From positions 434,001 to 498,000 of the forward strand of contig WGMB01000004.1 of assembly GCA_016125275.1 (NCBI GenBank): a stretch of DNA of 64,000 nucleotides. Direction: 5' to 3'. Both the position numbers and the translations under genes were made by a program. This stretch comes from Acidobacteriota bacterium (lineage in GTDB: Bacteria > Acidobacteriota > Terriglobia > Bryobacterales > UBA6623). The notes beneath the pieces were generated by a model. It made no database searches. It was not told the DNA's origin and saw only the letters and a program-made list of their open reading frames with translations. Every line of letters begins with the position of its first letter. Positions within the stretch are counted from its first letter, which is position 1. This document shows, piece by piece, positions 1 through 64,000 of this stretch.

Positions 1-62
1 TCTGGTAGCGCGCCTGCTTTGGGAGCAGGAAGCCGGGGGTTCGAATCCCTCCGCCCCGACCA
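1..62 (+). tRNA. tRNA-Pro (anticodon TGG), 5' part missing
   Basis: The window begins inside a tRNA. The anticodon stem pairs CCTGC with GCAGG around a 7-base loop TTTGGGA, which places TGG at the anticodon and so predicts proline. The T-arm has the loop TTCGAAT closed by GGGGG and CCCTC, followed by the acceptor strand CGCCCCG, the discriminator A and an encoded CCA ending at 62. The 5' acceptor strand and part of the D-arm lie before the window. Confidence 0.93.
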
Positions 63-236
63 GAACACCAGTCGTCAGCAACAGCGTGCAGGCGAAGCGT
101 TTCATGAGACCGGGCATCGGGTCACCGACGATTTCCGGCTGGGCGAGCCGGAATGGTCGGTCAGCCTTCGTTCAGCGTGACGGAAGGAGTGGGCCTCGTG
201 CCCCGGCCCTGCTGAGTGCCGACGGGCGTTGAATGC

Positions 237-845
237 TCAGCTTGGAGGTCTTTCTGTCGGAGGCTCGCTACCAGGACCAGGGAGCCGCGCCTTTGCGCCG
301 CCCGCTGCTTCCGCGACGAGAAGAGCGTCGATATCTGGGTAGGCATAGATAACCGGGGCTTGGTTCTGCATGAGTCCACCTGTGTCGGCCGTCGGGCCAT
401 AGGTGCTGTGTAGATCGGCGTTCAGCATTCGCAGCAGGGCGGTCTGCTGGCCGCGGTGATGAGCGGTGTGGGTCAAGCGCCGAACCATGACCCAAGCCCG
501 AGACCGGGGAAATTCGAAGAAACTCACTGTCTCTTCCCACCAAGCGTCATCTTTCGAGCCGAGCGCAGCAAGGCGCTGACGGGAGAGATCAGCGTAGCAG
601 CGGATGAACTCCAGGCGAGTTTCGGTCTCAGGCAGGGGCCCTGCGCCTGCGTCAACACCGAGGATGCTCACGAACCATAGGTCTTCACTGACGCATTGAT
701 GAACCATCTGCTCATGAACGCTTCGTCCGCGGCTGTCATTTGGATGTGGGCGAAACGCCAAGTCCTCGTCACGGAACATGCTCCAGACGCTGAGCGTCTT
801 GATCCGTTCGGTCTCATAGGTATCGACAAGAAAGCGGTAGCTCAT
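237..845 (-). CDS. DinB family protein (putative metal-dependent enzyme)
   Basis: The 202-residue product has the DinB/YfiT four-helix-bundle pattern. A likely first metal ligand is His49 in the helix after the RSVHEQ stretch, and the C-terminal H-x3-H pair is His126 and His130 within LTHTAHHRGQ. Members bind a divalent metal and include thiol-dependent transferases, but the substrate here cannot be told. The ATG follows immediately after the TAG of the 70-residue gene at 846-1058, and a good ribosome site (AAGGGGGGA) lies in the end of that gene, so translation is probably coupled. It is the last gene of a minus-strand run that starts near 3410. The tail after about residue 185 is Pro/Gly-rich and probably disordered. 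Confidence 0.85.
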   Translation of the reverse strand: MSYRFLVDTYETERIKTLSVWSMFRDEDLAFRPHPNDSRGRSVHEQMVHQCVSEDLWFVSILGVDAGAGPLPETETRLEFIRCYADLSRQRLAALGSKDDAWWEETVSFFEFPRSRAWVMVRRLTHTAHHRGQQTALLRMLNADLHSTYGPTADTGGLMQNQAPVIYAYPDIDALLVAEAAGGAKARLPGPGSEPPTERPPS

Positions 846-1058
846 CTAGCGTCCCCCCTTTCGCGCCATCCACGTCGGATCATTGTTCGGGGCTGCGGCC
901 CCGGCGCCATCCTTCCCTTGCAACTTTGTAGCCGCCCGGAGGGAGTACGACAGGACGAGACCCGCCTCACGACAGACGTCAAGCCCGTCGACTTCGATAC
1001 GGCAATACTGGATGCAGCTCGTCAATTCCTCAGACATCGTGGTCTTGCTCATCGCCAT
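846..1058 (-). CDS. hypothetical protein, 70 aa
   Basis: I do not recognise this protein. The frame opens with ATG 3 bases after the stop of the sigma-factor gene and closes with TAG directly against the DinB ATG, so it exactly fills the space between two convincing genes on the same strand. It has three cysteines in its first 30 residues (CIQYC, then VC), which could bind metal or form disulfides, and a low-complexity C-terminus. Its position after an ECF sigma gene would suit a small anti-sigma or accessory factor, but no zinc-binding anti-sigma motif (H-x3-C-x2-C) is visible. It could be a chance open frame. The fit of both ends is the main support. Confidence 0.45.
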   Translation of the reverse strand: MAMSKTTMSEELTSCIQYCRIEVDGLDVCREAGLVLSYSLRAATKLQGKDGAGAAAPNNDPTWMARKGGR

Positions 1059-1061
1059 GGC

Positions 1062-1649
1062 TTAGTTGGCCGCGGCCTGATAGCTCGTTGGCTCGTTGAG
1101 AGCTTTCGCCGTCGCGCGCAGGTTCGTGTAGGCCCGGTGCGCCGTCTGCTTGGTGGCGCCGATGGTGGACCCCGTCGCCCGCGCCGTTTCGTCGAGCGTC
1201 AGTCCGCGAGCCTTGAGCAGCAAGACCACTTCCCGCTGGCGGGCCGGCAGGTTGGCCATCAAGGCGCCGAGCTCACTTCTGGCTTCGATCGCACGGACCA
1301 AGGACTTGGGGTCGAGCATCAGGTCGGCGTCAAACTCTTGTTGCTGCTCTCCGCGGGCCATCCGACGGTAGGCATCGGTACGGGCATATCGCGCGATGGT
1401 GTACAGCCACGGCAGCAGCGGCCGCCCGGCTTCGTAGGTGTGGCGCGCCTGGTGGACCCGCAGCCAAAAGTCCTGCAGCAGATCATCGGCATGCCGGCGG
1501 GTTGCGTGGGGGCCGCGGAAGTAGACAAGGAGTTGAGGAGAGAGGCGCCGGGCCAACTCCGTGAATGCCTGCTCGTCGGCCTGCTGGTAGGCCTCCATGA
1601 GGCTTTCGAGCGAGTCGTGTGGGGCGGGTTGGGGTTGACGGCGCGTCAT
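1062..1649 (-). CDS. ECF-subfamily RNA polymerase sigma factor
   Basis: The 195-residue product has the two sigma-70 regions of ECF factors. Region 2 is roughly residues 54-97, including HADDLLQDFWLRVHQ and the WLYTIARYARTDAYRR segment that contacts the -10 element. Region 4 is roughly residues 128-176, with the helix-turn-helix LTLDETARATGSTIGATKQ. The start at 1649 is chosen because this ATG overlaps the TGA of the upstream zinc-finger gene (ATGA), an arrangement that couples translation; a GTG 13 codons upstream is less likely. No transmembrane or zinc anti-sigma gene follows, so control of activity is unclear. Pairing with a DksA/TraR-type gene suggests a stress-response transcription module. 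It would redirect RNA polymerase to a small regulon, which cannot be read from this window. Confidence 0.92.
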   Translation of the reverse strand: MTRRQPQPAPHDSLESLMEAYQQADEQAFTELARRLSPQLLVYFRGPHATRRHADDLLQDFWLRVHQARHTYEAGRPLLPWLYTIARYARTDAYRRMARGEQQQEFDADLMLDPKSLVRAIEARSELGALMANLPARQREVVLLLKARGLTLDETARATGSTIGATKQTAHRAYTNLRATAKALNEPTSYQAAAN

Positions 1650-2041
1650 TGGATTCCCCCGAAGAAAACGTCGGGCCAGTCGCCCCAAAGGCTCCCCGGA
1701 CCTTGGCTGCCTTGTGTAGCAAGCTCATCGGCGCTTTGGCAGCCGATGCATCGCGACGCCCACGGTAGCGCCCGCAGGCGCTTGGTCCCGATTGGCCCCT
1801 CGCAGCTCTCACAGACGCCGTAGGAGGCGGATTCCAGACGCCGCAGCGCCGACTCGACGTCCTTGGCCGTCCGCCACCGGAGGTTGATGGCCGCCACGGC
1901 GAGATCGCTCTCCATCTCGGACAGGGCCCGCTCACAGACGTCGCCCGCACCTGGCTCACTCCCCGGGAGCGTGGGAGTGACCGCCACCGCGAGGGCGGCT
2001 TCCAATCGCTGGCGAATGTCTTGAAGTTGTTGGTTCGACAT
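1646..2041 (-). CDS. DksA/TraR C4-type zinc finger protein
   Basis: The 131-residue product has a helical N-terminal half and a C-terminal C4 zinc finger with Cys77-x2-Cys80 and Cys98-x2-Cys101. This is the layout of DksA/TraR proteins, which enter the secondary channel of RNA polymerase. The N-terminal coiled coil is short, and the paired Asp residues at the tip of true DksA are not obvious, so a TraR-like or YbiI-like relative is likely. The start has a strong ribosome site (GGAGG, 8 bases upstream). The stop overlaps the ECF sigma start by 4 bases, so both are made from one message. A polymerase-binding factor coupled to a sigma factor points to joint control of transcription. Confidence 0.88.
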   Translation of the reverse strand: MSNQQLQDIRQRLEAALAVAVTPTLPGSEPGAGDVCERALSEMESDLAVAAINLRWRTAKDVESALRRLESASYGVCESCEGPIGTKRLRALPWASRCIGCQSADELATQGSQGPGSLWGDWPDVFFGGIQ

Positions 2042-2063
2042 AGTGTTTTCCTCCAGATGTGAG

Positions 2064-2093
2064 AAGCGGCCCGCCCAATGAGGCGAGCCGCTT
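2064..2093 (-). promoter_or_regulatory. intercistronic stem-loop before the DksA/TraR gene
   Basis: Arms AAGCGGC (2064-2070) and GCCGCTT (2087-2093) are perfect complements, and inner CGCC and GGCG segments extend the stem. It sits between the isochorismatase stop and the zinc-finger gene. No T-run follows on the minus strand, so it is more likely a processing, stability or attenuation element than a full terminator. Confidence 0.5.
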
Positions 2094-2104
2094 TCGACAG
2101 CCGA

Positions 2105-2845
2105 TCAGTCCGTGGCCATCCCTCCGAGCTTCTCCAGCAGTTCGGCCGTGGTCCACACTGTGCTGGCGATGAAGCGGAAGTTCGTGACGGCCGCTTCGTA
2201 GCCGTCTCCCTCTTCGACCTGGGCGGCGGCGGTTGCGTCGGTGACGACCGACACCTCGAATCCCTGCTCCACCAACTCACGCATGTGGCTCTCGGTGCAC
2301 AGGTTGGCGGACATGCCGCCGAGGATCACTCGGTCGATCCCGCGCTTGCGCAGTTGCAGAACCAGGTCGTTGGTCTCCGGGCCGTACACTTTGTGCGGGC
2401 TGGAGACGATCGTCCGTCCGTCTTCGATGTAGGGTTTGTAGCGCTCCAGCCAGTCGGCGCCGGAGCCCTCGAAGCCTTCCAGGTTCAGGGCGTCCTTGCG
2501 GTCGAACATGCCGATCTTGTGCATCAGCGCTTCCAAGGCGCCTTCAAACCGCCAGCCATGGTCGGCGGGGTAGTAGTAGTGCGGCGAGACGAACACCGGA
2601 ATACCGCGAGCCTTGGCCATCTTGAAGAGCTTTTCGATGTTCTCGACGGTCTTGTTCGCGGTGACGTTCTTGCCGACGACGCCCCAGGTGACGCCCTCAG
2701 GGCTCAGGAAGTCGTTCTGTGGGTCGGTGATGACCAGAGCCGTGTTGGCGGAGTCGATCTCCATACCGGGATTCGGGATCTGGCCGAAGGCGGCGCTCGA
2801 CCAAAGCGCGAGCGCGAGGATGCTGAGAAGTGTCCGGGAGTGCAT
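2105..2845 (-). CDS. secreted isochorismatase-family cysteine hydrolase
   Basis: The 246-residue product starts with a Sec signal peptide (hydrophobic residues 5-20, cleavage near AFGQ) and then has the isochorismatase/nicotinamidase fold. The catalytic triad is visible as Asp41 (TDPQNDF), Lys152 (SSPHKVY) and Cys183 (SANLCTESH). Known members hydrolyse isochorismate, nicotinamide, N-carbamoyl compounds or ureas, and the substrate here is not predictable. The start at 2845 is supported by AAGGAG 9 bases upstream and by the signal peptide beginning there; an in-frame start 26 codons upstream would bury the signal. A periplasmic location is unusual for the family. It follows the secreted YHS protein by 46 bases and is probably cotranscribed with it, perhaps under the sigma-54-type activator upstream. 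Confidence 0.9.
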   Translation of the reverse strand: MHSRTLLSILALALWSSAAFGQIPNPGMEIDSANTALVITDPQNDFLSPEGVTWGVVGKNVTANKTVENIEKLFKMAKARGIPVFVSPHYYYPADHGWRFEGALEALMHKIGMFDRKDALNLEGFEGSGADWLERYKPYIEDGRTIVSSPHKVYGPETNDLVLQLRKRGIDRVILGGMSANLCTESHMRELVEQGFEVSVVTDATAAAQVEEGDGYEAAVTNFRFIASTVWTTAELLEKLGGMATD

Positions 2846-2891
2846 GGCGGGTTTCTCCTTATGGGTCGCTTGCCGTTCGAGCCGGGGCCCC

Positions 2892-3410
2892 TTAGTCGGT
2901 GAGCTCCGCCGGCGACTTGTCACGGATCCGCCGCCAGTGCCGGTCGGCCTTGACGATGTAGCCCGGGATGTCCGCGCGCCACTTCTTCAGGATTTCGGGG
3001 TTGAGGTTGAAGTAGAGCTTGCCGTCGACGACGGTGAACAAAAGCGGGTCGCCGTCGAACTTCGCGCCGAGGGCGGTTCCATAGGCGCAGAACCCGCCGT
3101 ACTGCGGCAGATAGCGCTCGGGTTCGGCTTCGAACTTGCGCTTGTTGGCGGCGCTGACGAAGCGATAGACGGCGTTGCCGTGCTTGGCGGAGTGGATGGC
3201 CTGTCCGAGACGCGCCCGGTCTTCGGTGAAGTAGGCTACGGGATCGTAGCCGTGGATGGCGAGCGGGCCGCCCGCGAGCGTCAGGCCCGTGCTGACGTTG
3301 ACGTCGTTGGCCGACGCCGGAGCGGCGCCAGCCACGGCGAGAACCGCCAGGGCCAGGGATGCGAGAATGCCACGCCGGGCGCGATCGAATTGAGGGCTGA
3401 ATTGGAACAT
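2892..3410 (-). CDS. secreted YHS domain-containing protein
   Basis: The 172-residue product has a signal peptide (hydrophobic core about residues 15-32, cleavage near PASAND) followed by a YHS domain of the secreted type, with the hallmark GYDPVAYF near residue 54 and a late GGFCAYG segment. Secreted YHS proteins occur across Proteobacteria and Acidobacteria, some as selenoproteins; their role is unproven, with metal binding usually proposed. Here the position after GGF is an ordinary cysteine. A ribosome site AAGGAG lies about 11 bases before the ATG. It is the first gene of the minus-strand cluster, and the array of inverted repeats at 3557-3608 lies 150-200 bases upstream, a typical distance for enhancers of sigma-54 activators. 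Confidence 0.88.
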   Translation of the reverse strand: MFQFSPQFDRARRGILASLALAVLAVAGAAPASANDVNVSTGLTLAGGPLAIHGYDPVAYFTEDRARLGQAIHSAKHGNAVYRFVSAANKRKFEAEPERYLPQYGGFCAYGTALGAKFDGDPLLFTVVDGKLYFNLNPEILKKWRADIPGYIVKADRHWRRIRDKSPAELTD

Positions 3411-3556
3411 CGTTTGTGTCTCTCCTTGGGTTCGTCCAAAGACCGCTGGTTGCGGACGGCCCCTAGGAGATCACGTAGGGGGCCAAACGATCCTTGAGAT
3501 GGCAAACGATTGATATGAAATCGCTTATGGATTCCGAGCGCCTTGTACGAGGGAAT

Positions 3557-3608
3557 GAGATTTCGTTGCATCAACGAAATCTCGTTGAAGATCAACGAGA
3601 AGTCGTTG
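3557..3608. promoter_or_regulatory. phased inverted-repeat array, candidate enhancer for the sigma-54 activator
   Basis: Five copies of CAACGA or its complement TCGTTG start at 3563, 3572, 3582, 3593 and 3603, alternating in strand and spaced 9-11 bases, about one helical turn. The first pair forms a perfect 12-base inverted repeat: arm GAGATTTCGTTG at 3557-3568 and arm CAACGAAATCTC at 3572-3583. A second pair has 7-base arms (3581-3587 and 3593-3599). The array lies between the activator gene and the YHS gene. No clean -24/-12 promoter was found downstream, so the link to sigma-54 is inference. Confidence 0.6.
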
Positions 3609-3633
3609 TGAGGAGAGAAGGAGAGCGGCTGAG

Positions 3634-5274
3634 TCAGCGGCGGCTCAAACCGAGCGCCTTGATCTTGGAGGCCAAGGTAGTAGCGCGCATTCCAAGTAGT
3701 TGCGCGGCTCCGTCCAGACCGTAGATCTTCCAATTCGTGGCGTCGAGGGCTGCAAGCACGTTATCTCGCTCCATGCGCTTGATCTCGTTCTGTTTGAGGA
3801 TACGGTCGGGGCTGGCCTCGAGCTCGGCGGCCCCGCTCTTGGATTCCTCGGCCGGACCGCTGGGCAGGTCGAACTGCAAGGGCCCGGACTGTGCGCGGAT
3901 GATCTCCCGCTCGATGACGTTCTGAAGCTCGCGGATGTTGCCCGGCCAGCGATAAGATTGCAGAGCCTTCGCATGGCGCTTCTTCAACTGAGGCGGCGGC
4001 AGGCCGAGCGCTCGACAGGTCTGCCGCAGGAAATGGTCTGCCAGCAGAGGGATGTCGTCCAGCCGCTCACGCAGCGGCGGCAAGTCGATGGGGAATACGC
4101 TGAGTCGATAGAAGAGATCCTCGCGAAAGCGTCCCGCCTGGACTTCCGCCCGCAGATCTCGATTGGTCGCCGCAATGAGGCGAACGTTGACCTTACGGGT
4201 GCGGTCGTCGCCTACCCGCTCGAACGTGCCTTCTTGTAGGACGCGAAGGAGTTTGCTTTGCAGGTCGAGCGGGATCTCGCCAACTTCATCGAGAAACAGC
4301 GTCCCCCCATCAGCCAACTGGAATCGGCCAATTCGGTCGCGAACAGCGCCAGTGAAGGCTCCCTTGACATGGCCGAAAAACTCGCTTTCGAACAGCTCCC
4401 TGGGGATCGAGCCGCAGTTGACTCGGATTAGAGCCCGGTCCTTGCGCTGACTGCGCTCATGAAGCGCCCGAGCGATAAGCTCCTTCCCTGTTCCCGATTC
4501 GCCGCCGATGAGCACCGTCGAGTCCGCCGGTCCAACGAGTGCAACCTGGTCGAGGACCTTTCTAATCCCCTCACTTTGGCCGACTACGTCACCAAAACCA
4601 TGAGCGGCATCGACTTCGTCGCGAAGATACTCATTCTCCAACTCGAGCTTCGCTTTGAGGTGGGCGATCTCCTCGTACGCCCGAGCGTTCGCGATCGAGG
4701 TCGCGGCTTGATGGGCGAAAAGACCGAGCCAAGTCACGCGTTCCAAGCTGAGCAGCTCGCGCGTAAAGACCCCAAGCACGCCGATCACGTCGCCCCGAGA
4801 CATCAAGGGGTGGCACGCAAAAGCCCGAATCCGTTCACGGCGGAACCAGTCCTGGTCGGCAACCCAGCTCTGATCGCCTGAGGCATCCAGCACGAACTCC
4901 GGCTTGCCGGAGGCCGCAACACGTCCGATCTTTCGAACTCCGAGCGGGAATCGCCGGAATCTGCCGTCCAGCCGATGCCAGTCCCTACTGTCTCTTGAAT
5001 CCAGGGAGCGGCCGGCGCTGGCTCTTAGGTGCAAGCAGCGAGTCTGACTGGGGCACTCCACCCTCATCGGGCAACGGTCGCAGATATCTCCTTCCTGAAT
5101 TAGCCAGATGCGCGCCAGAGCGCAACCTGCTGAGCCGACTAGGCCGGTCACGATGCTCTGCAGAACGTTCTCAGTGCCTTGGGACTCGCCAACGGCGAGC
5201 GAGATGGACTGGAGCAGTTCAAGGAAAGGAACATCCCGGCTGCCGGGCGTGCTGGGCTGATCCTGGTCGGACAT
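3634..5274 (-). CDS. sigma-54-dependent transcriptional activator with a Cys-rich GAF sensor domain
   Basis: The 546-residue product has three parts. Residues about 20-200 form a GAF sensor domain, which contains a cysteine cluster C65-x2-C68-x5-C74-x5-C80. Residues about 225-460 are the AAA+ domain, with Walker A GESGTGKE (258-265), the sigma-54 contact loop GAFTGA (305-310) and Walker B TLFLDE (325-330). The C-terminus is a Fis-type helix-turn-helix (about 505-546). GAFTGA is intact, so it should activate RNA polymerase-sigma54. The cysteines could hold an iron-sulfur cluster or metal and sense redox state, oxygen or NO; this is inference. The start at 5274 is preferred because GGTGG lies 8 bases upstream; a GTG at 5286 is the alternative. 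The likely targets are the adjacent YHS/isochorismatase genes. Confidence 0.92.
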
Positions 5275-5276
5275 CG

Positions 5277-5332
5277 CGATAGCCACCAGTTGTAGGAGAA
5301 CCGCGGTCCTCAGTCAACGCGGTTGGCTATCG
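5277..5332 (-). promoter_or_regulatory. leader inverted repeat that may mask the activator's ribosome site
   Basis: In the minus-strand message, the upstream segment at 5332-5324 (CGATAGCCA) is a perfect 9-base complement of TGGCTATCG at 5285-5277, and a further CC/GG pair extends the stem past one bulged base. The downstream arm contains the GGTGG ribosome site used by the ATG at 5274. The loop is about 33-36 bases and holds a palindromic ACCGCGGT. If the stem forms, it would limit translation of the regulator. Confidence 0.4.
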
Positions 5333-5499
5333 AATCAATCCTCCTCACTTGTCGGTCCCGATGCCGAATGGACCGAACCTTCCGCACATGCTCGGCCGCC
5401 CGTGGGTCCCTTGCACCTTGGTCCGCAGGATTGTAGGAAGGGCCGTCCGCTTCCCAACCGACACAGCTACAATCGTGCGATGCATCGGAGCGGCATCGC

Positions 5500-6249
5500 A
5501 TGTTTCTGACTGACATGACCTGGCCGAGGGTTCGTGATCTCGATCGCGCCATCCCCGTCGTCCTTCCGATCGCCGCTGTCGAGCAGCATGGGCATCACCT
5601 ACCGTTGGCGACCGACAGCCTCTTGTTGGCTGAGGTGGTCCGTCGGGCCGAGCGGCGCCTTCCCGACGGCGCGCTCTTTGCTCCGTTGCAGTGGCTCGGC
5701 AACTCGCACCACCACATCGATTTCCCGGGCTCGATGTCCGCCTCGCCGCGCGTCTATCTCGATCTGCTGCAGGATATGGCTGAGACCTTCCTGCGACACG
5801 GCTTCACGCGCATCCTGTTCTTGAACGGCCATGGCGGCAATGTGATTCCGGCCAAGCAGGCGATCTTCGAGATGCGCCAGCGGCTCCGCGAGCGCGACGA
5901 CCTCGTGCTCCTGTTCACTTCCTACTGGAATTTGGCGGATCCGCAGAACGGCCAGTTCACTCAGCCTGAGATCGGGCACGCCGGGGAGTGGGAGACCTCG
6001 ATGATGCTGCGCATCGCGCCGCACCTGATCGAGGGCGACCCCAGCCTGCTCGAATCGGTCTCGCCGGCCCTCGGCTTCGAGCCGGCCTACCGGGGCTGGA
6101 CGACCCGCGAACGGTCGAAAACCGGGCACATCGGCTCACCGCAACTCGCCACCGAAGCCAAGGGCGAGCATCTGCTGGCGACCTTTGCCGATGGCGTCGC
6201 GGCGTTCCTCGAACGGATGCGCGAGTCGGGCGGCGGAGCCCCGGTGTGA
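5500..6249 (+). CDS. creatininase family amidohydrolase
   Basis: The 249-residue product belongs to the creatininase/creatinine amidohydrolase family (MftE-like). It shows the metal-binding signatures in order: AAVEQHGHHLPLATD (Glu28, His30, Asp39), NGHGGN (109-114) and HAGEWETS (160-167, ligand Glu163). The family opens cyclic amides or cleaves peptides using two metals; the substrate here is unknown, and true creatinine use is only one possibility. The start at 5500 has a GGAG site about 10 bases upstream and follows a -10-like TACAAT at 5468-5473. The next gene, a transporter, overlaps its end, so uptake and hydrolysis of the same compound is a reasonable guess. Confidence 0.9.
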   Translation: MFLTDMTWPRVRDLDRAIPVVLPIAAVEQHGHHLPLATDSLLLAEVVRRAERRLPDGALFAPLQWLGNSHHHIDFPGSMSASPRVYLDLLQDMAETFLRHGFTRILFLNGHGGNVIPAKQAIFEMRQRLRERDDLVLLFTSYWNLADPQNGQFTQPEIGHAGEWETSMMLRIAPHLIEGDPSLLESVSPALGFEPAYRGWTTRERSKTGHIGSPQLATEAKGEHLLATFADGVAAFLERMRESGGGAPV

Positions 6250-7592
6250 GCGAGCCGGGCCGCTCTTCTCGCAAGTGGTGGATCTGCGGACTGCTGCTGC
6301 TCGCCAGCGCGGTCAATTACATGGATCGCTTGACGCTGGCGAGCGTCTCGCGGCGGCTGATCGATGAGCTGCAGCTCAGCAACGCCGACTACGGGGCTGT
6401 AGAACAGTATTTCGGCTATGCGTTCGCGGTTGGGGCGATCGTGTTCGGCCTCTTGGCCGACCGCGTCAGTGTGCGTTGGCTCTATCCCGTAGTGCTGGCG
6501 CTGTGGTCGCTGATGGGCTTTCTGACGGGGATGGTCCCCTCCGCGGGCGCTGCCGGCGCGATCGCGCCGCTGAGCGCTTTGCTGTTCTGCCGTACCTTGC
6601 TGGGGTTCTTCGAGTCGGGGCACTGGCCTTGCGCACTGCGGACGACGCAGCAACTCTTGGAGCCCGAGGACCGCTCGTTCGGCAACAGCATCCTGCAGAG
6701 CGGCACGTCGGTCGGCGCGATCGTCACTCCGATCATCGTGGCTGCCATGCTCACGCCGGCCGCGGGGAGCTGGAGACGGCCGTTCTCGTGGATCGGGGCC
6801 CTGGGGCTGGTCTGGGTTTTGGGATGGCTGTGGGCGACGCGGCGAGGTATCGGGAGCGTGGCGCCGGCGGCATCGGAGGACCCGGAGCCTGCTGAATGGG
6901 CCGCCTCGTTGGCGAAGGTTCTGCGCAGCCACCGTTTCTGGCTGCTGGTCGTGGTCGTCTGCTGCATCAATGGCGTCTACTCCGTCTATCGCGTTTGGCT
7001 ACCGCTGGCGCTGCAGGACCCGGCGGGGTTGGGCTTCAGCGAGCAGCAGACGCTCGGCCGCATTCTGCCCTTGTACTACCTTGTCAATGACGTCGGCTGC
7101 CTTGCTGCCGGAGCCGCAACCCTGTGGCTGCACCGGCATGGCGTCTCGGCTGTGAACGCGCGGCGGTGGGTGTTCACCGTCTCCGGCGCGTTGCTGGCCC
7201 CGGCTGCGCTGCTTCCCGCCGTGGCGCGCGGCGAGTGGGCGCTGCCGGGAGTTTCCGCCGGGCAAGCCTCGATGGCGATCCTGTTGATGACCTCTCTCGG
7301 CAGCCTCGCGGTGTTTCCGTGCTACTACGCCTTCACGCAGGACCTGTCGAGGCGGCACATCGGGCTGGTGACGGGGCTTCTGTCGTTCTTCGCGTGGATT
7401 ATCCCGTCGACGGCGCAGCGGGTGCTCGGTGAGTTCATCGACCGTTCGGGCTCGTACGACATCGCCTTCCAGGTGGCCGCCTGGCCCGTGCTCGTTGCGG
7501 CCGTGGCGCTCTGGGCGCTCTGGAACATCGAATGGCTGCACCCGGCGCAAGGCTCGGGCGAGCCTCGGTTGAGATCGACTCGAGCGGCCTGA
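6246..7592 (+). CDS. MFS transporter, anion:cation symporter-like (hexuronate/sugar-acid type)
   Basis: The 448-residue product is a multi-pass membrane protein of the major facilitator superfamily. The first segment ends in VNYMDRLTLAS, typical of the ACS group that carries hexuronates, glucarate and related organic anions, and the loop after helix 2 has GLLADRVSVRW, the MFS signature. A central hydrophilic stretch (about residues 190-225) separates two six-helix halves. The GTG at 6246 is chosen because it overlaps the TGA of the creatininase gene, and upstream codons in this frame would lie inside that gene. Coupling suggests the transporter imports the creatininase substrate or a related acid. 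The substrate cannot be fixed from sequence. Confidence 0.9.
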   Translation: MSEPGRSSRKWWICGLLLLASAVNYMDRLTLASVSRRLIDELQLSNADYGAVEQYFGYAFAVGAIVFGLLADRVSVRWLYPVVLALWSLMGFLTGMVPSAGAAGAIAPLSALLFCRTLLGFFESGHWPCALRTTQQLLEPEDRSFGNSILQSGTSVGAIVTPIIVAAMLTPAAGSWRRPFSWIGALGLVWVLGWLWATRRGIGSVAPAASEDPEPAEWAASLAKVLRSHRFWLLVVVVCCINGVYSVYRVWLPLALQDPAGLGFSEQQTLGRILPLYYLVNDVGCLAAGAATLWLHRHGVSAVNARRWVFTVSGALLAPAALLPAVARGEWALPGVSAGQASMAILLMTSLGSLAVFPCYYAFTQDLSRRHIGLVTGLLSFFAWIIPSTAQRVLGEFIDRSGSYDIAFQVAAWPVLVAAVALWALWNIEWLHPAQGSGEPRLRSTRAA

Positions 7593-7701
7593 CTCGGCTT
7601 TCGGAGCCGCCGTCTCGCGCCCCCGGCTCCCATCGTCGTCGGCGCCGCGTGTGTTATTACGTCTGTATCCGGCCGCGGTGGATTCCATGAAAGGGACTGT
7701 G

Positions 7702-10077
7702 ATGGCGAGACGGCTGCGCAACGCCGCCGTCGTCGTGGCGGCGCCGTTGCTGTTCCTGGGCTTGCTGGAGGGCGGCTTGCGGCTGGCGGGCTATGGTCGG
7801 GCCGCGTCGTTCTGGGTTCCGGTCCCTGGGGCCTCGGCGGTGCAGGCGAACCGCTATTTCGGGCGACGCTTCTTTCCCACGGCGCTGGCGAGGGCTCCGG
7901 AGCCCATCCGGCTGAGCGACCCCAAGCCGCCGGGCGTCTACCGCATCTTCGTGGTCGGTGGGTCGGCCGCGATGGGGTTTCCCGAGCCGGCCTTCAGCTT
8001 CGCGCGGCTCTTGGAGGTCTTGCTCGAAGAGCGCCATCCCGAGACGGATTTCGAGGTCGTCAACGCCGCCATGACCGCCATCAATTCGCACGTGGTCGTC
8101 TCGATCGTGGAAGATTCGGCGCGCTTCCAGCCCGACGCATTCGTGGTCTACCTGGGCAACAACGAGGTGGTCGGCCCTTACGGTCCGGGAACGGTCTTTG
8201 GCTTCGGAGGCTTGCCGCGCGGACCCCTGCGGCTGGCGATCCGGCTCGGCGGAACGCGCCTGGGCCAGGCCTTTCGCGGCGCCCTGGACGGGCTGTCCGG
8301 GGAGGCCGGGCGCCCGACGACTTGGCGCGGCATGGAGATGTTCGTCGACCGGCAGGTCGGAGCGGACGACCCGCGGCTCGCTGGCGTGTACGCCTCGCTG
8401 GCGGCGAACCTGCGAGACATCGCCGCGGAAGCGCAAGGGGTCGGAGCGCAAACGATCTTCTCGACCGTGGCGGTGAATCTCCGGGACTGTCCGCCGTTCG
8501 CCTCTGCGGAAGGGCCGGACGGCGCTCAGGCGGCGTTCGAGGCGGGCGCGAAAGCATTGGCGAGCCAACTGGGCAGGGAAGTTGCCGCCGACTTCCGGAA
8601 AGCGCGTGATCTCGACCGGCTGCGCTTTCGGGCCGACAGCCGGATCAACGAGACGATTCGAGAAACGGCCGCCGGGCTGACGGCCCAAGGCGTCCGGCTG
8701 GCTGACGCCGAAGCGGCCTTCGCGGCCGAGAGCTCCGGCGGCGCACCGGGAGATGAGTGGCTACTCGAGCACGTCCACTTCCGCTTTCGAGGCGCTTGGG
8801 CGTTGGCACGGGCCACGGCGGAAGCCCTTGAGGAGGGGCTTCCGGAGTCTGTCCGATCCGGTGCGCCCACGGAGCGTTGGCTCTCCGCCGAGGAGGTCGC
8901 CGAGCGGATCGCCTATACGGATTGGGACCGCCGGGGAATCGAGCGGCAGATCCTAGAGCTGATGCTGCGTCCCCCGTTCACTCTACAAGCGGGGCACGAC
9001 GAACAGATCGCCGAGCGACGGACTGAGTTGGCCGAACTCGATGCGAGCGCGGGCCCCGCCGAGGCGCTGCCGCTGTACGAGCGGGCCGTGTTGCGGCGTC
9101 CGGATGACCCGTCTCTCACCCGTCGTTATGCGGAGCTGTTGGCGGCGACGGGGAACTACGCCCAAGCCGTGGCGCAGTGGGATCGTCTGCTCGCCCATTT
9201 GCCCGGACGGCCAGCTTGGCTGCTGGCCCGCGGCGCTGCGTTGCGCGAAGCGGGGCGGTCCGACGAGGCCCTGGCGGACTACCAGGCGGCCGTCGCCGAG
9301 GACCCTCTCGACGCGCAGGCGCAGTTCGGGCTGGGAGTGACCCTGCAGTCCCTGGGGCGACCCGAAGAGGCGGCGCGCCGTTACTCTGAGGCGCTTCATC
9401 TGGATCCGGGCTATGCCGAGGCCGAGAGCAACATCGGCTTGATTCGCCTGGCTCAGGGGAAGGCGTCGGCGGCGCTCGAGCGCTTCGACCAAGCCGTCGC
9501 GATCGAGCCGCGATTCTCTCCGGCGCATAACAACAGAGGCCTCGCTCTCGTGCAACTGGGGAGGACCGACGACGCATTGCGCGCGTTTGCCGAAGCGACC
9601 GCTCTTGACCCGAACCTCCCCGAGGCCCGCTTTCACGCCGGGGCTCTACTGGCCTCCCTGGGACGATTCGAAGAGGCCGCGCCGGCCCTGGAGGAAGCCT
9701 TGCGGCTGGATCCCGATCGCGCCGAGGCGGCTTCCGGCTTGGGCGCGGTCTGGGCGACCCGAGGGGACTTCGACAAGGCGCTCGGCTACTACCAGCGCGC
9801 CGTGACCCTACGGCCCGACGATGCCGCGGCGCGTTTCGGACTGGCAAAGATTCACGAGGCTCGCGGCGAATTGGGCTCGGCGGTCGAACAGTACCGCAAG
9901 GCGCTCGGCGCCCGCCCGGACTACGTGGAAGCGATGAACAACCTGGGGATTGCGCTGGCCCGCCAAGGGAAGCTCGACGAGAGCGCGGCCGTTCTCGAGC
10001 GAGCCGTCCGGACGCGGCCGGATTTCGAGCCGGCTCGGGTGAATCTGGAGAAGGTGCGGGCGGCGATGGGCCGCTGA
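7702..10077 (+). CDS. membrane-anchored SGNH hydrolase-like/TPR fusion protein
   Basis: The 791-residue product begins with one transmembrane segment (about residues 5-27). An SGNH/GDSL-like domain follows (about 60-380), with a block I motif VVGGSAAMG (Ser nucleophile), a block III-like LGNNE, and a late EHVHF that could supply the catalytic His. From about residue 410 there are around ten tetratricopeptide repeats of 34 residues, with recurrent DP, EA and NNLG/NNRG positions. The start at 7702 has AAGGG 7 bases upstream; ATG at 7687 is possible. SGNH domains in such proteins may act on acyl groups of cell-envelope glycans, while the TPRs bind partners. Its 3' end lies 7 bases from the end of the convergent cytochrome gene, which also carries TPRs. 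Confidence 0.85.
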   Translation: MARRLRNAAVVVAAPLLFLGLLEGGLRLAGYGRAASFWVPVPGASAVQANRYFGRRFFPTALARAPEPIRLSDPKPPGVYRIFVVGGSAAMGFPEPAFSFARLLEVLLEERHPETDFEVVNAAMTAINSHVVVSIVEDSARFQPDAFVVYLGNNEVVGPYGPGTVFGFGGLPRGPLRLAIRLGGTRLGQAFRGALDGLSGEAGRPTTWRGMEMFVDRQVGADDPRLAGVYASLAANLRDIAAEAQGVGAQTIFSTVAVNLRDCPPFASAEGPDGAQAAFEAGAKALASQLGREVAADFRKARDLDRLRFRADSRINETIRETAAGLTAQGVRLADAEAAFAAESSGGAPGDEWLLEHVHFRFRGAWALARATAEALEEGLPESVRSGAPTERWLSAEEVAERIAYTDWDRRGIERQILELMLRPPFTLQAGHDEQIAERRTELAELDASAGPAEALPLYERAVLRRPDDPSLTRRYAELLAATGNYAQAVAQWDRLLAHLPGRPAWLLARGAALREAGRSDEALADYQAAVAEDPLDAQAQFGLGVTLQSLGRPEEAARRYSEALHLDPGYAEAESNIGLIRLAQGKASAALERFDQAVAIEPRFSPAHNNRGLALVQLGRTDDALRAFAEATALDPNLPEARFHAGALLASLGRFEEAAPALEEALRLDPDRAEAASGLGAVWATRGDFDKALGYYQRAVTLRPDDAAARFGLAKIHEARGELGSAVEQYRKALGARPDYVEAMNNLGIALARQGKLDESAAVLERAVRTRPDFEPARVNLEKVRAAMGR

Positions 10078-10084
10078 TTCGCAC

Positions 10085-12085
10085 TCATGGGCGCGATTCG
10101 AGGCGGCGCCGGATCTCGGCTGCCTCCGTCTGCCGGCCCACTGCTGTCAGGGCTTGGGCGTAGCCCGTCAGCGTGGAGTCGGCGGTCTCTCCCAACGCCA
10201 CGGCCAACTCGTAGCTTCGGATGGACTGCTCCAGGCGGCCCGAAGCGAGCAGCACGGCGGCCAGATGACCGTGGGCGGCGCCGTAGTCCGGGCGGTGGCG
10301 AATCGCTTCCCGAAACTCCGCCTCGGCCGCTGCCGGAGCGTTTCGTGCAAAATGGACGACGCCGAGGTTGTCGTGGGCCTCCGGGCTGTCCGGATTGGCT
10401 TCAAGAGCGGCCGAAAGGACGCGGCGGGCGTCATCGAGCCGGCTCATCCGAAAGTAGATGTCGCCCAGGGCGACCGCCACCGCAACGTCGGTCGGGGCTT
10501 GCTTCGCCGCCGCCTCTAGGGCCTCTGCAGCGGCGCCGAGATCGCCCGTGGCGGCGAGCGCCAGCCCCAGGCCGCGCAGCGCCGGCCAGAAGGCGGATTG
10601 ACGCTCGAGAGCGGCGCGATAGGCGTCCCCTGCTGCGGCGAGGTCGCCCTGCTGACGGTAGCCTTCGGCCAGAAAGTAGTGGGGCTCGGGCGCTTCGGGC
10701 GGACGGCGCCGAATCGCTCGCGCCAACCGCGGGAGCCCCGTATCCAGATTGGCGAAGTCCCGAACCTGGGCGAGCGCCAGATAGATCTCTCGGTCGGGAT
10801 CGTTCTCCAGGCGCGGCGGATAGTACAGATCGACCCTTCCCCGGTAGGCCTCCCCGCCGGTCTCGTCGGCGAGTTGGGCCGCGCCTGGCGACGGCGGCGC
10901 CTGGATGCGATGGTCGGTCATGCGGACGTGCAAGGCGTCCTCGGCCGGGCGCTGGGGCATGTGGCAGCTCACGCAGTCCGCGTCGGTCGTGTGCGGGCCG
11001 CTCGCCGTCCCAGTCTGCGCGTGGCAGTTGCGGCAGATCGCGTTGTGGCGGGCCCGCCCGGAGGCCCCTCGCTCCAGGTGGTGCGGGTCGTGGCAGGTGG
11101 TACAGGTCAGCGCCCCTTTGGAAGATTGGAAGCAGCGCGACGCGCGCAATCGGTAGGCGGCGCCGACGACCTCGAACTTGTTCCCTCGGCCGGCTTCCGC
11201 GGCGTGGTCGAAGTGCAGGGCGTAGTCGGCGAGCCGTTGCCCGGGCTCAAACGAAAAGTAGTCTCGCCCCCAGCGGCGGATGGCGTGCGGCAGAGGGCTG
11301 GTGGTGGTCTCCAAATGGCACTGCAAGCAGACTTCAAGCTGCCGATCGGACGCCAAACTAGCCGGGTTGACGATCTCCGCGCGCAGCTTCTGCGGCGGCT
11401 CCCCCGCCTGGGCCGCCGCCAGGTGCCGCTCGCCCGGGCCGTGGCAGCGGGCGCAATCGATGCCAGCCGGCAACTCCGGCGGGAAGCGCACCGAGGCGCC
11501 CGGCAGTTCCGGCCCTTCGACTTTCGGGTAGCCGTTGTGGCAGAACATGCACTCCAGGTCGATCTTCCGCCGAAAGCCCGCGTGGTCGGGACGGTCGTAG
11601 CCCGGCGCCATGGCCCAAAAGCCGCCGCGGTCCGAGTACCACGTGACCGGAAGCTGCAACAGGCGATCGTCGGGCGTGCGGTGCAGGAACGCCACGGCAT
11701 GATTGCCCGATCCCAGCGCGTAGTGGATCTGCTTTTCGACGATGTTCTCCGGCCGGCCGTCGGAGTCCTGCTGCCAGCGCCGCAGGTAGAAGCGTCCGTC
11801 GCGCTCCGTCGCTTGGTAGTAGCGCTGCGAGGCGGCGTGGTAGAAGCTGTTGCGGGATTGGAAATCGGCTTGGTTGTTGGCCCGGGTCAGGGGCGCGAAC
11901 GACCGCCCCATGCCGGTCTCGAGATAGCTCCGCGCCTCGTCGGGGTGGCACGCCGCGCAAGCTTCCGGCTGGGCGGCCAGCGGCGCGCCGACCAGAACGC
12001 CCAGGACCGCCAGCGACAGGGCGATCCCGAAGCGCCGGCGCTCATTTGCCCAAGTTCTGCGGCTGGTTGCGCGGGTTTGGTTCAT
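10085..12085 (-). CDS. secreted seven-heme cytochrome c with C-terminal TPR repeats
   Basis: The 666-residue product has a basic N-terminus and a Sec signal (about residues 19-39). It then has seven CxxCH heme sites within the first ~350 residues, in order CAACH (from Cys43), CMFCH, CARCH, CLQCH, CTTCH, CRNCH and CVSCH. The C-terminal ~250 residues are TPRs (AHDNLGVVHF, AAHGHLAAVLL). It resembles multiheme cytochromes of the c554 type and probably moves electrons in the periplasm; the TPRs may dock a redox partner. The only plausible start overlaps the end of the upstream ROK gene by 44 bases and has a CGGAG site inside it. Such cytochrome-TPR fusions are common in Acidobacteria. Confidence 0.9.
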   Translation of the reverse strand: MNQTRATSRRTWANERRRFGIALSLAVLGVLVGAPLAAQPEACAACHPDEARSYLETGMGRSFAPLTRANNQADFQSRNSFYHAASQRYYQATERDGRFYLRRWQQDSDGRPENIVEKQIHYALGSGNHAVAFLHRTPDDRLLQLPVTWYSDRGGFWAMAPGYDRPDHAGFRRKIDLECMFCHNGYPKVEGPELPGASVRFPPELPAGIDCARCHGPGERHLAAAQAGEPPQKLRAEIVNPASLASDRQLEVCLQCHLETTTSPLPHAIRRWGRDYFSFEPGQRLADYALHFDHAAEAGRGNKFEVVGAAYRLRASRCFQSSKGALTCTTCHDPHHLERGASGRARHNAICRNCHAQTGTASGPHTTDADCVSCHMPQRPAEDALHVRMTDHRIQAPPSPGAAQLADETGGEAYRGRVDLYYPPRLENDPDREIYLALAQVRDFANLDTGLPRLARAIRRRPPEAPEPHYFLAEGYRQQGDLAAAGDAYRAALERQSAFWPALRGLGLALAATGDLGAAAEALEAAAKQAPTDVAVAVALGDIYFRMSRLDDARRVLSAALEANPDSPEAHDNLGVVHFARNAPAAAEAEFREAIRHRPDYGAAHGHLAAVLLASGRLEQSIRSYELAVALGETADSTLTGYAQALTAVGRQTEAAEIRRRLESRP

Positions 12086-13316
12086 CGCGGCTCCGGGAAT
12101 CCGTCCGCAACAGGTCGCTCTGCCAGCCGGCCAGGGCGGGCCGGCATAGCTTCGCCAGCAGGTCCCGGTTCGAGATGGCGTTCCGGAAGGCCAGCGAGGC
12201 TGCGCCCTTCAGGCGGATATCCAGTCCCAGAGTGCTGGACTTGATCTGCAGCCCCTCGAGCAGCAGCGGCAGCGAGCGCTTCCTCAGCTCATCCCAAATG
12301 AGAGGGATGAACAAGTCTTCGCCGCTGATGAGGTCGCCGCCGAGCACGATGAGCTCGGGATTGAGCAAACTAACCGCGTGCGAGAGCGCGAAGCCGATCG
12401 CCCGCCCGGCCCTCTCCACCACGGCTCCGGCGGCGGGGTCGCCGTTGCGGGCCTTTTTGAAGACGTCCGCGGCGCGGAGCACGCCGCCGTCGCTGGGCTC
12501 CGCTCCGATCGCTTCCTGATACTGGCGGATGATGCTCGGGCTGGATGCCACGGTCTCCAGGCAGCCTTGCTGGCCGCAACTGCAGATCACTCGCGAGTCC
12601 GGCGCGACCTTGCTGTGGCCAATCTCTCCGGTACGGTCCCGAGAGCCCTGCACCGGCTTGCCGTCGACGAACATGCCCAGGCCGATGCCGCGCTCCACGA
12701 TCAGGAACAGCGTATTGTCGTGGCTGTTGGCGCAGCCGAGCCAATGCTCGGCGAGCACGCTGCTGAGCTTGTCATGCTCGATGAAGACCGGGTACTCGAG
12801 GGCGTCCGACAGGGCCTTGTGCAGCGGAAACGAGCGCCAGCCGATGTTGAACGCCGTGATGTTGCCCGCGCTGTCGAGCACGCCGGGGTAGTTGACGCAG
12901 ACCGCCAGCACGCGCTCGGCTTGGCTCTCTGACAGGTTGCTGAGCACCCAGCCGATGCTGTCGACGATCTTCTGCACCGGCAGCGGGCGGCCGAACTCGA
13001 GATCCTCTTCCCAGCGGTAGCGGATGTCTCCGATCAGGTTCGTCAAGGCGAACCGCATCGTTTGGCCTTCCAAGTCGACGGCCACGAAGTAGCCGGCCTC
13101 GCCGTTCAGGCTGAGGGCTTCGCGCGGTCGGCCGCCGCTGGACTCCAGGTCGCCGACCTTGAGCATGATGCCGCGGTCGAGCAGGTACCGGATCGAGTGG
13201 CTGACGCTGGCCGAGTTCAGTCCCGTCGAAGCGATGATGTCAGCGCGCGTGACCGTTCTCTTCTGGTAGGTCCAGCGCAGGACTTCCCGCAACCAGTGAT
13301 TGGCGACTTTCCGCAT
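12042..13316 (-). CDS. ROK family transcriptional regulator
   Basis: The 424-residue product has an N-terminal winged helix-turn-helix (about residues 15-60, with TRADIIASTGLNSASVSHSI). The ROK sugar-kinase-like domain follows, with the ROK motif EIGH at 231-234 and the zinc motif CSCGQQGC at 245-252. ROK regulators of the NagC/Mlc/XylR type repress sugar genes and respond to sugars or phosphosugars. It is divergent from the receptor-led cluster that starts at 13729, so control of that cluster is likely. The downstream cytochrome gene overlaps its 3' end by 44 bases. The C-terminal ~25 residues are polar and probably disordered. The effector is unknown. Confidence 0.92.
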   Translation of the reverse strand: MRKVANHWLREVLRWTYQKRTVTRADIIASTGLNSASVSHSIRYLLDRGIMLKVGDLESSGGRPREALSLNGEAGYFVAVDLEGQTMRFALTNLIGDIRYRWEEDLEFGRPLPVQKIVDSIGWVLSNLSESQAERVLAVCVNYPGVLDSAGNITAFNIGWRSFPLHKALSDALEYPVFIEHDKLSSVLAEHWLGCANSHDNTLFLIVERGIGLGMFVDGKPVQGSRDRTGEIGHSKVAPDSRVICSCGQQGCLETVASSPSIIRQYQEAIGAEPSDGGVLRAADVFKKARNGDPAAGAVVERAGRAIGFALSHAVSLLNPELIVLGGDLISGEDLFIPLIWDELRKRSLPLLLEGLQIKSSTLGLDIRLKGAASLAFRNAISNRDLLAKLCRPALAGWQSDLLRTDSRSRDEPNPRNQPQNLGK

Positions 13317-13728
13317 TTTGGCGAAGCCCGCCCTCTACTGAGGCCCCGCCCCCCTCATCGTGGCATGCACGGCAACACAGCGACAAGCTTCATGTTTGGA
13401 ACACAAAATAACAGGCATGGAGTGCGTCGATGGCGCCTCTAGGAACAGTCCGCCTGCATTGCATCGTACAGCTTTTTGGTCCGGACGGCCCACGAATCGG
13501 TGGGCGCGTACGAATTTCTTTGCTTGACAAATTATCTTCAACGGTCATACCATCGCCAGCAACCCTAGTCAGGGGCTCCGCCGACCTCCTAGGCGGACGA
13601 GGACAGGGTGAGGTTGGGTCTGTCGGACTCGGGTGATCCATGCGCGATCGCCTGGCCCAACTCGATGGGAATGAACGGAGTGGACCACTCCCAACCATGG
13701 GCTGTAGGGGAGCCCACGAGGAATGCAC
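13317..13728. promoter_or_regulatory. divergent intergenic region between the ROK regulator and receptor 1
   Basis: This 412-base gap holds no convincing gene. It contains a short TTTG-N5-CAAA inverted repeat (13395-13407), a 6-base hairpin GCCCAC/GTGGGC near 13488-13505, the -35-like TTGACA at 13524, and a leader hairpin (TCCGCC/GGCGGA) near 13580. The leader from the predicted start site to the receptor ATG would be about 170 bases. The repeat at 13395 is a weak candidate for a ROK operator. Confidence 0.45.
13524..13552 (+). promoter_or_regulatory. candidate sigma-70 promoter for receptor 1
   Basis: A perfect -35 hexamer TTGACA lies at 13524-13529. At 16-17 bases spacing there is a weak -10 (CATACC or ATACCA, 13546-13552). 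The weak -10 suggests that an activator or low basal use is involved. Confidence 0.4.
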
Positions 13729-16700
13729 ATGCAGCACCGCCACTGTGATGATCCTGGACGGACGAGTGCGAAGGATCGCTGGACCTGGGTCCCGCGTGCG
13801 CTCGGACTCTTTCTCGCGCTCTGCGCCATGTCGGGTCTGCTTCTAGCGCAGACCGACCTTTCGACGATTCGCGGGACCGCGACCGACACGACCGGCGCGG
13901 TGATCCCCGGCGTGACGATTACTCTGCTCAACACCGAAACCAACGTCGGGCGCACTGTCTCGACCAACGCCAACGGAGACTACGAGATTCCGCTGGTCGG
14001 ACCGGGCATCTACAAGCTGACCGCGGAGTCGGAAGGCTTTCAGACCTTTGTGGCGGACCAGATCCTGGTGACCGCTCGTGAGACGCGCCGTATCGACGTG
14101 GCGCTGCAAGTGGGCGACGTCGCCACCGAAGTGACGGTGACGGCCGGTGCGGCGGTCATCACGACGGAAGGTGCGCAGGTGGCTGACGGCTTCGATCACG
14201 AAAAGTTCGTGACCAGCCCCCTGAGCTACAGCTTCTTCCCGCAGGCTCTGATGACGACTTCGCCGGCCGTGCAGACCAACGCCGGCGGCTGGGGCATCCG
14301 CATCGCCGGGCAGAACCCGAACCAGTCGCAGCAGCAGATGGACGGCGTCGCCAACGACGGCGTGCTGAACCTGGTCAACAACATGAACGACTTCGAGGAA
14401 CTCCAGGTGATCACCTCGGGCCAGTCGGCGGAGTTCTCCCGCCCGGTCGGTCTCACCATGACCGGTAAGAGCGGTTCGAACCAACTCCACGGCCGCGCAT
14501 ACTATGACCTGGAAAACTCGGCGCTGAACGCGCGCAACACCTTCCAGCAGACGAAGGTGCCGTTCAAGCAGCACCGCGGCGGCTTCAACGTCTCCGGTCC
14601 CATCATCAAGGACAAGACGTTCTTCTACTTCGGCTACAGCTTCACGCGCATCCCCTCGGGCAGCTTCTTCACCGCCAACACCGCTCCGGTGGCGTTCCGG
14701 TCGGGAGACTTTTCCGGGCAGAGCAAGTCCGTGATCGATCCGGCGACGGGCAATCCCTTCCCGAACAACATGATTCCGCAGGCGCGGATGAGCAACGTCT
14801 CGTTGATCGTGCAGGACAACTACGTGCCGATCCCCAACCGCGGCGACGCCTCGACCACGGCCAACAACTACCAGTTCGTGCATCCCTACCCGGTGGACAT
14901 TCTGCGCTGGGACGGCATCACGCCTCGAATCGACCACCACTTCAGCGACAAGAACACGTTCTATGCGCGCTTCATCAACCGCATCACGCCGTACATCCTG
15001 TCGCGCAACTTCGACTGGTCCGTCTGGACCCGCGAGCGGAACCACTACTCGATCGTCATGGCGGACACGCATGTGTTCTCGCCCGGGCTGATCAACGAGT
15101 TCCGCTTCGGCTGGATCAAGGACTACTTCCTCGACGGCGGCGAAGTGGACGGCGTGCAGCCGGTGAACGGCGCGGACGTCGTGCAGCAGATCGGCCTGCA
15201 GGGCGTGAACCCGCAAGGCTTCAGTGAGATGGGCTTCCCCCGCATGGACATCGTCGGCCTCACTTCGATGAGCGTCCAGCCCGGCGGCGTGGCCCTGGAT
15301 CAGCGGAACCTGCAGTTCTCGAACTCCATGACTTGGAGCGTCGGCAAGCACACGGTCAAATTCGGCCCGCAATTGCGCACCTTCCGCGACTACAAGGCCG
15401 TGGTGAGCGAAGGCAACTACGGCAACTTCAACTTCGACGGCCGCATCACCGGCGTGCCCTACGCGGACTTCCTGCTGGGCATCCCCGGCCGCAGCCGTCG
15501 TTTGGACCCGTTCGTCGGCCGTACGCTCAACGCCTATGAGTTGGGCCTGTTCATCACCGACACGTACAAGGTTAGCCAGCGCCTGACCCTGGACTACGGC
15601 CTGCGTTGGGACTATTTCAAGCCGGCCACATACAAGGACAAGCTGCAGTACAACTGGGACCCGACCACGGGCAACGTCGTTGTCACGCCGGAAGGCCTGG
15701 GCGCCGTCAGCTCGCTCTATCCGAGCACCATCAACGTAGTCGAAGGGCAGGTCGTCCCCAAGGGCGATCAGAAGAACTTCCAGCCCCGCCTCGGCGCGGC
15801 CTATCGCTTCGGGCAGGATTTCGTGCTGCGCGGCGGTTACGGCTCCTACACCGAGACGCTGGGCAGCTACAGCCGCTACAACACGGGCGGTCCGTTCGAG
15901 ATCACCGAGGACTACCTGAACCAGGTGGTCAACGGCCAGCCCTTGTTCTCGTTCCCGAACCCGTTCCCGAACCTGAGCCAGGCGCAGATCCCGTCGCAGA
16001 GCGTCTCGTCGTACCCGAACCAGACCAACAACGGTACGATTCACCAATTTAACTTGAGCCTGGAGAAGCAGGTCGGCCAGATCGGACTACGCACGTCGTA
16101 CCTGGGCAGCCGCAACCGCGGGATGAACTACTCGCTCAACATCAACAAGCCGCAGGCCAGCACGATTCCGTTCACGGTTTCGCGCCGTCCCTTCCCGCAG
16201 TTCGTCAATACCACCGTCTTCCGCAGCGATGGTGAAGAGAACTACGACGCTTGGCAGTTCCAGGTCACCCGCAAGCGGGGCTCGCTGCAGTTCGATGCGC
16301 ACTACACGCTGTCGGACTCGCGGTCGAACTTCCTGAACCTCCAGGATCCCTACGCGGACCTGAGCACGCTGTGGAACCGGCAGGACTTCAACTCCCGCCA
16401 CCGGGCCGTCATCAACGCCACCTACACGATTCCCGTGGGTCGTAACCGGCAGTTCATGTCGGACGCGCCGAAGGTTGTCGACACGGTTCTGGGTGGCTGG
16501 GAGCTGGGTTGGATCAGCTACCTGCAGTCCGGCCAGTACTTCAGCCCGTCGTTCTCCGGTTCGGACCCCTCGAACACCGCCACGTTCGGCGGTATTCCGG
16601 ACCGCATTGGCGACGGCAACTATGACTCGAGCAATCGCACCATCAACGACTGGTTCGACCCGACGGCGTTCGCCGTGCCGGTGGCCGGCCGTTACGGCAA

Positions 16701-16956
16701 CTCCGGGCTGAACACGCTGATCGGTCCCGGCTGGAACCTTCACCACCTCACGTTGCTCAAGCGCTTCCCGATCAAGGAGCGCATGACCTTCAACATCCAG
16801 GGGATGTTCCAGAATGTCTTCAATACGCCCCACTACAGCTTCCCGGCCGCCAACATCAGCCAGCCGACGCAGGTGGGCATCATCACCAGCACCCGCAGCA
16901 GCCGCGAGAAGGATGGCAACCGCGAGATTCTCATCCGCGCCAGCATCGACTTCTAG
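13729..16956 (+). CDS. TonB-dependent receptor, Oar-like (receptor 1)
   Basis: The 1075-residue product is an outer-membrane receptor of the Acidobacteria type. After a signal anchor (about residues 24-42), residues ~48-130 form a carboxypeptidase regulatory-like beta domain (IRGTATDTTGAVIPGVTI). The plug follows (about 140-260), then a very long beta-barrel that ends in Phe (RASIDF), as BAM substrates do. Such proteins import large ligands, often oligosaccharides, with energy from TonB. The start at 13729 places GAGGA 6 bases upstream; ATG at 13723 would abut that site. It heads a plus-strand unit with hydrolase and dehydrogenase genes and lies divergent from the ROK regulator. No SusD-like partner is present. 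Confidence 0.93.
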   Translation: MQHRHCDDPGRTSAKDRWTWVPRALGLFLALCAMSGLLLAQTDLSTIRGTATDTTGAVIPGVTITLLNTETNVGRTVSTNANGDYEIPLVGPGIYKLTAESEGFQTFVADQILVTARETRRIDVALQVGDVATEVTVTAGAAVITTEGAQVADGFDHEKFVTSPLSYSFFPQALMTTSPAVQTNAGGWGIRIAGQNPNQSQQQMDGVANDGVLNLVNNMNDFEELQVITSGQSAEFSRPVGLTMTGKSGSNQLHGRAYYDLENSALNARNTFQQTKVPFKQHRGGFNVSGPIIKDKTFFYFGYSFTRIPSGSFFTANTAPVAFRSGDFSGQSKSVIDPATGNPFPNNMIPQARMSNVSLIVQDNYVPIPNRGDASTTANNYQFVHPYPVDILRWDGITPRIDHHFSDKNTFYARFINRITPYILSRNFDWSVWTRERNHYSIVMADTHVFSPGLINEFRFGWIKDYFLDGGEVDGVQPVNGADVVQQIGLQGVNPQGFSEMGFPRMDIVGLTSMSVQPGGVALDQRNLQFSNSMTWSVGKHTVKFGPQLRTFRDYKAVVSEGNYGNFNFDGRITGVPYADFLLGIPGRSRRLDPFVGRTLNAYELGLFITDTYKVSQRLTLDYGLRWDYFKPATYKDKLQYNWDPTTGNVVVTPEGLGAVSSLYPSTINVVEGQVVPKGDQKNFQPRLGAAYRFGQDFVLRGGYGSYTETLGSYSRYNTGGPFEITEDYLNQVVNGQPLFSFPNPFPNLSQAQIPSQSVSSYPNQTNNGTIHQFNLSLEKQVGQIGLRTSYLGSRNRGMNYSLNINKPQASTIPFTVSRRPFPQFVNTTVFRSDGEENYDAWQFQVTRKRGSLQFDAHYTLSDSRSNFLNLQDPYADLSTLWNRQDFNSRHRAVINATYTIPVGRNRQFMSDAPKVVDTVLGGWELGWISYLQSGQYFSPSFSGSDPSNTATFGGIPDRIGDGNYDSSNRTINDWFDPTAFAVPVAGRYGNSGLNTLIGPGWNLHHLTLLKRFPIKERMTFNIQGMFQNVFNTPHYSFPAANISQPTQVGIITSTRSSREKDGNREILIRASIDF

Positions 16957-16975
16957 TCACGGCTGATACGGCCAA

Positions 16976-17012
16976 GGAGAGGACGAGCGGCCGTGGGGCC
17001 GCCGTCCTCTCC
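16976..17012 (+). promoter_or_regulatory. strong intercistronic hairpin after receptor 1
   Basis: The arms GGAGAGGACG (16976-16985) and CGTCCTCTCC (17003-17012) pair perfectly. After one bulged A, GCGGCC and GGCCGC extend the stem to 16 pairs around a GTGG loop. It starts 20 bases after the receptor stop, has no T-run, and lies before the next gene on the same strand. It probably sets transcript stability or partial readthrough. Confidence 0.65.
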
Positions 17013-17034
17013 ACAACCAAGGGGGCAAAGCGCA

Positions 17035-18585
17035 GTGCAGAGACGAGATTTCTTCCGATCCGGGTTCGGCCTGCTGCTGGCCGGGCTCTCGACTCATTCC
17101 CGCGTCGTCGCCGCCGACGGCGTCAAGCTCAAAGTCGGGTTCGCCGAGCGGGACATCACGCCTGAAGTCGGCATGGAGAAGCCGGGCGGCTACGGCAAAT
17201 CCTACATTCAGAGCATTCATGACCCTTGCAAGGTGCGGGCGTCGGTTTTCGACGACGGCTCCTCCAAAGTCGCCATCGTCGGAATCGACGCTCTGACCGC
17301 GCCGGAGTACCTGGTGTCGGCCGCGCGCGACGGCATCGCAAAGCGCTGCGGCATCGAGCGGTATTCGGTGATGATCGCCGGGTCGCATTCCCACTCCTCG
17401 GGACCGATCGGGATGTTCCGCCACGGCGACTACGATCACGCCTCGGAGTTCGTGCAGAAGCTGGCCTACGAGCACTCCACGGTGGACGACGCCGTCTACG
17501 CCGACAAAGTTGTGGCCGCCATTGTCGACGCGGTCTGCGCCGCCCATGACGGGCGCGAGGCGATGGACGTCGGCGTCGGCAAGATGCTTGCCGAGGACGT
17601 GGCGTACAACCGCCGCTTCCGCATGAAGAACGGTTTGACCTACACGCACCCGGGGCAGGGAAATCCCGACATCGTGGCGCCGGCCGGACCGACCGACCCG
17701 GAGGTCGGCGTCGTCGGCGCCTGGGACGCGGAAGGCAATCTCAAGGGAGCGATCGTCAATTTCGCTTGCCACGGCACCGCCAGCGGGCCCGGATCGTCGG
17801 CCAACTGGATCTACTACATGGAGCAGGCCATCCGCGGCGTGCTCGGCAAGGACGTGGTGGTCGTCTTCACCCCAGGTTTCTCGGGCAACGTGACGCAGGT
17901 CGACAATCTGAGTCCCTACGCGCGCGAATCCGGCGACGACCAGTCGCGCTTCGTGGGCGGTAACGTCGGGGCCGAGGCCGTGCGGGCGCTGCTGAGCATG
18001 CACGCTGGCCCGACGGGCCCTGTCGCGGCCAAGCACGCCATCTTCGAGATCGCCCGCAGAAAGCCCTCCCCGGAGAAGGTCCGGCGCGCCTATGAGCTGG
18101 CCAAGAAGTCTCCCGAAGAGGTCGGTTCGACTGACTGGACCTTCGCCAAGGAGACGGTGATGCTCGACGCGCTGCTGAAGAAGGCGCCGAAGGTGAACTG
18201 TGAGGTCCAAACGATTCAGATCGGCCCGGCGGTGTTCGCCGGCGCCGGTGGAGAGATCTTCGTGGAGTTCGGGCTGCGGCTCAAGCAAGAGAGCGCCTTC
18301 CCGTTCGTCTTCCCGGTGAGCTTCGCGAACATGTCGCTGGGCTATGTGCCTACCGAACGCGCCCTGGGATCCAACGGCGGCGGCTACGAGACGCGTCTAT
18401 CCAGCTACACCAACCTCGTGCCGGACGCCGGTACGCGCATGACCGATCACCTGGTGGCTCTGATGGCGTCCATGAAGCCCGGACCCATCCCGGAACCCGG
18501 GCCGGCCTTGCCGTTCAATCCTGACCCCAACTCGAGCGGTTCCAAGCCCTGGTCCTACGGGAACCAGCCGCCGGAAGTTCAGTGA
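17035..18585 (+). CDS. exported neutral/alkaline ceramidase-like hydrolase (copy 1)
   Basis: The 516-residue product starts with a twin-arginine-like signal (QRRDFFRSGFG, hydrophobic segment to about residue 25). It matches the N-terminal domain of neutral/alkaline non-lysosomal ceramidases: an early GFAERDITP segment, the metal-binding-like SHSHSSGP, and PGFSGNVTQ, where Ser283 sits at the place of the ceramidase nucleophile. It lacks the C-terminal Ig-like domain of full ceramidases. Acidobacteria and Planctomycetes carry many such proteins beside glycan genes, so the real substrate is probably not ceramide. The GTG start is chosen because the Tat motif begins there and GGGGG lies about 10 bases upstream. 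It belongs to the receptor 1 unit. Confidence 0.82.
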   Translation: MQRRDFFRSGFGLLLAGLSTHSRVVAADGVKLKVGFAERDITPEVGMEKPGGYGKSYIQSIHDPCKVRASVFDDGSSKVAIVGIDALTAPEYLVSAARDGIAKRCGIERYSVMIAGSHSHSSGPIGMFRHGDYDHASEFVQKLAYEHSTVDDAVYADKVVAAIVDAVCAAHDGREAMDVGVGKMLAEDVAYNRRFRMKNGLTYTHPGQGNPDIVAPAGPTDPEVGVVGAWDAEGNLKGAIVNFACHGTASGPGSSANWIYYMEQAIRGVLGKDVVVVFTPGFSGNVTQVDNLSPYARESGDDQSRFVGGNVGAEAVRALLSMHAGPTGPVAAKHAIFEIARRKPSPEKVRRAYELAKKSPEEVGSTDWTFAKETVMLDALLKKAPKVNCEVQTIQIGPAVFAGAGGEIFVEFGLRLKQESAFPFVFPVSFANMSLGYVPTERALGSNGGGYETRLSSYTNLVPDAGTRMTDHLVALMASMKPGPIPEPGPALPFNPDPNSSGSKPWSYGNQPPEVQ

Positions 18586-18607
18586 AGGCGACCGCCGGAG
18601 AGACACT

Positions 18608-19336
18608 GTGAGCATGCGAGTACGATTCAACCGCCTCCTTTTCGCCATCCTGGTCGGGACCACGATCGCCGCCGCGGCGGACCTTCCGCCGATGGGGCCT
18701 CCGATCAAGCTCTTCGACGGCAAGAACCTCAACCATTTCGACATCTACGTCCGGGACCGTCCGCTCAACGAAGACCCCAACAAGGTTTTCCAAATCCAGG
18801 ACGGCGTCGTACGGGCCTCCGGGGTGGAGTACGGCTACATCATCACGAAGGAAGAGTACGGCGACTACTACCTGCGCATGGAGTTCAAGTGGGGTGAGGC
18901 GACCCACGAGCCGCGCAAGGACAAAGCGCGTGACAGTGGCATCCTCTATCACGTCCACGGCGAGAACAAGATCTGGCCTTCGTCGATCGAGTACCAGTTC
19001 ATCGAAGGCGGCACCGGCGACATCCTGGTCGTCAACGGGCCTTCGCTGACCGTCAAGGGCGAGCGTAAGTCCAAGGGCCGCTTCGACCGTTTCGGCAAGG
19101 GGACCTGGAAGGATGTCGCGGGCTACCGCGACCCAAACGGCGACCCTGAAAAGCCGCGCGGTAAGTGGAACGTCGTGGAGATGATCTCCGACGGCGACCA
19201 CGTCAAGTACTGGCTCAACGGCAAGGTGGTCAACGAAGGCACGGAGTCGACCGTCACGAAAGGGAAGCTCCTGTTCCAGTCCGAGGGCGCCGAGGTCTTC
19301 TTCCGCAAGATCGAGCTGCGCCCCTTGAAGAAGTAA
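18608..19336 (+). CDS. DUF1080 (3-keto-disaccharide hydrolase-like) secreted protein
   Basis: The 242-residue product has a signal peptide (hydrophobic residues about 8-22) followed by a single DUF1080 domain, a concanavalin-like beta sandwich. Characteristic blocks are IKLFDGKNLNHFDIY, the YLRMEFKWGE strand, DSGILYHVHGENKIWPSSIEYQ, and a final KGKLLFQSEGAEVFFRKIELR. Members have been linked to cleavage of 3-keto-glucosides. Here the FAD oxidoreductase of the next unit could in principle supply keto sugars, which is speculation. The GTG at 18608 has GGAG 8 bases upstream; ATG at 18614 is an alternative. It is 22 bases after the ceramidase-like gene and 16 bases before the dehydrogenase gene, so one operon is likely. 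Confidence 0.88.
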   Translation: MSMRVRFNRLLFAILVGTTIAAAADLPPMGPPIKLFDGKNLNHFDIYVRDRPLNEDPNKVFQIQDGVVRASGVEYGYIITKEEYGDYYLRMEFKWGEATHEPRKDKARDSGILYHVHGENKIWPSSIEYQFIEGGTGDILVVNGPSLTVKGERKSKGRFDRFGKGTWKDVAGYRDPNGDPEKPRGKWNVVEMISDGDHVKYWLNGKVVNEGTESTVTKGKLLFQSEGAEVFFRKIELRPLKK

Positions 19337-19352
19337 CGAACCGACCGAAGGC

Positions 19353-22300
19353 ATGCAACAGAATCTCGTCCTGACCGTCCTCGCGCTGTTCCTGCTGGGG
19401 GCCTGCTCGAGCTCCAAGCCGCCGTATCCGCCCAAGGAGTCGATGGCGATGGTCGAGCTTCCCGAGGGTTACCGGCTGGAGCTGGTCGCTTCGGAGCCGG
19501 ACATCGTCGACCCGGTGGCGATCGCCTTCGACGAGCGCGGCCGGATGTACGTGGTCGAGATGATCGACTATCCGCTCAACCTGGACCCGCTGGGCCAGGT
19601 GAAGCGGCTGGAGGACAAGGACGGCGACGGCTACTTCGAGACCGCCACGTTGTTTGCCGACAAGATCCAGTTCCCGACCGGCGTAATGCGCTGGCGAAAC
19701 GGCATCCTGGTGGCCTCCGCGCCGGATCTGTTGTTCTTCCCGGACGCCGACGACGACGGCAAGGCGGACAGCCGTGAGGTCCTGCTCACCGGCTTTGCCG
19801 CGACGAACCCGCAGCTCCGCGTCAACAGTCCGCGCTACGGGCTCGACAACTGGATCTATGTGAACTATCCGCGGCTGGTGAACGCCCGTAAATACGCCAA
19901 GGAGTTCGGCGACGGCGGCTCGCCGCTGACCTTCCCCAACAAGCCGGGCGCGCCGCAGTTGGACGTGCGGGCCGAGGACCTGCGCATCCGCCCGGACGAG
20001 GCGCGGGTAGAGGCGCTGGGCAACGGCTCGCAGTACGGCAACTCGTTCGACCAGTGGGGCAATCGCTTCACCGTCTACAACAACGACTACCTGCGCACGA
20101 TCGTCATCGAGGACCGCTACCTGGAGAGCAACCCTTACTTGGCGGTGACGAAGTCCTACCGCTCGGTCTCCGGGCTCGATCACGCCGCGGAGATCTACCC
20201 GGTGACCGTGGACCCGCTGGTGATCCACGATTCGCAGATCGGGCACTTCACGTCCGCTTGCGGCATGTCGATCTACACCGGCGGCGCGCTGCCGGAGGAC
20301 TTCAACGGCAACGCCTTCACTTGCGAGCCGGTAAACAACCTCATCCGCCGCTCAATCGTCTCCCCGCAAGGCGCTTCGTTTCTCGCAAAGCCGGCCTACG
20401 ATCACAAAGAGTTCCTGGCCTCCAAGGACAGTTGGTTCCGCCCGGTCTATACGACCACCGGCCCGGACGGCTCGCTCTACATCGCCGACTACTACCGCTT
20501 CACCGTCGAGCACCCGGAGTTCGTGCCGCCGGAGCTTTCGAAGCAGATCGAGTTCGAGGCGAGGCACAAGCTGGGCCGGGTGTACCGGCTGGTCCACGAT
20601 TCCTCGAAGCCCTGGCCCCCCGTCGATCTCAGCGCGGCCTCCACGGCGGAGCTGGTCGAGAACCTGGGACATCCCAACTCCTGGCAGCGGCTCGAGTCGC
20701 AACGCCTGCTGATGGACCGCAAGGATGCGGCGGCCGTGGAGCCCTTGAAGGCGCTGGCGAGCAAGGCAGACGCTCCCGTGGCGCGGATTCACGCCCTGTG
20801 GTCGCTCGACGGTCTCGGAGCGCTCGACAACGGGCTCATCCTAGGCGCATTGAGCGATCCCAACCCGGACGTACGGCGGCAGGCGATCCGGATGGCGGAG
20901 ACGCGCCTGCCGAACGACGAGCTGGCGAAGGCTCTGCTCGGCATGACCGGCGAGGCCGACTCTCGCGTCCAGTTGCAACTGGCTCTGACGTTGTCGCTTG
21001 AAGGCGCCGGCGTGCCGACCAAGGCGTCGTTCCCGCTGCTGCGCGACATCATCAGCCGCAACATGGACGACGAGTGGTTCCGCATCGGCGTGCTGACCGG
21101 GGCTTCCAAGAACGCCGGCCAGTGGTTCGATTCGCTGATCGCCGATCCGCAGTTCGCGGCGACCGCCACCGACGGCAAGGCTGACCTGCTGCGCCGGACG
21201 GCTTCGATTCTTGGTGCGAGCCAGGACGCCGCCGGCATGGCGGCCGTGCTGCGGACCGTCAGCCGCGCCGCGCAACCGGCGCAGAGCTGGTGGCGCATCG
21301 CCAGCCTGGAAGGTCTGGGGGAAGGCGTCGACCAAGCCAGCAGTGCGAATCTGAAGCTCGGCGCCGGCGAACCGATCCTGCTGGACCTGCTGGCGAAGGC
21401 TTCGCCGGATGTAGCTCAGTCCGCCCTGGAGTTGGCCTGGAGGGTCCGCCTAACGGCCGGACCCGCGCTCGATCGGCTGGTCACCGCCAAGACGAAGCTC
21501 GCCTTCGACCCGGAGACTGATGTCGAGGTGCGTCGTGCGGCCGCCGGCGTGATGGCTTTGCGACTGGACGCCGCCACGACGCAGGAACTGGTCACCCTCG
21601 TGGCGCCGCAGCAGCCGACGGAGGTGCAGTTGGCCGCCGTGCGGGCACTGGCGAACAGCGACAGCCTGGAACTGGCGCCGAAGCTGATCGAGCGCTGGCG
21701 CGAGCTCTCGGCGCCGGTGCGTGAGGTGGCGCTGGGCTGGTTCATGAATGACCGCGACCGCTTGGTGGCCCTCCTCGACGCCACAGCCGAAGGCAAGATT
21801 CAGCCTTGGTCGCTGGGCCCGAACGCCGCGCGCGTGTTGGAGCGCCACCCCGACGCCGAAGTCCAAGAGAAAGCGAAATCCGTGTTCGCGCAGGCCCAAG
21901 GGCAGGACCGTCAGGCGGTCTACGAGTCGTACCTTCCGGCGATCCGGGAGCAAGGCGACGCCTCGCGAGGCCGCGAGATCTTCCGCGAGCAGTGCTCGGA
22001 GTGCCACAAGGTCGAGGACATGGGCTACGCCCTGGGCCCGGACCTGCTGTCCGTCACGGCCCGCTACAAAGAAGTGCTGCTGGCCGACATTCTGATGCCC
22101 AATTCGGCGGTCGAGACGGGCTTCGAGGAGTACATGGTCGAGACCAAGGACGGCCGGATGCTGACCGGCGTTCTGGCCAAGGAGACGCCGGCGTCCGTGA
22201 CGATCCGCCAGGCCAAGGGCGTCGAGGACACCATCCTGCGCTCGAATATGGACTCGATGTACTCGCTGAGCGTGTCGCCCATGCCCGAGGGCTTCGAGGA

Positions 22301-22361
22301 GAAGATCTCCGTGGACGCCATGGCCGACCTGATCGCCTTCATCAAGAGCCTGCGGAGTTGA
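19353..22361 (+). CDS. PVC-type membrane dehydrogenase lipoprotein with HEAT repeats and a C-terminal heme site
   Basis: The 1002-residue product is a lipoprotein (lipobox LLGAC, Cys18). Residues ~35-410 form the beta-propeller of the planctomycete membrane-bound dehydrogenase family (TIGR02604-like), with the KDGDGYFETATLFAD loop. Residues ~425-820 are HEAT-like helical repeats. The C-terminus is the PVC heme-binding domain (TIGR02603-like), with one CxxCH at Cys881-Cys884-His885 and late Met residues that could be axial ligands. It probably oxidises a sugar or alcohol outside the cytoplasmic membrane and passes electrons to its heme. The gene is tightly packed between DUF1080 and ceramidase-like genes. 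The family is best known from Planctomycetes and also occurs in Acidobacteria. Confidence 0.88.
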   Translation: MQQNLVLTVLALFLLGACSSSKPPYPPKESMAMVELPEGYRLELVASEPDIVDPVAIAFDERGRMYVVEMIDYPLNLDPLGQVKRLEDKDGDGYFETATLFADKIQFPTGVMRWRNGILVASAPDLLFFPDADDDGKADSREVLLTGFAATNPQLRVNSPRYGLDNWIYVNYPRLVNARKYAKEFGDGGSPLTFPNKPGAPQLDVRAEDLRIRPDEARVEALGNGSQYGNSFDQWGNRFTVYNNDYLRTIVIEDRYLESNPYLAVTKSYRSVSGLDHAAEIYPVTVDPLVIHDSQIGHFTSACGMSIYTGGALPEDFNGNAFTCEPVNNLIRRSIVSPQGASFLAKPAYDHKEFLASKDSWFRPVYTTTGPDGSLYIADYYRFTVEHPEFVPPELSKQIEFEARHKLGRVYRLVHDSSKPWPPVDLSAASTAELVENLGHPNSWQRLESQRLLMDRKDAAAVEPLKALASKADAPVARIHALWSLDGLGALDNGLILGALSDPNPDVRRQAIRMAETRLPNDELAKALLGMTGEADSRVQLQLALTLSLEGAGVPTKASFPLLRDIISRNMDDEWFRIGVLTGASKNAGQWFDSLIADPQFAATATDGKADLLRRTASILGASQDAAGMAAVLRTVSRAAQPAQSWWRIASLEGLGEGVDQASSANLKLGAGEPILLDLLAKASPDVAQSALELAWRVRLTAGPALDRLVTAKTKLAFDPETDVEVRRAAAGVMALRLDAATTQELVTLVAPQQPTEVQLAAVRALANSDSLELAPKLIERWRELSAPVREVALGWFMNDRDRLVALLDATAEGKIQPWSLGPNAARVLERHPDAEVQEKAKSVFAQAQGQDRQAVYESYLPAIREQGDASRGREIFREQCSECHKVEDMGYALGPDLLSVTARYKEVLLADILMPNSAVETGFEEYMVETKDGRMLTGVLAKETPASVTIRQAKGVEDTILRSNMDSMYSLSVSPMPEGFEEKISVDAMADLIAFIKSLRS

Positions 22362-22367
22362 GCCGTC

Positions 22368-23777
22368 ATGAAGACTTTTCGATTTGCCCCACCCCCCCTG
22401 TTTGCCCTGGCGCTGGTTCTGGCGGTTTCGGCCGCCGGCCCAGCCCAGGGCGAGCTCCGCGTGGGCCGCGCCCAGGTAGACATCACGCCCGGAGAGGGGA
22501 TGCCGATGGCGGGCTACTACAGTGTGCGCCTCAGCGAGGGCGTGCATGATCCGCTGTATGCCAAGGCGATCGTCCTGGAACAGGACGGCGTGAAGGCCGC
22601 CATGGTCTCCTGCGATCTGGTCGCGATGACGCGCGAGATCGCCGTGCAGGCGCGTGAGATCATCGCCCGCAAGACGGGCGTGCCCGGCGAGAACGTCATC
22701 ATTAGCGCCACCCATACGCACACCGGCCCGGAGATGGGCCTGCGGATGCAGGGTGTCGACGCCAAGACGCTGAAGATCGCGACCGACTATCACGCCAAGC
22801 TGCCGGGGCTGATCGCGCAGAGCGTGGTGAACGCCGAGGCCGACCTGCGGGCCGCCAAGCTCTCCGCCGGCATCGGCCACGTGGACTCGGTCGCCTTCAT
22901 CCGGCGGTTCTGGATGAAAGACGGCACGGTCGGCTGGAACGCCGGCAAGCTGAACCCGAAGATTGTTCGGCCGACCGGCGAGATCGACCCCTCGCTGCCC
23001 GTGGTCTTCTTCCAAACCCCTGACAACGCGCCCTTGGCTGTGGCGGTGAACTATGCCAACCACCTCGATACCGTCGGCGGCATGCAGTTCTCCAAGGACT
23101 ACCCCTACGCACTGGCGCGTAGCCTTTCCTCGGTCTTCGGCGACGACCTAGTGACCCAGTTCACCATCGGCACGGCCGGTAACGTGAACCACATCGACGT
23201 CGGTACGGCCACGCCGCAGAAGGGGCACGGAGAAGCGGCCCGCATCGGCTCCATCCTGGCGGGCCACACCCTGGAGACGCTGAGGAACCTCACGGAGATC
23301 CAACCCGGCCCCCTGCAGGTGAGCAGCCGCATCGTGCCCTTGACCCCTGCGCCGCTGGACAAGGACCGCGCCTGGGCCGACGGCGTCGTGGCTCGTTACG
23401 GCACCCCCGAGGCGGCTCCGTTCTACGACCAGGTCAACGCTTTCAAGACGCTCGACGTGCTCTCGCAGAAGGGCAAGCCCTATGAGGCGGAAGTGCAAGT
23501 GATCAGCCTCGGCGACCAGATCGCCTGGGTGGCCCTGCCGGGCGAGGTCTTCGTGGAGCTGGGCAAGCAGATCAAGGTCGCCTCGCCCTTCCCCTACACG
23601 ATCATCACCGAGCTGGCCAACGGCCTGATCGGCTACATCCCCAACCGGGAAGCCTATCCCCAAGGCGCTTATGAGGTGATCAGCACCCGGGTGGCCGCGG
23701 GCAGCGGCGAGAAGCTGGTGGACGCCGCGGTGGAGCAGTTGATCGCCCAGCGCAGCAAGCTGATGCCCTCCAAGTAG
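22368..23777 (+). CDS. secreted neutral/alkaline ceramidase-like protein (copy 2), nucleophile replaced
   Basis: The 469-residue product has a Sec signal peptide (about residues 10-28) and the ceramidase N-terminal-domain pattern: VGRAQVDITPGEG, the His-rich SATHTHTGPEMG and IGTAGNVNH. The last block aligns with PGFSGNVTQ of copy 1, but the Ser is Ala270 here, so a Ser-dependent ceramidase reaction is unlikely. The metal-binding histidines remain, so it may act as a metal hydrolase or have another role. It starts 6 bases after the dehydrogenase stop and ends the receptor 1 unit, 14 bases before the end of the convergent IclR gene. Copies 1 and 2 are distant paralogs, not a recent tandem duplication. 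Confidence 0.82.
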   Translation: MKTFRFAPPPLFALALVLAVSAAGPAQGELRVGRAQVDITPGEGMPMAGYYSVRLSEGVHDPLYAKAIVLEQDGVKAAMVSCDLVAMTREIAVQAREIIARKTGVPGENVIISATHTHTGPEMGLRMQGVDAKTLKIATDYHAKLPGLIAQSVVNAEADLRAAKLSAGIGHVDSVAFIRRFWMKDGTVGWNAGKLNPKIVRPTGEIDPSLPVVFFQTPDNAPLAVAVNYANHLDTVGGMQFSKDYPYALARSLSSVFGDDLVTQFTIGTAGNVNHIDVGTATPQKGHGEAARIGSILAGHTLETLRNLTEIQPGPLQVSSRIVPLTPAPLDKDRAWADGVVARYGTPEAAPFYDQVNAFKTLDVLSQKGKPYEAEVQVISLGDQIAWVALPGEVFVELGKQIKVASPFPYTIITELANGLIGYIPNREAYPQGAYEVISTRVAAGSGEKLVDAAVEQLIAQRSKLMPSK

Positions 23778-23791
23778 CGGCTCGAAAGGCG

Positions 23792-24619
23792 CTAGCGGGA
23801 CTTGCCCAGCAGCGAAGCCAAGTTGGTCGTTTTCGGCCGGAAGCCCATCTGGACGGACACGCGCAGCGCCCCTTCGCGAATGATCGCGCCTAGCTCCGCG
23901 CGCCGCGCGCCGACGACCTCCTCGGCGGCGGCGCTGGCGCTGATGGCCCCACAGGCGGCCCCGCTGCGATCCCAGATCGGAGCGGCCACGCAGCGCAAGC
24001 CCGCCACTCCTTCTTCGTCGTCAAAGGCGTAGCCCTCGGCGCGAATCCGCTCGAGCTCCTCTCGCATCGCCTCGATCGAGGTGATGGTCTTCTCGGTGTA
24101 GGCTTCCACCGGCCGCGAAAAGACGCTCTCCAGGTCGCTCTCGGGCCGGAAGGCGAGCATCGCCTTGCCCAGTCCCGTCGCATGCAGAGGACGCCGCTCA
24201 CCGGTGTCCGCGAACAGGTACAACGCGCTTGGCGGGCCCACCGTGTGCAGATAGAGCACGGACTCGTGGTCCCAGGCCCCTAGGTGGACCATGCCGTCCA
24301 CGCGCTTGGAGAGGTCCTGGACCACAGGGAACGCCACTCGATAGAGCGTCGAGTGCCGCAGGTACGCGCCGCCCATCCACAGCGCCTTACCGGCCAGGCG
24401 GTAGCGCTTCGTGCCGGAGTCCTGCTCGACGAAGCCCGACTCCACCAGGGTCGACATCAAGCGGTGGGCAGAGCCCTTGGGCAGGTCGTGCTCGGCGCAG
24501 ATCTCCGCTAGCGTCAGCTCGTAGGGTTCGCGCGCCAGACTCTCCATCAGGCGGAAACAGCGAAGCGTGGAGGTCATCGCTTCGCGTCGAGAAGAAGTCA
24601 CGCCGGGGTGCGTCCTCAC
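23792..24619 (-). CDS. IclR family transcriptional regulator
   Basis: The 275-residue product has the IclR N-terminal winged helix-turn-helix (about residues 15-75, with LTLAEICAEHDLPKGSAHRLMSTLVESGFV). The IclR effector domain follows (about 90-265), with the LHATGLGKAMLAF and DDEEGVAGLRCVAAPI blocks. IclR members often control sugar-acid and aromatic catabolism and bind small acids. The GTG at 24619 keeps the usual residues before the DNA-binding domain; ATG at 24577 would leave only three. No ribosome site is clear for either. The gene is divergent from the receptor 2 unit. An inverted repeat at its own promoter recurs in the receptor leader, so it probably represses itself and that unit. 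Confidence 0.9.
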   Translation of the reverse strand: MRTHPGVTSSRREAMTSTLRCFRLMESLAREPYELTLAEICAEHDLPKGSAHRLMSTLVESGFVEQDSGTKRYRLAGKALWMGGAYLRHSTLYRVAFPVVQDLSKRVDGMVHLGAWDHESVLYLHTVGPPSALYLFADTGERRPLHATGLGKAMLAFRPESDLESVFSRPVEAYTEKTITSIEAMREELERIRAEGYAFDDEEGVAGLRCVAAPIWDRSGAACGAISASAAAEEVVGARRAELGAIIREGALRVSVQMGFRPKTTNLASLLGKSR

Positions 24620-24627
24620 GGAGTAGC

Positions 24628-24646
24628 CGTTCCGAAATACGGAACG
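24628..24646. promoter_or_regulatory. candidate IclR operator O1
   Basis: This is the perfect inverted repeat CGTTCCG-AAATA-CGGAACG. On the minus strand it begins 3 bases after the predicted -10 of the iclR-type gene and so covers the predicted start of transcription near 24643, as expected for autorepression. The same core (GTTCCG-N5-CGGAAC) recurs at 24762-24778. Confidence 0.7.
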
Positions 24647-24649
24647 ACG

Positions 24650-24678
24650 ATCATACTACATTGTTTGTGGGCTCTCAC
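24650..24678 (-). promoter_or_regulatory. candidate sigma-70 promoter of the IclR gene
   Basis: Read on the minus strand, the -35 is GTGAGA (24678-24673) and the -10 is TATGAT (24655-24650), with 17 bases between. These match the consensus at four and five of six positions. Confidence 0.6.
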
Positions 24679-24705
24679 TAGATAAAGTGCCCTTCGATTT
24701 CCATC

Positions 24706-24733
24706 TTGACACGCCTTTCGAGCTTCTGATAGC
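24706..24733 (+). promoter_or_regulatory. candidate sigma-70 promoter of the receptor 2 unit
   Basis: A perfect -35 TTGACA lies at 24706-24711, followed after 16 bases by a weak -10 GATAGC at 24728-24733. Predicted transcription would begin near 24740, upstream of the second operator copy. Confidence 0.5.
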
Positions 24734-24761
24734 GTCTTCGGCGGACCTGTCTAGAAACAGA

Positions 24762-24778
24762 GTTCCGATATCCGGAAC
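24762..24778. promoter_or_regulatory. candidate IclR operator O2 in the receptor 2 leader
   Basis: The inverted repeat GTTCCG-ATATC-CGGAAC shares both arms with O1 and differs only in the 5-base spacer. It lies between the predicted start of transcription (~24740) and the receptor ATG at 24817, so a bound regulator would block elongation or initiation. Confidence 0.7.
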
Positions 24779-24816
24779 CTTGTGAGGGTCCGTGGTGGAC
24801 CCACGAAGGAACTTCC

Positions 24817-27800
24817 ATGTCGAATCGCATTCTCGCAGCCGCCCTGCTGCTTCTCGTTCCCATCGCAGCGTTCGCTCAGGCGGGCGCGTCGATCTCCGGC
24901 ACCGTGACTGACGCCTCCGGCGCCGTCGTCCCCGCCGCCCGGGTGACGGTTTCCAACGAGCAGACCGGCGCCGAACGCGCCGTCAGCGCCAACGAGTCCG
25001 GCTACTACACCGTGGGCTCTCTGGCGCCAGGACGATACGCCGTCACCGTCGAGGCCGACGGCTTTCAGACGTCCTCGCGCACGGGCGTGGAGGCCCAAGT
25101 CGATGAGCGCCTGCGCGTTGACGTGAGCCTCGCCGTGGGGCAGATCACCGAAGTCGTCGAGGTTTCCGGCCAGGCGGCGAAGGTCAACACCCAGGACGCC
25201 GTGATGCGATCGGTCATCGACGCCAAGCGCATGGTGGACCTGCCGCTCAACGGCCGCAGCCCGCTGCAGCTCATGGCGCTAACGCCAGGCGTCATCCCGG
25301 CCCGGGCCGACGTCGGCGGATCGTTCCAGCCGGACGGTCAGCAGTTCGCCTCCGTGAGCGGAAGCAAGACCAACGGCGTCAACTACGTGCTCGACGGCGG
25401 CGACAACATGGACACCTACCGCGCCGTCGCCAATTCCTTCCCGAACCCGGACATCCTGCAGGAGTTCTCGGTCCAGACCAACAGCTACTCGGCGGAGTTC
25501 GGCGGCCGGGCCGGCGGCGTCGTCAACGCGGTGACCAAGTCGGGCACCAACCAGTTCCACGGCACGCTGTTCGAGTTTCTGCGCAACCAGCAGCTCAACG
25601 CCGGCAACTTCTTCGCGCCCGCCGATCCGGCCACCGGTACGAAGTCCAACGACGGCCTCAAGCGCAACCAGTACGGCGGCACCATCGGCGGTCCGATCAT
25701 CCGCAACAAGACCTTCTTCTTCTTCGGCTACCAACAGACGGCCGTGCGCCAGACGCCGACGACGGCGCAGTCCAGGGTCCTGACGGCGGGGCAAAGGATG
25801 GGCGACTTCAGCGACCTGGTCAGCGGCTCGGGCAGCTTGATCCCCATCAACGATCCGACGACCGGCGCGGCGTTCGCCAACAACGTGATTCCGTCCTCGC
25901 GCCTCGATCCCGTCTTCCAGAACTTTCTCGACGCCGTTCCGACCGCGCCCGATCCCAGCGGAATCGTCTATTACCCGCGCCGCACGATCAATGACGACAC
26001 GCAGTGGAACCTTCGCGTGGATCACCAGTTCACCACCAACGACCGCCTCTTCGTGCGCCTGTTCCGCGACCTCAACAGCCAACCCAACACCGGCATCCAG
26101 GGCAACATCCTCAGCTACGCCAACCGCCTGGAGCAGGACGCCACCAACCTCACCCTCGGCTACACGAAGATCTTCTCGCCGTCGGTGTTGGCGGACTTCT
26201 CGGCCACCTTCAACCGCTCCGACGGCCTGCGCGGCGATGTGGCGCCGTTCAACTGGCAGGACCTGGGCGCGAACGTCCCCGCGGCGGGCACCAGCAACGA
26301 CCTCCTGTTCTTCATGAACGGCTTCTTCAACATCTCTCTGTTCGGCGACACTCCGTTGGTTCGCAACAACTTCCAGTACAAGGCCAGCTTCAGCACCGTC
26401 AAAGGCCGTCACAACCTGCGCTACGGCGTCACGGCCATCCGCCGGCAGTTCAACATCCCAATCGTGAACGTGCAGTTCCACGGCCGTTACACCTTCAGCC
26501 AAGCCCTGACGGGCAGCAACGCCGCCGACGCGGTGATCGGCAAGCCCAGCGCCTTCCTGCAGACCGACGGCTTCCGCGTCGCCTTGCGCGAAACCGACTG
26601 GGCCGCCTTCATCAACGACGAGTACAAGCTCAACAGCCGCGTCACGTTGAACCTGGGGATGCGCTACGAGCCGTTCTTGCCCTGGCGCGACACCTGGAAC
26701 CCGCTGCCCCAGTTGGCGCAGTTCCAGCCCGGCCAGCAGTCCACCGTCTACAACAACGCGCCCACCGGCCTGATCTTCTACGGTGACCAAGGGGTGCAGC
26801 GCGGCGTGGCCAAGGACAACTGGAAGCGCTTCGCACCGCGCATGGGCGTGGCGATCGATCCGACCGGACACGGCACCATGAGCTTCCGGGCCGGCTACGG
26901 CGTCTTCTTCGACCAGACCTTGACGGCCGAGCAGACCCAGCAGTACGCCAGCCAGATTCCGGCCTTCACCACCACCGTGAACGTGCCGTTCCCGGTGAGC
27001 ACGCAGGACCCCTACGCGGGCCGGCCGGTTCCGTTCCCGGCGGCCGTGCCCAAGCCCCGCGACTACGTATTCCCCAGTCCGGTGACCGACATCCGCATGT
27101 TCTCGCCGGACATGACGAACCCCTATACCCAGCAGTGGAACGCGACCTTTGAGTCGCAGCTCTTCCGCCCCAGCCTGATCGGGCGGGTGACCTATCAGGG
27201 TTCCAAGGGCACGCGCCTGCCGCTGCTTTGGGAACAGAACCCGGGCGTCTACGTTCCGGGACAGTCGACGCGCGGAAACGTCAACAGCCGTCGTCCTTAC
27301 GGACCGGACTTCACCAGCATCAAGAGCGTCTCCCCGGTCGGCAACCACACCTACAACGCCCTCGTGGTGACCCTCGAGAAGCGCTTCACCAAGACCTACA
27401 GCGTGCTGGGCTCCTACACTTGGTCGAAGAACATCGACACGGGGTCGAACGCCAGCAGCGCCAACGGCAACTCCGTCGTCAACCCGTTCAACTTCTTCAG
27501 CGACCGCGGCCGGGCGGACGCCGACCGCACGCACGCCGTCGTCGTCTCGTATGTGTGGGAGCTGCCGAAGCTCAGCAACGCTCCGGCCCTGGTGCGGCAC
27601 GTGCTGGGAGGTTGGCAGAACAACGGCATCGTCAGCATGTATTCCGGGTTCCCGTTCAGCGTGGTGTCGGGCATCGACAACTCGCTCACAGGCGTCGGAC
27701 AGGACCGCGCCAATCTGATCGGCGACCCGAACTTGAGCTTCGATCGCCCCAACGGACAGCTCATCCAGAAGTACTTCAATACCGACGCCTTCACGGCGAA

Positions 27801-28056
27801 CCCCGAAGGAACCTTCGGCACCTCGGGCCGCAACATCCTGCGCGGACCGGGGACGCAGACGGTGGACTTCTCGGTCTTCAAGAACATCCCGACCTTCGAG
27901 GGGCAGTCGTTGCAGTTCCGCGCCGAGATGTTCAACTTCCTCAACCATGCGAACTTCGGCAATCCCAACTCGAACCTGCAGTCCGGCGCCTTCGGCCGTA
28001 TCACCAGCGCGGGCTCGCCTCGTATCATCCAGTTCGCTTTGAAGTACGTGTTCTGA
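24817..28056 (+). CDS. TonB-dependent receptor, Oar-like (receptor 2)
   Basis: The 1079-residue product has a Sec signal (residues about 4-21, cleavage near AFAQ) and a carboxypeptidase regulatory-like domain (about 25-105, ISGTVTDASGAVVPAARVTV). The plug follows (about 120-250, with VDLPLNGRSPLQLMALTPGV and LDGGDNMD), then a long beta-barrel ending in Phe (ALKYVF). The ribosome site AAGGA lies 7 bases before the ATG. The barrel loops differ strongly from receptors 1 and 3, so different ligands are likely. Its unit encodes two sulfatases, a beta-helix protein and sugar-oxidising enzymes, so a sulfated oligosaccharide is the best guess for the ligand. Regulation by the divergent IclR protein is supported by operator O2. 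Confidence 0.94.
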   Translation: MSNRILAAALLLLVPIAAFAQAGASISGTVTDASGAVVPAARVTVSNEQTGAERAVSANESGYYTVGSLAPGRYAVTVEADGFQTSSRTGVEAQVDERLRVDVSLAVGQITEVVEVSGQAAKVNTQDAVMRSVIDAKRMVDLPLNGRSPLQLMALTPGVIPARADVGGSFQPDGQQFASVSGSKTNGVNYVLDGGDNMDTYRAVANSFPNPDILQEFSVQTNSYSAEFGGRAGGVVNAVTKSGTNQFHGTLFEFLRNQQLNAGNFFAPADPATGTKSNDGLKRNQYGGTIGGPIIRNKTFFFFGYQQTAVRQTPTTAQSRVLTAGQRMGDFSDLVSGSGSLIPINDPTTGAAFANNVIPSSRLDPVFQNFLDAVPTAPDPSGIVYYPRRTINDDTQWNLRVDHQFTTNDRLFVRLFRDLNSQPNTGIQGNILSYANRLEQDATNLTLGYTKIFSPSVLADFSATFNRSDGLRGDVAPFNWQDLGANVPAAGTSNDLLFFMNGFFNISLFGDTPLVRNNFQYKASFSTVKGRHNLRYGVTAIRRQFNIPIVNVQFHGRYTFSQALTGSNAADAVIGKPSAFLQTDGFRVALRETDWAAFINDEYKLNSRVTLNLGMRYEPFLPWRDTWNPLPQLAQFQPGQQSTVYNNAPTGLIFYGDQGVQRGVAKDNWKRFAPRMGVAIDPTGHGTMSFRAGYGVFFDQTLTAEQTQQYASQIPAFTTTVNVPFPVSTQDPYAGRPVPFPAAVPKPRDYVFPSPVTDIRMFSPDMTNPYTQQWNATFESQLFRPSLIGRVTYQGSKGTRLPLLWEQNPGVYVPGQSTRGNVNSRRPYGPDFTSIKSVSPVGNHTYNALVVTLEKRFTKTYSVLGSYTWSKNIDTGSNASSANGNSVVNPFNFFSDRGRADADRTHAVVVSYVWELPKLSNAPALVRHVLGGWQNNGIVSMYSGFPFSVVSGIDNSLTGVGQDRANLIGDPNLSFDRPNGQLIQKYFNTDAFTANPEGTFGTSGRNILRGPGTQTVDFSVFKNIPTFEGQSLQFRAEMFNFLNHANFGNPNSNLQSGAFGRITSAGSPRIIQFALKYVF

Positions 28057-28075
28057 CGCTTCTGTCCGTCGCGCC

Positions 28076-28112
28076 GGTCGGCCGGCCTTCCGCTGGGGAG
28101 GGCCGGCCGACC
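28076..28112 (+). promoter_or_regulatory. strong intercistronic hairpin after receptor 2
   Basis: The arms GGTCGGCCGGCC (28076-28087) and GGCCGGCCGACC (28101-28112) are perfect complements, and TTCC pairs with GGGA inside, leaving a short loop. It begins 20 bases after the receptor stop and has no T-run, matching the placement of the hairpin after receptor 1. It may stabilise the receptor message over the enzyme genes. Confidence 0.65.
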
Positions 28113-28143
28113 CGGGCGCAACGCCGACGCTCTCGGGCGACCC

Positions 28144-29742
28144 ATGATCCTGCTCCGCCACCGAATCGCCGCGCTCCTGCTGCTGGCCCTGGCCGCAGCC
28201 TCGCCGCGCCCCGCCCCGGGGGCGGACAAGCCCAACATTGTGCTGATCCTGGCGGATGACATGGGCTTCTCCGACCTGTCGAGCTACGGCAGCGAGATCG
28301 ACACGCCGAATCTGGACCGCTTGGCAGCCAACGGCCTGCGCTACACGCAGTTCTACAACGTAGGCCGCTGCGCCCCCACGCGAGCCTCCCTGCTGACGGG
28401 CTTGTACAACCACCACGCCGGAGTCGGACACATGGTGGAAGACTTCGGGCTGCCGGGCTACCGTGGCCGGCTCAATCCCGAAGCCGTGACCATCGGCGAG
28501 GCTCTGCGGCCGGCCGGTTACCGCACGATCGCCGTCGGTAAGTGGCACGTGGGGTCTCCGCGCGGCTCTTGGCCCTTGGACCGCGGCTTCGACCGCTTCT
28601 ACGGCTCTCCGCAGGGGGACCTGCATTACTTTCGGATGTTTGGAGGCCGGTCGCTGGTGCTCGGAGACCAAGTGATCGAACCGGGGGAGGATTGGTTCAG
28701 CACCGAGGCCTACACCGAGCAGGCGATCGGGTTCATCCGCGAGGCCCAGGCCAACTCCAAACCCTTCTTCTGCTACCTGGCCTACTACGCGCCGCACTAT
28801 CCTCTGCAAGCGCGCCCGCAGGACATCGAACGCCACCTGGGCCGCTACCGCCAGGGATGGGGGCCGACCGGGGCCGCCCGGCATCGGCGCCAGGTGGAGA
28901 GGGGCGTCGTCGAATCCCGCTGGGGATCGAGCCCGCCCGACCCGCGCTTGGTTCCGGACTGGGCGACCGTCGACCAGGAGGAGATGGATCGCCGCATGGC
29001 TGTCTACGCGGCGCAGGTGGAGGAGATGGACCGGGGCGTTGGGCGCGTGGTGAGCCTGCTCGAGGAGTCCGGGGCGATCGACAACACGCTGATTCTGTTC
29101 CTCTCCGACAACGGCGGAGATTCGGCGGGCGGTCCGTTGGGCTTTCGACGATCCGACCGCGGCGATGCGACGGCTCCGATCGGCTCGCCGGACTCCTATG
29201 CCAGCTTCGGCGCCGCCTGGGCCCATGTGGCCAACACGCCCTTTCGCGGCTACAAGGGCGAAACCTACGAGGGCGGGGTCGCCACCCCGCTGATCGTCCA
29301 TTGGCCGGCCGGCATCTCGGAACGCGGAGGCCTACGGCGCCAAGTGGGCCACGTCATCGACCTGCTGCCCACGCTGCTGGACGCGGCGGGAGCGGCGTAC
29401 CCCGCCGAACGCAATGGAAAGCCGACCTTACCGCTGGACGGCCGCAGCCTGGTCCCGACCTTCCAGAACCGGCTGATGGAACGCGAGCCGCTGTTCTGGG
29501 AACATATGGGCGCTCGGGCCGTCCGGGACGGGCGCTGGAAGCTGGTCAGCCGTCCAAAGGGCGACTGGGAGCTCTACGACCTCGACTCGGACCGGGCCGA
29601 ATCGAAAGACCTGGCCCCGGAGCGGTCGGAGCTGGTCCGGAAGCTGAGCAGCGTCTACGACGCTTGGGCGGCCAGAACGGGCGTGGAGCCGTGGCAGAAG
29701 GTCCAGCCGATCTTCGACAAGCTGCGAGAGGCGCAACCGTGA
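28144..29742 (+). CDS. secreted sulfatase (formylglycine type), sulfatase 1
   Basis: The 532-residue product has a signal peptide (about residues 6-27) and a type I sulfatase fold. The active-site motif is Cys76-Ala-Pro-Thr-Arg80 (CxPxR), whose Cys must be converted to formylglycine. Metal ligands come from LADDMG near residue 38 and from LSDNGGD in the C-terminal half. It resembles arylsulfatases that act on sulfate esters of glycans; the sulfated position cannot be read. It lies 87 bases after receptor 2 and 50 bases before the beta-helix gene. No maturation enzyme (formylglycine-generating enzyme or anaerobic SME) is encoded in this window, so it must be supplied from elsewhere. Confidence 0.93.
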   Translation: MILLRHRIAALLLLALAAASPRPAPGADKPNIVLILADDMGFSDLSSYGSEIDTPNLDRLAANGLRYTQFYNVGRCAPTRASLLTGLYNHHAGVGHMVEDFGLPGYRGRLNPEAVTIGEALRPAGYRTIAVGKWHVGSPRGSWPLDRGFDRFYGSPQGDLHYFRMFGGRSLVLGDQVIEPGEDWFSTEAYTEQAIGFIREAQANSKPFFCYLAYYAPHYPLQARPQDIERHLGRYRQGWGPTGAARHRRQVERGVVESRWGSSPPDPRLVPDWATVDQEEMDRRMAVYAAQVEEMDRGVGRVVSLLEESGAIDNTLILFLSDNGGDSAGGPLGFRRSDRGDATAPIGSPDSYASFGAAWAHVANTPFRGYKGETYEGGVATPLIVHWPAGISERGGLRRQVGHVIDLLPTLLDAAGAAYPAERNGKPTLPLDGRSLVPTFQNRLMEREPLFWEHMGARAVRDGRWKLVSRPKGDWELYDLDSDRAESKDLAPERSELVRKLSSVYDAWAARTGVEPWQKVQPIFDKLREAQP

Positions 29743-29792
29743 CGCCACGAGCCACAGGAGACGCCGCCGCGCGCGGTGGGGGAAGACTTTTC

Positions 29793-31631
29793 ATGACGTT
29801 GAGATTGTTCGCCACGTTGGCTGTTGCGGTTGCGGTCGCCGCCGCGCAGGGTCCGCCCGCCGTGGACTCCACACACTACATCCGCCCGGGTGAGAACCCC
29901 CAGGCCGTGATGGACGCCGCCGCTCCCGGAGACAAGCTCGTCTTCCTGCCCGGCGTCCACGAGCACCCTTTGCGCAAGCATCAATCGCTGCTCTACGTGG
30001 ACAAGCCGATCGACATCGAGCTGATGGAAGGGGCCGTGCTGAAGCTGGCCGACGGGCAGACGACGCTCGAGACCGAGCCGGAGCTCTCGATCGACCACGG
30101 CTCCGTAAAGACCATCGACGATTTCTCCGTCCGCGGCCGCTATGACAAGGGGCTCGGCCCGGTGATCTTCACCGTACGGATCGACGGCGAAGGCAAGGCC
30201 GGCCGGCCCGACACCTTCTCGTGGGTGACCGGCTGGGGGCCCGGGGCCACCACCGGGACGCCGCACGCCAAGGTCCCGGTCACCGGCGACTGGCAACCTC
30301 TGAGCAACGGCGTGGAGATCAAGTTCGATGCGCGGAGCGGGCACAGCGACGGCAGCTTCTGGGCGCTCTCCTACGACGGCCGCGAGTCCTACGGCATCCG
30401 GGTGGGGTACGGCACACAGCCCGAATACATCGAGAATGTGCGGATCTTCGGCCGTGGCGTGGTCGACCTGAACCAGGACAACAACGTCCAGCCCTCGGAG
30501 CTGGTCAAGGACATCTCGGCCTGCGTGCTGCTGCACGGCCGTGTTCGGAACGTCTCCGTTGAGCAGATCACCATGACCAACACCATGCGAACGGTGATGG
30601 TCTACGGCGAGCACACCGGCAAGTTCCTGCGCGGCGGGGCGACGGCGGGCGGCGAATCGTTCGATGCCGAGAACATCGCCATCCTCGGGACCCGCACCAT
30701 CAACCCCAAGGGCCGAGCCTATCTGCTGGGACACCCCTCCCACCGAGGCCTTCTCAGCAAGGTGCGCTGCAACTACAACTACATGGAGACGGGGGCGACG
30801 GCGCTCGAGCCGAACTTCAACCTGAGCCAGTACGAAGTGATCGGCAACGTGATCAAGAGCGGCGGCCGGGCCATCCACTGCTGGCGCAAGTCCGTGAACG
30901 GGATCATCAAGAACAACGTTCGCATCGACGATCCCACCGGAATGGAAGTGGTGATGGTGAACGCGCCCGGCGCTTGGGAGACCCCGGAAAACCTGATCAT
31001 CCGCGACAACCGCAACCACTTGAGCGATCCGTTGGGCTACTGGGCTACCACGACGGGCGGCTTCGAGAACAAGGCGCTCGGCCAGTATTCCGGCGTTGCC
31101 GGCGGCCGCCGCAACGTGGCTGAGGCGGACTTCGCCACGGTGACGGGAGGCGACGGCAACCGCGCGGCCGCGCCGTACTCCCAAGCGCAAGGTTGGCAGG
31201 CGAATGCGCGGCTGCCCGGCGAGGACGCGCTAGCATCGGGCGCGTTCGAGACGCCGGGCGACGCACAGTCGTCGACGCTGGTCGCCAAGGGCGTGACCAC
31301 GGACGGCGCCGCCGCGATGCTGGCCCTGGCAGGCGGCGCTCCGGTGCGCATCGCCGACGGCGCCACTGTGGCGTACCGGGTGCTGGCGGTCGCCCGAGGG
31401 CAGGGTGGCGGGGCCATGGCGGCCTATGAGGCAAAGGGCTTGGCGGTGCGCGACGGAACCGGCCTGAAGCTGCTGGGAGCAAAGGCCACGGCGCTGCACG
31501 AGAGCGACGCCGCTCTGGATTTCGAGATCGTCGACGCGGGGCAGGGAGCGCTTGGGCTCCGGGCGCACGGTCTGGCGGGCCGGACGCTGCGCTGGGTGGC
31601 CCGGCTGGAACTGGTCGAGGTGGCGTATTGA
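29793..31631 (+). CDS. secreted right-handed beta-helix protein with YadA-head-like repeats
   Basis: The 612-residue product has a signal peptide (to about residue 20). A right-handed parallel beta-helix of the pectate-lyase type follows (about 25-420), opening with PGENPQAVMDAAAPGDKLVF. Next come four repeats of exactly 15 residues with Asn at 426, 441, 456 and 471 and the pattern N-x-A-x3-[YF]-[SA]-x-[VA]-x-GG, decaying in the fourth copy. This resembles the head repeats of YadA and of phage tail proteins, which form trimeric left-handed rolls. Residues 486-612 form a last beta domain. It may be a polysaccharide lyase or a glycan-binding trimer; no catalytic residues could be assigned. The downstream FAD gene overlaps its stop by 4 bases. 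Confidence 0.8.
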   Translation: MTLRLFATLAVAVAVAAAQGPPAVDSTHYIRPGENPQAVMDAAAPGDKLVFLPGVHEHPLRKHQSLLYVDKPIDIELMEGAVLKLADGQTTLETEPELSIDHGSVKTIDDFSVRGRYDKGLGPVIFTVRIDGEGKAGRPDTFSWVTGWGPGATTGTPHAKVPVTGDWQPLSNGVEIKFDARSGHSDGSFWALSYDGRESYGIRVGYGTQPEYIENVRIFGRGVVDLNQDNNVQPSELVKDISACVLLHGRVRNVSVEQITMTNTMRTVMVYGEHTGKFLRGGATAGGESFDAENIAILGTRTINPKGRAYLLGHPSHRGLLSKVRCNYNYMETGATALEPNFNLSQYEVIGNVIKSGGRAIHCWRKSVNGIIKNNVRIDDPTGMEVVMVNAPGAWETPENLIIRDNRNHLSDPLGYWATTTGGFENKALGQYSGVAGGRRNVAEADFATVTGGDGNRAAAPYSQAQGWQANARLPGEDALASGAFETPGDAQSSTLVAKGVTTDGAAAMLALAGGAPVRIADGATVAYRVLAVARGQGGGAMAAYEAKGLAVRDGTGLKLLGAKATALHESDAALDFEIVDAGQGALGLRAHGLAGRTLRWVARLELVEVAY

Positions 31632-33784
31632 GGGCCGCGACGCACGGCGTGCTGTTCGCGCTGCTGCTGGCGGCTCCGGCGGGCGCTGAAGCGGTCGATG
31701 CCGATCTGCTCATCGTCGGCGGAACGGAGTCCGGATGGGCGGCGGCGATCCAGGCCGCGAGGATGGGCGTCGGCTCGATCGTGCTGGTCAACGACATCGA
31801 ATGGCTCGGCGGGCAGTTCTCCGCGGAATCGGTGGGCGCCATTGACGAGAACCGGGGCATGGATGGCGCGCCGTTCCCGCGATCCGGGCTCTTTGCCGAG
31901 CTCGCCGAGCGCATTGAGCAGGACAACCTGCGCCTCTACGGCAACAAGAAACCCGGCAATGCCTGGACGGCTCGCACGGAGGTGCGTCCGGCGCAGGCCG
32001 CTCGGCTGTTCCGGGAAATGATCGAGCCCTATGTGGCTTCCGGTCAGGTGCGGCTCTTCTCGCACTTCTACGCCACGGGAGCCTCGCTGGCGGGCGACGG
32101 CAAGACCCTCAAGTCGGTGCGATTCCGTTCGAGCGTTCAAGGCGAGCCGGAGCTGAGCGTCCGGGCGAAGCTGACGATCGACGCCTCGGATTGGGGCGAC
32201 GTGGTGCAGGCTTCCGGCGCCGACTTCGAAGTGGGCGTCGATCCTCGCAGCCGTTACGGAGAACCCAATGCGCCGGTCGACCAGAGCGCTTTCCCTCCGA
32301 CCGACATGAACCCGATCACCTACACATTGGTGATCACCGAGACCGGCGACGGCGACCCGATTCCTCGCCCCGAACACTTCGACGACCAGCGCTACTTCCT
32401 CACTTCCAGCGTCACCGAGCGGGACTACCGGGCCCTGCCGTGGCCCTTTCCGCCACACCGTCCCTTCAACCCGCCGTGGACGCCGCTGACGGGCAAGTTC
32501 TACCAGGGCGACCGCAGCGTCTACTCACAGCGCCGCTTGGTGGACCACTACAACCAGAAGATCGACCACCCGGACGTAATTTCGCTGGTCTGGACCATCC
32601 AGGACTATCCCCTCGACGCACTGCCGAGCCATGTGATCAACGCTCTGGAAGCCGACCAGCCCGGCGCTTCCCGCAAGAACATCGCGCTGATGAGCCGCAA
32701 TCAGCGCCAGATCGTCTTCGAAGACGCCAAGCAGCACTCGCTCGGCATGCTCTACCACCTGCAGACAACGGTGCACGATCGCATGGAGGACCGGGCGCAC
32801 TCGTTCCGGCGTTTCGAGCTCAGTGACGAGTTTCCGACTGAAGACCGCTGCCCGCCCAAGCCCTATGTCCGTGAATCGATCCGCCTGAAGGCGCTGTACA
32901 TGATGCGCGAGCCGGACAGCCGCCACTTCGAGGGCGGCGTCGCCTCGGCGACCGCAGAAGGAGTCGCCACGAAGGGTTCGACGGACGACCGCTTCTCGCA
33001 ACAGATGTACTACGACACGGTGGCCGGCTGGCAGTTCCCGTACGACTTCCACATGACCGGTCGGATGTTCCTCGGTGGCGACGAAACCGGACCCTGGGCC
33101 TCCTACTTCAAGCCGGGCCGGTCGTGGCGCACGCAGAGCGATCGCGCCACGTTCCCTTTGCGGAGCTTGATTCCGGAGCGCGTGGACGGATTGCTGGGCG
33201 CCCAGAAGAACCTCGGCTATTCCAGCATCGTCAGCTCGGCGGTCCGCATCCACGACCAGAGCGTGGCGATCGGCCAGGCCGCCGGGGCCGCGGCGGCGGT
33301 CGCACTGCGGAAGGGAATTCAGCCGCGGGCCCTGCCGTATGACTTGAATCTGCTCAGCAGCGTGCAGCGGGCCCTGGTCGAGCAGGGGGATGCCGGAACG
33401 CCGGCCATTCTGTGGCCTTTTCGCGACATCGGTCCCGAGCATGCCGCCTACGCCGCGGCGAACCTGCTGGCCGGCCACCAACTGTTGCCGCTCGAGCCCG
33501 GCGACGTCGACTTTCGCCCGGACGACCCGGTCAATGCCGATTGGCGCAGAGTCGTGGTCGAGCGCTCGCGCCGGCGGTTCATCGGCGCTCCGGCTCCGCC
33601 GGAAGGCGAAATGACGCGCGGCGATTTTGCCGTCCGCTGGTGGAACGCGCTCCGGGATCTGCGGCAGGCGGAGCTGCCGCGCTTCAGCGCGCTCGACGCG
33701 GACAACGACGGCGTCCCGGACCGCGACGATCCCGCGCCGTTCGACGCGGCCGACCGCAACTTGATGGACTTTCTCGCGCATTAG
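31628..33784 (+). CDS. secreted FAD-dependent oxidoreductase
   Basis: The 718-residue product has a signal peptide (about residues 5-22) and an FAD-binding Rossmann motif LLIVGGTESGWAAAIQAARMG (about 27-47). A further block YSSIVSSAVRIHDQSVAIGQAAGAAA near residue 545 is typical of the FAD_oxidored (PF12831) family. The C-terminus carries a calcium-loop-like DADNDGVPDRDD. The family often sits in glycan loci and is thought to oxidise sugars or polyols, but the reaction is unproven. The TTG start overlaps the TGA of the beta-helix gene (TTGA) and has GAGGTGG 4 bases upstream, so translation is coupled. Export of an FAD enzyme suggests folding before transport or cofactor loading outside; no twin-arginine motif is visible. 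Confidence 0.85.
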   Translation: MRAATHGVLFALLLAAPAGAEAVDADLLIVGGTESGWAAAIQAARMGVGSIVLVNDIEWLGGQFSAESVGAIDENRGMDGAPFPRSGLFAELAERIEQDNLRLYGNKKPGNAWTARTEVRPAQAARLFREMIEPYVASGQVRLFSHFYATGASLAGDGKTLKSVRFRSSVQGEPELSVRAKLTIDASDWGDVVQASGADFEVGVDPRSRYGEPNAPVDQSAFPPTDMNPITYTLVITETGDGDPIPRPEHFDDQRYFLTSSVTERDYRALPWPFPPHRPFNPPWTPLTGKFYQGDRSVYSQRRLVDHYNQKIDHPDVISLVWTIQDYPLDALPSHVINALEADQPGASRKNIALMSRNQRQIVFEDAKQHSLGMLYHLQTTVHDRMEDRAHSFRRFELSDEFPTEDRCPPKPYVRESIRLKALYMMREPDSRHFEGGVASATAEGVATKGSTDDRFSQQMYYDTVAGWQFPYDFHMTGRMFLGGDETGPWASYFKPGRSWRTQSDRATFPLRSLIPERVDGLLGAQKNLGYSSIVSSAVRIHDQSVAIGQAAGAAAAVALRKGIQPRALPYDLNLLSSVQRALVEQGDAGTPAILWPFRDIGPEHAAYAAANLLAGHQLLPLEPGDVDFRPDDPVNADWRRVVVERSRRRFIGAPAPPEGEMTRGDFAVRWWNALRDLRQAELPRFSALDADNDGVPDRDDPAPFDAADRNLMDFLAH

Positions 33785-33811
33785 GAGCGAACTCGGGAAA
33801 TCGGTGACGAC

Positions 33812-34567
33812 ATGTTTGATCTGACAGGAAAGTCCGCCCTTATCACGGGCGGCGCCTCCGGCATCGGCGAAGCGATCGCGCGCGCCTTTGTCGCACAAGG
33901 GGCTCGGGTAGTGATTGGGGACCGCGATGCGTCGCGCGCCCTACAGCTGGCCGAGGAGATCGGCGCGGAGGGGACTGCGCTCGATGTGACCGACCCTCGC
34001 TCTCTGCGGGCGGCGATGGATCGGGCGATCGACGCGGCGGGCGGGTTGGACCTGCTGGTCAACTGCGCCGGACTGATGCATGTGGGCAAGCTGCACGAGA
34101 CCGAGCCCGAGGACTACGACCGGATTCAGGCCGTCAACGCCCGCGGCGTCTACTTAGCCTGCAGGGCGGCCATCGAGCCCATGCTGCGGCGGCGTTCCGG
34201 CAACATCATCAACATCGCCTCGGTCGCTTCGCTGATCGCCGTGGAGCGCCGCTTCGCCTACTGCGTGAGCAAGGGCGCCGTGCTCGAGATGACCCGGGCG
34301 CTGGCGATCGACTACGCTCGCGACGGCATTCGCGCTAACGCCATCTGCCCCGGCACCGTCGATACGCCCATGATTCGCGGTTACGTGCAGAAGTACTTCG
34401 GCGACGATGTGGCCGGCACCCTGGCGCAGTTGCACGAGCGGCAGCCGATCGGCCGGATGGGTGAGGCGCGCGAGATCGCCGCACTGGCTGTCTTCTTAGC
34501 CGCCGACGAGAGCGCCTTCATGACCGGCGCGGCGCTGCCCATCGACGGAGGCTGGACCGCCAAGTGA
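33812..34567 (+). CDS. short-chain dehydrogenase/reductase (sugar dehydrogenase-like)
   Basis: The 251-residue product is a classical SDR. It has the cofactor motif TGGASGIG (12-19), Asp37 after the second strand (NAD preference), NCAG (84-87), and the catalytic Ser137, Tyr150 and Lys154 (YCVSK). The closing IDGGWTAK is typical of sugar and acyl dehydrogenases. In context it may oxidise a sugar such as L-fucose or galactose, or a keto-deoxy sugar acid, with NAD. It starts 27 bases after the FAD gene and its stop overlaps the GTG of the enolase gene, so the pair is coupled and probably works in one pathway. No signal peptide is present, so it is cytoplasmic. Confidence 0.9.
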   Translation: MFDLTGKSALITGGASGIGEAIARAFVAQGARVVIGDRDASRALQLAEEIGAEGTALDVTDPRSLRAAMDRAIDAAGGLDLLVNCAGLMHVGKLHETEPEDYDRIQAVNARGVYLACRAAIEPMLRRRSGNIINIASVASLIAVERRFAYCVSKGAVLEMTRALAIDYARDGIRANAICPGTVDTPMIRGYVQKYFGDDVAGTLAQLHERQPIGRMGEAREIAALAVFLAADESAFMTGAALPIDGGWTAK

Positions 34568-35802
34568 AGATCCAACGTCTGACGTTCGCCGTGATCGAAG
34601 CCAACTACGACTGGACCGTCGTCCGCATCGACTCTGACGACGGCCGTTTCGGTCTGGGGGAAGCCTATATGGGGCCGGGGCTCACGGCCATCCTGCGGGA
34701 GATGGCGCCGCTGCTGGTGGGGCAGGACCCTTTTCAGGTGGAGACCCTCGTCCGTCGGTTGCGGGCCGCCGTCGTCCACGCCGGCCCGGGCGTCGCTTGG
34801 CACGCCATCGCGGGCGTCGAGGCGGCCTTGCTCGACCTGATCGGCAAGGCGGTCGGGCAACCGGTCTGGCGTCTGCTCGGCGGCAAGTATCGTGACCGGG
34901 TGCGCGTCTACGCCGACTGCCACGGCGGCGAAGCGCTGGAGAGCATCTCGTCTCTGCTCGTGCCGCGCACCCCCCGCTGGGCGGCGCGGGGCGAAGCCGC
35001 CGGTGCGGCCGTCGCTTTCAGCGTCAAGCACCACGGCTGGGATACCGCAGAGGGCGTCATGACGCCGGAGACCTATGCCGCCAGCGCGCTCCGCATGGTC
35101 GAACGCGGCTTCGATCTGCTCAAGTTCGACGTGGACGTTCCCACGCCCTACCCCACCGACGAATACAACCGCGGCCTCAGTGACCGGGAGATTGAGTTCA
35201 TGACCGGCTTGATTCGCGCCGTCCGCGAGGCCGTCGGCTGGGAAGTGGATCTGGCGGTCGACTGCCACTGGAACTACACGGTCGAAGACGCCGTGCGCTT
35301 GTGCCGCGCCTTGGACCCGTTGAAACTATTGTGGATCGAGGACCCCGTGCCGGCCGACGACGCCGCCCGCAGCGGGGAGGTCCAGAAGGAGGCGCAAACG
35401 GCCATCGCCACCGGAGAGAATCACTACTTCCGGCGCGACTTCGAGCTGCTGCTCGACGCTGCCAAGCTCCGTATCTTGGCTCCCGATCCCCAGAAAATCG
35501 GCATCTGGAGCGGCAAGAAGATCGCCGACTTGGCCGACGCCCGCTACGCTAATCTCACGCTGCACAACATCAGCGGCCCCATCGGTACGATCGCGTCGGC
35601 GCACCTGGCGGCGGCGATTCCGAACTCGCTGGCGCTCGAATGGCACGGCGCCTCGGTGCCGTTCTTCGATGAGCTGCTCCACGGCGACCCGCTGATTGAG
35701 AACGGCCGCATCGCCATGAACGAGAGGCCCGGTTGGGGCGTGGAGCTGAACGAGGACGTCGCCTATCGCTACTGCAACCCCGAGCAAGGATTCTTTGCAT
35801 GA
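34564..35802 (+). CDS. enolase-superfamily sugar-acid dehydratase, galactonate dehydratase-like
   Basis: The 412-residue product belongs to the mandelate racemase/muconate lactonising group of the enolase superfamily. Predicted magnesium ligands are Asp233, Glu259 and Glu285, with His235 and His334 as acid/base residues. The spacing (26, 26 and about 49 residues) closely matches D-galactonate dehydratase (Asp183, His185, Glu209, Glu235, His285 in the E. coli enzyme). A Lys-x-Asp (187-189) replaces the Lys-x-Lys of other subgroups. It should remove water from an aldonic acid to give a 2-keto-3-deoxy acid; the exact sugar acid is uncertain. The GTG overlaps the SDR stop and its own stop overlaps the next ATG, so it is tightly linked to dehydrogenase and sulfatase. 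IclR control fits this pathway. Confidence 0.88.
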   Translation: MKIQRLTFAVIEANYDWTVVRIDSDDGRFGLGEAYMGPGLTAILREMAPLLVGQDPFQVETLVRRLRAAVVHAGPGVAWHAIAGVEAALLDLIGKAVGQPVWRLLGGKYRDRVRVYADCHGGEALESISSLLVPRTPRWAARGEAAGAAVAFSVKHHGWDTAEGVMTPETYAASALRMVERGFDLLKFDVDVPTPYPTDEYNRGLSDREIEFMTGLIRAVREAVGWEVDLAVDCHWNYTVEDAVRLCRALDPLKLLWIEDPVPADDAARSGEVQKEAQTAIATGENHYFRRDFELLLDAAKLRILAPDPQKIGIWSGKKIADLADARYANLTLHNISGPIGTIASAHLAAAIPNSLALEWHGASVPFFDELLHGDPLIENGRIAMNERPGWGVELNEDVAYRYCNPEQGFFA

Positions 35803-37148
35803 GCTGGAGTCGCCGCAGCTTCCTCTCCGCCGCCGCTACGTTGCCCCTGGCCGCTCAAGGGAGGCGTCCGCCGAACATCCTGTTCCTGATCTCGGACGAC
35901 CACAGCGCCGCGGACCTCGGCTGCTACGGCGCGGCCAAGTTGCCGACGCCCCACCTGGACCGGCTGGCCGCCCAGGGGATGCGCTTCACGCGGGCCTACG
36001 CCACGGCGCCCCAATGCAGCCCCAGCCGCTCTTCGTACTTCTCCGGTTGCACGCCGCACACGATCGGGACCTCCCGGCAGGCTTCCTTCTACCCCTCATT
36101 CGAGCCCAGCATCATGGAGTCTTTGCGGGAGGCCGGCTACGTCACGGCCGCCTTCGGCAAGGTCCACCAGGGCGACGAGTTCGACCGGCGCTTCGATCTG
36201 TTCGACGCGAAAATTGACGCGGTGAAGACTTTGTTCGAGAAGGCCCCGCGCGACAAGCCCTTCTTCGCCCAAGTCGGCTACAGCGATCCGCATCGGCCCT
36301 ATCCTTCGCGGGCTGCTGCGCCGCCCACGCGGCCCGAAGACGTCTCCGTGCCCGCCTTCTTGCCCGACACGCCCGCGGTCCGGCAGGACCTGGCAGCCTA
36401 CTGGGACGAGATCCGTCGCCTGGACGCGCAGATCGGCCGGGCGCTCGAAGCCTTGGAGGTGAGCGGGCGCGCCGGCGACACGATGGTCGTTTTCACGGGC
36501 GACCACGGCTTCCCGTTCCCTCGAGGCAAGGGCTCGCTCTACGAGGGCGGGCTGCTGGTTCCATTGATCGTGCGCTGGCCGGGCCGTATCACCGCCGGAT
36601 CAGTGAGCGAAGCTCTGACCGCGGGCGTCGACCTGGCGCCCACTTGGCTCGACGCCGCCGGGCTCCCTCCCGGACCCAAGATGCAGGGACGCAGCTTGGT
36701 CCCGGTCCTCACCGGCGCCCGTCCGAGCATTCGCAACGCCGTCTTCGCCGAGAGGAACTGGCACAACCACACCGACCCCCAGCGGTGTGTCGTCACCGAG
36801 CGCTACAAGCTGATCTACAACGGGCGCCCGGAACAGCCCTATCGGCCCACGTCCGACATCGCCGCCTCCCCAAGTTGGCTGTCCTACCTGGAGGAAGACG
36901 TGCGGGGGCGGCTCAGCCAAGATCTGCGCCGCCTGCTCGCACCGTCGAGGCCCTTCCTCGAGCTCTACGATCTGCAGGCCGACCCCAACGAGTTCCACAA
37001 CCTCGTCGAAGACCCACGCCACGAGGCCGAGCGTATCCGCCATGAGATGCTGCTGAGCGACTGGATGCACGAGACGCTCGACTACCTGCCGCCGCTGTAC
37101 TACAGCTATCCCGCCCGCGACCATCCCGGGCGACGCCTGACGGTGTAG
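35799..37148 (+). CDS. exported sulfatase (formylglycine type), sulfatase 2
   Basis: The 449-residue product starts with a twin-arginine-like signal (SRRSFLSAAATLPLAAQ). The sulfatase motif is Cys73-Ser-Pro-Ser-Arg77, with metal residues in LISDDHSA (about 30-37) and FTGDHGFPF (about 230-238). It resembles iduronate-2-sulfatase-like and other glycan sulfatases (S1 family). The CSPSR form and Tat export differ from CAPTR and Sec export in sulfatase 1, so the two probably remove sulfate at different positions. The ATG overlaps the enolase stop (ATGA). It is the last gene of the IclR-controlled unit and ends 11 bases from the end of the convergent fucosidase gene. Confidence 0.93.
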   Translation: MSWSRRSFLSAAATLPLAAQGRRPPNILFLISDDHSAADLGCYGAAKLPTPHLDRLAAQGMRFTRAYATAPQCSPSRSSYFSGCTPHTIGTSRQASFYPSFEPSIMESLREAGYVTAAFGKVHQGDEFDRRFDLFDAKIDAVKTLFEKAPRDKPFFAQVGYSDPHRPYPSRAAAPPTRPEDVSVPAFLPDTPAVRQDLAAYWDEIRRLDAQIGRALEALEVSGRAGDTMVVFTGDHGFPFPRGKGSLYEGGLLVPLIVRWPGRITAGSVSEALTAGVDLAPTWLDAAGLPPGPKMQGRSLVPVLTGARPSIRNAVFAERNWHNHTDPQRCVVTERYKLIYNGRPEQPYRPTSDIAASPSWLSYLEEDVRGRLSQDLRRLLAPSRPFLELYDLQADPNEFHNLVEDPRHEAERIRHEMLLSDWMHETLDYLPPLYYSYPARDHPGRRLTV

Positions 37149-37159
37149 GCGCCTCGGGC

Positions 37160-38611
37160 TCAGCCGCTGATGCGTAGCGTCGGCGCGTGGGAGGGCGTCC
37201 TGGCTTCGGGGAGTGAGACGGTCAGCTTGCCATCGGCGACCGTGCTCTCCAACTCCGGGCCGCCCAGCAGCGCAACCTTGGCGCCCTCGACGACAGGCCC
37301 GGCGTCCAGGGTTACCTTCGCGGACTTCGGTTCTCCCAGCAGGATCGCGTACCGCGCGCCGCCCCGTTGGGTAAAGCGCACGGGCACGCTGCCGTCGGTC
37401 TCCCCGTCGGCTCTTTCCCAGGGCCGAGTGTCGAAAATGGCCTCGCCGTTGACGTCGAGCCACTTGCCCAAAGCTTCCAGGCGAGCCTCCTGGAGCTCAG
37501 GAATCGAGCCGTCCGGCTTCGGACCCACGTTGAGCAGCAGGTTGCCGTTCTTGCTCACGATGTCCGCCAGCAGGTGGATCAGCTCGGCTTCACCGATCGT
37601 GTGCTCGGCGGTCTCCACTTGGTTGTACCCGAAAGAGAAACCGAGCCCCCGGCAGGTCTCCCACTTGTAATCGGTGATGGCGTCCATCTTCGAGTACTCC
37701 GGGGTGACGAAATCGTGATGCCGGGGAGGATCGCCCTCGATGCCGGTCTCGAAGCGGTTGTTGATCACGCCGTCGGGGAAGCGGTTGTAGAAGTCCGCCA
37801 CGATCTCGGCCAGGTGGGACTGCTTGGGGTAGCCGATGTCGTTCCACAGGATCGACGGCTCGTATTTGTTGATCAGCTCCCGCCAGTGGGCGTCAGCGTA
37901 GTCGGCGAACTCCTGGGTGTGGTTGATCGTGCTGCGGACCTTCTCCTTGGTGTCGATCGGCTCAGGGTTGAAGCTCCAGTCCAGGCCGCCGGAGTAGTAG
38001 AAGCCCATGCGCATTCCGTCGGTCTTGACGGCGCGGGTGAGCTCGCCCACGATGTCGCGCTTGGTCCCTTGCAGGTCGTCGGGCAGGTGGGGGTTGTCCA
38101 CGTCGCTGGGCCAGAGGGTGAAGCCGTCGTGATGCTTGGTGGTCAGCACCACGTAGCGGGCGCCTACGCCGGAGAACAGCGACGCCATCGCCGAGGGGTC
38201 CCAAGCCTCCACGGCCTTGTTGAACATCGGCGCGAACTGCATGTAGTCGAAGTCCGCGCCGTAGGTCTCCCGATGATGCTTCTGGGTGGGAGAGCCGTCG
38301 ATTCGGAGCGAGTTCAGATACCACTCGGCGTAAGGATTGTTCTTGAACCAAACGTTGAAGTCGACCTTACCCAACTCGCCCAGCGGCGTCGCCCAGGCCG
38401 GTACCGAGTAGAGGCCCCAATGGACGAAGATGCCCAACTTGGCGTCATCGAACCACGCGGGCAGGCGATGGGTTCGGATGGACTCCCAGTTGGGCTCGAA
38501 ATGCGGCGAGCCGGCGGCGGTCTCCGGTTGCGGCTTGCTGTCGGCGCAAGCGCCCAAGGAGAGGACAACCGTCGCTCCCATGAAATCTCGGCGCGTCCAA
38601 CGATGCGACAT
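37160..38611 (-). CDS. alpha-L-fucosidase, GH29 family, Tat lipoprotein
   Basis: The 483-residue product has a twin-arginine motif (TRRDFMG) and a lipobox LSLGAC (Cys21), so it is probably exported folded and lipid-anchored. The GH29 fold follows, with the blocks FVHWGLYSVPAWA, YVVLTTKHHDGFTLWPS and FYYSGGLDW. The nucleophile is Asp258 in LWNDIGYP, and a C-terminal beta domain ends the protein. It should release alpha-linked L-fucose from glycans. The ribosome site AAGGGGG precedes the ATG. It closes a minus-strand unit with sugar-isomerase-like, TPR and CRTAC1 genes and is convergent with the sulfatase unit. This is the best clue that the target glycan contains fucose. Confidence 0.93.
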   Translation of the reverse strand: MSHRWTRRDFMGATVVLSLGACADSKPQPETAAGSPHFEPNWESIRTHRLPAWFDDAKLGIFVHWGLYSVPAWATPLGELGKVDFNVWFKNNPYAEWYLNSLRIDGSPTQKHHRETYGADFDYMQFAPMFNKAVEAWDPSAMASLFSGVGARYVVLTTKHHDGFTLWPSDVDNPHLPDDLQGTKRDIVGELTRAVKTDGMRMGFYYSGGLDWSFNPEPIDTKEKVRSTINHTQEFADYADAHWRELINKYEPSILWNDIGYPKQSHLAEIVADFYNRFPDGVINNRFETGIEGDPPRHHDFVTPEYSKMDAITDYKWETCRGLGFSFGYNQVETAEHTIGEAELIHLLADIVSKNGNLLLNVGPKPDGSIPELQEARLEALGKWLDVNGEAIFDTRPWERADGETDGSVPVRFTQRGGARYAILLGEPKSAKVTLDAGPVVEGAKVALLGGPELESTVADGKLTVSLPEARTPSHAPTLRISG

Positions 38612-38677
38612 GGCTTCGTTCCCCCTTGGTTTCAGTCCGGTTACCGGCTTTGCTGTTTGATGACGGCCCGACTCTCT

Positions 38678-39652
38678 CTAGGTCGCCGCAGCCAGATAGG
38701 CTTCGAGCTTCCGTTTGGCATCGGCGAGGTAGTCCGGCATCTTCGCCGGGTCGCCGCCGATCTCGAACATCAACGAGCCCGAGTAGCGGATCTCGGCGAG
38801 CTTCCGCAGGAGTCGAGGGTAGTCGACGAAACCGTACTCCAGCGGCTTGTGCTCGGCCCAGGTGGAGGGCTCGATGTCGTGAATGTGCAGGTGGAAGAGC
38901 TTGGGGCCCAGGCGCTCGACGAGCTCTTCGTTGATGTCGTTGTAGGCCCGAATGCCGGCCGGCGTGCCTTTGTCCTCGGGCTTCACGCGGGCGGTGAGCT
39001 CGGCGTAGCGGCTCTGGTGGCCGACGTCGAGCGTTGCGCCGATGTGGCTGTGGTCGATCTCTTGGATCATCGCCACGAACTCCCGTACCGAGGCTGGGAA
39101 GCCCGTCTCCAGGGCGATTTGGATGTCGTGCTTGCGGGCCAGATCCCCCCAGTGCCGATAGAGCTCGATCCGCTCGGGCCAAGTCTGTTCGCGGCGCGAG
39201 CCCGTGAGGGCCTCGGCATGCAGCACGCACAGCTTCGCCCCAAAGTAGGCCGCGCCTTCGAGGGCGATCTCCACCCGCTGCCGAGAAAAATCGCGGATCG
39301 GGTCGAAGTGGGAGAACGTGTGCAGGTCGGTATACGGCAGGTGCCCCGTGACCCGCTCGAAGCCTTCGAGCGACTTGCGGATCTGCTGCTTCTCGGCTTT
39401 GCTGAGCCGGTCGAACTCGAACCCCGGGAACAGTCCGGGCGTCGGTTCGGGCCGGCCCATGGGGTGGATTTCGATGACCGGGAAGCCAAGGCCGCCCACG
39501 CAGTCGATGGCCTCGATGAGGCCGTAGCCCGAGATCGCCGTATTGGCTCCCAGGATCTGTGGACCGAGCGTCGCGGCTCGAAGTCGCGGGGCGAGGACGG
39601 CGTACAGCCCTCCGGCCAGCAGCCCGCCCCATTCGCGTCTCGTGGTTTGCAT
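38678..39652 (-). CDS. sugar phosphate isomerase/epimerase-like TIM barrel protein, exported
   Basis: The 324-residue product belongs to the xylose-isomerase-like/AP endonuclease 2 TIM-barrel family. Likely metal-ligand positions are seen in VIEIHPMG, IALETGFP, GATLDVGHQ, LHIHDIEP and MFEIGGD. The N-terminus (TTRREWGGLLAGGLYAVLA) looks like a twin-arginine signal, so it may act outside the cytoplasm, as do many relatives in Acidobacteria and Planctomycetes. The ATG at 39652 is preferred because the signal begins there; a start 16 codons upstream lacks support. It lies 66 bases before the fucosidase gene on the same strand. The substrate is unknown; sugar isomerisation or epimerisation is inferred from the family. 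Confidence 0.85.
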   Translation of the reverse strand: MQTTRREWGGLLAGGLYAVLAPRLRAATLGPQILGANTAISGYGLIEAIDCVGGLGFPVIEIHPMGRPEPTPGLFPGFEFDRLSKAEKQQIRKSLEGFERVTGHLPYTDLHTFSHFDPIRDFSRQRVEIALEGAAYFGAKLCVLHAEALTGSRREQTWPERIELYRHWGDLARKHDIQIALETGFPASVREFVAMIQEIDHSHIGATLDVGHQSRYAELTARVKPEDKGTPAGIRAYNDINEELVERLGPKLFHLHIHDIEPSTWAEHKPLEYGFVDYPRLLRKLAEIRYSGSLMFEIGGDPAKMPDYLADAKRKLEAYLAAAT

Positions 39653-39729
39653 TCGGTTCTCTCGGTTGGTTGCGCTGATAACGTGAACAAGATACCCCAA
39701 AACGCGACTCTCCGCTCGGAGCTCGCCGC

Positions 39730-40746
39730 CTACTCCGGGAAGGGCCGGGTCTGCTCGGCCTCGAGGAACTGCGGATTCTCCCGCCGTAGGCGCAGAGACT
39801 CGCGCTTCTCGGCGGCGGCCTTCTTGAGGTCCTTTTGCCGAAAGTAAATCTGGGAGAGCAGCAGATGTGGCTGGGGATGCCGTGGTTCCTGCTCGATCGC
39901 CCGGTTCAGCTCGGCGATCGCATCATCCAGGCGGCCGTCTCCCATCAGCGCCCTTCCCAGGCGCACCCGGGCCGGAATGTAGCCGGGGAGGATCTCGATG
40001 GCGCGCCGCAACAGGGGCTCGGCTTCGGCGTAGCGGCCTTGATTGACCAGCCAATCGCCGTAGTAGAAGAACGGCTCCTCGTAGGACGGGTCCAGCTCCA
40101 TGGCCTTCTTGATCCGGGTTAGCGCCGAATCGTACTCGCCGTCCTTGAGCAGGTGCCAGCCATACTCGAACTGGGCTCTGGCGGACTCCGGGAAGCGTTC
40201 GGCGGCCCGCCGGGCCACCTCGCGTCCCTTGCTCAACTCGCCGGCCTGCCGGTAGGCGGTGATGGCCATGAAGTAGAGCGCCGGGTCGGCCGGTTTGAGC
40301 TCGATGGCTCGTTCGGCGATCGCCGCCGCTTCTTGGTAGTAGCGGCCCGCGCCGTACTCCACAGACATCACCTGCATCAGCTTCAACTGGTTGGGCTGCA
40401 AGGTCAGCGCCGCCCGCCAAGCCCGCAGGGCGCCGTCGTGGTCGCCGTTCTTGGAGCGGGCCAGGCCCAACAGATAGCGGGAGTTGAAATCCTTGGGCTC
40501 CGCCTTGGCGGCCTTCTCCAGATAGGCCTCGCCCTCGGAGAACTTCGATTGCTGGACCTTCATCAACCCGAGGTTGAAAAGGGCCGGAAAATAGGCCGCG
40601 TCAGCCTGGAGCGCCTGTTTCCACAGCGCCTCGGCTTCGGCGAGCTTCTTCTGCTGCGCCAACCCCATGGCTTGGTCGGACAACGCCGCGGGATCGGCAG
40701 CCGCCAAAATCGCCGTGGTCGACAGCACCAGGAGCCAGCGCTTCAC
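39730..40746 (-). CDS. secreted tetratricopeptide repeat protein
   Basis: The 338-residue product has a short signal peptide (KRWLLVLSTTAILAAAD) and then about eight TPRs covering almost the whole length, for example AYFPALFNLGLMKVQQSKFSEG and PHLLLSQIYFRQKDLKKAAAEK. It probably binds a partner in the periplasm. The GTG at 40746 is chosen because it overlaps the TGA of the CRTAC1 gene (GTGA) and the signal peptide starts there; longer forms would read into that gene out of frame. The pairing of an ASPIC/UnbV protein with a TPR protein recurs in Acidobacteria, so the two probably work together. No enzymatic motif is present. Confidence 0.87.
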   Translation of the reverse strand: MKRWLLVLSTTAILAAADPAALSDQAMGLAQQKKLAEAEALWKQALQADAAYFPALFNLGLMKVQQSKFSEGEAYLEKAAKAEPKDFNSRYLLGLARSKNGDHDGALRAWRAALTLQPNQLKLMQVMSVEYGAGRYYQEAAAIAERAIELKPADPALYFMAITAYRQAGELSKGREVARRAAERFPESARAQFEYGWHLLKDGEYDSALTRIKKAMELDPSYEEPFFYYGDWLVNQGRYAEAEPLLRRAIEILPGYIPARVRLGRALMGDGRLDDAIAELNRAIEQEPRHPQPHLLLSQIYFRQKDLKKAAAEKRESLRLRRENPQFLEAEQTRPFPE

Positions 40747-42512
40747 GGCGACGCGAGAGCCTCCCCCTCGCCTTCCACCAGCAAGAGCTCGCGGTCGACG
40801 CCCGCCGCCGGGAAGCTCTCGCTCCGGCCGCTGGGCCACTGCACCAGAATTGCATTGACCTTCTGCGCCGCCCCAAGCCCGAAGTGCGCGCGGAGGTCGC
40901 TGTGTGAGATGTAACTATCCTGGCTCAGTACGGCCCGGGCTTGGGTCGCGCCGCCGGCCTTCACGCGGATCACCGAGCCCACCGCGTCCCGGTTGGACGT
41001 CGTCCCCCGCAGTTTCACCCGCAGCCAGTGGTTGGAGGAGTCCAGATCGTTGCGAAACAGCGACGCCTGGTCGTTCATGTTCATCACCAGGACGTCGATG
41101 TCGCCGTCATTGTCGAAGTCGCCGAAAGCGGCGCCCCGGCTGGAGCGTTTCTGTTCCAGCCCCGGGCCGGCCAAGTCGGTCACGTCCTCGAAGCGACCGC
41201 CGCCCAGGTTGCGGTAGACGACGCCCGGCTGGCGGAACGCCTCGTCAATCGCCTTCTGGGCGTCGAGCTCCGGGTAGACGTGGCCGTTGACCTGGAACAC
41301 ATCCTGTAATCCGTCGTTGTCGAGATCGATCAATTGCACGCCCCAGCCGACGTACTGCGGATTGGCTCCCAGGCCGGCGCGGATCACGATGTCCTCGAAG
41401 ATGCCGTCGCCCAGGTTGTGGTAGACGTTCGGGTAGTCGCCGGCGAAGTTCGTCTTGATGATGTCGAGCTGGCCGTCGTTGTCGAAGTCCCCGATCCCCA
41501 GTCCCATGCCGCCTTGTTCGTTGCCATGCTCGTTGAAGCCGAGCCCGGTCTCGGTGGCGAAGTCGGTGAACGTCCCGTCGCCGTTGTTGATGAAGAACAG
41601 GTTGGGCGTGGAGTCACAGGCCACGTAGATGTCGGGCCAACCGTCGCCGGTGAAGTCGGCCGCGGCGGCGGTGAAGGCGTAATAGCTGCGGACGCTGCGG
41701 ATGCCGGAGGTCTCGCTGACGTCCTCGAACGAGCCGTCGCCCTTGTTGTGATAGAGCGTGGCGCCGCCATAGGGCAGGCCGCGCGGTCCGCAGAACACCG
41801 GCATGCCCTTCCATTGGCAGGTAGAGGTGGCCCCGGCCTTCGGCGTAGTTTTGGGATCGAAGCGCTGGTACTGCGTTGTCAGCAGATCGAGCAGGCCGTC
41901 GCGGTCGAAGTCCACGAAGGCGCAGCCGGAGGTCCATTCGTCGGCCCCGCCGGCGACTCCGGCCTGCGCGGCCTGTTCCTGGAAGCCGCCCTTCCCGGTG
42001 TTGCGATAGAGCGCGTTGGCTCCCCAATAGGCGACGTAGAGATCGGTGGAGCCGTCGTTGTCGTAGTCGCCTGCGCAGACACCCGTACCCCAACCGCTGC
42101 GGCCTACGCCTGCCGCGGCGGTAACGTCCTCAAAGCCGCCCTTGCCGTCGTTGCGAAACAGTCGGCTGACGGCTTTCGCGTCCGGCGCGTCGAACGTCGA
42201 CCCGTTGACCAGGAAGGCGTCCAGCCGGCCGTCGCCGTCGTAGTCGACCCAGGCCACGCCGGAGCCGTTGGCTTCCATGATGTACTGCTTGGATTTGGCG
42301 TCGCCGTAGACGAAGCGCATGTCGAGACCAGCGGCCGGCGCGGCATCCACGAATTTCGCGAGGAACGGCTTGTCGGACCGCTTGCCGGACGACACCGCCG
42401 AGGCCCTTTGGGTGGCTTGCCCCTGGGCGCGCAGGGGGGCGCAGGGCGGCTCGGCCGCCCAGGCCGCGAGCAGGACGGCCAAGACCATCGAACTGGGACG
42501 GCGGCAGCTCAT
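40743..42512 (-). CDS. secreted CRTAC1 family protein (FG-GAP/VCBS repeats with ASPIC/UnbV domain)
   Basis: The 589-residue product has a signal peptide (about residues 8-28) and seven FG-GAP/VCBS-type calcium loops spaced along a beta-propeller: DYDGDGRLD, DYDNDGSTD, DFDRDGLLD, DFTGDGWPD, DFDNDGQLD, DLDNDGLQD and DFDNDGDID. The C-terminus is an ASPIC/UnbV domain (HFGLGAAQKVNAILVQWPSG). Such proteins are secreted or surface bound and may bind glycans or proteins with calcium; no reaction is known. The ATG at 42512 is chosen because the signal peptide begins there. The stop overlaps the GTG of the TPR gene by 4 bases. It is the first gene of the unit that ends in the fucosidase, divergent from receptor 3. 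Confidence 0.9.
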   Translation of the reverse strand: MSCRRPSSMVLAVLLAAWAAEPPCAPLRAQGQATQRASAVSSGKRSDKPFLAKFVDAAPAAGLDMRFVYGDAKSKQYIMEANGSGVAWVDYDGDGRLDAFLVNGSTFDAPDAKAVSRLFRNDGKGGFEDVTAAAGVGRSGWGTGVCAGDYDNDGSTDLYVAYWGANALYRNTGKGGFQEQAAQAGVAGGADEWTSGCAFVDFDRDGLLDLLTTQYQRFDPKTTPKAGATSTCQWKGMPVFCGPRGLPYGGATLYHNKGDGSFEDVSETSGIRSVRSYYAFTAAAADFTGDGWPDIYVACDSTPNLFFINNGDGTFTDFATETGLGFNEHGNEQGGMGLGIGDFDNDGQLDIIKTNFAGDYPNVYHNLGDGIFEDIVIRAGLGANPQYVGWGVQLIDLDNDGLQDVFQVNGHVYPELDAQKAIDEAFRQPGVVYRNLGGGRFEDVTDLAGPGLEQKRSSRGAAFGDFDNDGDIDVLVMNMNDQASLFRNDLDSSNHWLRVKLRGTTSNRDAVGSVIRVKAGGATQARAVLSQDSYISHSDLRAHFGLGAAQKVNAILVQWPSGRSESFPAAGVDRELLLVEGEGEALASP

Positions 42513-42640
42513 CGAACGCGTCAGAGGCGCATGGTAGCAGACCGCGTCGGCCCGGTTTGCAGGCTCGGGCTCGGCGGCCTGGCATGCCGGAAAATGCGTT
42601 GGCGCCGAGCCGGGCCCTCGCCCGATTTGCGGAAATTCGT

Positions 42641-42668
42641 TTGACATTGCCTGACGGAGTGAGCTAAT
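42641..42668 (+). promoter_or_regulatory. candidate sigma-70 promoter of receptor 3
   Basis: A perfect -35 TTGACA (42641-42646) is followed after 16 bases by a -10-like GCTAAT (42663-42668, four of six matches). It lies in the 298-base divergent gap (42513-42810), which holds no other recognised element. The leader would be about 135 bases. Confidence 0.45.
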
Positions 42669-42810
42669 GTCTGACCCGGTTGTAGACTCTCGCGAATTGA
42701 TGATAGCGTTAACGGCCGGATCGCCGCCGGTGCTGCCTGACCGACGGAACCTCCTGACCGGCCCTCGTTGGGGTTTTCAGGCAAATTTGTAGGGGTTCGC
42801 AGACAAACAA

Positions 42811-45800
42811 ATGACTACTGTCACAAAGCAAGCGCTTAGCGTCCTTGCGGTTACGGCCATGTTGCTCGTGACGCCTTTTTCCGCTGACGCCCAGACCGCC
42901 GCCACGATCGTCGGCGACGTGACTGACCCGAGCGGCGCCGCCATCCCCGGCGTCGAAATCACCATCACCAATGAAGGGACGGGCGCGGATCGCTCCGTCA
43001 CCACCAATCAAGCGGGGCAATACCGCGTAACGCCTCTCAACCCTGGTTCCTACAGCATCCGCGCCGCTGCGGAAGGCTTCAAGTCGCAGGTTCGGCCCGG
43101 CGTGGTCCTGCAGGTCTCCGCCGTTCTGGACGTCAGCTTCGAGCTCGAGCTGGGACAGGTCAGCGAGACCGTGGAGGTCACCGGCGCTCCGCCGATCCTT
43201 CAGACCGAGGAAGCCTCGGTGGGTAACGTCGTCACCAGCCAAGACCTCAAGAGCATGCCGGTGAATCAGCGCAACTACACCCGGCTGATTCTGCTGATGC
43301 CCGGCACCAGCTCGGTTTCCCGCAGCCAATCGCGCGGGACGGGGCAGTCCGGCACCAACCTCTATTCGGTCAACGGCGGCCGTCCGCAGGATAACAACTT
43401 CACGCTCGACGGCTTTGACTCCAACATGCAGATGATGAACTCGCCCGGCATCTCGCCGCCGATGGACGCTCTGCAGGAGTTCAAGGTCGCTACCAACACC
43501 GGCTCCGAGTTCGGCCGCTCGATGGGCGCGAACGTGTCGATGGTGATCAAATCCGGTACGAACGAGCTCCATGGCACGGTCTATGAGTACTTGCGCAACA
43601 GCACCCTGGACGCCAGCGAGTTCTTCGCCAACCGCAGCGGGCTGCCCAAGACTCCGTTTCGCCTGAACCAGTACGGCGTCGCGGTCGGCGGCCCCATCCC
43701 GGCCGCCAAGAACAAGATGTTCTGGTTCGTGAGCTGGGAAGGCTTCCGGCGCCGCCGCGGCAGCACCCAGGTCGGCAGCGTGCCGACAGCGGACTTCCGC
43801 GATGGCGATTTCTCGGCGCTGCTGAGCCAGAGCACGCCGCGCGTCATCACCGATCCGTTCGACAACGGCAACCCTTTCCCGAACAATGTGATCCCGCAGT
43901 CGCGGATCAACCCGGCGATTCCGACCGCGTTCGACCTCACCACGCCGCTGCCGAACCGCGGGGGCCTGGTCCAGAACTTCATCGGCAACCGCAGCCAAGC
44001 CAACAACCGTGACGGCATCCACTGGCGCTACGACTACAACATCAACGAGAAGAACCTATTCTTCTTCCGGTTCAGCTACCAGAACGCCGACCTCTACAGC
44101 CCGGACTTTCGGCCGAACTTCATCGGCAGCAGCCAGTTCGACATCGTCAACTACGGCGCTTCGCTGACGCACATCTTCAGCCCGACGACGACTCTCGAAG
44201 TCGCCTTCGGAACGAACCAGCCGATCGACCGGGGCATCACCGACAAGGGTGGGCTGACTCGCGCCGACTTCCTGCAGCAGACCGGCCTGAAGATGTACCA
44301 GACCGAGGTGTTCGGCGATCCTCTGGTCAACATCTCCCTCGGCGACTACAGCACCCCCGGCGCCGGCGGCGGCGTGACGGGCGACAACATCTGGCAGTCG
44401 CGCGCCAACCTGAACCTGATCAAGGGCAAGCACTCGCTGAAGATCGGCGGGCAGTATCAGTACCGCAACTTCTTCACCAACACCTCCAACCCGATGGACG
44501 GCAACGCCGTGTTCAACGGCGGCATCGCGGGCTTCCCGATGGCGGACGCCTGGCTGGGCTTCCCGTCCGAAATTCGGCGCGGCCAGGGCAACACCCTGAC
44601 CGACGGCATCGGCCACTTCATGATGGCCCACGTGCAGGACGACTGGCGGCTGAGCTCGAAACTGACGGTCAATCTGGGCTTGATGTACCAGTTCGGCAGC
44701 CGGCCCTATGATTCGAGCGATCGGCTGGGCAACCTCTGGGTGCAGCGCGATCCTTCGAGCGGCGATTACTTCGGCACGCTGCTGTGGTCGACCACCAACC
44801 CGCAGCCGGCTCCTCCGGACGGCCGCTACCCGACCACTCAGGCGCTGCAGACGGACCTGCCGGCCAACCGCGCGGGCTTCGGCCGCTCGCTGGTGCAGTC
44901 GGACTACAACGACTTCGCTCCGCGCGCCGGCATTGCCTACAAGATCAGCGACAAGACGGTGATCCGCACGGGCTTCGGCATCTTTTACAATTCCACCTTC
45001 GTGCAGGAACTGCAGGACCTCCGCAAGTTCTGGCCGTTCACCGTGCAACAGGTGTTCAGCCCCAACCGCGGCGGCTCGCCGGACTTCCCGGTCACCGACG
45101 CGGGCCCGTCCTTCGAGTCCACTTCGGCGATCGGCGGCTGGCCCCAGAACCCGCAGAACCGCTCGCCGTTCGCGTCGCAGTGGAACTTCTTCATCCAACA
45201 CCAACTGCAGCAGGACCTGACGCTGGACATCGGCTACGTCGGTTCCGCCAGCCGCAAGCAGATCGGCTACGCCCCGCTGAACACGGCGCTGACGCCCGGT
45301 CCCGGCGCCATCGGTCCGCGCCGCCTGCTGCCGGCTTTCGGCGACCTCGACGGCGGCTCCAACCAGTTCAGCGGCCAGTACAACGCTCTCCAGGTGAAGC
45401 TAGCCAAGCGCTACTCCAACGGCTTGCAGTTCAACTTCAACTACACCTACCAGAAGTCGCTGGATAACCAGTCGTCGCTGGCCGAGAACCAGAAGACGCA
45501 GAATCCTTATGACCGGCGTAGCGATTGGAGCCGGTCGAGCTGGGACATCAACCACGTGGTCGTCTTCTCGTACGTCTATGAGTTGCCGTTCGGGCAAGGG
45601 CGTCACTTCGGCAGCGCTTGGGGCAAGGGCCTGGATCTGGTGGCAGGAGGCTGGTCGGTCGAGGGCATCACCCGCGTCGACAGCGGCCCGCCGATCATGG
45701 TGTACACCGACCAGGACATCGCCAATACAGGCCGCAAGACGCAACGTGTAGATGCGGTTTCCAACCCGAACAACGGGCCGAAGACTGCCGAGGAGTTCTT

Positions 45801-46083
45801 CAATACAGCCTCCTTCGTGAAGCCGCAGCAGTATACGTTCGGCAACGCGTCGCCTTACATCACCAACGCGGCCAAGATCTTCTCGGTCGACGTGGCGCTC
45901 CAGAAGAAGTTCGCCATCAACGAGCAGCACTCGTTCGAGCTGCGCGGCGAGTTCTTCAACATCGGCAACACGGTGAGCTTCGGCGATCCGCAGGGCAACT
46001 TCAACAACAACGGCTTCGGCCAAGTCAGCAGTCAGCGCGTGGATCCGCGGCAGATCCAGCTCGGTCTGCGCTACCGCTTCTGA
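42811..46083 (+). CDS. TonB-dependent receptor, Oar-like (receptor 3)
   Basis: The 1090-residue product has a Sec signal (cleavage near ADAQ, about residue 27) and a carboxypeptidase regulatory-like domain (about 30-115, IVGDVTDPSGAAIPGVEITI). The plug follows (about 130-270, with LDGFDSNMQMMNSPG), then a beta-barrel ending in Phe (GLRYRF). It stands alone on the plus strand, bounded upstream by the divergent CRTAC1 gene and downstream by a terminator. A ribosome site is poor: AGGGG lies 16 bases before the ATG. Like receptors 1 and 2 it has no SusD partner. Its ligand is unknown. Proximity to the fucosidase unit suggests a glycan, but this is weak. Confidence 0.93.
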   Translation: MTTVTKQALSVLAVTAMLLVTPFSADAQTAATIVGDVTDPSGAAIPGVEITITNEGTGADRSVTTNQAGQYRVTPLNPGSYSIRAAAEGFKSQVRPGVVLQVSAVLDVSFELELGQVSETVEVTGAPPILQTEEASVGNVVTSQDLKSMPVNQRNYTRLILLMPGTSSVSRSQSRGTGQSGTNLYSVNGGRPQDNNFTLDGFDSNMQMMNSPGISPPMDALQEFKVATNTGSEFGRSMGANVSMVIKSGTNELHGTVYEYLRNSTLDASEFFANRSGLPKTPFRLNQYGVAVGGPIPAAKNKMFWFVSWEGFRRRRGSTQVGSVPTADFRDGDFSALLSQSTPRVITDPFDNGNPFPNNVIPQSRINPAIPTAFDLTTPLPNRGGLVQNFIGNRSQANNRDGIHWRYDYNINEKNLFFFRFSYQNADLYSPDFRPNFIGSSQFDIVNYGASLTHIFSPTTTLEVAFGTNQPIDRGITDKGGLTRADFLQQTGLKMYQTEVFGDPLVNISLGDYSTPGAGGGVTGDNIWQSRANLNLIKGKHSLKIGGQYQYRNFFTNTSNPMDGNAVFNGGIAGFPMADAWLGFPSEIRRGQGNTLTDGIGHFMMAHVQDDWRLSSKLTVNLGLMYQFGSRPYDSSDRLGNLWVQRDPSSGDYFGTLLWSTTNPQPAPPDGRYPTTQALQTDLPANRAGFGRSLVQSDYNDFAPRAGIAYKISDKTVIRTGFGIFYNSTFVQELQDLRKFWPFTVQQVFSPNRGGSPDFPVTDAGPSFESTSAIGGWPQNPQNRSPFASQWNFFIQHQLQQDLTLDIGYVGSASRKQIGYAPLNTALTPGPGAIGPRRLLPAFGDLDGGSNQFSGQYNALQVKLAKRYSNGLQFNFNYTYQKSLDNQSSLAENQKTQNPYDRRSDWSRSSWDINHVVVFSYVYELPFGQGRHFGSAWGKGLDLVAGGWSVEGITRVDSGPPIMVYTDQDIANTGRKTQRVDAVSNPNNGPKTAEEFFNTASFVKPQQYTFGNASPYITNAAKIFSVDVALQKKFAINEQHSFELRGEFFNIGNTVSFGDPQGNFNNNGFGQVSSQRVDPRQIQLGLRYRF

Positions 46084-46114
46084 TTCCGATCGGAAGCGCC
46101 TGATCCAAAATGAG

Positions 46115-46140
46115 AGCCCCGCCGGGAGACCGGCGGGGCT
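46115..46140 (+). terminator. Rho-independent-like terminator after receptor 3
   Basis: A perfect 11-base stem, AGCCCCGCCGG (46115-46125) with CCGGCGGGGCT (46130-46140), closes a GAGA loop. It is followed by TCTCTGTTT, a weak T-run. It lies 32 bases after the receptor stop and before the convergent gene ending at 46177, so it probably serves both sides. Confidence 0.8.
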
Positions 46141-46176
46141 TCTCTGTTTCCGGGCGCTGCGAGTGCAGGCGACTTC

Positions 46177-47604
46177 TCAGACGTAGGTCTCGACTTCGTG
46201 GTAGCCGAAGTAGCGCCGCGTCTTGATGATCTCCGCGATCTCCGGCGGCACCATGGACTCCCAGGTCGGATCGCATTCCTTGATGCGGCGCAACACGTCG
46301 CGCGAGAAGATGTGCAGCACGCTCTCGTCGAAGTACTTGAGCGACTTGATGCGGCCCCGGTCGACCAGATGGCCGAACAGCTTGCACATGTCCGGCGGCA
46401 TCACCACGTTTTCGACCGTCTTGAGCTCGCCCGAGGCAGGATCGCGCAGCGGGTAGACGTAGATCCGTAGGTCCTTGGTGAACAGCTTGCCGAAGGCTTC
46501 CAGGATGCCGCCTTCGAGTCTCTGATAGTAGGACTCGTTGAACAGCTCCAGCAGGCTCGACAGGCCCATCGTGAGGGCGATCGGCTTGTTCGTGTAGCGC
46601 GTCAGGTAGGCGGCCAGACGGTAGTACTCGAAATAGTCGGAGATCAGCACCGTCCGTCCGGCGGCGGCGAGCACGTCCGCACGGGCCAGAAAGTCCGACA
46701 GGTCGATGGCCCCGGTCGCCAGGAGATTGCGCATCGTAATCTCCATCAGCTCCACCACTTCGCCGCCTTCCACCTCCGGCTCGTCGCCGAACTGGCGGCT
46801 GGCGCCATTGATCATGTCGAGGTTGACCTTGGTCACCGGCCGAAAGCTGCCCCGCTCGACCAGGATCGGCCGCTTGCGCAGGACTTCCGACGGCTGCAAG
46901 ACCTCGCCCGACGGGCCGAACATGGCCGCCCCGGACAGGCCGAGCTGGACCAGCCGCAGGCTCATCACGCGGTTGTCGACGTGGCGGTACTCGATGCCGG
47001 AGAACTCCACCATGTCGATCTCGATGCGATCGGTGGTCAGGTTGTCCAGTAGCGACTCGAGCAGCAGGTCGGGCTTGTGGTGCAGGAAGAACGCGCCGTA
47101 GAGCAGGTTGACGCCGACGATGCCTAGGGCCTCCTGCTGCAAGGAGTTCTCGTGGTCCAGCATCCGCACGTGGACGGTGATCTGGCTGTTCTCGTCGCGA
47201 GGATGCGCCTGATACTTCACGCCCATCCAGCCGTGGCATTCGTTGGTGCCCTTGAAGTTGCGGGCCGAAACCGTGTCGGCGAAGGCGAAGAAGGCGGTAG
47301 AGTTGCCGCGCGTCTCCTTGAGGCGCTCGATGTTCAACCCGTGCTCGTAGTCGAGCATGGCCTGCAGACGGTCCCGCGAGACGTAGCGCTTGGTTTTGCC
47401 GTAGATGGCGTCGGAGACGGCCATGTCGTAGGCCGACATCGTCTTGGAGATCGTTCCCGCGGCGGCGCCGACCTTGAAGAACCAACGCGCGACCTCTTGC
47501 CCGGCTCCGATCTCAGCGAAGGTACCGTAGCGGCCGGCGTCGAGGTTGATCCGGAGGGCCTTCTGGTGGGTCGAGAGTTTTTGGCGTTCGTCGGAATCGA
47601 GCAT
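46177..47604 (-). CDS. conserved protein of unknown function, 475 aa
   Basis: I recall similar long sequences from varied bacteria, sometimes labelled as nicotinate-nucleotide adenylyltransferase, but I see no nucleotidyltransferase HxGH motif here. The N-terminus (HQKALRINLDAGRYGTFAEIGAGQEVARWFF) and the blocks DTVSARNF and RMLDHENSLQQEALGIVGVNLLYGAF look strongly conserved in type. The protein is soluble, with no signal peptide or membrane segment. The ATG at 47604 has GAGGTGAAG just upstream, while the frame continues far upstream without support. It is single, convergent with receptor 3 and divergent from the S9 peptidase. It may be an enzyme of NAD or nucleotide metabolism, but that rests only on remembered labels. 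Confidence 0.8.
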   Translation of the reverse strand: MLDSDERQKLSTHQKALRINLDAGRYGTFAEIGAGQEVARWFFKVGAAAGTISKTMSAYDMAVSDAIYGKTKRYVSRDRLQAMLDYEHGLNIERLKETRGNSTAFFAFADTVSARNFKGTNECHGWMGVKYQAHPRDENSQITVHVRMLDHENSLQQEALGIVGVNLLYGAFFLHHKPDLLLESLLDNLTTDRIEIDMVEFSGIEYRHVDNRVMSLRLVQLGLSGAAMFGPSGEVLQPSEVLRKRPILVERGSFRPVTKVNLDMINGASRQFGDEPEVEGGEVVELMEITMRNLLATGAIDLSDFLARADVLAAAGRTVLISDYFEYYRLAAYLTRYTNKPIALTMGLSSLLELFNESYYQRLEGGILEAFGKLFTKDLRIYVYPLRDPASGELKTVENVVMPPDMCKLFGHLVDRGRIKSLKYFDESVLHIFSRDVLRRIKECDPTWESMVPPEIAEIIKTRRYFGYHEVETYV

Positions 47605-47820
47605 GAGCTTCACCTCGCCTCGGGATGGCAGGTCGTCCCGTCTGGGGGTTCCATCGACGGCTCCCCCGGCTTCCTCCACCGGGATCGTTGATTTCGGCCT
47701 CGGACGCGGAGGCCGGCCAGGAAGACTACTCAGACTACTACAACCGACGGGGCGCGTCTCGCCTTTCCCCGGGCGTTTGCAGCGCTTCCGTACAGTGGGA
47801 GCCGCTATCATGACCCCTTC

Positions 47821-49692
47821 ATGTCCACTCCCCTGATTCCTCGCGAAACCCTCTTCGGCAACCCCGAGCGCACGAGCCCGCGGCTAAGCCCCGACGCCCG
47901 GCGCTTGGCCTGGCTGGCGCCCGAGGAAGGGACTCTGAACGTGTGGGTGCGCTCGATCGGCGAGCAGGACGACCGGGCCGTGACGCATGATCGCTCGACG
48001 GGCATCCGCCTGTTCTTTTGGGCCCAAGACGCCGATCGGCTGCTCTATCTCCAGGACCGCGACGGCGACGAGAACTGGCATCTCTACGACATCGACCTGA
48101 AGACCGGAGCCGAGCGCGACCTGACCCCGTTCGACAACACGACCGTCGGGGACGTCATCACCGATCCGAATTTTCCCGACCAAGTCTTCGTCGCCCTCAA
48201 CCAGCGCGACCCGCAACTGTTCGACCTGCATCGCGTGGATCTGCGGAGCGGCAAGATCGAGCTGGAGGCGGCCAACCCGGGCGCCTACGTGGGCTGGTTG
48301 GTGGACAACCAGTTCCGGCTGCGCGGCGCCCAGGCGGCCACTCCCGACGGCGGCTTCGAGTTGCTCGTCTCGAAGTCTCCCGGCGGCGCCATGGAGCCGC
48401 TGCTCCAGTGGGGGCCGGAGGACAACGGCGGCGCACACGGCTTTGTTCCCGGCGACGAGGCTCTCTACATCGAAGACAGCCTAGCCGGCGACACTACCGA
48501 GCTCTATGAGTTGCACCTAGCCTCTGGCGAGAGGAAATCGCTCGCCCGCCACGATCAGGTGGATGTCGGTCCGGTCCTGCAGCATCCCACCGAGAGACGC
48601 GTCCAGGCGGTCGGCTTTGCGCTGCATCGACTCGAATGGAAGCTTCTGGATCCGAGCCTGGAGGCGGACTTTGCAGCTCTGGCCCAAACGGCCGACGGCG
48701 AGATCAACGTGGTGAGCCGCGACCGCGACGACCGCCACTGGCTGGTCGCCTTCACCGGGGACGCCGATCCGGTCCGCTACTACGCCTGGGATCGCGAGAA
48801 GCAGGAGGCGATGTACCTGTTCTCCGATCGCCCCGCCTTGCAGGGTCTGCCGTTGGCGGCGATGCAGCCGGTCTCCATCGCCGCGCGCGACGGACTGGGA
48901 CTGGTGGCATACCTGACGGTTCCTGTGGATGTCGAAGCCAAGGACTTGCCGCTCGTACTCAATGTCCACGGCGGCCCCTGGGCGCGCGATGAGTGGGGCT
49001 ACGACCCTGAGGCGCAATGGTTGGCCAATCGCGGCTATGCGGTGCTCCATGTCAACTTCCGGGGCTCCACCGGATTCGGCAAACGCTTCCTCAACGCGGG
49101 TAACCGCGAGTGGGGCGCCAAGATGCACGACGACCTGCTCGACGCCGTCGCTTGGGCTGTCAGCCAAGGGGTGGCGGACCCGCAAAGGGTGGCGATCTAC
49201 GGTGGCAGCTACGGCGGCTACGCGGCGCTGGTCGGCGCGGCCTTCACGCCCGACGTGTTCTGCTGCGCGGTGGATATCGTCGGCCCGTCGAACATCTGTA
49301 CGCTCATCGAGTCGATTCCGCCTTATTGGGCGCCGCTGATGCATCAGTTTCGGGTCCGCGTCGGCGACATCGAGACCGAACGAGAGTTCCTCGAGTCCCG
49401 TTCGCCCCTGTTCCGGGCCGAGGAGATCCGCGTTCCTTTGCTGATCGCCCAGGGCGCCAACGATCCGCGCGTCAAACAAGCCGAGAGCGAGCAGATCGTG
49501 TCCGCCCTGCGCTCCAATGGCAAGGAAGTGGACTACTTGCTCTTCGGCGACGAGGGCCACGGCTTTTCACGGCCGGAAAATCGCATGGCTTTCTACGCGG
49601 AAGCCGAGCAATTCTTGGCGCGGTACTTGGGCGGTCGGGCCGAGCCGCCAAGCTCTGCCGAAGCCGCCCGCTTGGCCGCATTGCGCAAGTAG
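47821..49692 (+). CDS. S9 family prolyl oligopeptidase-type serine peptidase
   Basis: The 623-residue product has an N-terminal beta-propeller (about residues 15-360) and a C-terminal alpha/beta hydrolase domain. The catalytic triad is Ser463 (GGSYGGY), Asp548 (GANDPRV) and His580 (EGHGF), the standard S9C/acylaminoacyl-peptidase layout. The family cuts short peptides, often after proline or at blocked N-termini. There is no signal peptide, so it is probably cytoplasmic. No ribosome site precedes the ATG, but a -10-like TATCAT ends 9 bases upstream (47806-47811), so a leaderless or very short-leader message is possible. It is divergent from the 475-residue gene. Confidence 0.93.
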
Positions 49693-49815
49693 ATCCCTTT
49701 GTAAAGCTTCTGCAAACTGCGACCGGGCGACGGAACGCTCCGGCGGGCCCGGGCCGTCTTCTCCTCAAACAGGCTGAAATTGTCGGCTTGGTCCCTGGCG
49801 GTATTTCGCGGGAAT

Positions 49816-49848
49816 CCTCGACGTTCGAGGCCTGCGAAGCACGTTCGC
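49816..49848 (+). promoter_or_regulatory. paired short inverted repeats in the leader of the dioxygenase gene
   Basis: Two perfect repeats lie side by side: CCTCGA-CGT-TCGAGG (49816-49830) and TGCGAA-GCACG-TTCGCA (about 49833-49849). They stand directly before the AGGAG ribosome site. A weak promoter (TTGTCG at 49780, TATTTC at 49802) lies upstream. They could be operators or leader hairpins. Confidence 0.35.
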
Positions 49849-49865
49849 AAGTGTAGGAGTTGCTT

Positions 49866-51302
49866 ATGTCTCAACCATTGCCGACTCGCGTCGGCCGCCG
49901 CAAAGCTCTGTGGGTGCTGGGCGGAACCGGAGCCTCGCTCGTCCTCCTCGGAGGCGCCGGCGAACAGTCCGCCGTCGCCCAGACCTTCGACTGCATCCTC
50001 TCCCCCGAGATGACCGAAGGACCGTACTGGGTCGATGAGAGGCTGAATCGATCCGACGTCCGCAGTAATACGTCTACCGGCGCCGTCAAGGCCGGCGTTC
50101 AGCTCGACTTGGCCATCACGGTGCAGCAGATCGACGGCAACGGTTGCGCCGTCCTGCCCGGAGCCTACGTGGATATCTGGCACTGCGACGCCGGCGGCCT
50201 GTACTCCGACGTCTCTGCCAACAACACCGTCGGGCAGAACTTTCTGCGCGGCTACCAGATCACCGACGAGAACGGCGTGGCTCGCTTCACGACCATCTAC
50301 CCGGGCTGGTACAGCGGGCGCGCCGTCCACATCCACCTGCGCGTGCGTACGTTCAACGGAACCACGCGGCTGGACCAGTTCACCTCGCAGTTGTTCTTCG
50401 ACGACACCCTGACTGACACGGTGTTCCAGCAGTCGCCGTACAACACCCGCGGCTCCCGCAACACCCGCAACGCCAACGACAACATCTACAACGGCCAGAC
50501 GCGGACGCTAATGACGCTGACGCAGACGGATTCCGGTTATCAGGCGACCATGAACGTCGGCGTGGACCTGACCGCACCGCCCGCTTCGATTCCGGCCGTC
50601 ACGGCCGGCGGCGTGGTGAGCGCCGCCAGCTACGAGGCCGGCGTATCGCCGCAGGGCTTCGTCAGTATCTTCGGACAGAACCTGGCCACGACGACGCGGG
50701 CCGTCGCCGACTCGGATCTGATCAACGGCAGCTTGCCGACGACGCTCGGCGGCACGAGCGTACAGATCAACAACAAGGCGGCATTTCTCTACTACATCAG
50801 CCCCTCGCAGTTGAACGTCCAGGCGCCGGCGGACGACAGCGTCGGCTCCGTGCCGGTGTCGGTCACCACCGCCAGCGGCACGTCGGCGTCGTCCTCGGTC
50901 AACATGCAGACCCTGTTGCCGGGCTTCTTCCTCATCTCCGGCTACGTGGCGGCCGTGCGCTCGGACGGCGTGATCGTGACGGGGACGGCCTCGACGGCTT
51001 CCGGCACGACACAGGCGGCCAAACCGGGCGACGTACTGCAACTCTATGGGACGGGCTTCGGGCCGACCGAACCGGCTGTCGCGCCGGGGCTGGTCTTCGA
51101 AGGCAGCTACCCGTTGACGAGCTCCGTATCGGTAACGATCGGCGGCATGGACGCCCCGGTTTCCTACGCCGGGTTGGTGGCGACCGGCCTGTACCAGTTG
51201 AATGTCACGATTCCCAACCTCGGCGACGGCGACCATGAGGTGATCGCCACTGTCGGCGGAGTCGGTTCGCCCGCAGGGCCGCTGCTGAAAGTCCAAGCCT
51301 GA
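49866..51302 (+). CDS. exported intradiol ring-cleavage dioxygenase fused to a Solibacter-type C-terminal domain
   Basis: The 478-residue product has a twin-arginine signal (GRRKALWVLGG, hydrophobic to about residue 38). Residues ~45-235 form an intradiol dioxygenase domain with the full Fe(III) ligand set Tyr113, Tyr149, His155 and His157 (GWYSGRAVHIHL). Residues ~250-478 match the Solibacter C-terminal domain (TIGR03437-like), with VSAASYEAGVSPQGFVSIFGQNLA, YISPSQLNVQAP and LQLYGTGFGPTEPA. The enzyme part should open a catechol-type ring between the hydroxyls; the added domain may bind a surface or glycan. The ATG at 49866 has AGGAG 6 bases upstream. Extracellular members of this family exist, but the fusion is unusual. 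A possible substrate is a plant or humic aromatic, which is a guess. Confidence 0.9.
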   Translation: MSQPLPTRVGRRKALWVLGGTGASLVLLGGAGEQSAVAQTFDCILSPEMTEGPYWVDERLNRSDVRSNTSTGAVKAGVQLDLAITVQQIDGNGCAVLPGAYVDIWHCDAGGLYSDVSANNTVGQNFLRGYQITDENGVARFTTIYPGWYSGRAVHIHLRVRTFNGTTRLDQFTSQLFFDDTLTDTVFQQSPYNTRGSRNTRNANDNIYNGQTRTLMTLTQTDSGYQATMNVGVDLTAPPASIPAVTAGGVVSAASYEAGVSPQGFVSIFGQNLATTTRAVADSDLINGSLPTTLGGTSVQINNKAAFLYYISPSQLNVQAPADDSVGSVPVSVTTASGTSASSSVNMQTLLPGFFLISGYVAAVRSDGVIVTGTASTASGTTQAAKPGDVLQLYGTGFGPTEPAVAPGLVFEGSYPLTSSVSVTIGGMDAPVSYAGLVATGLYQLNVTIPNLGDGDHEVIATVGGVGSPAGPLLKVQA

Positions 51303-51363
51303 GCGTCATAGCAGCGAACAAAGGTCCGAAAAGCCCGGTTCGCTGGCGTAGACTGGGGCAACG

Positions 51364-53508
51364 ATGCGGTCGTTGCTCCTCACGCTCCTGTGCGCCGTCG
51401 CCCTGCCCTGTTCCGCCCAGCAAGAGCTGGACTTCCTGCGGGGGCTCAACGATTTTCGTGAGATCGACCGAGCCCTCCAGGATTCCCTCAATCAGCGAGC
51501 CTTCCGTCTGCTCGACGAACGAGCCCGGACCGTCGCCGGCATCCGCACGGAATCGGATTTGGTCGCCCGCGGCGACGCCGTGCGGCAGCAGATGCTCGAC
51601 ATGCTGGGGACGCTGCCGGACCGCACGCCGCTGAACGCAAAGGTCGTCGAGACGATCGAGATGCCGGGGTATGTGATCGAGAAGATCCTGTTCGAGAGTC
51701 AGCCCGGCTTCTTCGTCACCGCCAACCTCTACCGCCCCGCCGCCGGTCAAGGGCCTTTCCCCGCCGTGCTGTATCCCCTGGGCCACGAGCCCGGCGGCAA
51801 GGCCTACCCGATCTGGCAGCAGATGCTGGTCACGCTGGCCCGCAAGGGCTATGTGGCGCTGACCTGGGACCCGCTGGGGCAGGGCGAGCGCGTGCAGATG
51901 TGGGACGCCGACTTTGGCCGCTCGAAGGTGGTCGCCTCCACCACGGAGCACACGGTGCTCGGCATCCAGTGTTTGTTGGTGGGCGACAACATCGCCCGCT
52001 ACACCATCTGGGACGGCATGAGGGCGCTGGACTATCTGCTCTCACGCCCGGAGGTCGATCCTCAACGCGTAGCCGTCACGGGCAACTCCGGCGGCGGCAC
52101 GCATACCGCTTATCTGGCCGCGCTCGAGCCGCGCCTGCACGTGGCCGCGCCCTCCTGCTTTCTGACCTCCTGGCGCAACCTGCTCACGACCATCGGCCCG
52201 CAGGACGCCGAACAGTGCCTGCTGCCCTTTTTGGCCCGTGGGCTCGACCACGCCGATTTCATCTACGCCTTTGCGCCGCGGCCGTACATGATGCTGCCGG
52301 CGATTCGGGACTTCTTCCCCATCCAAGGCGCCCGAGCGACCTTCGCCGAGGCTGCGGGCGTCTACGATCGCGTCGGGGCGCCTCAGAAGATCCGCAAGGT
52401 GGAAGCCGATGACGGGCACGGCTACTCCGCGCCGCGCCGCTTGGCCGCCTACGAATGGTTCGCCAAATGGCTGCAGCCGACTCCCGACGACGGCGTCGAG
52501 CCGGAGGCGGAGATCCAGAGCGAGCGTCGTCTGCAGGTGACCCAAAGCGGGCAGGTATCAATCGATCTCCCGAAGTCCAAAGGCGTCTTCGAGCTCAACA
52601 ACGAACGGCTGGACGCGATCCTCGCTGAAGGCCGCGGTTTGCCCCTCGTTCGGACAGGGCAGGATCTGCCCGCCTATCGCAAGGAGATTGCCGATCGAGT
52701 CCGCAAGGTCTTGGGCTACCGACCGCCCGAGGGTTCGGTCCGCTCCTTGCCGTTCGGGTCGATCGAGAGGCCTGGCTACCGCATCGAGAAGCTCGCCTTG
52801 GAGACCGACCCGGGCCTGGTGTTGCCCGGGTTGCTGTTCGTCCCGCAAGGGGATGCCGGCGCGCGTCCGGCCACTCTGTACGTTCACGCCGGCGGCAAGT
52901 CCGTCGAGGCCGGTCCCGGCGGCGCGATCGAGAAGCTCGTGGAACAGGGCCGGGTCGTCTTCGCGCTGGATCTGCGGGGCTGGGGCGAAACCGGCGCTCG
53001 GGACGTGCGCGGCGGAGCCTTTGCCGATTACTTCGGGGCCTATGGGCCGGCCATGACGGCGTTCCTGCTGGACGATTCCCTGCTGGGTTTGCGCGTACGC
53101 GACGTCGCGACGGCCCTAGCCTGGATGGCGAGCCGTCCGGAGATCGACGCCGGGCGCATCTCCGCGGTCGGGGTCGGCGAGGCCTCCGTGCCCTTGCTGC
53201 ACGCCGCCGTGCTCGACGAGCGGCTGGCCGAGCTTCGGCTGGAGAGGATGCTGATCTCCTATCAGGCAGTCGTGAAACAAAGGATTCATCGGCGCGTCTT
53301 CGAGAGTGTGGCTCGCGGCGTGCTGCGTCAATACGACCTGCCGCAGTTGGCGGCGGCCATAGCCCCTCGGCCCGTGACGGTCATGCACCCGCTCGAACCG
53401 AACGGTGTGGAAGCCCGAAAAGCCGAGGCCGAAGGCGCCTACATCGCCGCCACGAAGGCCTACGCCCAAGCAGGCGTTCCGGCGTCATTTGCGGTACTTA
53501 CGCCTTGA
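51364..53508 (+). CDS. secreted tandem alpha/beta hydrolase, second domain without nucleophile
   Basis: The 714-residue product has a signal peptide (about residues 3-18). The first alpha/beta hydrolase domain (about 75-380) is of the acetyl xylan esterase/dienelactone hydrolase-like group, with nucleophile Ser242 (GNSGGGTHT) and His352 (DDGHGYS). A second domain of similar shape follows (about 450-710), but its nucleophile elbow reads GVGEAS with Glu606 where Ser is expected, and no matching His is clear at the C-terminus. The first half is probably an active carbohydrate or lignin-ester esterase, and the second a binding or structural domain. It is 61 bases after the dioxygenase gene, and both are exported, so joint use on plant-derived esters is possible. 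Confidence 0.87.
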   Translation: MRSLLLTLLCAVALPCSAQQELDFLRGLNDFREIDRALQDSLNQRAFRLLDERARTVAGIRTESDLVARGDAVRQQMLDMLGTLPDRTPLNAKVVETIEMPGYVIEKILFESQPGFFVTANLYRPAAGQGPFPAVLYPLGHEPGGKAYPIWQQMLVTLARKGYVALTWDPLGQGERVQMWDADFGRSKVVASTTEHTVLGIQCLLVGDNIARYTIWDGMRALDYLLSRPEVDPQRVAVTGNSGGGTHTAYLAALEPRLHVAAPSCFLTSWRNLLTTIGPQDAEQCLLPFLARGLDHADFIYAFAPRPYMMLPAIRDFFPIQGARATFAEAAGVYDRVGAPQKIRKVEADDGHGYSAPRRLAAYEWFAKWLQPTPDDGVEPEAEIQSERRLQVTQSGQVSIDLPKSKGVFELNNERLDAILAEGRGLPLVRTGQDLPAYRKEIADRVRKVLGYRPPEGSVRSLPFGSIERPGYRIEKLALETDPGLVLPGLLFVPQGDAGARPATLYVHAGGKSVEAGPGGAIEKLVEQGRVVFALDLRGWGETGARDVRGGAFADYFGAYGPAMTAFLLDDSLLGLRVRDVATALAWMASRPEIDAGRISAVGVGEASVPLLHAAVLDERLAELRLERMLISYQAVVKQRIHRRVFESVARGVLRQYDLPQLAAAIAPRPVTVMHPLEPNGVEARKAEAEGAYIAATKAYAQAGVPASFAVLTP

Positions 53509-53578
53509 AGCCAAGTATCTCCGCGTCCGGTGTGGGACAATGGCAAATTAGCCTTTCTGAGGCAGGAGCTGTGTTTTA

Positions 53579-55564
53579 GTGAGCGCGGAGATTCCAGCAC
53601 TTCCCAACGAAGCGCCCGAGGATTTGGAGATCGAAAAGGAAACGCCTCGTCCAGGTCCGCCTCGGCCGCCGCTCAAACCGGCGCCGGGCGCCCCGACGCG
53701 TCGCCGTTCGGACGTGATCGAAGACGACGACGAGGACGAGGATCTCCCGGCGGCGGCGGCTCCGGCTCCCACGCCGAAGCCTGCGGCGCCTCCGCGTCCG
53801 GCAGCGCCGCCCAAGCCGGCTCCGCGTCCCGCGGCCGCCGCGCCTCCGGGCCCGGCCATGCCCGCGATGCCGGGGGCTCCTGGCGCGCCCGTCGGCGATG
53901 ACCTCGATGACGACGAGCTCGACATTCCGGATGAAGAAGAATTCGCCCGGTTGATCGAGTCGCAGGAGCACGGCGTGGCTCCGGAGACCGAGCCCGAGGG
54001 CGTGCTCAAGGGCGTCATCGTGAGCGTGCGCGACGACGGCGCCTTCGTCGACGTCGGCGAAAAGTCGGAAGCGTTTCTGCCGGTGGCCGGCTCGAAGCGC
54101 ACCAAGAAGCCGGACTGGAAGCCCGGCGACACGATCGATGTGACCGTGGCCGGCCGTGCGCCGGACGGGTACCTGCTCCTCAGCAGCGTGGAGTCCACGC
54201 GGCCGGGCGAGTGGTCCGAGCTCGAGATCGCTTATGCCAGCGGTTCGATCGTCGTGGGCAAGGCGGTAGACGTGGTCAAGGGCGGACTCGCGGTGGACGT
54301 GGGCGTTCGCGGCTTCCTGCCGGCGTCGCGTTCGGGCGAGCGCGACCAGGAGAGCCTGGAGGCGTTGGTCGGCCATGAGATCCGCTGCCGCATCGCGCAG
54401 CTCGACATCGACGACCGCAACGTAATCCTCGATCGCCGCGCTCTGATCGAGGAAGAGCGCAACAAGCAGCGGCAGGTGGCGCTGGAGGGCTTGGCCGAAG
54501 GCGCGGTGGTGCGCGGCATCGTCCGCACGATTCGCGACTTCGGAGCCTTCGTGGACCTCGGCGGTGTGGACGCTTTGCTCCACATCAGCGACATCTCCTG
54601 GGGCCGCGTCGACAAAGTCGAGTCGGTCCTCAAGGAAGGCGACGAGATCGACGTGAAGGTGCTGCGGGTGGACGACGACGGTCGCAGGATCGCCGTCGGA
54701 CGCAAGCAGCTCGAATCCGACCCGTGGTCGTACGTGGCCGAGAACGTTCGCGTGGGCGACCGCGTCCGCGGGCTCGTCACGCGGCTGAAGGATTTTGGCG
54801 CATTCGTCGAGCTGACGCCCGGCGCGGAAGGACTGATCCACATCTCGGAGATGTCCTGGTCGCGGCGCCTCAAGCATCCCTCCGAAGTCGTCAAGGAAGG
54901 CGACGAGGTCGACGTAGTCGTCCTGGATGTGGACTTGGGCAAGAAACGCGTGGGCCTGGGGCTGAAGCAGGCTCTGGGCGATCCTTGGGATCGCGCCGAG
55001 CAGGATGCGCCTCCCGGCTCGACCGTGGAAGGAGTCGTCCGCAAGACCACCAACTTCGGGGCCTTTGTCGAGGTTCTGGAAGGCGTCGAAGGCCTTCTGC
55101 ACATCTCTGACATTACTTCGGATCGGCGGCTGAATCACCCGAACGAGGTCGTGCGGGTGGGCGACAAGGTGCGCGTGAAGGTGCTGGAGCTCAATCGCGA
55201 GCGTCGACGCCTGAAGCTCGGCATGAAGCAGCTGGAGCCGACGGAGCAGGACAAGTTCCTGGACAGCGTGAAGCCCGGCGACACCGTCACCGGACGAGTG
55301 TTGCGGCTACGTGGCGCCGAGGCCGACGTCGAGCTCGGCGAGGGCGTGCAGGGCGTCTGCCTGTTGCGTGCCACCGGCGATGCTCCGGATCAGGCGGCCG
55401 GTGCGCCGCAAGGCGACCTGGGGTCGCTGAGCGCCCGGCTGGCGGCTGCCTGGCAAGGCGGTTCGAGCGTTCCGGCGGCGGAGCTGCACGAAGGCGAGCT
55501 GCGGTCGTTCCGGATCGCCGGCATTGACGCGAGCCGCGGCTTGGTCACGCTGGAGCTGGCTTAG
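53579..55564 (+). CDS. S1 RNA-binding domain protein (ribosomal protein S1-like) with a Pro/Ala-rich extension
   Basis: The 661-residue product begins with about 125 residues rich in Pro, Ala and acidic residues (runs such as EDDDEDED and DDLDDDELDIPDEEE). It then carries six S1-type beta-barrels near residues 140-205, 222-290, 308-375, 393-460, 479-545 and 560-661. Repeats 3-5 are canonical (RDFGAFVDL...ALLHISDISW), while repeats 1, 2 and 6 are divergent. This is the S1/RpsA pattern, so it probably binds mRNA on the 30S subunit, though a second S1 copy elsewhere cannot be ruled out. The GTG start has AGGAG 10 bases upstream. A strong terminator follows. Confidence 0.85.
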   Translation: MSAEIPALPNEAPEDLEIEKETPRPGPPRPPLKPAPGAPTRRRSDVIEDDDEDEDLPAAAAPAPTPKPAAPPRPAAPPKPAPRPAAAAPPGPAMPAMPGAPGAPVGDDLDDDELDIPDEEEFARLIESQEHGVAPETEPEGVLKGVIVSVRDDGAFVDVGEKSEAFLPVAGSKRTKKPDWKPGDTIDVTVAGRAPDGYLLLSSVESTRPGEWSELEIAYASGSIVVGKAVDVVKGGLAVDVGVRGFLPASRSGERDQESLEALVGHEIRCRIAQLDIDDRNVILDRRALIEEERNKQRQVALEGLAEGAVVRGIVRTIRDFGAFVDLGGVDALLHISDISWGRVDKVESVLKEGDEIDVKVLRVDDDGRRIAVGRKQLESDPWSYVAENVRVGDRVRGLVTRLKDFGAFVELTPGAEGLIHISEMSWSRRLKHPSEVVKEGDEVDVVVLDVDLGKKRVGLGLKQALGDPWDRAEQDAPPGSTVEGVVRKTTNFGAFVEVLEGVEGLLHISDITSDRRLNHPNEVVRVGDKVRVKVLELNRERRRLKLGMKQLEPTEQDKFLDSVKPGDTVTGRVLRLRGAEADVELGEGVQGVCLLRATGDAPDQAAGAPQGDLGSLSARLAAAWQGGSSVPAAELHEGELRSFRIAGIDASRGLVTLELA

Positions 55565-55596
55565 GCTCCAACGCCGCCAGGCGCGGGAAGAACAAG

Positions 55597-55624
55597 AAGG
55601 GCCGCCGGAGATCCGGCGGCCCTT
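55597..55624 (+). terminator. Rho-independent terminator after the S1-domain gene
   Basis: A perfect 12-base stem pairs AAGGGCCGCCGG (55597-55608) with CCGGCGGCCCTT (55613-55624) around AGAT, followed by GCTTTTG. It lies 32 bases after the stop codon and 25 bases before the end of the convergent PLP gene, so it may act in both directions. Confidence 0.85.
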
Positions 55625-55649
55625 GCTTTTGCGGTTTCCAAACGCCCGA

Positions 55650-57275
55650 TCAGACGTTCTTCTGCGGGCGCTGCGGCGGGCGCCGGCGGCCGTAGGTGTG
55701 GCGCTTGGCCGTAAACGGCGCGGTGAAGTATTCGCCCATGTCGACTTCGCCCGTCATCGTGTCGCCGGAGACCTTGCCGGTGAAGTTGAAGCCGATCGAG
55801 GTTCCTTCCCACGGGTGGCGGCTCGAGAAGTGCACGGTGTCGCCATCCACCCAGCCCGACAAGTCGCCGCCGGTGCGGTCGCCCTCGTGCAGGCCGAGCA
55901 GACCGTCGCCGTCCTGCTCGAAGACGATCTTGTGGTGCGCGGGCGAGAGCAGGTAGCCCATCTCGAAGTCCCACTGGCCCTCGACCTCGACCGGCTTGCC
56001 GGCCTTGGACATCTTCGGCAGAGCGGGCGGATTCGAGAGGATCTTGTACAGCACCTCGGCGACGACCTTGGCGTCGGTGGGCTCCATCATCCACGGCGTG
56101 ATCGAGACCGAGGACTCGCCGCCCTGGCGCTGGTTGCCGCGCGCGCCGCCGAGCACGATCCGCGGATCGCCCTCGTAGACCATCTTCTCGATCTGCTGGC
56201 CGTAGACGCCGAGCTTGTCGCCATTCCAGCTAATGTCCAGCCGCGGCGTGTTGTTGGACAGGCCGCGCGGCTCTTGCACTTCGGTGGTAACGCCGTTGAC
56301 GCGCTTGACCGAGGTCGCGATCTCATCGAGCCATTCGCGCCAGCGGCGCTGCTCCGCGGCGTGGTCGCGCTTGAACCACATCTCCACGGCCGCCAGCATG
56401 CCCATGATGTCTTCCTTGCCGATCTTCATCGGCCGGCCGAAGGCGTGGTGCGGCGAGGAGTTCATCCAGGCGGCCCGGATGAGGTCCTTGCGGCCGAGCA
56501 GGACGCCGGCCGACTGAGGGCCGCGCAGCGCCTTGCCGCCGGAGTAGGCCACCAGATCGGCTCCGCGGTCGAGGTGCACCTTGGGGTTGAAGTCCTCGGC
56601 GGCGGCGTCCACGATGACCGGCACGCCGAACTCGTGCGCCAACTTCGCGATCGGCTCCAGACCGAACGGACCGGCGTCGGGCGGGCTGGCCAGCACCATC
56701 ACCATGGCCGTGCGGGGGCCGATGGCGGTCCGCATCTCCTCGAGCGAGTTGACGTTGACCATCTTCACGCCCAGCATGCGCACGGCATGGTCGTAGACGT
56801 TGCGGGAGTAGCTGGGAGCGATGACTTCGTTCTTGAGCCCGGTCAGGTCAGGCAGCCGCTGCATCTTCTCCGGGTCGCCGCCGGCGATGCAGGCTGACGT
56901 GGCGTGGACCAGGGCCGAGGCGCAGCCGCAGGTGACGATGGCGGACTCCGAGCCGGCCAGCTCGGCGATGCGCTTGCCGACCGCGAACATCACATCGTCG
57001 ATCTGGACGTAGTGCTTGGAGGCTTCCATCATGGCCTGCTTCACTTCCGGCAAGCTCAGCGAGCCGCTCATGATGGTGAAGGTGCCTTTGCAGTTGATGA
57101 CCGGCCGGACGCCGATCGATTCATAGAGGGTGGGGCCGACCTCGAGCGCGGCCTCCGCCGCCTCGGGAACGGCTGCGGCGCCGGCGGCGCCGAGCAGCGC
57201 AGCCGCTCCGCCGCGGCCGAACAGGCCTCGGCGCGTGAGGCTGCCGCTGAAGAGTTTCGACAGGCTATCGGTCAT
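55650..57275 (-). CDS. exported SelA-like PLP-dependent enzyme with a C-terminal beta domain
   Basis: The 541-residue product has a twin-arginine-like signal (TRRGLFGRGGAAALLG) followed by a fold-type I PLP domain of the SelA/DgaE group. A conserved Asp223 (VIVDAAAE) and the likely PLP lysine Lys248 (AYSGGKALRGPQSAG) are visible. Cysteines cluster in VTCGCASALVH. The last ~110 residues form a separate beta-rich domain (DGLLGLHEGDRTGG, GEVDMGEYFTAP). Relatives include D-glucosaminate-6-phosphate ammonia lyase and unassigned enzymes; a selenocysteine role is unlikely. A PLP enzyme outside the cytoplasm is uncommon. The ATG at 57275 has GAGGAG 10 bases upstream. The gene is convergent with the S1 gene and divergent from the esterase. 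Confidence 0.83.
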   Translation of the reverse strand: MTDSLSKLFSGSLTRRGLFGRGGAAALLGAAGAAAVPEAAEAALEVGPTLYESIGVRPVINCKGTFTIMSGSLSLPEVKQAMMEASKHYVQIDDVMFAVGKRIAELAGSESAIVTCGCASALVHATSACIAGGDPEKMQRLPDLTGLKNEVIAPSYSRNVYDHAVRMLGVKMVNVNSLEEMRTAIGPRTAMVMVLASPPDAGPFGLEPIAKLAHEFGVPVIVDAAAEDFNPKVHLDRGADLVAYSGGKALRGPQSAGVLLGRKDLIRAAWMNSSPHHAFGRPMKIGKEDIMGMLAAVEMWFKRDHAAEQRRWREWLDEIATSVKRVNGVTTEVQEPRGLSNNTPRLDISWNGDKLGVYGQQIEKMVYEGDPRIVLGGARGNQRQGGESSVSITPWMMEPTDAKVVAEVLYKILSNPPALPKMSKAGKPVEVEGQWDFEMGYLLSPAHHKIVFEQDGDGLLGLHEGDRTGGDLSGWVDGDTVHFSSRHPWEGTSIGFNFTGKVSGDTMTGEVDMGEYFTAPFTAKRHTYGRRRPPQRPQKNV

Positions 57276-57349
57276 ATCGGGAATCGCTCCTCGCAGGATA
57301 TTGTACGCCCTCACCGGGCGCTCGCCGTTTCGCAGTACAATAGCGGCCC

Positions 57350-58237
57350 ATGCGGGTCGCCACCTTGTTGCTGTTGTGGGCCGGCGCGGTTTGCGCGCAG
57401 ACGGCCGGATTCCAATGGGTCAATCCGATGCCTACGGGCGCGCACCCAGCGCTACGACATGGGACGTACCACTCGAAGGTCAACGACGTGGAAGTCGGCT
57501 ACGTCATCTACCTTCCGCCCGGCTACGAGGCCGCGGCCAACGCCTCTCGACGCTATCCGGTAGTGTACTACCTGCACGGCGGCCGACCCGGTTCGGAGAC
57601 CAAGTCCATCGGACAAGCCAAGTATATTGATGACGCCATGCAGGCCGGCAAGGTTCCGCCGATGATCTACGTCTTCGTCAACGGCGGCTGCGTGAGTCAC
57701 TACGACCACCAGGGCTGCTTGGGCGAGACGACCTTCATCAAGGAGCTGATTCCCTACGTCGACCAGACCTATCGCACCATCGCCAAACCCGCCGGACGCG
57801 GCCTGGAAGGCTTCTCGCAGGGCGGCCGCGGTACGGCGCGCATCATGTTCAAGCACCCCGAGCTGTTCGCCTCGGCGGCGCCCATGGGCGGCGGACATCA
57901 GTACGAGAAGACAATCAGCGAGAACAACGGCGCCGAATCGGCGGAACTGGTCATCGACCCGCCCACCAACAACACCTGGGACTTGGCCAAGGAGTACGCC
58001 GCCAAGCGCATGAAGAAGCATCCGTTGCCGATCCTGGTCGTCGTCGGGACGAAGGATCAGAACTATCAGCCGAATCTGGAATGGATGGCCCACCTGACCA
58101 AGCTCGGAATCCCGTTCCAGAAGATCATCGTGCCCGATACCCCGCACAGCGCCCGTGAGGTGTACGAGAAGCACGGCGTGGACGCCATGATGTTCCACGT
58201 CGCCAACTTCCGCAAAGCGCTTGGCAAGGACTGGTAG
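57350..58237 (+). CDS. secreted esterase (feruloyl esterase/esterase D-like)
   Basis: The 295-residue product has a short signal peptide (cleavage near VCAQ, about residue 16) and an alpha/beta hydrolase fold of the putative-esterase family (PF00756). The nucleophile is Ser156 (EGFSQGG), an Asp lies in VVVGTKDQNYQ, and the His is in VPDTPHSAREVY. An N-terminal YHLGG-like oxyanion block is seen as VVYYLHGGRPGS. Members cleave esters of feruloyl or acetyl groups on plant glycans, or S-formylglutathione; the secreted form favours polymers. No ribosome site precedes the ATG; a -10-like TACAAT lies 8 bases upstream, so the message may be leaderless. It is divergent from the PLP gene. Confidence 0.88.
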   Translation: MRVATLLLLWAGAVCAQTAGFQWVNPMPTGAHPALRHGTYHSKVNDVEVGYVIYLPPGYEAAANASRRYPVVYYLHGGRPGSETKSIGQAKYIDDAMQAGKVPPMIYVFVNGGCVSHYDHQGCLGETTFIKELIPYVDQTYRTIAKPAGRGLEGFSQGGRGTARIMFKHPELFASAAPMGGGHQYEKTISENNGAESAELVIDPPTNNTWDLAKEYAAKRMKKHPLPILVVVGTKDQNYQPNLEWMAHLTKLGIPFQKIIVPDTPHSAREVYEKHGVDAMMFHVANFRKALGKDW

Positions 58238-58267
58238 CAGCCGCGGAGGGTGCCTGGACGCCGACTC

Positions 58268-59041
58268 ATGCCCCGCGATAGCTGGAATCCGGAGCAGTAC
58301 CTGAAGTTTGGCGACCTGCGGACTCGGCCTGCGCGGGACTTAGCCCACGCCGTGGCCGTGGCGGACCCCCGATGGGTTGTGGACCTGGGCTGCGGTCCGG
58401 GCAACAGCACGGCGGTTTGCAGAGAGCGCTGGCCGGGAGCTTCCGTCCTGGGCGTCGACCGGTCGGACGCGATGATCGAAAAGGCTCGCGTCGGCCGCCC
58501 GGATGGCGATTGGCAGGTGGCCGACATTGGCGAGTGGAGCCGCATGGCGGGCGGCCGACGGTTCGATGTGATCTTTTCGAACGCGGCGCTGCAATGGGTG
58601 GCAGATCACGCGACGCTCTTCCCCCGGTTGCTCGACCGGCTGGCGCCCGAGGGGGCCCTGGCGGTTCAGATGCCGGCGTATGAGATGCCTCCGAACCGCC
58701 TGATGCGCGAGTTGGCCGCCGATCTCGGTCTCGCTGTCGAAGCGTGGCGCTCCCACTCCCTGGATTTCTACTACGAGACGCTCCGACCGCATGCCGCGCG
58801 GCTGGACCTGTGGGCGACCGAGTACGTTCAGGTCATGGCGGACGTGGAGGAGATGGTGGAGTGGTACAAAGGGACGGCGTTGCGTCCTCACCTCGAGGCG
58901 ATCGGCGATGACGCCGGGCGCGCACGGTTTCTGGCGGAGCTCACGGATCGGTTGCGGCAGGTCTATCCGGCGTCGCAGTCGGGCGGCGTGCTTTTTCCGT
59001 TTCGACGGGTGTTCATCGTGGCCTACGCCCCCGCCGGCTGA
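58268..59041 (+). CDS. tam: trans-aconitate 2-methyltransferase-like SAM methyltransferase
   Basis: The 257-residue product matches Tam. It opens with DSWNPEQYLKFGDLRTRPA, the SAM-binding motif is VVDLGCGPGNSTAVC, and IFSNAALQWVADH and MPAYEMPPNRLMRELA follow, as in the E. coli enzyme. Tam methylates trans-aconitate, which otherwise inhibits aconitase. The ATG at 58268 is preferred because Tam proteins begin just before the WNP motif; a GTG at 58250 lies against a GGAGG site and is possible. Its TGA directly abuts the TAA of the convergent serine hydrolase gene, with no base between. It is 30 bases after the esterase and may share its transcript. Confidence 0.9.
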   Translation: MPRDSWNPEQYLKFGDLRTRPARDLAHAVAVADPRWVVDLGCGPGNSTAVCRERWPGASVLGVDRSDAMIEKARVGRPDGDWQVADIGEWSRMAGGRRFDVIFSNAALQWVADHATLFPRLLDRLAPEGALAVQMPAYEMPPNRLMRELAADLGLAVEAWRSHSLDFYYETLRPHAARLDLWATEYVQVMADVEEMVEWYKGTALRPHLEAIGDDAGRARFLAELTDRLRQVYPASQSGGVLFPFRRVFIVAYAPAG

Positions 59042-60451
59042 TTACTGCGGCAGTCGCAGATCGAGAAATGACGAGATCCGCTGGGCGGCCGGCGGATCGA
59101 GGTTTGCCAGCACCACCACCACGTAGCCCGAATAGGGATAGATCTTCAGGTCGCCGTTCATGCCCGGCGCTCCGCCGCCGTGGCCGACGTAGCCCATCCC
59201 CTCCTTGCGCCCGTCCTCGAAGCCGTAGGCGTACCGGCCGCCCCAGGGAGTTTCCGCCTTGCCCGTAATCAGCAGCTCCGTGTGTTCGGCGTCCAGCAGC
59301 TTGTGGCTCAGTAGAGCGTTGGCGAAGCGCAGAAGGTCTCCCACGGTCGAGTAGCCGCCCCCGGCCGACGTTCCGCGGTAAGGCAGTGTGTCGGTGTTCG
59401 GAGCCCATTCGCTGCCTTCGGGGCCCTTCGTATAGCCGATCGCCCGGCCGCTCACGGCTTCGGCCTCCGGTTCCGAGCCGCTGCGGATCATACCGGCCGG
59501 CTCGTAGACGTACTTCGCCACGTAGTCGTAGTAGCTCATTCCGCTCACTCGCTCGATCACCGCGCCGAGCAGTACCATCCCGTAGTTGCTGTAGGCCCAC
59601 TTGCCGCCGGGGTCGAACTCCGGGGCGCGTCCTCCATAGAGCTTCAGGTAGTCGTCGAGCGTCCGAAGTTCTTGACGGTGGGCGCGGTACTCCGGGCCGA
59701 AGATGTCGCCGGTTCCGCCGGTGTGCGACAGCAAGTGATGAATCGTCGCCTTGGTCGCCAGCTCCTGATTGGGGTAGTCGGTCAGATATTTGCCCAGCGG
59801 ATCGGAGAGCTGGATCTTTCCTACCTGAACCAGTTGCAGGACGGCCGTCGCGGTGAACATCTTGTTCATGGACCCAATCCGGAACCGCGTGTCGACCGTA
59901 TTCGGGGCTTGCTTGGCGCGATCGGCCAACCCGTAGGCTTCGCTGAACAGAACCTCGCCGTTCTTGGCCACCAGGACGGCGCCGGCGAATCGACCGGCGG
60001 CGGCGCTCGTTTCCAGTTTTGCGCGCAGGGCCTGGAGAAGATCCCCCTCGCTCATCGCTGGCAACGGAAACTCGGCGGGGCGGGGAATAGCCCTGATTCC
60101 CATCGCCTTGATGGAATGCGGCGCCTCCGCTTCTACTTCGATCGTGAACCGTCCGAACTGATCCGAATCCTTCTCCTGAAAAATGCCCGAGAGCGCGGTC
60201 GGCTCTGACGCCTCCACGGCGCGAAGCTCGAAGCCGCCCGTCAGCTCGCGGAAGCGCATCTCCCGGGCGACATCCATGGTGGGATGAAGGGTTTCCCGAA
60301 GCCGGTCGAGCCGGGCGTGGTCGCCCGAGTTGAAGGCTTCGAGCCAGGCGGAGAGCTGGCGTCCCGCGGGAGTGTCTGGGAGCTGGACCTGCGCCGAGAT
60401 CGAGCCTGTGAACAGGACCGCGAGAGCAAGCGCGACCGATTGCTTCTTCAT
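59042..60451 (-). CDS. secreted beta-lactamase-class serine hydrolase
   Basis: The 469-residue product has a signal peptide (about residues 5-21). An N-terminal region of ~140 residues may be a DUF3887/NTF2-like domain. It is followed by a class C beta-lactamase/DD-peptidase-type domain with Ser194-x2-Lys197 (GSMNKMF), the Tyr motif AYSNYG and the late GHGGG in place of KTG. Such enzymes act as esterases or D-aminopeptidases, and antibiotic resistance should not be assumed. The ATG at 60451 is chosen because the signal starts there; the frame continues 28 codons upstream. The gene is divergent from the permease and convergent with the methyltransferase. Confidence 0.9.
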   Translation of the reverse strand: MKKQSVALALAVLFTGSISAQVQLPDTPAGRQLSAWLEAFNSGDHARLDRLRETLHPTMDVAREMRFRELTGGFELRAVEASEPTALSGIFQEKDSDQFGRFTIEVEAEAPHSIKAMGIRAIPRPAEFPLPAMSEGDLLQALRAKLETSAAAGRFAGAVLVAKNGEVLFSEAYGLADRAKQAPNTVDTRFRIGSMNKMFTATAVLQLVQVGKIQLSDPLGKYLTDYPNQELATKATIHHLLSHTGGTGDIFGPEYRAHRQELRTLDDYLKLYGGRAPEFDPGGKWAYSNYGMVLLGAVIERVSGMSYYDYVAKYVYEPAGMIRSGSEPEAEAVSGRAIGYTKGPEGSEWAPNTDTLPYRGTSAGGGYSTVGDLLRFANALLSHKLLDAEHTELLITGKAETPWGGRYAYGFEDGRKEGMGYVGHGGGAPGMNGDLKIYPYSGYVVVVLANLDPPAAQRISSFLDLRLPQ

Positions 60452-60569
60452 GACGGCGGTTTGACGTCCGGCCGCTCGATCCGTTAGCGCAAAGGCGACC
60501 CGGCCGGAAACACCCTCGCGGCGGTTTGAGTCCACCGAGGGAGGCCGCTACGGTCTCTCCGACCGCTGC

Positions 60570-61790
60570 ATGCCGGAAAACCTGCTCGAGACTTGGCATA
60601 CCGCCGCTACGACCTCCGTGGGGCTGTTCTGGATGGCCTTCTGGGCTTTCGGCTTCGGCTACTTGGTCTCCAGCGGCATCCAGGTCTTTGTGACCAGAGA
60701 GCGCATGCGCCGCAGCATGGGCGAGACGGGCGCCCGGAGCATGGCATTGGGGACCTTCTTTGGGTTCCTCTCGAGCTCTTGTTCGTTTGCCGCCTTGGCC
60801 ACCGCACGCTCCCTGTTCACCAAGGGGGCCGGCCTCATCCCCTCGCTGGCCTTTCTGCTGGCCTCCACCAACCTGGTCATCGAGCTCGGCATCGTCATCG
60901 CGGTGTTTCTGTCGTGGCAGTTCGTCGTCGGCGAGTACGTGGGCGGCCTCCTGCTGATCGCGTTCATGTGGGTCCTCGTCCGTCTGACGCAGTCGAAACG
61001 GCTCACCGAGCAGGCGCGGAAGAAGGCCCGTGCGGAGGAGGGTGACGACGCCTCCGAAGACGTCCCCGACTGGAAGTCGCTGATTCGCAGCAAGGAGGGC
61101 TGGAGACAGGTGTCCCGCCGCTACCTGATGGAGTGGGGCATGGTTTGGAAAGACGTCACGATCGGTTTCACGGTGGCCGGCGTGATCGCCGCCTTCGTCC
61201 CGACCCGCTTCTTCCAAATGCTGTTCGTCGGCTCCGGCGGCGGGGACCTCAGCTTCTCACAGGTTGTGTTGCAGACGCTGGTCGGCCCTGTTGCGGCGTT
61301 CTTCACCTTCATCGGTTCCATGGGCAACATCCCCCTGGCGGCCGTGTTGTTTAGCCACGGCGTGAGCTTCGCCGGCATCATGGCCTTCATCTTCAGCGAT
61401 CTGGTCGTCTTTCCGGTCTTGCGCATCCAGGCGAAGTTCTACGGCTGGAAGATGGCGCTCTACATCCTCGGGGTGTTCCTCGTCACCCTGATCGCAGCAG
61501 CCCTGCTGCTGCACTACGGCTTTGCCGCGGCGGGCGCTCTCCCGGATTCCAGTGCGGCCAAGAGCGTGACGGAGCGGGAGTTCTTCGCGGTTGACTCGAC
61601 GCTGTTCCTGAACCTCGCGTTTCTGGCGCTGACGCTGGGTTTCTGGGGCTGGAAGGTGAAGTCCGCCGGTTTCTCCTTCGGCGTGAGCGACCAGCTTGGC
61701 GAGCGCATTCTGCTGGGGTTTGCCTCGGTGGCGCTGCTATGGGTTGGCGCCGGGCTGGCGCTGCCCTGGATTGGACTCGTCGGGAGCTAA
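60570..61790 (+). CDS. permease of the ArsP/DUF318 family
   Basis: The 406-residue product is a multi-pass membrane protein with two related halves of the PF03773 permease family. The first carries SSSCSFAALATARSLF (about residues 68-83), and the second GSMGNIPLAAVLFSHG (about 250-265). A charged cytoplasmic loop (about 135-175) joins them. Some relatives export organic arsenicals (ArsP), while most have no known substrate. No arsenic gene (arsR, arsC, arsM) is nearby, so an arsenic role is not supported. It stands between a divergent serine hydrolase gene and a methyltransferase gene on the same strand, 59 bases apart, which may be in the same transcript. Confidence 0.87.
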   Translation: MPENLLETWHTAATTSVGLFWMAFWAFGFGYLVSSGIQVFVTRERMRRSMGETGARSMALGTFFGFLSSSCSFAALATARSLFTKGAGLIPSLAFLLASTNLVIELGIVIAVFLSWQFVVGEYVGGLLLIAFMWVLVRLTQSKRLTEQARKKARAEEGDDASEDVPDWKSLIRSKEGWRQVSRRYLMEWGMVWKDVTIGFTVAGVIAAFVPTRFFQMLFVGSGGGDLSFSQVVLQTLVGPVAAFFTFIGSMGNIPLAAVLFSHGVSFAGIMAFIFSDLVVFPVLRIQAKFYGWKMALYILGVFLVTLIAAALLLHYGFAAAGALPDSSAAKSVTEREFFAVDSTLFLNLAFLALTLGFWGWKVKSAGFSFGVSDQLGERILLGFASVALLWVGAGLALPWIGLVGS

Positions 61791-61849
61791 GACCCTGGCC
61801 CTGAGGGACGCAGGAAACCTCACGAGCCGCAACTGCGTCCGATCACGAA

Positions 61850-62623
61850 GTGCGCCGAGCCTTCTTGTTTGCCCTCTTGTGCGGCTGCGCTCCGTTGGTC
61901 GGGCAGAGGCCGGAGTTCGAGTTCTACCAAGAGTTCCAGTCCGTCTTTTCGCCTCGCGCCCGAGCTGATAATCCCTTGGCGACCAACGACGAGATCCTCA
62001 ATGGCTACGCCAGGAGTCTCCGGTCGGAAGGCGTGGAGGAGACCGAGATCGCACGGCGCATCCATCTACTCCGCGAGGAGCGTCCGCTGCTCGACGCCGA
62101 CCGCTACAACCGTATCTACACATCCGGCAATGCGCCGTTCAATCGCGCCCCCAACGCCTTTGTCATGGAAAGCCTCCGGGGCAAAAGGCCAGGCGTGGTC
62201 CTCGATTACGCGATGGGCGAAGGCCGCAATTCGATCTACTTGGCTCAGCTTGGTTGGGAGGTCTGGGGATTTGACCCCGCGGATGCGGCCGTCGAGCTCG
62301 CGCAGAGGCGAGCGCGAGCCCTCGGCCTGACCCTGCACGCCGAGGCTGTTGCGGACAGCGAGTTCGAGTTTGGTCACGAACGGTTCGATGTCATCGTCTT
62401 CAGTTGGGCGATGCCATTGATTCCCGTTGAGACGGTACTGGGTTCGCTGAAACCGGGCGGCGTCGTGGTCATGGAGGCTGCCGCCGACTATGTCGGTCGA
62501 AACGGCATGCTGCAAATGTTTGACGCGCTCCGAATCCTCAAATACGAGATCGTGCGCGACACCGCCGACTGGTACGACAGGAGACAGACCGAGATCGTGC
62601 GCCTCATCGCGGTCAAGCCCTAA
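61850..62623 (+). CDS. SAM-dependent methyltransferase (TehB-like) with an N-terminal signal
   Basis: The 257-residue product has a class I SAM methyltransferase core: motif I is VVLDYAMGEGRNSIYLA (about residues 122-138), then an acidic end of strand 2 (WGFDPADAAVELA) and RFDVIVFSWAM. The GEGRN form resembles TehB-like and thiopurine-type methyltransferases. The first 19 residues (MRRAFLFALLCGCAPLVGQ) look like a Sec or lipoprotein signal, which would place a SAM enzyme outside the cytoplasm, where SAM is not expected. Either the true start is further in or the protein has an unusual role. The GTG at 61850 has no clear ribosome site. It ends 17 bases before the convergent trpB2-like gene. 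Confidence 0.83.
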   Translation: MRRAFLFALLCGCAPLVGQRPEFEFYQEFQSVFSPRARADNPLATNDEILNGYARSLRSEGVEETEIARRIHLLREERPLLDADRYNRIYTSGNAPFNRAPNAFVMESLRGKRPGVVLDYAMGEGRNSIYLAQLGWEVWGFDPADAAVELAQRRARALGLTLHAEAVADSEFEFGHERFDVIVFSWAMPLIPVETVLGSLKPGGVVVMEAAADYVGRNGMLQMFDALRILKYEIVRDTADWYDRRQTEIVRLIAVKP

Positions 62624-62640
62624 CACCGCCGCCGGACCGT

Positions 62641-64000
62641 CTAGACTTTTGGCGCGTCGAGCCCCGCCAGCGAGCGTGCGATTTCGGCCTCGGTCAGCTC
62701 GTGGCGTTCGAGCCGGCCGCCGAAATAGGCCTCGTAGGCGGCCATGTCGAAGTGGCCGTGCCCGCACAGGTTGAACAAAATCGTACGCGCACGCCCTTCC
62801 TCACGCGCCTGCCGCGCCTGCTTGACGGCCCCGGCGACGGCGTGGTTGGCCTCCGGCGCCGGGATGATCCCTTCGGTCTGTGCGAACAGGACGCCAGCCT
62901 GGAAGGTCTCGAGCTGGTCGACCGCCTCGGCGTCGATCAGCTTGTCCTTGAGTAACTGGCTCACCAGCACGCCCGCGCCGTGGTAGCGCAGGCCGCCCGC
63001 GTGGATCTTGGCCGGCACGAAGTTATGCCCCAGCGTGTACATGGGCAACAGCGGCGTCATTCCAATCGTGTCGCCGAAGTCGTAGCGGAACTCGCCGCGC
63101 GTCAGCTTTGGGCACGACGCCGGCTCCATCGCCAAGCAGCGAATGTCGGTCCCTTGCGTCAGGTTCTGTCGCAGGAAGGGGAAGGCCAACCCGGCGAAGT
63201 TCGATCCGCCGCCGAACGGCGCGATCACCACATCGGGGCGCTCGCCGGCCATCTCCATCTGTTCCACGGCTTCTTGCCCGATCACGGTCTGGTGCAGCAG
63301 GACGTGGTTGAGCACGCTGCCCAGGGAGTACTTGGTCGCCTCGTCCGCCGCGGCGCGCTCGACCGCTTCGGAGATCGCGATCCCCAGGCTGCCGGGCGAA
63401 TCCGGGTCAGCGGCGAGGATCTGACGGCCCGCGGCCGTCCGGTTGCTGGGCGACGGGATGACCTCCGCGCCCCAGGTCTGCATCATGAGCTTACGGTACG
63501 GCTTCTGATCGAAGCTGATGCGCACCATGTAGACCTCGCAGCCGAGGCCCATCATCTTGCAGGCCAGCGCCAGAGCGCTGCCCCACTGGCCGGCGCCGGT
63601 CTCCGTGGTGATGCGCTTCACGCCGGCCTGGGCGTTGTAATACGCCTGCGGAACCGCCGTATTCGGCTTGTGCGAACCCGCGGGGCTCACGCCCTCATAT
63701 TTGTAGAAGATCTTGGCCGGAGTATCGAGCGCCTTCTCCAAATTACGCGCCCGGTACAAAGGCGTCGGACGCCACAATTTGTATATCTCGCGAACCGCTT
63801 CGGGGATCTCCACCCACTCCTCGCGGGTGACTTCCTGCTCGATCAGAGCCTGCGGGAAGAGCGGTTCCAGAGCCTCCGGCCCAATCGGTTCCCGCGTAGC
63901 CGGATGCAGCGGCGGCAGGGCCGGATTCGGCATGTGAGCCTGGATGTTGTACCAGCGCTCGGGGATGCGCTCTTCGGGGAGGAGGTATTTCCGAGGGCCG
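62641..64000 (-). CDS. trpB: TrpB2-type tryptophan synthase beta chain, 5' end beyond the window
   Basis: The readable product is a PLP enzyme of the TrpB2 group: the PLP lysine lies in [11 protein letters not shown], and [10 protein letters not shown] binds the cofactor phosphate. An ATG at 63933 would give 430 residues, but the frame stays open to 64000 and reads [21 protein letters not shown], the conserved TrpB2 N-terminus. The true start therefore lies beyond the right edge. The enzyme joins indole and serine to make tryptophan; TrpB2 forms often work without a TrpA partner and may salvage indole. The segments [11 protein letters not shown] and [10 protein letters not shown] are typical. 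Its 3' end is close to the convergent methyltransferase gene. Confidence 0.92.

Follow-up and report, generated by a model that had tools for sequence, protein, structure and literature searches.

Does the interval between positions 24817 and 39652 form one locus for the use of a sulfated, fucose-containing polysaccharide, or do its genes belong to different systems? We addressed this question in a window of 64,000 nt (the whole stretch of DNA analysed here) from the 7.55-Mb genome of a Bryobacterales acidobacterium. Gene content and strand, as read from open reading frames and profile matches, divided the interval into parts of two units. Unit 1 (23792-37148) comprises an IclR-family regulator, the divergent Oar-type receptor OarB, sulfatase 1, a beta-helix protein, an FAD-dependent oxidoreductase, an SDR dehydrogenase, an enolase-type dehydratase and a Tat sulfatase. 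Unit 2 (42647-37160, minus strand) contains an UnbV/FG-GAP protein, a TPR protein, a TIM-barrel protein with a Tat-like leader and a GH29 fucosidase; it converges on unit 1, and 11 bp separate the end of GH29 from that of the sulfatase operon.

The original prediction had treated these genes as a single locus. Its receptor, two sulfatases, FAD oxidoreductase, SDR, enolase, GH29 and isomerase-like TIM barrel were all recovered by domain matches, and the three 4-base start/stop overlaps were present as described (TTGA at 31628, GTGA at 34564 and ATGA at 35799). The SusD-less, receptor-led glycan run with desulfation and an oxidation/dehydration pair holds, whereas GH29 and the TIM barrel form a separate run on the minus strand; one operon including GH29 was rejected on account of the opposite strand, the convergence and the absence of conservation. 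The divergent IclR gene had been omitted, and the beta-helix protein had been mentioned only in passing despite its place in the conserved core; its reading frame exists, but the span of the listed open reading frame (28542-31631) was over-extended, the most likely start being ATG 29793.

The receptor OarB (24817..28056, plus strand) combines the Oar-like barrel family PF25183 (6.5e-212) with a Plug domain (PF07715), the plug and barrel expected of a SusCD-type locus, and with a CarboxypepD_reg domain (PF13620). It is followed by a strong GC hairpin (28057..28143, plus strand, between OarB and sulfatase 1; MFE -58.2 kcal/mol, z -3.90), which none of 200 shuffles equalled in stability. The next Oar-type receptor, OarC (42811..46083, plus strand; PF25183, 8.5e-209), is divergent from unit 2. 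SusD was searched for as SusD_RagB (PF07980), which had 0 matches in the genome and was detected in the Bacteroides control, so that the predicted SusD-less design, with an Oar-type receptor in place, is borne out for this family. The unit thus resembles the SusC/SusD loci of Bacteroidetes in uniting a TonB receptor, sulfatases, carbohydrate enzymes and a regulator, but differs from them in the lack of SusD_RagB in the genome, the Oar-type receptor and the IclR regulator. Both PF25183 (at least 65 matches, 65 of 111 candidates scored) and the sulfatase family PF00884 (at least 132 matches, 150 of 174 candidates scored) are very common in the genome, and therefore the clustering of some of them is not unusual per se.

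Relatives of the locus were compared in 62 loci (71 found minus L085-L093, nine loci that matched over short stretches only). The conserved core of unit 1 consists of the IclR regulator, the receptor, the SDR, the dehydratase and the beta-helix protein. The order IclR-OarB-SDR-enolase-beta-helix was found in L029, L030, L033 and L034, and with insertions in the window and in L024; the regulator adjoins the receptor in these five relatives and in L031. Conservation applies to the core, but not to GH29 (0/62 loci) or the sulfatases (6/62), and the latter look like optional parts of the locus. An OarB match was absent from L026 and L027, although L026 has another Oar-type receptor downstream. Reading frames at 5683-7897 of L023 had no Pfam match, and the A3 gene, which stands ahead of the beta-helix gene in two relatives and whose two copies share 77% identity, matched neither Pfam nor a solved structure. 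Several of the genomes bearing the beta-helix gene carry lake or pond names.

The IclR-family regulator (23792..24619, minus strand; PF01614 2.2e-41, PF09339 4.6e-15) is divergent from the receptor. Between the two genes lie the palindromes GTTCCGAAATACGGAAC (24629..24645) and GTTCCGATATCCGGAAC (24762..24778), and between these a promoter-like TTGACA (24706) and TAGCGT (24730) on the plus strand (24706..24735), which we likened by eye to the TTGACA-17-TAAACT of relatives; a generic promoter scan missed it (2 matches vs 1.5 expected). The two palindromes were the sole matches to the strict pattern TTCCGNNWTNCGGAA in the whole genome, and an operator-like site with at most one mismatch was found upstream of the receptor in 7/7 acidobacterial relatives showing that stretch, L029 and L030 being near-copies. 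On this sequence evidence the palindromes are probable IclR operators. Against this reading, the looser palindrome GTTCCG-N5-CGGAAC had three more perfect sites elsewhere in the genome, and when one mismatch was allowed the genome count came to 42 sites vs 28 for the control. The operator pattern was not enriched over all 62 loci (79 vs 95 in the control), and a window scan with two mismatches gave 5 matches vs 2.9 expected, a number reached by 22 of 100 shuffles.

Both sulfatases combine the family match with a Cys in C-x-P-S/T-R, as S1 sulfatases do. Sulfatase 1 (28144..29742, plus strand; PF00884 6.2e-60) has a Sec-like leader and Cys76 in CAPTR, and its nearest solved structure was the arylsulfatase 7all (1.6e-104). 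Sulfatase 2 (35799..37148, plus strand, likely start ATG 35799; PF00884 1.2e-49) has a Tat-like leader and Cys73 in CSPSR, and was nearest to the S1_8A sulfatase 9bb9 (1.8e-56). The FGE (sulfatase maturase) family had 12 matches in the genome. The FAD-dependent oxidoreductase (31628..33784, plus strand; PF12831 2.4e-61) carries a leader peptide, had no close solved relative in our search and found its best match outside the genome in G053 (44% identity); with 0/62 occurrences in the relative loci, it was rejected as a core part. The classical SDR dehydrogenase (33812..34567, plus strand; PF13561 3.1e-65), with TGGASGIG and YCVSK and without a leader, was nearest to 5itv (1.3e-53) and passed only the broad NCBIfam subfamily cut-off "glucose 1-dehydrogenase" (232 vs 215 bits). 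It adjoins the enolase-superfamily (MR/MLE) acid-sugar dehydratase (34564..35802, plus strand; PF13378 1.2e-54), also without a leader, and SDR dehydrogenases likewise stand beside enolase-superfamily dehydratases in the oxidative L-fucose, L-rhamnose and D-galactonate pathways. The dehydratase departs from the D-galactonate pathway in its score of 185.5 bits against the NCBIfam galactonate dehydratase cut-off of 311; no equivalog cut-off was reached, and the nearest solved structure was the uncharacterised enzyme 2qq6 (2.5e-73).

This pair bears on whether GH29 frees fucose from a sulfated polymer for oxidation by the SDR and the dehydratase, all within one locus, an explanation that we consider improbable. 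GH29 itself is genuine (37160..38611, minus strand, last gene of unit 2; PF01120 8.7e-97): it aligned with the T. maritima fucosidase 1hl8 (1.7e-126) over the WND and EY stretches, which we take to be the nucleophile and acid/base stretches of that enzyme. Its closeness to the sulfatase operon end and the layout of the SDR and dehydratase favour such a scheme, as does a genome in which the L-fucose isomerase C-terminal family had no match, which would leave the oxidative route. Yet GH29 lies on the other strand in a separate convergent run, the strict operator is absent there, and the gene occurs in none of the 62 loci (flanks of up to 10 kb, many contigs being shorter); GH29 matches were seen in L087 and L093, two of the nine partial-match loci. 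No fuconate dehydratase was named among the best 60 of 157 dehydratase matches listed, and the uncharacterised nearest relative of the dehydratase and the broad call for the SDR leave the fucose part of the original prediction not supported.

GH29 and its neighbours rather seem to be a separate unit with a different gene set, namely the UnbV/FG-GAP protein (40743-42647, minus strand, first gene), the TPR protein (39730-40839, minus strand) and the xylose-isomerase-like TIM barrel (38678..39700, minus strand, Tat-like leader, best start ATG 39652; PF01261 6e-30). The UnbV/TPR pair adjoins a 69%-identical OarC in L136, and the TIM barrel and GH29 occurred together in 0/13 relative loci (13 of 14 TIM-barrel relatives at E ≤ 1e-50; the weakest, G099, was left out).

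The beta-helix protein (29793..31631, plus strand) has a Sec-like leader and three predicted parts: a beta-helix (~26-412), YadA-head-like repeats (~413-482) and a phage-tail-like foot (~483-612). It had no significant match in Pfam, NCBIfam or PHROGs (best Pfam, an adhesin repeat, E 0.16), and a viral scan with the core found no relative; core sequences from Acidobacteriota, Planctomycetota and Verrucomicrobiota share 52-69% identity. The predicted core is a right-handed parallel beta-helix, as in tailspike-like depolymerases of the WceF type. Its best structural matches were alginate/mannuronan C5-epimerases and an epimerase/lyase (2pyh, 5lw3, 8ja4; Z 25.5-26.7), with Z 26.7 and rmsd 2.4 over 242 residues for 8ja4 and Z 25.6 for AlgE4, followed by GH28 and tailspikes (Z ~23-24); the VIA-align matches listed for the full model span residues 25-431. 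On the other side, a Foldseek comparison of the full model with the PDB gave low TM-scores (0.11-0.31 among the 50 matches listed), and residues 413-495 were without a confident model.

These matches make it conceivable, though rather doubtful, that the protein binds or epimerises and that the operon serves to modify or capture a polysaccharide which other enzymes cut; the adhesin- and tail-like repeats and foot would agree with that. YGFDPH is the catalytic motif of AlgE and alginate C5-epimerases, and NTD, DD, GHG and RIK are the motifs of GH28 polygalacturonases. Motifs were counted in alignment A2, also used for the tree (the window plus 57 loci, 58 rows in all; L056 was omitted as an apparent near-copy of L055, and L079, L080, L082 and L083 as partial). 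YGFDPH was present in 0/58 rows, and the core is only 16-17% identical to the alginate epimerases; the GH28 set was incomplete (N-T/S-D 0/58, GDD 18/58, GHG 55/58, R-I/V-K 6/58). Assignment of the core to either group by motif was thus rejected, and these gaps leave enzymatic action putative. Many polar residues are invariant in A2, which fits catalysis without proving it (Asp291, Glu339, His362 and Arg365 of the core are invariant), and no other depolymerase was recognised within the window's operon, both at odds with a merely binding or epimerising protein.

Proteins of phage tails or baseplates took the first seven places among the solved structural matches of the foot (Z 10.7 and rmsd 4.0 over 114 residues for T4 gp9), and the best matches among predicted viral proteins extended over ~130 columns at rmsd 2.7-3.0. 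The viral contig L137 encodes the foot too (39% identity, E 1e-14), with YadA-like repeats preceding it by eye; a tblastn search with the foot found no match among 50,697 phage records. Acidobacterial members of the family end in this foot, C-terminal classes being possibly wrong at L034, L054 and L082, where the contig stops within the gene. Tentatively, and at somewhat less than even odds, the core may be the founder of an undescribed carbohydrate-active enzyme family passed among the three phyla, joined to a repeat-plus-foot phage tail fibre module in Acidobacteriota or to a beta-propeller in Verrucomicrobiota, and often wired to a nearby IclR and oxidative sugar enzymes. The foot would be a phage tail module that a secreted bacterial enzyme shares, whichever the direction of transfer.

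WceF of Pantoea stewartii (PDB 6tgf) is described, in the part of the source consulted, as a bacterial, non-phage, glycan-active tailspike-like parallel beta-helix that hydrolyses stewartan and is encoded in a cluster for exopolysaccharide synthesis (PMC7949094). The present protein shares the tailspike-like beta-helix and a weak structural match of the foot (Z 6.1, rmsd 5.1 over 108 residues), a likeness drawn from a predicted model; it differs from WceF, as described there, in its receptor-led catabolic operon.

Taken together, we give a probability of about 0.6 to the reading of 23792-37148 as a self-regulated, SusD-free operon that serves to take up an anionic polysaccharide and degrade it oxidatively, the beta-helix protein acting as depolymerase; the polymer is probably an acidic, partly sulfated sugar polymer. 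We infer that the IclR regulator would bind the two palindromes flanking the receptor promoter and would respond to a pathway metabolite. The beta-helix protein would be secreted, probably as a trimer held by its phage-tail-type foot, and would cut the polysaccharide either extracellularly or in the periplasm; the sulfatases would take off sulfate and OarB would carry fragments across the outer membrane. Oxidation of the released sugar by the SDR, and dehydration of the acid to a 2-keto-3-deoxy acid by the enolase-type enzyme, may then follow in the cytosol. The lack of an inner-membrane sugar carrier within the unit 1 operon counts against this reading. As for the direction of transport, PopC secretion is reported as Oar-dependent in Myxococcus in the portion of the source available to us (PMC11658791), and OarB and the beta-helix gene are kept together in 8/10 acidobacterial loci (the window among them) that extend 6 kb or more upstream; export of the beta-helix enzyme by OarB instead of sugar import is nevertheless very unlikely in our view, given that the genome encodes at least 65 receptors of this kind, which argues for nutrient uptake, and a trimer that could hardly pass a TonB-dependent barrel.

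As far as the consulted part of He et al. (2017) describes them, sulfatase genes of freshwater Verrucomicrobia often lie near extracellular putative pectin lyase proteins and PSCyt genes (PMC5615132), and several verrucomicrobial loci found here look like those neighbourhoods by description. The locus offers a testable entry to polysaccharide use by Acidobacteriota that are rich in Oar receptors and sulfatases and lack SusD. Such is the conservation of the beta-helix family in the three phyla that the biochemical assignment of a single member would annotate about 60 genomes in the collection in one step.

The window (G000:C1:434001-498000) belongs to a 7.55-Mb source genome that is 97.6% complete, and on a comparison of the beta-helix protein its nearest named relatives are assemblies from Bryobacterales (Acidobacteriota). 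We recovered every gene named in the original prediction and confirmed its three 4-base overlaps in the sequence, but the single locus that it proposed, GH29 fucosidase included, resolved into two units, with GH29 in a separate minus-strand run converging on the plus-strand genes. Unit 1 (23792-37148) comprises, on the plus strand, the Oar-type receptor OarB (24817-28056), a sulfatase, the beta-helix protein (29793-31631), an FAD oxidoreductase, an SDR, an enolase-type dehydratase and a second sulfatase, with an IclR gene divergent from the receptor. Unit 2 (minus strand, 42647-37160) encodes UnbV/FG-GAP, TPR, TIM-barrel and GH29 proteins in that order; the converging ends of the two units lie 11 bp apart, and on its other side unit 2 diverges from a further Oar receptor, OarC (42811-46083). 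The likeliest start of the beta-helix gene is the ATG at 29793, 50 bp past the first sulfatase, while the second sulfatase starts at the ATG at 35799 with a Tat-like leader (leader types at gene starts were assigned by eye). The FAD protein (31628-33784) carries a DxDxDGxPD calcium-binding-like motif at its C-terminus (residue 690) and had one close match among the 299 class genomes searched (genome G053, 44%). A second receptor-led locus (13723-23777) encodes an Oar receptor, a 3-keto-disaccharide hydrolase, a DUF7133/cytochrome c protein and two proteins that match ceramidases weakly.

A scan of 84,980 species genomes with the beta-helix protein gave 71 loci, 62 of them (L023-L084) matching at length; two of the dropped loci had a GH29 match. 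In the acidobacterial set, formed by the window and nine loci that extend 6 kb or more upstream (n=10), the receptor was present in 8, the dehydratase in 7 and the SDR in 6, together with an IclR gene in 7, while each sulfatase was found in 2 (the first sulfatase of locus L024 being a 128-residue piece) and the FAD enzyme in 1. Across the 62 loci, tblastn at a cut-off of 1e-8 detected relatives of IclR in at least 23, of the sulfatases in at least 6, and of GH29, the TIM-barrel and the FAD protein in none, counts that are lower bounds because many contigs are short. IclR matches outside Acidobacteriota were 26–36% identical and, since both families are large, distant IclR and sulfatase matches indicate family rather than orthology. 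In L023 and L024, a protein of 637–666 residues (L023:7897-9894, L024:7844-9754; 77% identical) directly precedes the beta-helix gene and had no Pfam match or solved relative. Many verrucomicrobial loci combined the beta-helix gene with PF06439 (3-keto-disaccharide hydrolase), ThuA, DUF7133/cytochrome c, IclR, PSCyt/PSD1 and DUF1501, families identified from one representative each; He et al. 2017 (PMC5615132) had reported PSCyt genes and putative pectin lyases in the vicinity of sulfatase genes in freshwater Verrucomicrobia. As for unit 2, a genome (G204) from another family of the order has TPR and UnbV genes pointing away from an OarC that is 69% identical, with the TIM-barrel gene but no GH29 beside them (L136:3198-10248), and none of the 13 relative loci looked at had a TIM-barrel homologue with GH29.

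The gap between iclR and oarB contains two palindromes, GTTCCGAAATACGGAAC at 24629 and GTTCCGATATCCGGAAC at 24762, which flank a TTGACA at 24706. The pattern TTCCGNNWTNCGGAA had two forward matches genome-wide, both in this gap (reversed control pattern, 1). The looser GTTCCG-N5-CGGAAC had three more perfect sites elsewhere in the genome, and with one mismatch it had 42 sites versus 28 for the control. TTCCG-N5-CGGAA (at most one mismatch) was found upstream of the receptor in all seven acidobacterial loci showing that stretch (L023, L024, L029, L030, L031, L033 and L034, where L029 and L030 are near-copies that are both counted), twice in L031 and L034; L023 itself gave no IclR match. The motif was not enriched across the 62 loci as a whole (79 sites versus 95 for the control), and it is thus lineage-local. 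The space separating the receptor gene from the first sulfatase gene is filled by a very stable GC-rich hairpin (28057-28143; -58.2 kcal/mol, z -3.90), which may lead to differing expression levels of receptor and enzymes.

The beta-helix protein, found as a single copy in its genome, matched no family in PHROGs (cut-off 0.1) or NCBIfam (cut-off 0.001), and in Pfam nothing scored better than E 0.16. Its model was mostly confident at residues 26–412 (ten-residue means 67–98) and not confident at residues 413–495. The top VIA-align match was an alginate epimerase/lyase (Z 26.7, rmsd 2.4, 242 residues), followed by AlgE4, phi29 gp12, alginate lyase, GH28 enzymes and phage tailspikes; identity to alginate epimerases was 16–17%, and Foldseek alone gave a best E of 8.2e-07 with low TM-scores. 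Many polar and aromatic residues are invariant in an alignment of 58 rows (the window's protein and 57 loci), from which the catalytic motifs of AlgE epimerases and GH28 are missing. Sharing a beta-helix fold says little about the reaction.

Residues 415–507 matched UspA1 repeats (E 9.7e-5), and the last 131 residues, the C-terminal foot, reached a pLDDT of 87.9 when modelled alone. The first matches of the foot model were phage tail or baseplate parts (T4 gp9, Z 10.7; Kp9 tail fibre, 9.4; AM24 tailspike, 8.4), those of rank 5–7 fell in a range where chance likeness is possible (Z 7.2–7.8), and a further match was WceF of Pantoea, a bacterial tailspike-like glycan enzyme already known (PMC7949094; Z 6.1). 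Searched against predicted viral proteins, the full model reached E 0.001 or better with 109 entries, of which many are tail or YadA-head-like proteins. One IMG/VR contig (L137) of 21 candidate stretches carried a foot relative (39% identical, 129 residues) as the end of a 428-residue protein (2119-3405) with similar YadA-like repeats, encoded two genes before a gene that is terminase-like as judged from sequences. The phage-type foot occurred in 13 of the 62 loci (11 Acidobacteriota, 2 Planctomycetota) and a beta-propeller C-terminus in 23, all Verrucomicrobiota; 23 had neither and 3 something else. A quick tree of the protein required 7 phylum-label changes against a minimum of 2, which suggests some transfer between phyla; branch support was SH-aLRT only, with 15 of 55 inner branches weak, and for no single phylum do the starred branches require more than 3 changes. 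We found no published account of the family in the open-licence literature, searched with no family name as query, which is weak evidence that it is undescribed.

The genome holds at least 65 Oar-type barrel matches (65 of 111 candidates scored) and at least 132 sulfatase rows, two of them under the cut-off (150 of the 174 candidates were scored), or about 126 sulfatase genes once six split pairs were joined by eye, along with 12 FGE rows and 4 GH29. Neither a SusD_RagB match nor a fucose isomerase C-terminal domain was detected in it. As an operon type, unit 1 varies on the receptor-led glycan loci already known. The analysis shows its gene content, order and conservation, the predicted folds and the phage-like foot; beyond this, we infer that a polysaccharide would be cut outside the cell, desulfated by the sulfatases and taken up via OarB, that the SDR would oxidise the sugar and the enolase-type enzyme dehydrate the resulting acid, and that IclR would sense a pathway product. 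OarB might instead export a protein, as has been reported of Myxococcus Oar for PopC (PMC11658791), which is possible but unlikely here. On this evidence the substrate of the proposed uptake and breakdown is not fucose-specific, unlike the fucose-containing one originally suggested; it is probably anionic, given the structural neighbours of the beta-helix protein and the sulfatases.
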